Source: a virus. Taken from it: 22,306 nucleotides of DNA. Each line of letters begins with the position of its first letter. The first letter of the stretch is position 1. Positions 1 to 22,306 of the stretch are shown here, in pieces. Made by a program: the position numbers and the translations under genes. A model generated the notes under the pieces. The model saw only the letters and a list, made by a program, of their open reading frames with translations, ran no database searches and was not told the origin of the DNA. Where the stretch lies: positions 1 to 22,306 of IMG/VR virus record IMGVR_UViG_3300043427_000103. One strand, written 5' to 3'.

Positions 1-76
1 CCTTTTTCTGTAGAAAGGCAAAGTTAGCGGGGGTTATAAGGTTGCTAAACTACAACAAAGCGTTTAATATAAAAAA
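1..76 (+). promoter_or_regulatory. Leader before terminase genes, weak promoter-like elements
   Basis: This is the sequence upstream of the first gene. A weak sigma70-like pair is visible: TTGCTA at 42-47 and TAATAT at 65-70 with a 17-nt spacer, each matching 4 of 6 consensus bases. A TATAAG hexamer lies at 35-40 without a convincing -35 partner. No Shine-Dalgarno sequence precedes the ATG at 77, which follows a run of A. If the first pair is real, transcription would start near the ATG, giving a nearly leaderless message. This is a by-eye suggestion only. No tRNA or gene end could be recognised here, and a packaging (cos/pac) site cannot be confirmed. Confidence 0.2.
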
Positions 77-448
77 ATGAAAAAAGCACCCAAACAAATT
101 ATTGCGTTTTTGCGTAATCCAAGCACTTGGAACGCAGACGCGTTTGAAACCGCCATCAGGAACGAAGTAGAAAATTCAACTGGTGCGTTAACTGCATCGG
201 ATGAACTGCTAATTGGTTCTTTGGTTTTGGTGGTGGAAACTTTAGTGCAAGCGCACATTGGATTATTGGAAAATGGCGCGATTTACCACTACAACGCGGG
301 GGATGCACCAAGCCCCTATTACAAGATAAGAACCGAATCAATGGACAAAGCGATAAAGATTCTTGCCGAACTAGCATTAGTGGCAAGGGGTCGCCCAAAG
401 ATTAAAAACAAGGCATCCGAAGTAGATGAGTTATTCGCAACTGCTTGA
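77..448 (+). CDS. Putative terminase small subunit (TerS)
   Basis: The 123-residue protein is the probable DNA-recognition subunit of the packaging motor, which binds the packaging site and delivers genomic DNA to the large subunit. The main support is position: it lies directly upstream of the large terminase gene and overlaps it by 23 bp, the usual TerS-TerL arrangement. Its C-terminal part, roughly residues 88-112 (ESMDKAIKILAELALVARGR and following), resembles the end of P27-like small terminases, where a helix precedes a Gly-Leu/Ala-x-x-x-Ala-Arg type segment. No helix-turn-helix could be assigned with confidence by eye. The ATG at 77 lacks an obvious ribosome binding site. The length is typical of small terminases. 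A non-terminase head gene is possible but less likely. Confidence 0.6.
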   Translation: MKKAPKQIIAFLRNPSTWNADAFETAIRNEVENSTGALTASDELLIGSLVLVVETLVQAHIGLLENGAIYHYNAGDAPSPYYKIRTESMDKAIKILAELALVARGRPKIKNKASEVDELFATA

Positions 449-2105
449 ACCCGCTTTTCAGTACGCTAGGGGCGTAACCCTTGGCGACATTACCGCTTGC
501 GAAGATGTAAGGTTAGCCGCCCAACGATTCCTAGATATGGTGGAACGGCGGGATGCGCCTTACGAATTTGTACCCGAAAAAGCCGAACACATTTTAAAGT
601 TTGCCAAGTTCTGCCGCCATGTTAAAGGTGCGGAAGCGGGCAAGCCTATCCAACTGCAACCGTTTCAAATTTTGTTCCTAGCCGCTATTTATGGGTTTAG
701 GGATAGGAAAGATAAAACGATTCGTTGGGTAACAGATGTAATTTTGTTTGTGCCGCGTAAATCAGGCAAGACAACTTTGGCATCAATCATTGCACTTTAC
801 GAATTACAGTTTGGGGATGCGGGCGCGGAGGTGTTTACCTTGGCGACCAACCGCGAACAAGCAAGTATTTGCTTTGATTCATCTAAAGCCATCATTGAAA
901 ATATGGTGCATGAGTTTCAGCAAAAGTTTGTTGTTTACCGTAGCGAACTAAAGAAAGCGGGCGATTCCACTTCTACTTACCGTGCGCTATCCCGTGACAA
1001 CAGAAAAACAGGCGATGGTAAAAACCCATCGTGCGCGATGATTGACGAAGCCGCGCAGATTACAGAACGGTCATCTATTGAGGTTTTACATTCGGGTATG
1101 GGGGCGCGAAAGAACCCTTTGCGTATGTATTTAACTACGGCATCGTTTACCCGTGAAACAAAGTTCTTTGAAGATTTAAACCACTTACGCACGGTGCTAC
1201 GTGGCACGGCAGAAGATAACTACCGATGGTTTGGTTTACTGTATTCCATCGATGCGGGTGATGAATGGTCAAACGAAGAAACTTGGGCTAAAGCCAACCC
1301 CATGCTTGGAATATCGGTTACTACCGAACACATTAGGCACATGGCGCACGAAGCGCAATCTAAGCCCGCAAGCCTTAACGAATTTCTTTGTAAGCAACTG
1401 AACATCTATGTAAGCGCAAATAGCGCGTGGGTCGATAGACGGTATTGGGATGATTCAGTTTGCCCTATGCCCGAAGATAAACCCGAATCAACTTTTATTG
1501 CGTTTGACTTGGCATATAGCCGCGACTTAAACGCCGTATGCACTTTGCACCGATATTCGGAAGAAAAGTTTTTTGCAGAATTCCAATTTTTCTTACCCGA
1601 AGAAAGTTTAGACCTAATTCCCAATCACTATAAATCTATTTTTCTGCAAGCCCATGCAAGCGGCATATTGCGGCTAACGCAAGGCAATGTAACCGACCTA
1701 AACGAAGTGGAAACCTACATTAAGCAACAATGTATTAAGCACAATGTTAAAGAAATTGGCTATGACCCGTACAACGCCGCGTCATTGGTTGCTAATTTGT
1801 ATTCCGAGGGTTTACCCGTAAAGAAGGTTGGGCAGGGAATGGCGGTTCTATCTAACCCGTCTAAAACCGCAGAACAATTGATTCTGAAAAAAGGCATCAT
1901 GCACGATGGCAACCCTTTTGTTGGTTGGCAACTGGCAAACGCGGAGGTTTACACAGATGTAAACGGAAATGTCAAAGTTCGTAAGAATGAAGCCGATACA
2001 TCCGCAAAAGTTGACGGAATTATTGCAATGATTATGGCTTTGCATTGCCATCTAGACAATGTTTTTATTTCTGATACATTTGGATTTAGAAGTTTTGAAT
2101 GGTAA
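426..2105 (+). CDS. Terminase large subunit (TerL), HK97/Terminase_1 type
   Basis: This is the 559-residue ATPase-nuclease that docks on the portal, pumps DNA into the prohead and cuts concatemers. The N-terminal ATPase domain has a Walker A motif VPRKSGKT at residues 109-116 and a Walker B motif CAMIDEAA at 203-210 with the catalytic Glu. A coupling motif LTTAS lies at 236-240. The C-terminal RNase H-like nuclease domain shows three acidic positions: AFDLAYSRD (D361), GYDPYN (D447) and the DGIIAMIMAL segment (D530). This order and spacing match HK97-type large terminases of the Terminase_1 family, and the length is full for that group. The ATG at 426 lies inside the end of the small-subunit gene, suggesting translational coupling. 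All key motifs are intact. Confidence 0.95.
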   Translation: MSYSQLLEPAFQYARGVTLGDITACEDVRLAAQRFLDMVERRDAPYEFVPEKAEHILKFAKFCRHVKGAEAGKPIQLQPFQILFLAAIYGFRDRKDKTIRWVTDVILFVPRKSGKTTLASIIALYELQFGDAGAEVFTLATNREQASICFDSSKAIIENMVHEFQQKFVVYRSELKKAGDSTSTYRALSRDNRKTGDGKNPSCAMIDEAAQITERSSIEVLHSGMGARKNPLRMYLTTASFTRETKFFEDLNHLRTVLRGTAEDNYRWFGLLYSIDAGDEWSNEETWAKANPMLGISVTTEHIRHMAHEAQSKPASLNEFLCKQLNIYVSANSAWVDRRYWDDSVCPMPEDKPESTFIAFDLAYSRDLNAVCTLHRYSEEKFFAEFQFFLPEESLDLIPNHYKSIFLQAHASGILRLTQGNVTDLNEVETYIKQQCIKHNVKEIGYDPYNAASLVANLYSEGLPVKKVGQGMAVLSNPSKTAEQLILKKGIMHDGNPFVGWQLANAEVYTDVNGNVKVRKNEADTSAKVDGIIAMIMALHCHLDNVFISDTFGFRSFEW

Positions 2106-2129
2106 ACCATCAAGAAATTGGGTAAAAAC

Positions 2130-3527
2130 ATGGCTATTTTCGACATTTTCAAGCGCAATAAAGACCAAAAAAACGAATCCAATACGCTATTTGGGCAATC
2201 TGCGCTAGGTAATAACATCGTTTATCAGGGCGATAATAAGAACCCTAATGTCAATACTCAGATTCTTTATGTAACCACAGGCGCAACCAATAACGCGGGT
2301 CGCCCCGTGGATATGTCATTGCTTACGCGCAATAGCACAATCATGGCTTGCGTTGCGGCAAAAGCCCGCGCCCTATCCCAATTGCCTATTCGCGTGGTTA
2401 GCCAATCGGAAGATGGTACTTATGTTGATGCCATTAAATCGCCGCTAGTTGGCGCACGGGATAAGGCTAAAGCCAAGCAAGTAGCAAACCTTTTGGCGCA
2501 ACCTAACCAATTCCAAAGTACCTATGAATTTTGGTATCAATGGCTTATGTGGTACGAACTTGCGGGCGAAGCATTTACCCTTTGGTGGAGAAAAGACCAA
2601 GAAAGCACAACGGAAACCCCGTTAGAAATGTACTTGCTTGATTCAACTTTGATTGCCGTAACAATCACCCCTGCGCGTTACCCATCGTATCGTTTAAGTA
2701 CGCCCGCTTACGGTTTTAACCGTGATAAGCCGCTGAACTTTAACCAAGTGATGCACATTAAGGAAATGAACTGGCAAGGTTCTGCGGGTTTTAACAAAGG
2801 CATTTTGGCGGCAGAACTGGTTTCGCTAGACCAAGATATTGACCTTTACGCAAACTACATCATGCAAAACGGCGCAAAGCCAAGCGGAATGTTTACTACC
2901 GAAAGTGTTATTCCTGATGGCAAATATAAGGAAATTGCCGCCCGCTTGAAAGAAGCATGGTCGGCAATGGTTTCTAGCCGCCCAAGCGACCCAAGCAAGG
3001 CGGGTCAGGGTATGTTGCTAGACCAAGGCATGAAGTACACCCCGTTAGATATGTTGACCCTACAGGATACCGATGCGGCTAAGTTAAAAGAACAAACCAT
3101 GAAACGGATTTGCGGTTTGTTTGGCGTTCCCGCGGCAATGATTGGCATCGGGGATTCTAAGTACAACAATACCCAAACAATGATGGATGAATTCTATAAA
3201 TCCACAATGTACCCAACTTTAATTAACATTCAGCAAAAATTAAAACAACATTTGTTTGTTGGCTACCCTAATTTGTGCATTGAGTTTGATACGCGCAATT
3301 TCTTAAAAGGTGCGCCATTAGACCAAATGAATTTTGCTACCGCGGGCGTTACAAACGGGATTATGACCCCTAACGAAGCGCGTGAATACTTGGGTATGCC
3401 CAATATTGATGGGGCAGATGAATTGATTGATAAGGGCGGGAAAGATAAACCGATTGTCGGAACATCCCCCCAAGATACGGGCGGGGGCGGTGGAAACCAA
3501 ACCCGCAAAATGAATATCGGCAAGTGA
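2130..3527 (+). CDS. Portal protein, HK97 family
   Basis: The portal forms the twelve-subunit ring at one capsid vertex through which DNA enters and to which the terminase and connectors bind. The product (465 residues from the ATG at 2130) starts MAIFDIFKRN, typical of HK97-family portals. Near residues 300-345 it carries the family's stem/crown signature: LLDQGMKYTPL, then DAAKLKEQTMKRICGLFGVP followed by AAMIG. The C-terminal tail is glycine-rich (residues about 445-456), with a poly-Gly run before a basic end. An in-frame TTG at 2118 would add four residues. I prefer ATG because no strong Shine-Dalgarno supports either and the ATG form matches the family. It follows TerL by 24 bp and precedes the protease, the standard head-gene order. 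Confidence 0.94.
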   Translation: MAIFDIFKRNKDQKNESNTLFGQSALGNNIVYQGDNKNPNVNTQILYVTTGATNNAGRPVDMSLLTRNSTIMACVAAKARALSQLPIRVVSQSEDGTYVDAIKSPLVGARDKAKAKQVANLLAQPNQFQSTYEFWYQWLMWYELAGEAFTLWWRKDQESTTETPLEMYLLDSTLIAVTITPARYPSYRLSTPAYGFNRDKPLNFNQVMHIKEMNWQGSAGFNKGILAAELVSLDQDIDLYANYIMQNGAKPSGMFTTESVIPDGKYKEIAARLKEAWSAMVSSRPSDPSKAGQGMLLDQGMKYTPLDMLTLQDTDAAKLKEQTMKRICGLFGVPAAMIGIGDSKYNNTQTMMDEFYKSTMYPTLINIQQKLKQHLFVGYPNLCIEFDTRNFLKGAPLDQMNFATAGVTNGIMTPNEAREYLGMPNIDGADELIDKGGKDKPIVGTSPQDTGGGGGNQTRKMNIGK

Positions 3528-3534
3528 AAATAAA

Positions 3535-3747
3535 TTGTCCACTATTTTTAAATTAGTGATAGCATCCTTGGCAACATATAAGCCAAATACAGAACCGCCC
3601 CCTAAAAGAGGGCGACCCCCTAAAACAATATATGACATCGACCGAACTAAAATCGATGAGGTAATCCATGACCGTAAAAAACCTGATGATGATTTGCGAA
3701 GCCAAATTAGTTTTGGAAAAGCAAGGCGCAATGACAGGAAAAATTGA
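3535..3747 (+). CDS. Small basic ORF between portal and protease, unknown function
   Basis: This 70-codon reading frame fills the 140-bp space between the portal stop and the protease start, then overlaps the protease by 80 bp in another frame. Its start would be TTG at 3535 with no clear ribosome binding site. The product is charged and proline-rich, with a PPPKRGRPPK segment (residues about 21-30) that resembles an AT-hook DNA-binding motif, followed by an Asp/Lys-rich region. I do not recognise a family. The ORF may be a real small gene, or chance coding around the leader of the protease gene. A Shine-Dalgarno for the protease (GAGGT, 3658-3662) lies inside it. Confidence 0.4.
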   Translation: MSTIFKLVIASLATYKPNTEPPPKRGRPPKTIYDIDRTKIDEVIHDRKKPDDDLRSQISFGKARRNDRKN

Positions 3748-4450
3748 AGCAACCGTAACTACTTGGGGTGCGCGTGAAGGCGCAGACGGTAGGCGGTTTA
3801 ATTATCAACCCGAAGGTTTTATGAAATGGGCAGAAGAATTTTCTGCATCAGGTCGCCCACTACCGATGTTTGTAAATCACGATGCGGATGCAATCCCCGT
3901 TGGTCAATGGGATGCGTTTGAGTTTGACGATACAGGAATGAAAGCCGAAGGGCGTTTGTTTGTCAATACTACGATGGGTTCTGACCTTTACAAAGTAATG
4001 CAAGAAAGCCCCGCTATGTTTGGCGGCGTTTCCGTTGGCGCATACGCCGAAGAATATTGCATGGTCGATGCTGAAGGCAACCCTTGCGAAGATTACGAAG
4101 AAGGTTATTTCCAAATCACTAAAGGCGGTTTGCGCGAAGTATCCGTAGTGATGTATCCCAACAACCCACAAGCAGAAGTTAGCAGATTGGAATATTTCCG
4201 ACCTGATGGTTCTGCGGATTTAAAAGTTTTAGAACAAGCCTTGCGTGAAGTTGGGCTATCTAAAAAGGATGCGGTAGCCGCCGCATCTACGTTCAAAAAA
4301 GTGTTAGAACTGCGCGATGTAGTTACAACGCCTATTGAAATTGCGCCTATTCTGAGTGAATCAGATGCGGAGGCTACCGAAGCGGAAATTCTCGCGGCTT
4401 TAGAAACGCGTGAACTTCTTAAAATTCTTGATACAAAAATTAAAGGTTAA
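3668..4450 (+). CDS. Prohead maturation protease, HK97 (S78) type
   Basis: This 260-residue serine protease is packaged in the prohead, removes the capsid delta/scaffold domain, then digests itself so that DNA can be packaged. The family catalytic His sits in PMFVNHDADAIPVGQW (H71) and the catalytic Ser in LREVSVVMYPNNPQAEV (S159). A GGVSVGAY strand at residues 119-126 is also typical. The C-terminal segment EQALREVGLSKKDAVAAAS matches the helix often found at the end of these proteases. The start at 3668 has a good GAGGT Shine-Dalgarno five bases upstream. An in-frame ATG at 3731 (residue 22) lies closer to the conserved beta strands and has AAGG upstream, so it is a credible alternative. 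The gene sits between portal and capsid, as expected. Confidence 0.9.
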   Translation: MTVKNLMMICEAKLVLEKQGAMTGKIEATVTTWGAREGADGRRFNYQPEGFMKWAEEFSASGRPLPMFVNHDADAIPVGQWDAFEFDDTGMKAEGRLFVNTTMGSDLYKVMQESPAMFGGVSVGAYAEEYCMVDAEGNPCEDYEEGYFQITKGGLREVSVVMYPNNPQAEVSRLEYFRPDGSADLKVLEQALREVGLSKKDAVAAASTFKKVLELRDVVTTPIEIAPILSESDAEATEAEILAALETRELLKILDTKIKG

Positions 4451-4453
4451 ATC

Positions 4454-5800
4454 ATGTCACAAGCAATCATTGAAAAATTGGATGCTATCGAAGCCAAGCA
4501 AAGCGAAAGCATTGCCGCCGTTGAAGCAAAAATTCCCGCCGCCGTTGAAGCAATCAAACTGGAAATGCAAGAAACCATTTCTGCTTTGGAAGCCAAAGTA
4601 GCATCTATTCAAGCCCCTGCAATCGTCAAGCCCGCTACATCCGTGCGCGGCGATGTAAACCGTTCTGTTAAAGAACAATTGGTTTCTTTCTACAAAAGCA
4701 ATGCCCGCGTAGAAAAAGAACTGCAAATTTTTGCAGACGAAAGCCAACGCGATGCGTATATGCGCGAGGCATCAGCATTGACAGGCTCAGGCAACAACCA
4801 AGGTGGTCGCACCGCTTATGACCCCGTGTTTGCCGCTTTGCGTTTGGCTAACCCCATGCGCGGTTTGTCACGCACCGTAGCAACCGATGGTTCTTCATAT
4901 CAATTTCGTGTCAAAACTGGTAATGCGGGTGCGGCATGGGGCTATGCGATTCAGAACAACGGCGATGCCACAACTGAAAATACAAGCATTTGGCAATTGG
5001 TTCTGCAAGACCTGAATGTTCAATTCCCAATCCGTACTGCGGCTTTGGATGATATTGATGGTTTGGAAGCCAATGTCGTTGACGATATGTTGATGGAGTT
5101 TTCGCAAGCCGAAGCCTTGTCAATGATTCAGAATAACGACCAAGCGGCACAATCAAGCACTAACCCTTACGGCGGCACAAATGGCTTGCGTGGCTTAGAC
5201 CAATACGCGGGTGCTAACGCTACCTATGCGGGTGGTACTTGCTCTACTGCGGCATTTGGAACAAGCGGTACGGGTTCTAATACTGGTTTGCATAGCCTTG
5301 CTACTTATGACCAAATTACCACTAACGCAAACACCGTTGGCGCAAACAACATTTCTTATGTTGACGTAATCAATACTATTTATGCTTTGCCACAACAGTA
5401 TTGGACACCTGACACTAAGTTTATGATTAGCCCAATTTTGTTGAACGCTATTCGCGCATTGCGTGATACAAACGGCGCACCAATCTTTAATCGTAACGAA
5501 GGTTTGTCGGTTGAAGGTATCGTAGGTAATTTGTTGGGCTTTGATGTTGTCGTTAACAAGTATTGCGATAACCCATCACAAGCAACTACTGGTTCTGCGG
5601 GTACAACTTCTTTGTATCCAATGTTCTTTGGTGATTTCACACGCGGTCACACAATCATTGACAGATTGAACATGATTATGCGCCGCTACGACCAAACCGC
5701 GCCGGGCTTTATCACATTCTTTGGTGAAAAGCGTTTGGCTACATCGGTTCGTGACCCTAACGCGTTGATTCGTTATCGTTCAACTGGTACTGCTACTTAA
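4454..5800 (+). CDS. Major capsid protein with N-terminal delta (scaffold) domain, HK97 fold
   Basis: The 448-residue protein builds the icosahedral shell. Residues 1 to about 55 form a Glu/Ala/Ile-rich predicted coiled coil (MSQAIIEKLDAIEAKQSES and following). This is the delta domain that serves as internal scaffold and is normally cut off by the neighbouring protease. From about residue 104 (REASALTGSGNNQGG) the sequence matches a phage HK97-fold capsid protein: the DPVFAALRLANPMRGLSR region, an SIWQL strand, NVVDDMLMEFSQAEALSMI helix, TNGLRGLD, and the C-terminal GFITFFGEKRLATSVRDP. An AAAGG Shine-Dalgarno lies seven bases before the ATG. It is followed directly by an intrinsic terminator, and then by a shorter paralog at 5859. 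The precise cleavage site cannot be read from sequence alone. Confidence 0.94.
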   Translation: MSQAIIEKLDAIEAKQSESIAAVEAKIPAAVEAIKLEMQETISALEAKVASIQAPAIVKPATSVRGDVNRSVKEQLVSFYKSNARVEKELQIFADESQRDAYMREASALTGSGNNQGGRTAYDPVFAALRLANPMRGLSRTVATDGSSYQFRVKTGNAGAAWGYAIQNNGDATTENTSIWQLVLQDLNVQFPIRTAALDDIDGLEANVVDDMLMEFSQAEALSMIQNNDQAAQSSTNPYGGTNGLRGLDQYAGANATYAGGTCSTAAFGTSGTGSNTGLHSLATYDQITTNANTVGANNISYVDVINTIYALPQQYWTPDTKFMISPILLNAIRALRDTNGAPIFNRNEGLSVEGIVGNLLGFDVVVNKYCDNPSQATTGSAGTTSLYPMFFGDFTRGHTIIDRLNMIMRRYDQTAPGFITFFGEKRLATSVRDPNALIRYRSTGTAT

Positions 5801-5813
5801 TTGCGTTGCCATT

Positions 5814-5843
5814 AGCGGGGGGCGAAAATCCCCCGCTTTTTTT
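5814..5843 (+). terminator. Rho-independent terminator between the two capsid genes
   Basis: A perfect 8-bp GC-rich inverted repeat, AGCGGGGG (5814-5821) and CCCCCGCT (5830-5837), encloses an 8-base loop and runs into seven T residues (5837-5843). It begins 13 bases after the stop of the major capsid gene and ends 15 bases before the start of the second capsid paralog. I found no other such structure in the window. Since no obvious promoter sits in the remaining 15 bases, it most likely acts as a partial terminator or mRNA 3' stabiliser, which would make the upstream capsid gene more abundant than the genes behind it. Confidence 0.88.
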
Positions 5844-5858
5844 AAACAGGAATTTAAA

Positions 5859-6875
5859 ATGTCTATCACCGAAAAAATCTTGAACGGAATCAAACAAGCC
5901 ATCACCGAAGGCGGCAAAGTAAACATCGACTTGCGCGAAGCAAGCGCAATTACTGGTTCGGGTTCGGGTGTCGGTGGTAATGTTGTTTTTGATGATGCGT
6001 TTGCGGCTTTGCGTCAAGCAAACCCTTTGCGCCAAGGCTCACGCCAAATTACAGTTACGGGTTCTGATGCCCAATTCGTTGCCAAAACTGGTAACGCCGC
6101 AAATTCTACAAACCCTTGGGGTTACACATTTACGCCAAATAGCGGTTCGCCTAATGTGAATACTTCTATTTGGCAATTGCCCGTGCGCGTATTGGTTGCA
6201 CAATTGCCAATCAGAACGGCGGTGCTAAGTGATGTTAATGGACTTGATGCAACGCTTGTTGAAGATTTGGCACTTGAGTTTGCACAACTTGAAGGTCAAT
6301 CAATGGTGCTTAATAGCGACCAAGCGGGTAGCGGCACTACATCAACTGGTGCTACTAATGGCTTGCGCGGTTTGGATATGTACGCTAGTGGTGCTACTAG
6401 TGCTTTCGGTTCTAGTGGTACGGCTATTACAAATGGCATACATACTATCGCTACGGTTAGTAATGGCGGCACTACGGTAACTTACAACAAAGTTGTAAAC
6501 ATGGCTAACGCGTTGCCCCCGCAATATTGGTCGCTAGATTCAACTGCATGGCACATTAGCCCCGCAATGATTCAAACATTGCGCCAGTTAAAAGATACCG
6601 CGGGCTTGCCTTTGTTCTTGGAACTAGGCGAAAAAGATGGTTGCGCAATTGGTCACATTTTTGGTTGGCCCGTTATTCCTAACGCATACCTTTCTACAGA
6701 TTTCCCAATCTACTTGGCAAACTGGAATCGCTTTTTGACAATCGGTGATACCGAACAAATGAGCATCCAAATGTTTGAACAAACACAGGCGGGTTTTGTG
6801 ACGATGTACGCAGAAAAAAGAATGGTAAGCACCGTACGCGACCCGTTCGCGGGCGTTCGTATGTCTGCCGCCTAA
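5859..6875 (+). CDS. Second HK97-fold capsid paralog lacking the delta domain
   Basis: The 338-residue product is a clear paralog of the capsid protein encoded at 4454-5800. Shared landmarks in the same order include REASA(L/I)TGSG, FAALR.ANP.R, KTGNA, NTSIWQL, PIRTA, NGLRGLD.YA, the ISP strand and GF.T..(G/A)EKR...(S/T)VRDP. By eye roughly half of aligned positions are identical in the first 150 residues of the shared part. It lacks the roughly 75-residue coiled-coil N-terminus: REASA begins at residue 26 here and at 104 in the first copy. It therefore looks like a capsid protein born near its mature end. AGGA lies seven bases before the ATG, but an intrinsic terminator sits just upstream. 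Possible roles are a minor shell subunit, a vertex protein, or a dispensable duplicate. The choice between these is inference. Confidence 0.85.
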   Translation: MSITEKILNGIKQAITEGGKVNIDLREASAITGSGSGVGGNVVFDDAFAALRQANPLRQGSRQITVTGSDAQFVAKTGNAANSTNPWGYTFTPNSGSPNVNTSIWQLPVRVLVAQLPIRTAVLSDVNGLDATLVEDLALEFAQLEGQSMVLNSDQAGSGTTSTGATNGLRGLDMYASGATSAFGSSGTAITNGIHTIATVSNGGTTVTYNKVVNMANALPPQYWSLDSTAWHISPAMIQTLRQLKDTAGLPLFLELGEKDGCAIGHIFGWPVIPNAYLSTDFPIYLANWNRFLTIGDTEQMSIQMFEQTQAGFVTMYAEKRMVSTVRDPFAGVRMSAA

Positions 6876-6886
6876 AGGGGGCTTGG

Positions 6887-7558
6887 ATGTCAGCAAATGA
6901 ACAAACATTAGGTGCGCCTTTCGGGGCATCTACCCGCAATCCGTTTAGTTATGTAAAAACAGAACAGATTGACCGTGACGTAGTTACGCCTTGGTTAACC
7001 TTGGATGAAATCACAAATCAAATAAATTTGTTTGAAGATGAATCCCAAGATGGTTATTTGCGTTCATTGGAAGTAGCGGTTCGCCAAGCCATTGAAGATT
7101 ACTTAGGCTTATCTATCTTTTCAGTTTCATACCGCGTTTGGTACGGTGCTGAAAACTTAGCCGCATCCCCCGTATGTTTGGATTTGCCCGAAGTATCGCA
7201 AAACCAATATCCCGATATGTCGGGCGTACAGATTGACCGCGTAGCGTTTTGGAATAACGCGTTCCCGCCAGTTTTAACGGTAGTTTCGCCTACGCAATAC
7301 TATTACGATGCAAGCGGCAACAAGGTAATTATTCAATCGTTGCCGACAACCATCAATAGCCAAATGACCGCGCCGATTATTTGCGAGTATTCAACCGCAC
7401 CTAATCCGTTGCAAACCTATCCCGTTATTAAGCAAGCGGGTTTGCTTTTGTTTACGCACTTGTATAACAATCGTAGCAATACAACTGACAATCAGTTAAA
7501 AGAAATTCCGTTTGGCGTGGCAACATTGCTACGCCCATACAAACCTTTGGTGATGTAA
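6887..7558 (+). CDS. Head-tail connector, phiE125 gp8-like adaptor
   Basis: The 223-residue protein probably forms the ring directly under the portal and starts the neck. Residues about 52-75 (FEDESQDGYLRSLEVAVRQA then IEDYLGLSIF) carry the hallmark of gp6/gp8-type connectors, in which an acidic helix precedes a helix that forms the adaptor core. The C-terminus IPFGVATLLRPYKPL is the characteristic phiE125 gp8 ending. The central region is beta-rich, ending in a CEYSTAPNPLQTYPVIKQAG segment before the last helix. AAAGGGGG precedes the ATG. Its stop is immediately followed, without a gap, by the next gene's ATG, consistent with coupled translation of the neck genes. Confidence 0.85.
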   Translation: MSANEQTLGAPFGASTRNPFSYVKTEQIDRDVVTPWLTLDEITNQINLFEDESQDGYLRSLEVAVRQAIEDYLGLSIFSVSYRVWYGAENLAASPVCLDLPEVSQNQYPDMSGVQIDRVAFWNNAFPPVLTVVSPTQYYYDASGNKVIIQSLPTTINSQMTAPIICEYSTAPNPLQTYPVIKQAGLLLFTHLYNNRSNTTDNQLKEIPFGVATLLRPYKPLVM

Positions 7559-7903
7559 ATGGCAATAGCACGGTTTGAACAAATTACTGTTAAAAACCTA
7601 GCGTTTGCTAAAACTGATTTTGGCGAACAAACAACGGCGCAAACCGATTGGTTTAAAACCCGTGCGCGTGTTCATTCGGTTGCCAACAGTTTAAAGATTT
7701 CTGAAAAGTACCGCCTTTATCAAGATGTAGTTAATTTCACTTTGAACTACACGCCTAATACGCGTGAAATGGTGCGTAACCAAAACTTGTATTCAATTAC
7801 CTACAATGGGTTTGATTGGCGTATTGATAACATCCGTGAATCCGATGATAGGATGATGGTGGTTATCATTGCTTACAGAAACGACCCAGTAACGGCGGTA
7901 TAA
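7559..7903 (+). CDS. Head closure (stopper) protein, SPP1 gp16-like
   Basis: This 114-residue beta-barrel-like protein most likely forms the second neck ring, which seals the head after packaging. The order of elements (a framework of short strands, a basic RARVHSV strand, the YRLYQDVVNFTLNYTPNTRE segment, then YNGFDWRIDNIRESDDRMM) is typical of phage head-tail joining proteins: strand pairs separated by an N-T-R-E or similar turn and a final W-x-I strand. Its place between the gp8-like connector and a tail-completion gene supports the role. The start ATG abuts the preceding stop and the stop abuts the following ATG, leaving no intergenic base on either side. Confidence 0.75.
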   Translation: MAIARFEQITVKNLAFAKTDFGEQTTAQTDWFKTRARVHSVANSLKISEKYRLYQDVVNFTLNYTPNTREMVRNQNLYSITYNGFDWRIDNIRESDDRMMVVIIAYRNDPVTAV

Positions 7904-8323
7904 ATGGCAACGCAACAGAATCCAGTACAGTACGGCAAAGCGATACAGTTTCAACTGCAAAGCATTGTTACGCCCGTACCCGTGTATGCCGCGTTTAACC
8001 GTAACTTTGCAACGCAACCCAAATTTATTGTTTGGATGTTAAGAAATGTTCATCAGGATGTTTATACAGGGCCAGTTCAATCGGTTAAGGGCATCGACCG
8101 CCCAACATTTCAGATAAGTATTTTTACGCAAGTAATAGAAGATGGTTTCACTATTTCCAATCAAATACTACAATCGCTACATGGTTATAGCGGTTTGTTT
8201 GGTGGTGCAACAAATGGTTTTCAGATTGCTAAAGCAGATGTTTTTTGGCTTTACAACACTTATGACAATGATGAAAAGTTAGCCCAAATTTTTCTTGATT
8301 GCACCCTAGATATTCCAACATAA
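7904..8323 (+). CDS. Putative tail completion/terminator protein
   Basis: The 139-residue product sits between the stopper and the tail-tube genes, where phages usually encode the protein capping the upper end of the tail tube and joining it to the head. It has a beta-rich composition with a central IDRPTFQISIFTQVIEDGFT segment and a following helix, then a strand rich in aromatic residues (DVFWLYNTYDNDEKLAQIFL). This pattern fits gp17/gpU-like tail terminators, where two helices pack on a sheet that senses the tube. I see no decisive motif, so the assignment rests on gene order and general shape. Its ATG follows the preceding stop directly, and a 33-bp gap with GAAGGAACT leads to the first tube gene. 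Confidence 0.6.
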   Translation: MATQQNPVQYGKAIQFQLQSIVTPVPVYAAFNRNFATQPKFIVWMLRNVHQDVYTGPVQSVKGIDRPTFQISIFTQVIEDGFTISNQILQSLHGYSGLFGGATNGFQIAKADVFWLYNTYDNDEKLAQIFLDCTLDIPT

Positions 8324-8356
8324 GACAACCCAACAACTTTTGAAGGAACTTTTAAA

Positions 8357-8851
8357 ATGGCACTACCAAATAAAATAATGGCGGGTTTTAGCGCGGCGTT
8401 GTATGCCCAATCGGGCGCGACACCTACCGCACTAACACTTACCCAACTTTCAACCCTTGGAAATGTTGCACCTATTGCAGTTATAGGTAATCTAATTCCA
8501 GTTGAAGCCGTACCCGCATTTGGGCAAGATGATGCCGTTGCTAGTTTCGGTGTAGCGGGTTCGCGTCAATCTGACAAAATCCCAACGCAATCCGCACCAA
8601 CATCACTTAGCGTAACTGCCGCATGGAATCCTAGCGACACAATGCTTTTGCTGATGCGCGGCGATGCCTATAGCGGCGTTATTGACCGTACTTTTGTAGT
8701 TAGTGCTACCGAAGGGTCAAACATCGTTTATTACGCCTTTAACGCCCGCGTAAGCCAGTTTACGATTGATTCAAGCCCTAGTGCTGAAGCCAAATGCAAT
8801 TTCACCATTCACCCCCGTGGAAATCTCTACGGTTGGTCTAACAACGCCTAA
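8357..8851 (+). CDS. Major tail tube protein, copy 1
   Basis: The 164-residue protein is one of two tandem paralogs that probably polymerise into the tail tube. A tube role is inferred from position (after the neck genes and before the G/T chaperones and tape measure), size, and a beta-rich sequence with a repeated strand-turn pattern. It shares with copy 2 two long identical blocks: 38 residues from PVEAVPAFGQDD to APTSLS, and 26 residues from RVSQFTIDSSPS to the C-terminal HPRGN. The N-terminal 35 residues are the most different part, with copy 2 carrying an extra Gly-rich loop. AAGGA lies nine bases before the ATG, a longer spacer than in copy 2. No Ig-like C-terminal decoration domain is present. 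Confidence 0.75.
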   Translation: MALPNKIMAGFSAALYAQSGATPTALTLTQLSTLGNVAPIAVIGNLIPVEAVPAFGQDDAVASFGVAGSRQSDKIPTQSAPTSLSVTAAWNPSDTMLLLMRGDAYSGVIDRTFVVSATEGSNIVYYAFNARVSQFTIDSSPSAEAKCNFTIHPRGNLYGWSNNA

Positions 8852-8860
8852 AGGAATATC

Positions 8861-9382
8861 ATGGCTATACCAAATAAAGTTTTAGCGGGTTTTAGCGCAT
8901 CGTTGTATATGCAAAGCGCGGCAACGCCTACGCCACTTACAACGGCAAACCTTTCCGTATGGACAGGACAAGTTACAACCATCGTAGGCACGGCGGCTAA
9001 CGGTACTGGCGGCGCGGGTGTTTTGTTGCCCGTGGAAGCCGTACCCGCGTTTGGTCAAGATGATGCGGTTGCATCTTTTGGCGTAGCGGGTTCACGCCAA
9101 AGCGATAAGATTCCTACGCAATCTGCGCCTACATCGTTAAGCATTACCGCGGCTTGGAATCCAAGCGATACCGCGTTATTGCAAATCCGCGCTGATGCCT
9201 ATAGCGGTACGGTTGACCGTACTTTTGTCGTTGCCGCGGTTGACGGTGCTAATACGGTTGCGTATGCGTTCAATGGTCGCGTTTCTCAATTCACAATTGA
9301 TTCAAGCCCAAGCGCAGAAGCAAAATGCAACTTTACAATTCATCCGAGGGGCAACCAATATGGTTGGTCTAATAACACATGA
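8861..9382 (+). CDS. Major tail tube protein, copy 2 (tandem paralog)
   Basis: The 173-residue product follows copy 1 after nine bases. It differs mainly in residues 20-55, where a loop (GTAANGTGGAG) is inserted, and matches copy 1 exactly in the 38-residue core block and in the 26-residue C-terminal block. In 32 codons of that core (AFGQDD to TSLS) I count 19 synonymous differences and no amino-acid change, so the duplication is old and both copies are held under strong purifying selection. AAAGGA lies five bases upstream of the ATG, the better-placed ribosome binding site of the two. The pair could form a mixed tube, or one copy could be used at the tip or neck end. That is inference. Confidence 0.75.
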   Translation: MAIPNKVLAGFSASLYMQSAATPTPLTTANLSVWTGQVTTIVGTAANGTGGAGVLLPVEAVPAFGQDDAVASFGVAGSRQSDKIPTQSAPTSLSITAAWNPSDTALLQIRADAYSGTVDRTFVVAAVDGANTVAYAFNGRVSQFTIDSSPSAEAKCNFTIHPRGNQYGWSNNT

Positions 9383-9552
9383 TGACCGTAGAAGAAGCCG
9401 TAGAAGTTCTAAGCACTACCTACCAATCACTTGATGCGGTTGCACAAGGAATGGTAGTAGATGCCGAAGAACTAGAAGATGCAATTGCCGCCGCTGATGC
9501 GGATTCTGTAGAAGCGGTATGTTTAAAAGTTCTTAGTAAATACAATACATAA
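9379..9552 (+). CDS. Small acidic ORF after the tail tube genes, unknown
   Basis: A 57-codon reading frame starts at an ATG that overlaps the stop of the second tube gene (ATGA) and has a second in-frame ATG at 9382. The product is very acidic (many Glu and Asp, e.g. VVDAEELEDAIAAADADSVE) with a predicted amphipathic helix and no Cys pattern or signal. I recognise no family. It is flanked tightly by the tube gene and the next small ORF (one base after its stop), fits the packing of the operon and uses similar codons, so it is probably translated by reinitiation. Its position after the tube genes would suit a small tail accessory or chaperone protein, but nothing in the sequence proves this. 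Confidence 0.5.
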   Translation: MMTVEEAVEVLSTTYQSLDAVAQGMVVDAEELEDAIAAADADSVEAVCLKVLSKYNT

Positions 9553-9553
9553 T

Positions 9554-9781
9554 ATGCAAACGACAATAAAAGACAGTAACGATTTGTTGAACTTCTTGGT
9601 AGCCCAATCCGATTCGCGTAAGGATTGGTTTGGGTTTACCGCACAAAAATTAACTGCTATTTCTTTGGCGCATGATATTGCCGCAAACCATGCGGATAAG
9701 TTTACGCCCGATGAAATCGTAGATTATGTGCATACGCTAAACAACGCGTTGTACCAAAAGATTATTAAGCCAATGGGTTAA
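9554..9781 (+). CDS. Small ORF, 75 residues, unknown
   Basis: The product is mostly helical by composition: a polar N-terminus, LLNFLVAQSDSRKDWFGFTA, then an Ala/His/Asp-rich helix (ISLAHDIAANHADKFTPDEI) and an aromatic, basic end (LYQKIIKPMG). I do not recognise a family and there is no transmembrane or signal segment. The start ATG is one base after the stop of the previous small ORF and its stop is two bases before the next ATG, so it is well embedded in the operon. Codon use resembles the surrounding genes. Function cannot be assigned; position suggests a tail or head-tail accessory protein. Confidence 0.6.
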   Translation: MQTTIKDSNDLLNFLVAQSDSRKDWFGFTAQKLTAISLAHDIAANHADKFTPDEIVDYVHTLNNALYQKIIKPMG

Positions 9782-9783
9782 GT

Positions 9784-10344
9784 ATGTCGGGCGTTACCTA
9801 CAAAATCGAAGGCTTGAAAAGTGTACTAGCCGCGTTTGAGGAACTAGCATCTGAGATTGGCGACAAGAAAGCACGAAGTTCTATTTTAGTACCCGCCGCA
9901 CGGGAAGCAATGAAACCCGTGTTAACAATGGCGCAAATGAACGCGCCTAAAGATACTGGCGATTTATCTAGGACAATGCAAATAGAAGCCCGCCGCCCAA
10001 CCAAGCGCGATATTCGTTCTAAATACATCACCGAAAACGATACAGTAATTGCTTTGGTAACAACTAAAGCGTTTAAGAAAAAACTTAAAAAAGAGTTTTA
10101 CGAAAAAAATGCGGCGTTGTACAAATCAGATAAAGCGCAATACGACCGAGATTTAAAAGAAGCAAAGCGGCAAGAAGGCGTTTTATCGGATGCCCGTGCC
10201 ATAGCACAAGAATTCGGCACGGCTAGAAATGGCGCACAACCGTTTTTACGCCCTGCTTTGGAATCCCAAGCCAATCAAACCGCCAAGCGGCTAGGGGAAA
10301 TTTTAGCAAGGCGAATCAGTAAATACAGGATAAAAAATAAATGA
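9784..10344 (+). CDS. HK97 gp10-like neck/tail completion protein
   Basis: The 186-residue protein resembles the HK97 gp10 family, which joins head and tail. Landmarks are a short N-terminal strand and helix (YKIEGLKSVLAAFEELASEI), the ARSSILVPAAREAMKPVL helix, the characteristic APKDTGDLSRTM turn (residues about 57-68), and the C-terminal EFGTARNGAQPFLRPALESQ segment (about 139-158). In HK97-type genomes the gene usually lies before the tail tube; here it comes after both tube copies and two small ORFs. A long Lys-rich insertion (residues about 95-130, FKKKLKKEFYEKNAALYKS and following) separates the two conserved parts. The 3' end overlaps the next gene by four bases. Confidence 0.8.
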   Translation: MSGVTYKIEGLKSVLAAFEELASEIGDKKARSSILVPAAREAMKPVLTMAQMNAPKDTGDLSRTMQIEARRPTKRDIRSKYITENDTVIALVTTKAFKKKLKKEFYEKNAALYKSDKAQYDRDLKEAKRQEGVLSDARAIAQEFGTARNGAQPFLRPALESQANQTAKRLGEILARRISKYRIKNK

Positions 10345-10823
10345 CAAAACTAAGTTCGGCATTTGGTGAAAAGTACCAAGCAAAACGAAAAGACCTTTTA
10401 ACCCGTTCGTTTGTATTGAATGGGCATACCTTTAAGGTTCGCATCCCTTTAATGATTGAATCAGATGCAATCTATAAAAAGGTTTCTAACCCTGATGATG
10501 AAACAATAGAAAAAATCTACCAAGAAATTACCGCGCCATTGCGACAGTTTGAAAGCAATCAAACCGAAGATTTTAAATTTATGGATACCGATATTTTGGT
10601 TGAAGGGCGTTCAATGCGCGAAGCCGCCAAGAACAAAGCCATTACCGAAGCCCGCATTACTGAATTCTTTAAGTTGTTAGTTCCTGAAATGGAAGGCGTA
10701 ACCCTTGAAGATTTAACCTATGCCGACATTGAAGAAGAATTCCCTATTGCCGTGCAAATGATGATTGTGGAAAAGATTGGCGAAGTAATTAGCCCAACCT
10801 ACAGGGAAGCGCGGGGAAACTAA
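10341..10823 (+). CDS. Tail assembly chaperone, lambda gpG-like
   Basis: The 160-residue product is the short form of the tail assembly chaperone pair, which coats the tape measure while the tube is assembled and is absent from the mature virion. Homology is not visible directly. The assignment comes from position just upstream of the tape measure, from the size, and from the programmed frameshift at its 3' end. The last four codons are CGG GGA AAC TAA, where G GGA AAC is a canonical -1 slippery heptamer directly before the stop. The protein is charged, with predicted helices in the middle (AAKNKAITEARITEFFKLLV) and an acidic helix near the end. Most ribosomes should terminate here; a fraction shift to make the GT-like fusion. 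Confidence 0.8.
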   Translation: MTKLSSAFGEKYQAKRKDLLTRSFVLNGHTFKVRIPLMIESDAIYKKVSNPDDETIEKIYQEITAPLRQFESNQTEDFKFMDTDILVEGRSMREAAKNKAITEARITEFFKLLVPEMEGVTLEDLTYADIEEEFPIAVQMMIVEKIGEVISPTYREARGN

Positions 10824-10871
10824 TAGGCTCGTTGAAAAGCCAATGCCTAGCCGCAATGATTTTCAACGGGC
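10814..10871 (+). promoter_or_regulatory. Programmed -1 frameshift site: slippery heptamer and stem-loop
   Basis: The slippery heptamer GGGAAAC occupies 10814-10820, in the correct register (G GGA AAC) for a -1 slip. After a 6-nt spacer (10821-10826) a 12-bp stem forms from GCTCGTTGAAAA (10827-10838) and TTTTCAACGGGC (10860-10871), with a single G-U wobble at 10829/10869 and a 21-nt loop. The stop codon of the zero-frame gene is at 10821-10823. After slipping, reading continues CTA ATA GGC TCG TTG into the open -1 frame, so ribosomes pass into the following gene without a start codon. The arrangement of heptamer, spacer and stem is that of known lambda G-GT type signals. Confidence 0.9.
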
Positions 10872-11185
10872 ATACCCTAGAAACAATTGAAGAATTAGAC
10901 GATGTAACTTTGGCAAACATTCAAACAATGTATGCCGATGGAATGGTTGGAAATTATGGGATTCTTACGCAATTGGCTACCCTGACAAACGGGGTATTTA
11001 ATTACATGAGAACGGCAAATTCACCGCCATATAAACTAGCCAACATTTTGGGTAGTGCGTATGATTACATCTACCCGCCTTTATCTGCTGATAAGCAAAA
11101 GGCGGCAGTAAATGATAGCCTTTTAGCATTTATGCAACAGGCGCAAGGATTTGATAAAACATTGTTTGGGGTAAAAGATGGCTAA
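10832..11185 (+). CDS. Tail assembly chaperone GT-type extension (-1 frame, gpT-like)
   Basis: This frame lies in the -1 register relative to the upstream chaperone gene and has no ATG start or Shine-Dalgarno; its first start-like codon is TTG at 10832. Shifted ribosomes enter earlier, at 10820. The predicted fusion therefore contains the 160 upstream residues followed by 121 residues from this frame (281 in all), joined as REARGN-LIGSLKSQ. The extension is alpha-helical, with TLETIEELDDVTLANIQTMY and a C-terminal helix that ends just before the tape measure. The same arrangement in lambda (gpG, gpGT) supplies the tape-measure-bound chaperone. Its stop overlaps the tape measure start by 8 bp. 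Independent initiation at TTG is unlikely. Confidence 0.82.
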   Translation: MKSQCLAAMIFNGHTLETIEELDDVTLANIQTMYADGMVGNYGILTQLATLTNGVFNYMRTANSPPYKLANILGSAYDYIYPPLSADKQKAAVNDSLLAFMQQAQGFDKTLFGVKDG

Positions 11186-13187
11186 TATGATTGCCCGCTT
11201 AGGCGTAGCCCTAGGAATAGATACCGCGGAATTCAATAAAGGTATTGAAGCCGCGGGAAAGAAACTAGAAAAGTTTAGCGAAGCCGCCGAAAAGTTTGGC
11301 AAGATAGGCGCGGTTGCATTGGTTGCCGCAAGCGTTGCCGCGGTTAGATATGCTGATGAACTTTTTGATGTTGCCGAAGCCAATGAAATGGCAATTGGTA
11401 CAGTTTTAAAATTATCAAATGCGTTGCAAGATTCAGGCGGCAAAGCGGATAACGCGGGCAAAATGCTATCGGCGTTTACCAAATTTATTGACGATGCCGC
11501 GGGCGGTTCAGATAAAGCGCAAAAAACTGCTAAAGAATTAGGCATTAGTTTACAGGACTTGGGGAAACTTTCCCAAGAAGAATTGCTAAACAAACTGGTT
11601 GCCAACTTAGCCAAAGTTGAAGACCCAATTACGCGAAACGCCAAGGCAATGGAAATATTTTCCAAAGCCGCCAAGGGCGTTGACATGGTTGGCTTTGCCG
11701 AAAAGGTATCGCAAGCCAATCCATTGATTGAAGAACAAGAAAAAGCAATCAAAGCCGCCGCAGATGTAATGGAATTTTTTGAGAAAACTTCCCGCGATGT
11801 AATGTTGGTATTGGCTACGGAACTTGGGCCAATCCTAAAGTCAACAGTTGATTACATGAAAACAATGAGTGACTACGGCGTGTCACTAAGTGGAATTTTT
11901 AAAGTTGTATTTCAAACGGTTTCTGTTCTTGGTGCTAATGTTGCATTTGTCTTTAAAGGTATTGCTGATGAAATTCAACATACCTATGAAAACGCCGTTA
12001 CCTTAGTTACTAAAGGCGTTGATGCGGCAATAGCAGGAAATAAAAAATACGATGCCTACCGCGCATCACAACGCCAAAACTTAGATTTCTTTGAATCCCA
12101 AATAATGGGTACAAGTTACGGGCGTAGTGGTGTCGATGAACGCCGTACAGATAATTTAAAATCAAAATCCAGTAGTAGTGGCGGTGGTCGCCCCGTAACC
12201 GCGGCGCGTGATAAAGATGCTGAAGCCGCAGAAAAAGCAAGATTGCGGGCGTTAGAAAAATACTTTGCTGAACTACAACGCCTAGATAAAATTTTATTAG
12301 ATGTTGCGGGCAAAGAAAATAACGCGTTTACAGATTCATTAAAACGAATTGAAAATGATGAACAAGGTTTAAAAATAAAGAACGCATTGTTAGACATAGA
12401 AAATACAACGCGTAATTTGCGTTCTGAAGATATACAGTTAACAAAAGATTTGTATCTTGAAGAACAAAAAAGATTAGAAAATATTAGGGAAATTGAACGC
12501 AACAATCTTTTATCTATTGAAGCAAAAGAATATTTGGTTGCACAAGAAAACGCATTAGCCAATGCGACCGAACGCTATTTACGCGCACAAAACCAAGCAA
12601 TTAAAGCGCAACGCGAAGGAACTACCGAACAAGGCTTTATGAAAGAAGGCGCAAAGTTTTTCCGTGATTTGCCAACCGAATTAGAAAATGGCGCAAAGGC
12701 TTTTGGTTCTGTAATGGGCAACATGGAAAGCGCATTAGATAACTTTGTTCGCACGGGCAAGTTATCGTTTAAGAGTTTGGCGCGTAGCATCATTCAAGAT
12801 TTGATTGCTATTCAATTGCGGGCATCAGCAACGGGTTTGTTTAAATCATTGTTTGGGATGTATGCAAGTGGCGGCTTTGGTACTGGCAACGCATACGGTA
12901 ATGCTGACATTGGCGGGTTCTTAGCCGATGGCGGTTCTGCTAATGCGAATACGCCTTATGTTGTCGGCGAACGCGGGCCTGAACTGTTTGTACCCCGTTC
13001 GTCAGGTACAGTAATTCCCAACCATGCGTTAGGCGGCGCGGGCGGTACTACGATGGTTACAAACAACTACATTAACGCCATTGATACTAAATCGTTTGAA
13101 GAACGCTTGTACGGCAGTTCTAACGCAATATGGGCGGCAAATCAGTATGCCAATAAATCGTTGGCGGTGAATAGGGGTCGGGCATGA
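11178..13187 (+). CDS. Tail tape measure protein
   Basis: The 669-residue protein runs inside the tail tube and sets its length; at the usual 1.5 Angstrom per residue it predicts a tail of roughly 100 nm. N-terminal residues 1-65 contain the MIARLGVALGIDTAEFNKGI start and an Ala-rich helix. Residues about 230-265 are hydrophobic (SLSGIFKVVFQTVSVLGANV), probably for membrane penetration. A flexible Ser/Gly linker follows at about 328-340, then a long charged coiled-coil region to about 480. From about 523 a lambda tape-measure C-terminal segment is seen (FVRTGKLSFKSLARSIIQDL), and near the C-terminus TPYVVGERGPELFVPRSSG, the common tape-measure end. The ATG overlaps the preceding stop, and the TGA overlaps the next ATG. 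Confidence 0.93.
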   Translation: MANMIARLGVALGIDTAEFNKGIEAAGKKLEKFSEAAEKFGKIGAVALVAASVAAVRYADELFDVAEANEMAIGTVLKLSNALQDSGGKADNAGKMLSAFTKFIDDAAGGSDKAQKTAKELGISLQDLGKLSQEELLNKLVANLAKVEDPITRNAKAMEIFSKAAKGVDMVGFAEKVSQANPLIEEQEKAIKAAADVMEFFEKTSRDVMLVLATELGPILKSTVDYMKTMSDYGVSLSGIFKVVFQTVSVLGANVAFVFKGIADEIQHTYENAVTLVTKGVDAAIAGNKKYDAYRASQRQNLDFFESQIMGTSYGRSGVDERRTDNLKSKSSSSGGGRPVTAARDKDAEAAEKARLRALEKYFAELQRLDKILLDVAGKENNAFTDSLKRIENDEQGLKIKNALLDIENTTRNLRSEDIQLTKDLYLEEQKRLENIREIERNNLLSIEAKEYLVAQENALANATERYLRAQNQAIKAQREGTTEQGFMKEGAKFFRDLPTELENGAKAFGSVMGNMESALDNFVRTGKLSFKSLARSIIQDLIAIQLRASATGLFKSLFGMYASGGFGTGNAYGNADIGGFLADGGSANANTPYVVGERGPELFVPRSSGTVIPNHALGGAGGTTMVTNNYINAIDTKSFEERLYGSSNAIWAANQYANKSLAVNRGRA

Positions 13188-13780
13188 GTTTCCAAACCAT
13201 CTTTGATATACAACAATCCATGACGGTAAACAACCGCCGTATGGTTGGACAACAAGTAGCCCGTTCGGGTTATATCACCGTAGCGCAATACCTAACCGCC
13301 GTGCCTTGGGTGTTTACTATTCAACCCCATGCCTACCTTTACTATCCACAAGTTCGGGATATTATCCAAACTATTGATAACAGGGATAGGCAATTGCCTG
13401 AACAAATTAGTTTTGCAAGTACAAATTTACAATGGTTTGTAAAGATGCGTGGAACGGCTACGGCGGCAACCTTAAACGGTGCGCCCGCGGCTAATACGCA
13501 AACACTTGCGCTAACTTCTAACGGCACATTTAAGGCGGGCGATTTCATTATGATTAGCGGCTATGTTTACAAGATTAGCGCAGATAGCGCGGGTTCATCG
13601 GTAGGCATACATCGCCCCTTGATTGGTACGCCCGCATCGGGTACAACTGTTTTCTTGGGAACTGCTTGCACATTTAATGTTGTTGCAGAATCATGCCCAA
13701 CATATACATTAAACCCAATGACGGATGGCGCATTTGTGCAATGGGATTCGCCATTTGTTTTTAGAGAATACATCGTATGA
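13184..13780 (+). CDS. Minor tail protein, distal-tail type
   Basis: The 198-residue product is the first gene after the tape measure, the position of lambda gpM and Dit-like proteins that join tube and tip. Residues 1-80 (MSFQTIFDIQQSMTVNNRRM and on) form the conserved N-terminal part with an aromatic-rich PWVFTIQPHAYLYYPQVRD segment. Residues 110-165 contain the recurrent beta-insert FKAGDFIMISGYVYKISAD, SVGIHRPLIGTPASG, TTVFLGTACTFNV, found in several minor tail proteins where a small barrel carries the G-D-F/Y-I-x-I motif. The start ATG overlaps the tape-measure stop (ATGA) and its own stop overlaps the next ATG. Precise role in the tip cannot be read from sequence. Confidence 0.6.
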   Translation: MSFQTIFDIQQSMTVNNRRMVGQQVARSGYITVAQYLTAVPWVFTIQPHAYLYYPQVRDIIQTIDNRDRQLPEQISFASTNLQWFVKMRGTATAATLNGAPAANTQTLALTSNGTFKAGDFIMISGYVYKISADSAGSSVGIHRPLIGTPASGTTVFLGTACTFNVVAESCPTYTLNPMTDGAFVQWDSPFVFREYIV

Positions 13781-14421
13781 CAACAATTAACGCGGTAACT
13801 GGTTATCAAATCAACCATGCGGAATTTGTAAAACTTACCGTTGGTACTGCGGGAACTGTTTACACATTCTGCAACGCCGCCGCGCCTATTACGGTTGGCG
13901 GCATTACCTTTTCAAACCTTGGTGCGTTACTTAGCGTTGGCGATGTTCAGCGCGATATTAAGGCTACATCGGATGACATGGCTATTCAATTAACGGGCAT
14001 CAACCCAAGCAATGTAGCGTTGATTTTAAGCAACGACATTAAAGGTTCATTGGTAGAAGTATGGCGCGGGTTCTTTGATTCAAACAACCAAATTATTACT
14101 ACGCCTACAACGCAATTTTTTAAACGCTACCAAGGAATTATCAATAGCGTTTCTATCACAGAAGATTTTAATTCTGAAGCGCGTACACGCATTGCAACTT
14201 GTTCTATTTCGTGTTCATCAATGCGGCGTGTTTTAGAAAACAGATTGTCGGGTGTTAAGACAAATCAAAACAACTGGCAATTTATTTATAGCGGTGATAC
14301 ATCAATGAACCGCGTAAGTGAAATTTCTAATACATTTTTTGACTTTGGTTCACCGCCAAAAACAAATACACAATCAAGCGATACTACAGTAACAGATACA
14401 GGATACGTTGACCCGCCATGA
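13777..14421 (+). CDS. Minor tail protein, gpL/DUF2163-like
   Basis: The 214-residue protein resembles tail-tip proteins of the DUF2163/BR0599 kind, with similarities in order of elements: a start strand (YQINHAEFVKLTVGTAGTVY), an ITVGGITFSNLGALLSVGDV strand pair, the GINPSNVALILSNDIKGSLV helix-turn, then VWRGFFDSNNQII and a final strand IATCSISCSSMRRVLENR with two Cys. Its place after the distal-tail gene matches lambda gpL, which in lambda carries an iron-sulfur cluster. Whether the Cys residues here (near residue 32 and at 147-151) do so is not shown. The C-terminal 25 residues (TNTQSSDTTVTDTGYVDPP) look disordered. The start overlaps the preceding stop by four bases and its stop overlaps the acetyltransferase start by four. 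Confidence 0.55.
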   Translation: MTTINAVTGYQINHAEFVKLTVGTAGTVYTFCNAAAPITVGGITFSNLGALLSVGDVQRDIKATSDDMAIQLTGINPSNVALILSNDIKGSLVEVWRGFFDSNNQIITTPTTQFFKRYQGIINSVSITEDFNSEARTRIATCSISCSSMRRVLENRLSGVKTNQNNWQFIYSGDTSMNRVSEISNTFFDFGSPPKTNTQSSDTTVTDTGYVDPP

Positions 14422-14864
14422 TAAGACCCGCAACAAGATACGACATACCTAGATTGTTAGAAATTGTAGAGGCTTACGCTTATGAAAACCCTATTAAAAA
14501 ACTTGGCGAATCGCATAATCACTTTCCCCGCTATGTTGAAGAACTATTGTTTAGCATCATTCAAGGGCGTGGGTTCATTTATATCGATTCGCATCACAGG
14601 GGCGCGATTGTGGCTTATAAAAGTTCTAACATTTGGTCGCCCAAAGTAAAAGAATTAAACGAATTGCTTTGGTGGGTAGAACCCGAACATCGTAACGGAA
14701 CAATTGGCGGTAGGCTTTGGAAAGCGTTTGATGAACGCGCAAAGGAAATGTTAAAAGCGGGCGATGTAGATTTTGTTTGTACATCGATTTCTGCTAACGG
14801 CCCGTTTATCGATTACACGCGCAGGGGATACAAAGCCCTTGGCGCAACTTTTGTTAGGGAATGA
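14418..14864 (+). CDS. GNAT-family N-acetyltransferase within the tail-tip operon
   Basis: The 148-residue product matches GNAT acetyltransferases that transfer an acetyl group from acetyl-CoA to an amine. The N-terminus (MIRPATRYDIPRLLEIVEAY) is the usual first strand and helix. Motif A is VEPEHRNGTIGGRLW (residues about 87-101), where the R-x-x-x-x-G-G loop binds the CoA pyrophosphate. Motif B is FIDYTRRGYKALG (about 130-142). Size is that of a minimal GNAT fold. The substrate cannot be predicted: possibilities are a tail protein, a host protein or a small molecule. It lies where lambda-type tail operons carry the gpK peptidoglycan hydrolase and gpI, with ATGA coupling to the minor tail gene upstream. 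Its stop overlaps no gene and the next start follows after one base. Confidence 0.82.
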   Translation: MIRPATRYDIPRLLEIVEAYAYENPIKKLGESHNHFPRYVEELLFSIIQGRGFIYIDSHHRGAIVAYKSSNIWSPKVKELNELLWWVEPEHRNGTIGGRLWKAFDERAKEMLKAGDVDFVCTSISANGPFIDYTRRGYKALGATFVRE

Positions 14865-14865
14865 A

Positions 14866-17800
14866 ATGGTTACAAGTTTAATTATAGGTTTAGAAGCAAT
14901 TGGCTTTTCTACGGCAATGGCAACCTTTGCCGTTAACTTTGCCGTTTCTTATGTTGTTACCCGTGCCTTTGCAGATAACCCCGAACAACAACAAGACATG
15001 GGCGTAAGGCAACAAGTACCGCCAAGCGCGGTTAACGCTATTCCTATTGTTTATGGCAACGCGTACATGGGCGGCACATTTGTTGATGCGGTGCTGACAA
15101 CCGACCAAAAAACTATGTACTATGTTTTGGCTATTTCAAGCATTAGCCCTAACGGGCAATTTGCTTTTGATACCGCAGATATGTACTACGGTGATAGAAA
15201 AATTACTTTTGATGGTTCAGATTTAACTAAAGTTGTTAGCCTTACCGATGAAGCGGGAAATGTAGATACAAAAATTAGCGGCAACCTTTACATCAATCTT
15301 TATACATCTACCGCGGGCGGTACTATTACATCCGCTAACGGCGCATCAGCACCTAGCACGGTTATGGGCGGTTCTGATATTGCCGTTGGTCAGCGTTGGA
15401 CAGGCACAAGGCAAATGAATGGTTTAGGCTTTGCCATTGTCAAACTAATTTATAACCGCGATGCTGATACGACACAATTACAACCTATCACATTTAAAGT
15501 AGCGCATACGCTAAACGGAACAGGCGTAGCCAAAGCGGGCGATGTTTGGTATGACTACATGACCAACGCGGTTTACGGCGGTGCGGTAGATGCGGCGTTT
15601 GTTAATAGCACAAGCGCAACCGCGTTAAATGCTTATGGCGACCAAATTATTACATTTACAAATAGTAGTGGCGTACCATCTACGCAACCGCGTTACCGAA
15701 TTAACGGCGTGTTAGATGCGGGGCAAACTGTATTAAGTAACATTGACCGCATAATTTCATCTTGCGATTCTTGGATGACCTACAACGCCGCGTTGGGTCA
15801 ATGGTCAATTGTTATTAACAAAGCAGAATCTACCGCGTATGCTTTTAATGACAACAACATTATTGGCGAAATTCGCGTTAGTGCAACCGACATTACAAGT
15901 TCAATTAATCAAGTTGAAGCGCGATTCCCGTTTAAAGAAAACCGCGACCAAGCCGCATTTGTAAACATTGAAACACCTAGCGGTTTACTGTATCCCAACG
16001 AACCCGTTAACAAGTATTCAGTTACTTACGACATGGTTAACGATTCGGTGCAAGCGCATTACCTTGCCAATCGTTTGTTGGAACAAGCCCGCGAAGATTT
16101 AATTGTTTCTTTTAGCACTACCTATTACGGAATTCAAGTAGATGCGGGCGATGTAGTTAGCGTTACCAATACTGATTACGGATGGGCAAGCAAACTATTC
16201 CGCGTAATGAAAGTTAACGAAGCATCATTACCCGATGGTTCATTGGGTGCTAAATTAGAACTTAGCGAATACAACGCACAAGTTTATGATGACCAAGACA
16301 TAACGCAATTTACGCCAATTCCAAATAGCGGTTTATCATCGCCCGTTTTCTTTTCATCATTAACCGCGCCAACGGCTACGGGTTTCCCTAGCGCGGTTGT
16401 TCCAAATATTAGCGTACAAGTTTTTATACCCGTTACGGGGCGCGTTACTTTTGTAAATCTTTTCTTTACAACAAGCGCAACGCCTACCGCATCGGATTGG
16501 AAATTACTTGCATCGGCAAATTCAAGCAATAGCCAACCTATTGGCAACAACTTTAACTATACTTTTACAAACAATATTATTAATACGGGAACGTATTATT
16601 TTGCCTACCTTGTTGGTAATGAAATTGGGCAATCTGCTTTAAGTACGGCAAGTAGCGCATTTGTTTGGAATCCGGTAGCCCCCGCGGGGCAAGCCGGTCC
16701 GCTTGTCGATATATCCGGATTTACCGCATTTAGCAAATCAAGCACGGGCGTTATTACGCCATCTTCGGTAACGCTTACGGCGGTTACGCAGAATGTTACA
16801 TCGCCTACATATGCATGGGCAATTACGGGATCAACGCCTACAACCGGCTCGGCATCTACCATTCTTATTACGCCCGATTCGGGGGCAACTAGCGTTACCG
16901 CTTCTTTAACTGTTAACGGTAGTAACCTAGCAAGCGCCATTACAAGAACCATAACAATGGCTATTGTTGATGATGGCGCAAACGGAACTACGGGCGTTCA
17001 AACGGCGCGCCCTACTGTTTTTCAATGGGCGCTATCAACGCCATCCATTAGCGGTACATCTACCTATACATGGGCAACCGGCGCATATACCGCCCCTAGC
17101 GGTTGGTCAACCTCTATTACTACCGCCCCAACCGCCGGCTATATTTTGTATGCGGCAACCGTTCCTATAACGGCATCGGCAACCGCAACAACAACAACGA
17201 TTAATTGGACAACGGCAAGTATTATTGTTTCGGGTTACGCGGGTACTAATGGAACAAATGGTACGGATGGAACAGATGGTACAAATGGTACGGATGGTAC
17301 GGATGGTACTAACGGCGCATCGGCAAGAATTATGTATGCGCGCATTGCAAGCAACCCAACGCCCGTATCGGGAACGGTAACGGTAGCCGGCGATAACCGC
17401 CCAACGGGTGCGCAAGCAAGCGCGGTATGGGGCGCGGCATTTAATGTTACTTGGTATGCAAATGATCCAAACCCATCAAGCAATGATTCTTTGTACCAAG
17501 CGGATGCCATCTACAACGGTACTTCTACCTTTTGGTCAACCCCCTACATTTCATCGCTAAAAGTTGGCGCGCTTTCCGCCGTATCTACTAATACCGGTAG
17601 CCTAACCGTTAGCGGAACATTCCAAGCAAATACCGCGGCAATTAGCGGTACTACGATGACGGGTTCGGGGGGGGTACTTTATTCAACCGGTAACTTTGCG
17701 TTTGGTAATCCAACAACTAACATTTCTTTTAACGGCACTCAAATGTCGCTAAACGGTAATGTTGTTGCTACCGGAAACATCAATGCTAATGCCGTAACAT

Positions 17801-18165
17801 TAACTTCTAGTGCTTTTACATCCGCAACATATTTAAACACTACAACCGCATATCAAGATGCACAAACATTATCAATAACAACTAACGGAAGCCAAGTTTA
17901 TGTTTCTTCATCCGGTAGCCCCGTTTCCGGTATTTATATAGATGGAGATACCCAAGGTTCGTTTAGTCCGCAATTTAGATTGGTTAGAGATTCAACCGTT
18001 TTAATGCAAGGCGGTTTTAACCCATCAATGTCTTATAGCGATACGCCATCAGCGGGAACTTATACTTATAGATTGCAAGTTCTTAGTCAAACATCGCAAG
18101 GCACTCTACAAGATTATGCAGGGATTTCTAATCGTTCATTATTTGCAATTGAGACAAAACGATGA
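14866..18165 (+). CDS. Tail tip attachment protein, gpJ-like hub with collagen-like C-terminal stretch
   Basis: The 1099-residue protein forms the central tail hub and probably carries receptor-binding parts. I take ATG 14866 (AGGGA five bases upstream) rather than the in-frame 14773, which lies inside the acetyltransferase gene. Residues about 35-520 resemble the gpJ/Phage-tail_3 hub: AVNAIPIVYGNAYMGGTFVD, WYDYMTNAVYGGAVD, SCDSWMTYNAALGQWSI, and GIQVDAGDVVSVT. A fibronectin-like domain follows (about 535-605). From about residue 603 the sequence changes style (see the CCGG finding), with immunoglobulin-like strands, then a collagen-like stretch of eight G-T-N/D triplets (residues 793-816), and a beta-rich C-terminus ending in LFAIETKR. 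The first 30 residues are hydrophobic. Its stop overlaps the next ATG by four bases. Confidence 0.88.
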   Translation: MVTSLIIGLEAIGFSTAMATFAVNFAVSYVVTRAFADNPEQQQDMGVRQQVPPSAVNAIPIVYGNAYMGGTFVDAVLTTDQKTMYYVLAISSISPNGQFAFDTADMYYGDRKITFDGSDLTKVVSLTDEAGNVDTKISGNLYINLYTSTAGGTITSANGASAPSTVMGGSDIAVGQRWTGTRQMNGLGFAIVKLIYNRDADTTQLQPITFKVAHTLNGTGVAKAGDVWYDYMTNAVYGGAVDAAFVNSTSATALNAYGDQIITFTNSSGVPSTQPRYRINGVLDAGQTVLSNIDRIISSCDSWMTYNAALGQWSIVINKAESTAYAFNDNNIIGEIRVSATDITSSINQVEARFPFKENRDQAAFVNIETPSGLLYPNEPVNKYSVTYDMVNDSVQAHYLANRLLEQAREDLIVSFSTTYYGIQVDAGDVVSVTNTDYGWASKLFRVMKVNEASLPDGSLGAKLELSEYNAQVYDDQDITQFTPIPNSGLSSPVFFSSLTAPTATGFPSAVVPNISVQVFIPVTGRVTFVNLFFTTSATPTASDWKLLASANSSNSQPIGNNFNYTFTNNIINTGTYYFAYLVGNEIGQSALSTASSAFVWNPVAPAGQAGPLVDISGFTAFSKSSTGVITPSSVTLTAVTQNVTSPTYAWAITGSTPTTGSASTILITPDSGATSVTASLTVNGSNLASAITRTITMAIVDDGANGTTGVQTARPTVFQWALSTPSISGTSTYTWATGAYTAPSGWSTSITTAPTAGYILYAATVPITASATATTTTINWTTASIIVSGYAGTNGTNGTDGTDGTNGTDGTDGTNGASARIMYARIASNPTPVSGTVTVAGDNRPTGAQASAVWGAAFNVTWYANDPNPSSNDSLYQADAIYNGTSTFWSTPYISSLKVGALSAVSTNTGSLTVSGTFQANTAAISGTTMTGSGGVLYSTGNFAFGNPTTNISFNGTQMSLNGNVVATGNINANAVTLTSSAFTSATYLNTTTAYQDAQTLSITTNGSQVYVSSSGSPVSGIYIDGDTQGSFSPQFRLVRDSTVLMQGGFNPSMSYSDTPSAGTYTYRLQVLSQTSQGTLQDYAGISNRSLFAIETKR
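17242..17313 (+). repeat. Nine-base tandem repeat encoding eight collagen-like G-T-N/D triplets
   Basis: Eight consecutive 9-bp units of the form GGT ACN AAY/GAT encode Gly-Thr-Asn or Gly-Thr-Asp. The Gly-x-y periodicity is that of collagen-like linkers seen in phage fibre proteins, and such units readily expand or contract by slippage. This stretch separates the Ig-like part of the tip protein from its C-terminal receptor-distal region. Confidence 0.85.
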
Positions 18166-18572
18166 GTTACACAATTTACAATCAAAATAGCGGACAAATT
18201 CTTAGAATTGTTCAAACAACTAATATTCAAGAGCAACTACAAGATGGCGAATCATACATTGATGGCGCAATTGATGATTCTGCTTATTACATTGAAAATG
18301 AATCGCCAATAGCAATACCGCCTAAACCTAGCCAATATTCAGTTTTTGATTTCACTACAAAGCAATGGGTTGAAAACGAAACAATGGCAATTTCTGATGT
18401 TCTTATTAAACGGCAAAGATTGTTGTACGCAAGCGATTGGACGCAGATACCGAACAACCCGCTAACCGCAGAACAACAAACGGCTTGGGCAACCTACCGG
18501 CAAGAACTACGCGATATACCGCAACAATCCGGCTACCCATTTAATGTTGTTTTTCCCGTTGCCCCAATTTAA
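18162..18572 (+). CDS. Tail fibre assembly chaperone (Phage_tail_APC type)
   Basis: The 136-residue product has the hallmark of proteins that fold or trimerise the adjacent tip or fibre protein: near residues 85-130, RQRLLYASDWTQIPNNPLT, EQQTAWATYRQELRDIP, QQSGYPFNVVFPVAP. This D-W-T-Q/x-(L/I)-P-(D/N), YRQ-x-LRDIP, GYP pattern is typical of the Phage_tail_APC family. The first 60 residues are a variable acidic region (QDGESYIDGAIDDSAYYIEN). It overlaps the gene upstream by four bases and is therefore co-translated with it, which fits a dedicated chaperone for that C-terminus. It is the last gene of the CCGG-rich island, supporting its joint inheritance with the tip domain. Confidence 0.85.
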   Translation: MSYTIYNQNSGQILRIVQTTNIQEQLQDGESYIDGAIDDSAYYIENESPIAIPPKPSQYSVFDFTTKQWVENETMAISDVLIKRQRLLYASDWTQIPNNPLTAEQQTAWATYRQELRDIPQQSGYPFNVVFPVAPI

Positions 18573-18657
18573 TTAAACGGCTAAAATTTAAACAAGATAA
18601 GATACCAATTCCCCGCGGGTACGCGGATGTTCGACCTATGTATAGGGAACGCTAAAC
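18573..18657 (+). promoter_or_regulatory. Intergenic gap with short GC hairpin, possible promoter
   Basis: This 85-bp gap is one of the longer spacers in the window. It holds a perfect 5-bp stem CCGCG (18613-18617) / CGCGG (18622-18626) with a 4-base loop and no T-run, so it does not look like a terminator. A TATGTATAG stretch near 18636-18645 resembles a -10 element, but no convincing -35 hexamer is placed upstream. It marks the boundary between the tip/chaperone module and the long fibre genes, and could carry a promoter for them. Confidence 0.25.
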
Positions 18658-19143
18658 ATGGCTTTATTTTCTAAGAATGTCATTACGCAAGTAAGCGGAT
18701 TTGACAACCCGCTAATTACGGGCGAATTGGTCTATAACCAACGATGGTATTGGAATATAACAATTCTTAATATCGCGGGTACGCCAGTTGACCTATCTAC
18801 GGCAACAATTACCGCGGATATTGCGCGTAGGCAAATTTCAAACTTGATTGATACCCGCAACGGGTTATCGTTTGATGTAGCCAACTACGCTACCGTTCCT
18901 ACGCCTATCAACCTAACGATTACCAATAAGGTAAACGCCGCGGGTTCTTTTACATTGGTAATTGATGATACGGCTTGGGGCTTAATTAACACCGACCCTC
19001 AACTAAAAATTGATGAACAAAACCCCGTTTGCTTTACGGGGAAAATTAAGATTTCATTTGCCGCCGCTTCTCCAACGCCCGCCGAAGATGACATTATCTT
19101 TTTAATGTTCTTGGTTCGTTCGGATGGTGTTACTGTACTTTAA
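18658..19143 (+). CDS. Putative fibre-associated beta-sandwich protein, unknown
   Basis: The 161-residue protein is mostly beta by composition. An N-terminal part (NPLITGELVYNQRWYWNITI, then LNIAGTPVDLSTATITADIA) has the G-x-P-x-D-L-S/T pattern of small Ig-like adaptor domains found at the start of baseplate and fibre-connecting proteins. A C-terminal part (AAGSFTLVIDDTAWGLINTD and KIKISFAAASPTPAEDDIIF) completes the fold. No family can be named with confidence. It begins after the tip/chaperone module and precedes the giant fibre gene by 12 bp, so it may link the fibre to the tail tip. It lacks CCGG sites, like the genes that follow it and unlike the preceding 1.9 kb. Confidence 0.5.
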   Translation: MALFSKNVITQVSGFDNPLITGELVYNQRWYWNITILNIAGTPVDLSTATITADIARRQISNLIDTRNGLSFDVANYATVPTPINLTITNKVNAAGSFTLVIDDTAWGLINTDPQLKIDEQNPVCFTGKIKISFAAASPTPAEDDIIFLMFLVRSDGVTVL

Positions 19144-19155
19144 GGGGATTTGAAA

Positions 19156-22100
19156 ATGGCTATTTCTAAAGTTGTTGTAGTTGACGGTAACAACCTTATT
19201 GTTCGCGTTGACAGGGGCGTTGCGGGTCGCGGCGTAACGGATGTTGAACCCGTTGTTATAGATGGTTCGTTGTACCTTATTTTTACTTTTTCTGATGGCA
19301 CTACCGACACGGTTGGCCCAATCAGCACAATTCAATATGTTGGAACATCGCCAATTGTTGTAAACGGTTCAACAATCAGTTTAACTACCGTTCCCGTTAA
19401 CTTAGGCGGTACGGGACAAGTTACCGCCAACGCGGGTTTTAACGCCCTTGCGCCTACGCAAACAGGCAATACAGGCAAGTACCTTAAAACTGATGGCACT
19501 AATTCCGCTTGGGATTTGCTAGACATTTCTACCGCCGATATTACGGGTACATTGCCCATCGTCAACGGCGGTACGGGGCAAACTACTGCTAACGCAAGTT
19601 TTAATGCGCTTGCCCCTAGCCAAACAACTAATACGGGAAAATATCTTAAAACCGATGGAACAAATACATCTTGGGATTTACTAGATATTTCTACCGCAGA
19701 TATTACTGGCGTATTGCCCCTTGCCAATGGTGGTACTGCATCATCTACTGCAAGCGGTGCGCGTACTAACTTAGGTTTAGGCACTATTGCTACACAAGAT
19801 GCAAGTAGCGTTGCTATCACGGGCGGTAGCATTACGGGGATTACTGACCTTGCCGTAGCCGATGGCGGTACTGGTGCTAGTAATGCCGCTGATGCACGAA
19901 CTAATTTGGGTTTAGGTACGATTTCTACACAAAACGCATCAAGCGTTTCTATTACTGGCGGCACTATTACAGGAATCACCGACCTTGCCGTTGCTGATGG
20001 CGGTACTGGTTCAAGCACCGCGGCGGGTGCAATGGTTAATCTATTGCCATCGTACACAGGCAACGCAAACAAACGCCTTGGTTTAGATGGCACGGCTACG
20101 GGTTTGGAATGGGTAACGGATGGTGGTGGTACGGTTACATCGGTTGATGTATCGGGCGGCACTACGGGTTTGTCCTTTAGCGGTGGGCCAGTTACCACAA
20201 GCGGCACAATCACACTAAGCGGCACATTAGATTTAGACAACGGCGGTACAGGCGCAACAACCGCGGCGGGCGCAAGAACTAACCTTAACGCCGCTGACCA
20301 AGCCTTAACGCTGACCGCGGGAACTGGTTTGTCGGGCGGCGGCGACCTTACGGCTAATCGTAGTTTCAGCATCACAAATACGGGCGTTACCGCGGCGGCT
20401 TATGGTGCGGCATCTAAAACGCTAACGGCAACGGTTAATGCACAAGGTCAACTAACTGTTTTAGCCGATACGCCTATTGCTATTACCAATACCCAAATTT
20501 CGGGGCTTGGTACTATGTCAACGCAAAACGCTAATGCGGTTGCGATAACGGGCGGCACAATTACTGGCATTACAGATTTGGCGGTTGCTGATGGCGGCAC
20601 GGGCGCAAGCGATGCGGCAGGGGCAAGAACAAACCTTAACGCGGCTAACCAAGCAACAACCATTACCGCGGGTACGGGGCTTTCGGGCGGCGGTGATTTA
20701 TCTGCTAACCGCACAATCGACATTGCCAATACAACGGTAACGGCGGGTGCATTTGGTTCTGCATCTAACACCCTTACGGCTACAGTAAATGCACAAGGTC
20801 AGTTAACCGCATTGGCGGCAACCCCAATTGCAATTGCAAATACTCAAATATCGGGTTTGGGTACGATGTCAACGCAAAATTCCAATGCCGTAACTATTAC
20901 GGGTGGAAGCATCACAGGCATTACAGACCTAGCCATTGCTGATGGCGGTACAGGCGCATCTAACGCCCCTGATGCGCGTTCTAATCTTGGCTTGGGTAGT
21001 GCGGCAGTATTGAACGCGGGCGTTGCTTTAGGCGTTGCTACGCTAGATGCGGGCGGTACTGTACCTTTGTCGCAAATCCCTGCAAGTATTCAGGGCGGCG
21101 TAAGTTACCAAGGCGCATGGAACGCATCAACCAATACGCCTACGCTTGTATCTAGCGTTGGTAGCAAAGGTTATTATTATGTTGTTTCCGTTGCGGGCAA
21201 TACAAACCTTAACGGTGTAACCGATTGGTTGGTAGGCGATTGGGCAATCTACAACGGTACGGCATGGGAAAAGATTGATAACACCGACCAAGTGGCAAGC
21301 GTTAACGGCTACACGGGCGTTGTTGTTTTGTCTAACACCGATGTTGGCGCACCGCCTACAAGCCTAACAATCAGCGCGGGAACGGGTTTAAGTGGTGGTG
21401 GTAGCCTAGCCGCCAACCGCACCCTTTCAATCGCTAATACAACCGTTACCGCCGCGCCTTATGGAACTGCAAGCGCAGTACCTACATTTACAGTAAATGG
21501 TCAGGGTCAACTAACCGCGGCATCTGATGTAACGATTGCTATTGCCAATACGCAAGTATCAGGGCTTGGCACAATGTCAACCCAAAACGCAAATAGCGTT
21601 GCCATCACAGGCGGTAGCATCACGGGCATTACCGATTTGGCTATTGCTGATGGTGGAACGGGTGCAAGCACCGCCCCTGATGCGCGAACAAATCTTGGGC
21701 TTGGCACTATTGCAACGCAAGATGCAAGTTCTGTAGCCATTACAGGCGGTTCAATTAACGGTACAACCATTGGCGCAACTACGCCATCAACAGTAACGGG
21801 AACAACGGTTACGGCAACAACTTTGGTTGTTAACGATAACGCTACGCTTGGTTCATCAAATACTGATACTGTTACTTTTAATGGTCGAGTAAATTCAGAT
21901 TTAGAACCCGCTACTGACAACGCTTATGACTTGGGTAGAACAGGTCACGAGTGGCGTAATTTGTATTTGACGGGTACAGGCAACATTGACAATTTGATTG
22001 CTGATACTGCGGATATAAATGGCGGCACTATTGATGCAACTGCTATCGGTAGCACAACGCCATCATCGGGTGCGTTTACAACTGTTACCGCATCTACCGC

Positions 22101-22306
22101 AATTGGCGTTGCTTCAGGCGGTACGGGCGTTACAACTTCTACGGGTTCGGGTTCGGTAGTTCTATCTACAAGCCCAACATTGATTACGCCTTTGCTTGGT
22201 ACGCCTACATCCGCTACTTTAACTAACGCAACCGGCTTGCCTTTAACAACCGGCGTAACGGGTACTTTGCCTATCGCTAATGGCGGTACGGGGCAAACAA
22301 CGGCTA
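19156..22306 (+). CDS. Giant repeat-built tail fibre protein (3' end outside the window)
   Basis: The reading frame opens at ATG 19156 (AAGGGG about eight bases upstream) and stays open to the last base, encoding at least 1050 residues. The N-terminus (residues 1-70, MAISKVVVVDGNNLIVRVDR and SDGTTDTVGPISTI) resembles tail-fibre attachment starts. The rest is repeats: two 54-residue units, 45-residue ADGGTGASNA...RTNLGLG units, and 117-residue units each beginning (T/S)AGTGLSGGG. The GGTG(A/Q)-type segments match known phage tail repeats (PTR family). A distinct module near residues 676-720 (SKGYYYVVSVAGNTNLNGV, WLVGDWAIYNGTAWEKIDNT) and one near 920 (AYDLGRTGHEWRNLYLTG) are common fibre modules. 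No stop and no C-terminal receptor-binding domain or peptidase_S74 is seen within the window. Confidence 0.85.
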   Translation, partial: MAISKVVVVDGNNLIVRVDRGVAGRGVTDVEPVVIDGSLYLIFTFSDGTTDTVGPISTIQYVGTSPIVVNGSTISLTTVPVNLGGTGQVTANAGFNALAPTQTGNTGKYLKTDGTNSAWDLLDISTADITGTLPIVNGGTGQTTANASFNALAPSQTTNTGKYLKTDGTNTSWDLLDISTADITGVLPLANGGTASSTASGARTNLGLGTIATQDASSVAITGGSITGITDLAVADGGTGASNAADARTNLGLGTISTQNASSVSITGGTITGITDLAVADGGTGSSTAAGAMVNLLPSYTGNANKRLGLDGTATGLEWVTDGGGTVTSVDVSGGTTGLSFSGGPVTTSGTITLSGTLDLDNGGTGATTAAGARTNLNAADQALTLTAGTGLSGGGDLTANRSFSITNTGVTAAAYGAASKTLTATVNAQGQLTVLADTPIAITNTQISGLGTMSTQNANAVAITGGTITGITDLAVADGGTGASDAAGARTNLNAANQATTITAGTGLSGGGDLSANRTIDIANTTVTAGAFGSASNTLTATVNAQGQLTALAATPIAIANTQISGLGTMSTQNSNAVTITGGSITGITDLAIADGGTGASNAPDARSNLGLGSAAVLNAGVALGVATLDAGGTVPLSQIPASIQGGVSYQGAWNASTNTPTLVSSVGSKGYYYVVSVAGNTNLNGVTDWLVGDWAIYNGTAWEKIDNTDQVASVNGYTGVVVLSNTDVGAPPTSLTISAGTGLSGGGSLAANRTLSIANTTVTAAPYGTASAVPTFTVNGQGQLTAASDVTIAIANTQVSGLGTMSTQNANSVAITGGSITGITDLAIADGGTGASTAPDARTNLGLGTIATQDASSVAITGGSINGTTIGATTPSTVTGTTVTATTLVVNDNATLGSSNTDTVTFNGRVNSDLEPATDNAYDLGRTGHEWRNLYLTGTGNIDNLIADTADINGGTIDATAIGSTTPSSGAFTTVTASTAIGVASGGTGVTTSTGSGSVVLSTSPTLITPLLGTPTSATLTNATGLPLTTGVTGTLPIANGGTGQTTA
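19405..19728 (+). repeat. Two tandem 162-bp units in the fibre gene
   Basis: Units 19405-19566 and 19567-19728 each encode 54 residues beginning GGTGQ and containing FNALAP, NTGKYLKTDGTN, WDLLDISTADITG. They differ at only a few residues but many synonymous bases. Confidence 0.85.
19723..20037 (+). repeat. 45-residue PTR-like repeats in the fibre gene
   Basis: Units of 135 bp at 19723-19857 and 19858-19992 encode A(N/D)GGT, RTNLGLGTI, TQ(D/N)ASSV, ITGG, ITGITDLAV. A third, degenerate copy starts at 19993 and breaks off after about 15 residues. Confidence 0.8.
20314..21723 (+). repeat. Three 117-residue modules in the fibre gene
   Basis: Modules of 351 bp start at 20314, 20665 and 21373 with (T/S)AGTGLSGGG and continue through AT or FTVN.QGQLT, ISGLGTMSTQN (VSGLG in the third) and ITGITDLA(V/I)ADGGTGAS. 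The last two are separated by a roughly 360-bp non-repeat module near 21016-21372. Confidence 0.8.

Follow-up and report, generated by a model that had tools for sequence, protein, structure and literature searches.

The DNA analyzed here, a 22,306-nucleotide fragment of an uncultivated virus (IMG/VR record IMGVR_UViG_3300043427_000103; hereafter the window), carries two consecutive genes for HK97-fold capsid proteins, P1 and P2, of which only P1 has an N-terminal scaffold (delta) domain. We propose that P1 is the major shell protein, whose scaffold domain would direct prohead assembly and which would form the hexamers, and that P2 is an ancient duplicate without this domain, acting as a minor shell subunit, most likely at the pentameric vertices. 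P2 would then work beside P1 as gp24 works beside gp23 in phage T4. A hairpin directly after P1 would end many transcripts and so leave P1 in excess over P2, the connector, and the tail genes, and the S78-family prohead protease would probably trim both proteins after a common glutamate during maturation. Taken as a whole, we regard this explanation as reasonably probable; the vertex location is its least certain element.

Two HK97-fold proteins in one head-tail module

The head-tail module of the window is of an ordinary type, running from the small and large terminase genes through portal, S78 protease, P1, P2, connector, tail terminator, tail tube, and tape measure to the tail fibre (Table 1). 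Three minus-strand ORFs at 19332-21920 (347, 107, and 137 aa), which lie opposite to the head-tail genes, had no Pfam or PHROGs match, and an Rfam search of the whole window gave no matches. A 37.3-kb IMG/VR contig, recovered as L001 and L085, encodes P1 and P2 proteins 100% identical to those of the window.

Table 1. Features of the P1-P2 region of the window (positions in the window; residue ranges refer to the respective protein).
Feature	Position	Strand	Details
Portal protein	2118..3527	+	PF04860 3.4e-63; member of the portal-protease-P1-P2 order
Prohead protease, S78 family	3668..4450	+	PF04586 4.3e-10; phrog_80 1.5e-13
P1, HK97-type major capsid precursor, 448 aa	4454..5800	+	PF05065, TIGR01554, AlphaFold2, invariant E105
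P1 domains			residues 1-105, scaffold (delta) with coiled coil; 106-448, predicted mature shell protein
P1 E105/A106 codons, candidate prohead-protease site	4766..4771	+	Glu in 210/210; hydrophobic at -2 residues in 210/210
P1-P2 gap	5801..5858	+	hairpin (stem-loop 5814-5837), T tract, P2 ribosome-binding region
P2, scaffold-less HK97-fold paralogue, 338 aa	5859..6875	+	PF05065; 40% identity to P1; AlphaFold2
P2 parts			residues 1-27, short propiece (putative); 28-338, shell domain
P2 E27/A28 codons, candidate prohead-protease site	5937..5942	+	Glu in 210/210; hydrophobic two before in 208/210; Ala after in 204/210

Both ORFs lie exactly where the first-pass annotation had placed them, and its description of P1 as a precursor with a coiled-coil delta domain is borne out by profile matches and structure prediction. 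P1 matched PF05065 (1.5e-30, 107 bits; curated cut-off 24.2) and NCBIfam TIGR01554, major_cap_HK97 (99.7 bits; cut-off 27.5), and its AlphaFold2 model shows a 50-residue helix (residues 2-51) followed by helices 64-81 and 96-108 ahead of the shell domain, so that the scaffold domain of the HK97-type family is present. Against the same two profiles, P2 reached 5.3e-21 with 75.7 bits and 72.3 bits, respectively. BLASTP aligned P1 103-440 with P2 25-334 at 40% identity (E 3e-77); the relatedness claimed earlier stands, with the shared part starting one residue before the positions then given (104 in P1 and 26 in P2). In the P2 model the scaffold domain is absent and only a 27-residue piece precedes the shell domain, with a short N-terminal helix (3-17) and one strand (20-24), while the full HK97 fold is kept, including the spine helix and the P-domain strands. 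The models were built from alignments of 84 and 79 sequences and are of moderate confidence (pLDDT 73 and pTM 0.64 for P1; pLDDT 78 and pTM 0.76 for P2). Structure prediction, a check suggested by the first-pass annotation, found both products to be HK97-like: the best Foldseek match in the PDB was the gene transfer agent (GTA) capsid 6tb9 for each (E 2e-16 for P1 and 7e-18 for P2), followed by HK97 and others. P2 is very probably a structural shell protein of the virion.

Family-profile searches of PDB sequences at E<0.001 likewise retrieved the GTA capsid only, and the Rhodobacter GTA capsid (Rcc01687) is the closest solved structure for P1 and P2 by both profile and fold. Identity is, however, only 16-20% over the aligned part, and the solved particle has one shell protein. 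HK97 itself, with a delta domain fused to gp5 and the protease gp4, resembles the window in that P1 is a precursor, carries its scaffold at the N terminus, and lies behind an S78 protease gene; it differs in that here a second, scaffold-less shell gene follows P1. In HK97 a single shell protein supplies hexamers and pentamers alike.

In one relative (L385:4288-5523), a Gly-, Thr-, and Ser-rich stretch of ~70 residues is inserted in frame into P2, following residue ~80. The window P2 model has a long loop at this place, predicted with low confidence between strands 70-76 and 102-108 and probably corresponding to the E-loop; Pfam gives the insertion no name, and P1 of the same locus has no equivalent. 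It may be a displayed domain, and such an extra domain in P2, with none there in P1, would be compatible with P2 as a specialized surface subunit, decoration-like or portal-proximal, that does not replace P1 at ordinary vertices. Known decoration proteins are small, whereas P2 has the full HK97 fold, and we consider this role improbable.

The only related isolate found was the Methylophilaceae phage P19250A, which carries both genes in the order seen here; its P19250A_0005 and _0006 are 60% and 57% identical to the window P1 and P2, respectively. In its record the P2 gene (6066-7124) is labelled "hypothetical protein", as is the gene at the protease position (3787-4596). Judging from their relatives, we suggest that these encode the second capsid protein and the prohead protease. 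The OM43 phage Venkman was rejected as a relative in the head module, as its record shows a podovirus-like arrangement in which the capsid gene is single and the scaffold has a gene of its own.

An ancient pair under purifying selection

Viral contigs matching P1 and P2 number several hundred (the first two scans gave 326 and 509), and one further match is a contig in a Rhodocyclaceae MAG; the phages with the pair are small (~38-kb genome), freshwater, and widespread. Both genes were present in 137 loci of the first set, the other 7 stopping at or near the gene, and in 363 loci of the full set, where 21 had one gene (14 P1 only and 7 P2 only); some of these loci share a contig, and the counts that follow are therefore of distinct pairs, 210 in all. 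In the lone-gene loci the sequence stops close to the gene, and the two with more room show the start of P2, directly in L128 and after an HNH endonuclease gene in L343. The HNH ORF (L343:5363-5689; PF01844, 3.7e-5) also occurs in the P1-P2 gap of L316. All retrieved relatives whose flanks were long enough had the pair, far above chance, and P2 was intact in each of them, so that the absence or breakage of P2 in close relatives, which the first-pass annotation had set against its own reading, was not what we saw.

P1 and P2 form two separate clades among the 210 distinct pairs, as expected from one old duplication, and the duplication therefore predates the family. Gene conversion between them was rejected, since identity within genomes equalled that between genomes (0.425 in each case; 131-pair set). 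In the same 131 pairs, the pairwise distances of P1 and P2 covary (r=0.74; 0/500 permutations) and median dN/dS was 0.15 for P1 and 0.135 for P2; both genes are under purifying selection. By root-to-tip distance, P2 diverges ~1.4 times faster than P1. This faster divergence could point to a redundant duplicate heading to loss, or to a protein with no role in the virion, but a dN/dS as low as that of P1, the intact state of P2 in all relatives with room, and a duplication older than the whole family leave that reading scarcely credible. Nor is it at all likely that P2 belongs to a different capsid, such as a smaller one assembled in certain conditions or on behalf of a second genetic element. 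Redirection of capsid size by mobile elements is known, but P2 has no scaffold of its own, shares an operon with P1, and never occurs without P1 given room.

Among HK97-type phages, tandem capsid genes are otherwise rare. PF05065 was surveyed in 399 bacterial genomes from the phylum of the genome that contains L081, with matches in 123. Among the ~150 matches listed, from the strong end and mostly in prophages, the sole intact tandem pair was in the L081 genome itself (G001) and belongs to the same P1-P2 family. In this sample the earlier remark that a single capsid gene is usual for HK97-type phages thus holds. Of two further genomes, G290 had C-terminal pieces close to a complete gene, and in G269 the gene was split. 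We found no two-capsid HK97-type siphophages in the open-access literature.

The P1-P2 gap and the candidate cleavage sites

The gap between P1 and P2 (median 58 nt) contains a conserved terminator-like hairpin, which is absent from the first-pass annotation. In the window it reads AGCGGGGGGCGAAAATCCCCCGCT TTTTTT and has the most G-C pairs of any terminator-like site in the 20 kb scanned. A strict terminator test was passed by 191 of the 210 gaps, with 89 different stems, compared with 1 of 209 sites after P2, none of 210 before P1, and a background of 0.7% of coding windows. Changes on both sides of the stem that keep pairing were seen at five of the seven consensus pairs. In most of the remaining 19 gaps the hairpin is strong and the T tract weaker. 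Two failing gaps have particular causes: in L316 the HNH gene lies between P1 and P2, and in L298 an extra coding stretch separates the hairpin from the usual start of P2. In this second locus (L298:3695-5020) the P2 ORF begins ~100 residues earlier, and its extra N-terminal stretch (…GWKPGEDGYPSAGRIAWALWGGDPGKTWAEK…), which has no Pfam family match, precedes the usual propiece; it may be a fused and possibly cleaved-off domain. L316, L343, and L298 were accordingly dropped as cases of a missing terminator or a missing P2.

From the conserved hairpin we infer transcript attenuation after P1; P1 should therefore be the most abundant product, with lower output from P2 and the genes behind it. 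The hairpin alone does not set the P1:P2 ratio in the shell. Two points weigh against our explanation here: the hairpin would lower every gene downstream and not just P2, and phages with a single capsid gene, such as T7, can also have a terminator behind it. Codon bias was not used as a proxy for expression: the share of C-ending codons is 0.53 in P1 and 0.40 in P2 family-wide, but within the window the two values are close (0.48 and 0.45) and other genes overlap. Overall, it seems highly likely that P2 is minor relative to P1.

In the main rival explanation, P2 would assemble together with P1 into mixed hexamers and pentamers, occupy variable positions rather than a fixed one at the vertices, and tune shell size or stability. 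The 66 near-invariant positions common to P1 and P2 mean that their interfaces may be compatible; another 21 positions are paralogue-specific, and several loop insertions are limited to P1. The two-component Family 2B encapsulin of Streptomyces lydicus is a cellular compartment without portal, scaffold domain, or protease, whereas the window has a portal, a terminase, and a protease, together with tail genes, and does not fit a two-component encapsulin. Mixed shells of two HK97-fold paralogues are nevertheless documented for this encapsulin (PMC12407261), which resembles our proposal in building a shell from two such paralogues and differs in its irregular mixed tiling. Against a mixed shell in the phage, the conserved terminator suggests that P2 is supplied at a constant low level, and a scaffold-less P2 would presumably disturb hexamers in which scaffolds are paired. 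We consider mixed shells unlikely, and prefer P2 as a minor subunit with its own place in the shell.

The two proteins share a further feature at the join of propiece and shell domain, where both have the motif hydrophobic-x-E|small. The N-terminal piece of P2 measures 23-42 residues across the family and ends in an invariant Glu; the residue after Glu is usually Ala, Ser, or Thr, and is Asp in 25 P1 sequences. In P19250A the stretch after Glu is altered alike in both proteins (EQAGLQGSG in P1 and EAAGLQGSG in P2); cleavage at this Glu would leave predicted products of 38.4 kDa for P1 (starting at Q107) and 33.6 kDa for P2 (starting at A35), from full-length chains of 50.0 and 37.4 kDa. Glu is the residue after which the prohead proteases of T4, phiKZ, and SPN3US cleave (PMC5694885). 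Based on this shared context, we infer that P1 and P2 are both cut after the common Glu, with the S78 protease as the presumed processing enzyme of each, although this enzyme belongs with the HK97 (S78) proteases and not with that of T4, which counts against this step. The conserved Glu may instead be part of the mature N-arm. P2 has the appearance of a precursor whose propeptide is short, and the earlier description of a shell protein that needs no cleavage finds no support, given a retained propiece whose invariant Glu stands in the same motif context as that of P1. Homology of the 24-residue P2 N terminus to the start of the P1 scaffold (EKLDAIEA and EKILNGIKQAI, plausible by eye) was dropped after 3210 of 5000 shuffles scored equally.

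Parallels with T4 gp23 and gp24

A dedicated vertex protein is described as setting T4 apart from the other phages studied in depth: gp24* forms eleven vertices and is considered a product of gp23 duplication, and the gp24 propeptide has 10 residues compared with 65 for gp23 (PMC9958956). The T4 gene order is 20 (portal)-67-68-21 (protease)-22-23-segD-24. In both phages two HK97-fold paralogues follow one another in the order portal-protease-major-minor, a terminator-like hairpin lies directly after the major capsid gene, and the minor protein has the shorter propeptide, that of P2 being the putative propiece with its possible Glu cut site. The T4 hairpin, with a T run, lies just after gene 23 and before gene 24 in NC_000866 (L237:7037-7056). 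An endonuclease gene may also stand between the capsid genes, the homing gene segD in T4 and the HNH gene in L343.

The differences are equally plain. The families here are of HK97 type (PF05065 and the S78 protease) and not of T4 type, the scaffold is fused to P1 whereas T4 has a separate gp22, the genome is ~38 kb, and the paralogues are 40% identical compared with about 20% in T4. The profile matches of P1 and P2 were to HK97-type families, with no sequence homology to T4 head proteins. Because the sequence families are distinct, we read P1-P2 as an independent, parallel case; the similarity is one of arrangement, not of ancestry of the pair. In T4, gp24 occupies the pentameric vertices in about 55 copies. 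By analogy a gp24-like role appears to be the best reading of P2, and we think it fairly likely that P2 is vertex-specific. Whether the pair represents a second, independent origin of a dedicated vertex protein, with a split between hexamer and vertex subunits, a ratio set by a terminator, and one protease for both, we judge to be an evenly balanced question.

The analysis suggests a function for P2 in a family of several hundred metagenomic members. If the proposal is true, a second, unrelated lineage would have arrived at T4's solution, which would make it a repeatable route to capsid specialization, and these phages would offer a ~38-kb system for asking why vertices need a protein of their own.

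Follow-up and report, generated by a model that had tools for sequence, protein, structure and literature searches.

Introduction

Prokaryotic viruses avoid restriction sites in their genomes, as described by Rusinov et al. 2018 (PMC6286503), and restriction avoidance in plasmids has been treated as a record of immune pressure (PMC10359461). The report on Alteromonas phages (PMC10579305) describes a tail fibre and its cognate chaperone that are common to distantly related phages. Restriction avoidance and tail-module exchange are each already known.

Here, we analysed a 22,306-nucleotide stretch of viral DNA (positions 1 to 22,306 of the IMG/VR record IMGVR_UViG_3300043427_000103), hereafter called the “window”. 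A sequence-only reading had described a CCGG-rich stretch, at 16672-18542, in a window that otherwise avoids CCGG. Very probably, the window belongs to a tailed phage that was purged of many Type II sites and in which the end of the tail tip was replaced by the allele of a related phage from hosts with weaker CCGG and GATC restriction.

Results

Motif avoidance within and outside the island

By exact count, the window contains 17 CCGG sites, at positions 5702, 16672, 16694, 16715, 16844, 17078, 17135, 17387, 17594, 17687, 17771, 17912, 17927, 18497, 18529, 22232, and 22250. The sequence-only reading had placed two of them at 17397 and 18539, each off by 10, and all of its other positions were right. 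GATC is present only at 16829 and 17464, both inside the island, as had been read. These counts were compared with two nulls, each consisting of 500 synonymous-codon shuffles. Outside the island, CCGG was observed 3 times versus 41.7 or 45.6 expected, and GATC was absent versus 57.0 or 56.2 expected. Inside the island, CCGG was observed 14 times versus 5.6 or 6.4 expected, while the two GATC sites are at expectation (2.0 or 2.8). The codon-shuffled null does not reproduce the contrast between inside and outside, and the CCGG-rich stretch is therefore real. In the fibre gene, the reported 38 Thr-Gly pairs between 19156 and 22231, none using ACC, are confirmed; up to the window end, there are 42 pairs, and the two written with ACC are, by position, the CCGG sites at 22232 and 22250.

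Selection against CCGG and GATC had also been proposed, and the depletion indeed lies at the DNA level and survives the codon null, although the avoided set is much larger than two motifs. Outside the island, the codon shuffle predicts 53 AGCT, 61 ACGT, and 53 GGCC sites, versus 0, 6, and 7 observed, and the island contains none of the three (5.6, 6.8, and 3.9 expected, respectively). Among 16 palindromes considered outside the island, the depletion is restricted to particular ones: the observed/expected ratio is 0 for AGCT and GATC, 0.07 for CCGG, 0.10 for ACGT, and 0.13 for GGCC; intermediate for TCGA (0.32), TATA (0.60), and ATAT (0.65); and near expectation for the others, namely TGCA (0.77), AATT (0.87), CATG (0.88), CTAG, GTAC, and TTAA (1.01-1.06), GCGC (1.29), and CGCG (1.45). 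In all, 50 of 125 overlapping motifs fall below 0.2 of expectation. The only RGCGCY sites in the window, at 16933 and 17028, are both within the island.

Relatedness switches at both ends

The nearest relatives of the window were profiled per 100 bp up to 20.0 kb, with L083 and L003 excluded as the query's own contig (L115, a same-contig locus, stands at 100% in one further comparison). The nearest relative is CCGG-poor up to 16669, is L084 in between, and is CCGG-poor again from 18611-18662. Both switches are sharp, and each takes place in shared sequence spanning no more than about 50 bases. According to this profile and the differences of L084, L091, and L095 from the window, the left crossover zone is at its widest 16618..16669: the last leftward difference of L084 is at 16617, with a single one inside the zone at 16659, while L091 and L095 match the window throughout 16594-16669 and first differ at 16670. 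The zone stops three bases short of the first CCGG, and just past 16669 the identity to the recipient relatives, taken per 100 bases, drops from 97% to 73-77%. The right crossover zone, delimited by the same three relatives and located in a conserved intergenic stretch, is at its widest 18611..18662. The final difference of L091 and L095 is at 18610, L084 starts to differ at 18633 and then at 18654 and 18663, and the right switch is probably placed before 18633. The hairpin at the right junction is weak (z -1.1), with folding no better than chance. The imported segment is thus delimited to 16670..18610 on the plus strand (about 1.95 kb), with 14 CCGG, 2 GATC, and 2 RGCGCY, and without GGCC, AGCT, or ACGT. 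As judged from these switches, the island is a double-crossover replacement.

The two junctions are also present in a separate IMG/VR record, G001, a near-identical complete genome of 37,335 bp with the same bases as the window across the first 22,146. Considering that the two records are the same over 22 kb and one source population is possible, G001 is at most one independent witness of the junctions. In G001, 14 of the 15 CCGG sites are inside the insert (hypergeometric p = 3e-16, with one-mismatch near-sites as the opportunities), as are two of the three GATC sites (p = 0.009, weak taken alone). The last 160 bases of the window differ from G001 at 20 positions, and the CCGG sites at 22232 and 22250 in this part may represent a variant or a contig-end chimera.

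The donor-like lineage

L084 shares 12 of the 14 island CCGG sites, the remaining two of which do not align, and both GATC sites. At the four CCGG sites with an alignment, L090, L091, L095, L092, and L089 carry none. The replaced allele, of 1847 bp, contains no CCGG in L091, L095, and L092 and one in L089, versus 14 in the 1953 bp of the window; the one in L089 indicates that the purging is not absolute. In the homologous 3.4 kb to the left of the junction, L084 has 9 CCGG and 7 GATC sites, all of which are missing at the corresponding positions of the window, and the compared codon triplets are synonymous at seven of the nine and four of the seven sites, respectively.

The sequence-only reading had attributed the island to recent arrival from a source without the pressure against CCGG and GATC. 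The import is upheld, because the relatedness switches to L084 and back, with the refinement that the source was itself under restriction pressure: L084 contains no GGCC, AGCT, or CCNGG. Among the five strongest 4-base motifs, CCGG and GATC alone are relaxed in the donor-like lineage. The donor-like contig G003a has observed/expected counts of 39/23 for CCGG, 16/22 for GATC, and 8/9 for RGCGCY, as compared to 0/17 for GGCC, 0/20 for AGCT, and 0/25 for ACGT, and this profile matches that of the island. GGCC, AGCT, ACGT, and CCNGG are avoided by donor and recipient alike, and segments therefore bear a readable restriction “barcode”. L084 cannot be aligned in the inner 560 bp of the import and is 87-93% identical in parts, and hence the immediate donor is not seen; in the inner piece at 17784..18344 (plus strand), no relative on hand exceeds 82% (68-82% per 100 bases). 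On these alignments, the donor is L084-like, and not L084 itself.

Gene content of the import

The left junction lies within the gene for a J-like tail-tip protein (14866..18165, plus strand, 1100 codons including the stop, with a chosen rather than fixed start), and the J frame stays open across it. The Phage-tail_3 domain (PF13550, detected by Pfam on the protein read from 14833) is in the recipient part, while the protein is imported from about residue 602, including a Gly-Thr-Asn/Asp repeat and the C-terminal tip. A structure model of the J end is poor (mean pLDDT 55). The following gene (18162..18572, plus strand) encodes a tail assembly chaperone, which matches PF16778 (Phage_tail_APC) at 73 bits versus the curated cut-off of 26.6. 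In the three close relatives L091, L095, and L092, the interval is taken up by a single, longer J frame, after which there is no 80-codon frame on the plus strand. The import therefore encodes the J-like tail-tip end together with a chaperone gene absent there from these relatives. Given its place after PF13550 and the internal PF16778 gene, the segment may encode the receptor-binding end of the tail. The downstream fibre gene (19156..22305, plus strand), which runs off the window, is nearest to the CCGG-poor relatives in the profile to 20.0 kb, its last 160 bases excepted.

Pfam was applied to eight window proteins and ten right-arm proteins of G001, and detected ERF (PF04404, E 1e-14) and YqaJ (PF09588, E 3e-30) in the right arm. 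A methyltransferase motif search in six genomes found nothing convincing in G001, whereas in G007 an SPPY motif is present in a frame of 341 codons. Neither the window nor any of nine further sequence pieces contains a tRNA gene.

Motif clusters in other relatives

A second clean case of import is the G005 insert, marked by ACAGC and CASTG (L142 and L015, the query's own contig, were left out of its nearest-relative profile). Gly-Pro codons necessarily contain GGNCC, and most of the proteomes are rich in Gly-Pro; GGCC/GGWCC clusters in G007, G009, G010, G011, G020, G023, G024, G025, G034, and G037 were therefore not counted as imports. The first cluster scan, of 59 contigs and 16 palindromes, also found a CTAG cluster in G024 (29938-30533, LLR 26) and AGCT clusters in L150 (456-3312, LLR 33) and G038 (1061-6774, LLR 20.5); a later scan used 17 motifs, with CTAG not among them. 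These three clusters are outside the tail region, and motif clusters thus do not always represent tail-module imports.

Loss of Pro-Gly

A Pro-Gly codon pair necessarily reads CCNGG. The CCGGGC at 5702..5707 (plus strand), at residue 417 of the major capsid protein, contains the sole CCGG outside the import, the last 160 bases apart, and no other CCNGG or Pro-Gly was found in the window. The G001 proteome contains one Pro-Gly versus 32 expected, and the lone case is likewise in the major capsid protein. Several relatives that avoid CCWGG alone retain more Pro-Gly, with its proline written CCC/CCG. Pro-Gly is low in T7, sk1, and c2, but not in lambda and HK97, and the Methylophilaceae phage P19250A (KX815270) has 22 versus 36 expected. 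As an outgroup, P19250A has Pro-Gly at three of the 11 sites where two or more of four tolerant relatives have it, and one of the three is the conserved capsid site, and the direction of loss is therefore clear at few sites. It appears that almost all proteins of this phage have lost Pro-Gly through the same avoidance. A parallel claim for Gly-Pro was dropped, as Gly-Pro is also low in lambda (15/37.7) and T7 (11/30.3).

Discussion

How could the CCGG-rich island have arisen otherwise? The sites might have arisen in place, if the backbone avoids CCGG and this stretch is protein-constrained or relaxed. The Thr-Gly/Ala-Gly/Ser-Gly-rich coding does increase the opportunity for CCGG, and the GGCC and GGWCC clusters in the fibres of relatives are partly forced in a similar manner by Gly-Pro. 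However, every island CCGG and GATC is avoidable by synonymous change, with 11-20 synonymous escapes per CCGG, and the codon null predicts about 6 CCGG, not 14. The drop in identity past 16669 and the sites shared with L084 also speak against this origin; the relatedness switch at both ends refutes it, and we regard it as scarcely credible. An assembly chimera of two phages from one sample is very improbable as well: the contigs are metagenomic and the window diverges from G001 in its last 160 bases, but G001 has identical junctions, the left one does not interrupt the J frame, and the insert has a mosaic structure that no single available source accounts for.

The motif depletion might also come from something other than restriction, for instance a mutational bias of the host, mismatch repair, or a different defence that reads motifs. 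The great length of the avoided list favours this idea, as do the avoided 5-mers CCAGA, CCAGC, and CGTCC, to which we could assign no enzyme. Nevertheless, many depleted motifs are classical Type II sites, close relatives differ sharply in avoidance, as restriction-modification repertoires would, and the contexts are enzyme-like (CCWGG 2/67 but CCSGG 54/33 in G024; YGGCCR 0/33 but GGCC 56/116 in G011). We consider a cause other than restriction unlikely.

The search for a host and an enzyme gave little. Of 185 bacterial genomes scanned around a doubtful anchor, one carries a gene for an HpaII-type enzyme, which has no bearing on the real host. The terminase matches three genome contigs at 59-61%, labelled Nitrosotalea, Gammaproteobacteria, and Holosporales, and we infer that these MAG contigs are mis-binned viral contigs. 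A lake metaepigenome paper describes a thaumarchaeote with GATC and AGCT methylation, which is too little for a host call, and restriction is not mentioned in the main text of a study of genomic islands in Methylophilaceae.

We reconstruct the import as follows. The genome has lost nearly all recognition sites for many Type II restriction enzymes, including CCGG and GATC, with restriction as the probable cause of the loss. The C-terminal part of the J-like protein and the following chaperone gene were then exchanged for the version of a related phage, whose hosts would have imposed CCGG and GATC restriction less strongly. The exchange may have been carried out during co-infection by the ERF annealing protein and the YqaJ-type exonuclease of the phage itself. 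Judging by the position and homology of the segment, it may alter the receptor specificity. The 14 sites are still unpurged, and the event may be recent, or the present host may lack the enzyme.

We also think it likely that CCNGG restriction leaves no site-free way to encode Pro-Gly, and that phages purge it throughout the proteome except where it is irreplaceable, as at capsid residue 417; together with the segment barcodes, the genome would then be a log of the past restriction regimes of its modules. If so, a bacterial DNA defence dictates amino-acid sequence throughout a viral proteome. The effect has a built-in control, as relatives avoiding CCWGG alone switch the proline codon instead, and is checkable in any phage collection. 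Avoidance read along the genome assigns a source to a single exchange, since segments keep the barcode of former hosts. The rate of host-range gene transfer across restriction barriers and the speed of the later purging of sites, a question of long standing, thereby become measurable from sequence.

Among described phages, P19250A, as annotated, resembles this phage in the order of its structural genes, with 61% identity in the terminase and 60% in the capsid protein. It has its own avoidance profile (observed/expected GGCC 0/47, ACGT 0/20, and GTAC 10/67), and differs in its GC content (35% versus 44-45%) and its tolerance of GATC and AGCT. Like this phage, the viruses of Rusinov et al. 2018 (PMC6286503) have short recognition sites depleted beyond expectation; the set avoided here is long, and varies between close relatives and within one genome, and the main text of that study does not mention recombination, horizontal transfer, acquisition, mosaicism, or islands. 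The plasmid study (PMC10359461), the main text of which does not mention recombination, uses whole-element averages, whereas the record here is read inside one genome, where it indicates which source a segment came from. In contrast to the Alteromonas phages (PMC10579305), only the C-terminal part of J was replaced and a chaperone gene was brought in, and the origin is marked by restriction sites.

The genome and its relatives

The window encodes a terminase, two capsid-family proteins, a lambda-type tape measure, a J-like tail-tip protein (J), a chaperone and a fibre. Among cultured phages, Methylophilaceae phage P19250A is closest (terminase 61%, capsid 60%), and no near DNA match was found among 50,697 phage records. 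The virus record IMGVR_UViG_3300044701_000242 (37,335 bases; hereafter G001) is identical to the window over the first 22,146 bases, and we took the remainder of the genome from it. Relatives came from two scans of the viral collection, which kept the best 80 of 172 matches to the terminase and the best 80 of 131 to the tail-tip end; below, L numbers denote their fetched loci and G numbers their contigs or genomes.

At 22147–22306, in the fibre, 20 of 160 positions differ from G001, as a variant or a contig-end chimera; the CCGG sites at 22232 and 22250 fall inside this divergent end and were given no weight. The adjacent capsid-family genes (PF05065; 4454–5800 and 5859–6875) and, downstream, two neighbouring small genes alike by eye (8357–8851 and 8861–9382) look as if they arose by tandem duplication. 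The capsid query matches two places in P19250A, too.

A CCGG-rich segment in a CCGG-poor genome

The sequence-only reading had proposed a CCGG-rich island in a genome otherwise poor in this site. Exact counting bears this out, and all but two of the listed CCGG positions stand, those two being misplaced by 10. The contrast survives synonymous-codon shuffling: outside the island there are 3 CCGG versus 42–46 expected and 0 GATC versus 57, while inside there are 14 CCGG versus 6 and 2 GATC versus 2–3. Of the 15 CCGG of G001, the insert holds 14 (p = 3e-16, based on near-site opportunities). The fibre has 38 Thr-Gly pairs up to 22231, none of them using ACC, as had been noticed, and the interpretation as avoidance plus an imported island was essentially right. 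AGCT, ACGT and GGCC are as depleted outside the island as CCGG and GATC, and are absent inside as well; both RGCGCY sites of the window lie in the island.

Replacement of the tail-tip end

We compared G001 with the relatives kept in these two best-80 sets, in 100-base steps. At 15.8–16.6 kb, the nearest are L091, L095, G002, G004 and their kin (97–100%). At 16.6–17.7 kb, the nearest is L084 (the locus of G003; 87–100%), with at least 95% identity in 7 of 11 steps and a tie with another locus in 2 of 11. No relative among those kept exceeds 82% at 17.7–18.5 kb, L084 reaches 99% in the step at 18500, and the L091/L095/G002/G004 lineage is nearest again at 18.7–19.8 kb (92–100%). Beyond 19.8 kb the nearest is L146, which has no CCGG in the part it covers. 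At single-base resolution, the last left-hand difference from L084 is at 16617 (plus one at 16659), and L091 and L095 begin to differ at 16670. On the right, differences from L091 and L095 stop at 18610, and those from L084 start at 18633.

Of the 14 CCGG in the window's island, 12 are found at identical positions in L084, as are both GATC; the remaining two CCGG fall in parts of the island to which L084 cannot be aligned. The recipient-type loci L089, L090, L091, L092 and L095 have 0 of 4 alignable island CCGG and 0 of 1 alignable GATC. The same interval in L091, L095 and L092 spans 1847 bases with 0 CCGG and 0 GATC (L089: 1 and 0) and is taken up by a longer J frame, while the 1953 bases in the window hold the end of J and a separate tail-assembly chaperone gene (PF16778). 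Therefore, the island is an allele replacement that additionally introduces a gene. Left of the junction, over 3.4 kb of homology, none of the 9 CCGG and 7 GATC of L084 is shared by the window; the codon triplets compared are synonymous at 7 of the 9 CCGG and 4 of the 7 GATC.

Exchange at short homologies usually relies on ERF-type annealing proteins and YqaJ-type exonucleases. G001 encodes both, and these may have made the swap of the tail-tip end.

Avoidance profiles as barcodes

For G001 minus the insert we tested 182 motifs with 25 shuffles each. Among the 125 with an expectation of at least 10, 50 fall below 0.2 of expectation; these overlap, so the independent specificities are far fewer. 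Observed/expected counts include GCWGC 0/80, GGNNCC 0/75, CGWCG 0/37, CASTG 1/40, RGCGCY 0/29 and CCNGG 1/30. On both strands, the unassigned motifs CCAGA (0/39), CCAGC (0/47), CGTCC (0/26) and GAGCG (0/30) are also nearly absent, and TCAGC and CCAGT are still common. The profile varies among relatives: CASTG 58/67 and CCAGA 55/74 in G017, ACGT 183/165 and CGWCG 62/66 in G036, and CCGG 204/157 in G020. The donor-like segment of G003 (CCGG 39/23, GATC 16/22, GGCC 0/17, AGCT 0/20, ACGT 0/25) has the profile of the island. We read restriction by putative enzymes as the probable cause of the motif loss, from motif identity and turnover between relatives. A motif search of six genomes gave no convincing methyltransferase in G001; another of the six, G007 (L173/L174), has a frame of 341 codons that contains an SPPY motif and is possibly a DNA methyltransferase.

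Of 39 fetched contigs, the 20 that reach 30 kb were then scanned for clusters of 17 motifs (127 genome-motif tests). This gave 36 clusters with an LLR of 10 or more; 29 have their centre in the first 8 kb past the J junction, as do all 17 whose LLR is 20 or more. We give no p-value for this concentration, since the contigs are relatives of one another and that region itself served to fetch many loci; the cluster label of G021 is invalid since its J position is at the contig end. Twelve of the 17 are GGCC or GGWCC and were set aside because Gly-Pro coding partly forces these motifs. The remaining five come from four genomes: G001 CCGG, G009 CCGG, G005 ACAGC, G005 CASTG and G006 CCAGC. Another scan with a different motif list also found strong clusters away from the region after J, in contigs otherwise with few sites: CTAG in G024 (29938–30533, oriented), AGCT in L150 (456–3312) and AGCT in G038 (1061–6774).

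In G005 (L169/L170, window orientation), the contig's ACAGC (17) and CASTG (10) sites all lie at ~21.7–24.4 kb, after J. This stretch has at most weak partial relatives among those on hand, and flanking steps match known relatives at 92–100%; we take it as a second clean import, marked by other motifs. The second half of the G009 CCGG stretch has no relatives among those on hand.

Gly-Pro is uncodable without GGCC or GGWCC, as concerns the region after J in G007, G009–G011, G020, G023, G034 and G037, and phages differ in using mainly GGCC or mainly GGWCC. The J repeat of the window is Gly-Thr-Asn/Asp, unlike the Gly-Pro of relatives.

Depletion of Pro-Gly

Dipeptides were counted in uncurated open frames that we called ourselves, with a minimum of 60 codons. 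Pro-Gly occurs once versus 32 expected in G001 (window, 1 versus 21), probably because any CCN GGN codon pair contains CCNGG. Among the dipeptides expected 8 times or more (274 in the window, 320 in G001), Pro-Gly is the most depleted (log10 p −7.9 and −12.3), and also in G002, G011 and G012, though not in G024 or P19250A. The sole Pro-Gly, residue 417 of the major capsid protein, is present in P19250A and every relative aligning there (G013 did not align), and its codons form the lone CCGG at 5702.

In a set of 61 contigs, each 9 kb or longer, the depletion of Pro-Gly follows that of CCNGG (Spearman 0.97), partly by construction, as each Pro-Gly is a site. Codon choice, alignment cells, terminase positions and G012 provide less circular evidence. 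In relatives that avoid CCWGG and tolerate CCSGG, the proline of Pro-Gly is written CCC/CCG (G021 22/22, G023 30/31, G024 28/29, G025 19/19, G026 24/24, L062 15/15, G041 19/19, G034 25/28), while CCA/CCT dominates elsewhere, except in G041; in P19250A, with CCGG depleted (11/27), it is CCA/CCT in 22/22. Retention among CCWGG avoiders varies (G041 19/21.8, G024 29/40, G021 22/31, G025 19/38, G026 24/63), and thus codon choice is only part of the story. Six avoiders were aligned with 13 tolerant relatives: Pro-Gly is kept in 55 (8%) of the 684 cells where these relatives have it, versus 81% for Pro that does not precede Gly and 80% for Gly that does not follow Pro, the cells not being independent. 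At two positions of the terminase, 36 loci have AG/QG and 38 have PG/PG; CCNGG density is 0–3.2 per 10 kb in the former and 9.6–79 in the latter (one contig may supply several loci). G012 tolerates CCGG, yet has no CCNGG and Pro-Gly 0/22. In G001, the first codon of Ala-Ala is GCA/GCT in 0 of 119, in agreement with GCWGC avoidance.

Comparison with known phages

In seven reference phages, with a crude CC × GG expectation for CCNGG, Pro-Gly and CCNGG are, respectively, 44/37.7 and 185/164 in lambda, 36/32.3 and 154/124 in HK97, 17/31.7 and 57/119 in T3, 8/21.4 and 12/36 in TP901-1, 7/30.3 and 11/110 in T7, 1/10.3 and 3/22 in sk1, and 1/12.0 and 3/23 in c2. Pro-Gly is thus low in T7, sk1 and c2, but not in lambda or HK97. 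Lactococci possess a CCNGG enzyme, ScrFI. The titles and beginnings of abstracts listed in searches of an open-access library, a scope mostly outside the subscription literature, included no report of dipeptide loss by restriction. What gives the finding wider value is the barcode at the level of segments, together with the effect on Pro-Gly. Site avoidance and tail-module exchange are already known kinds, and the window combines them as a new variant.
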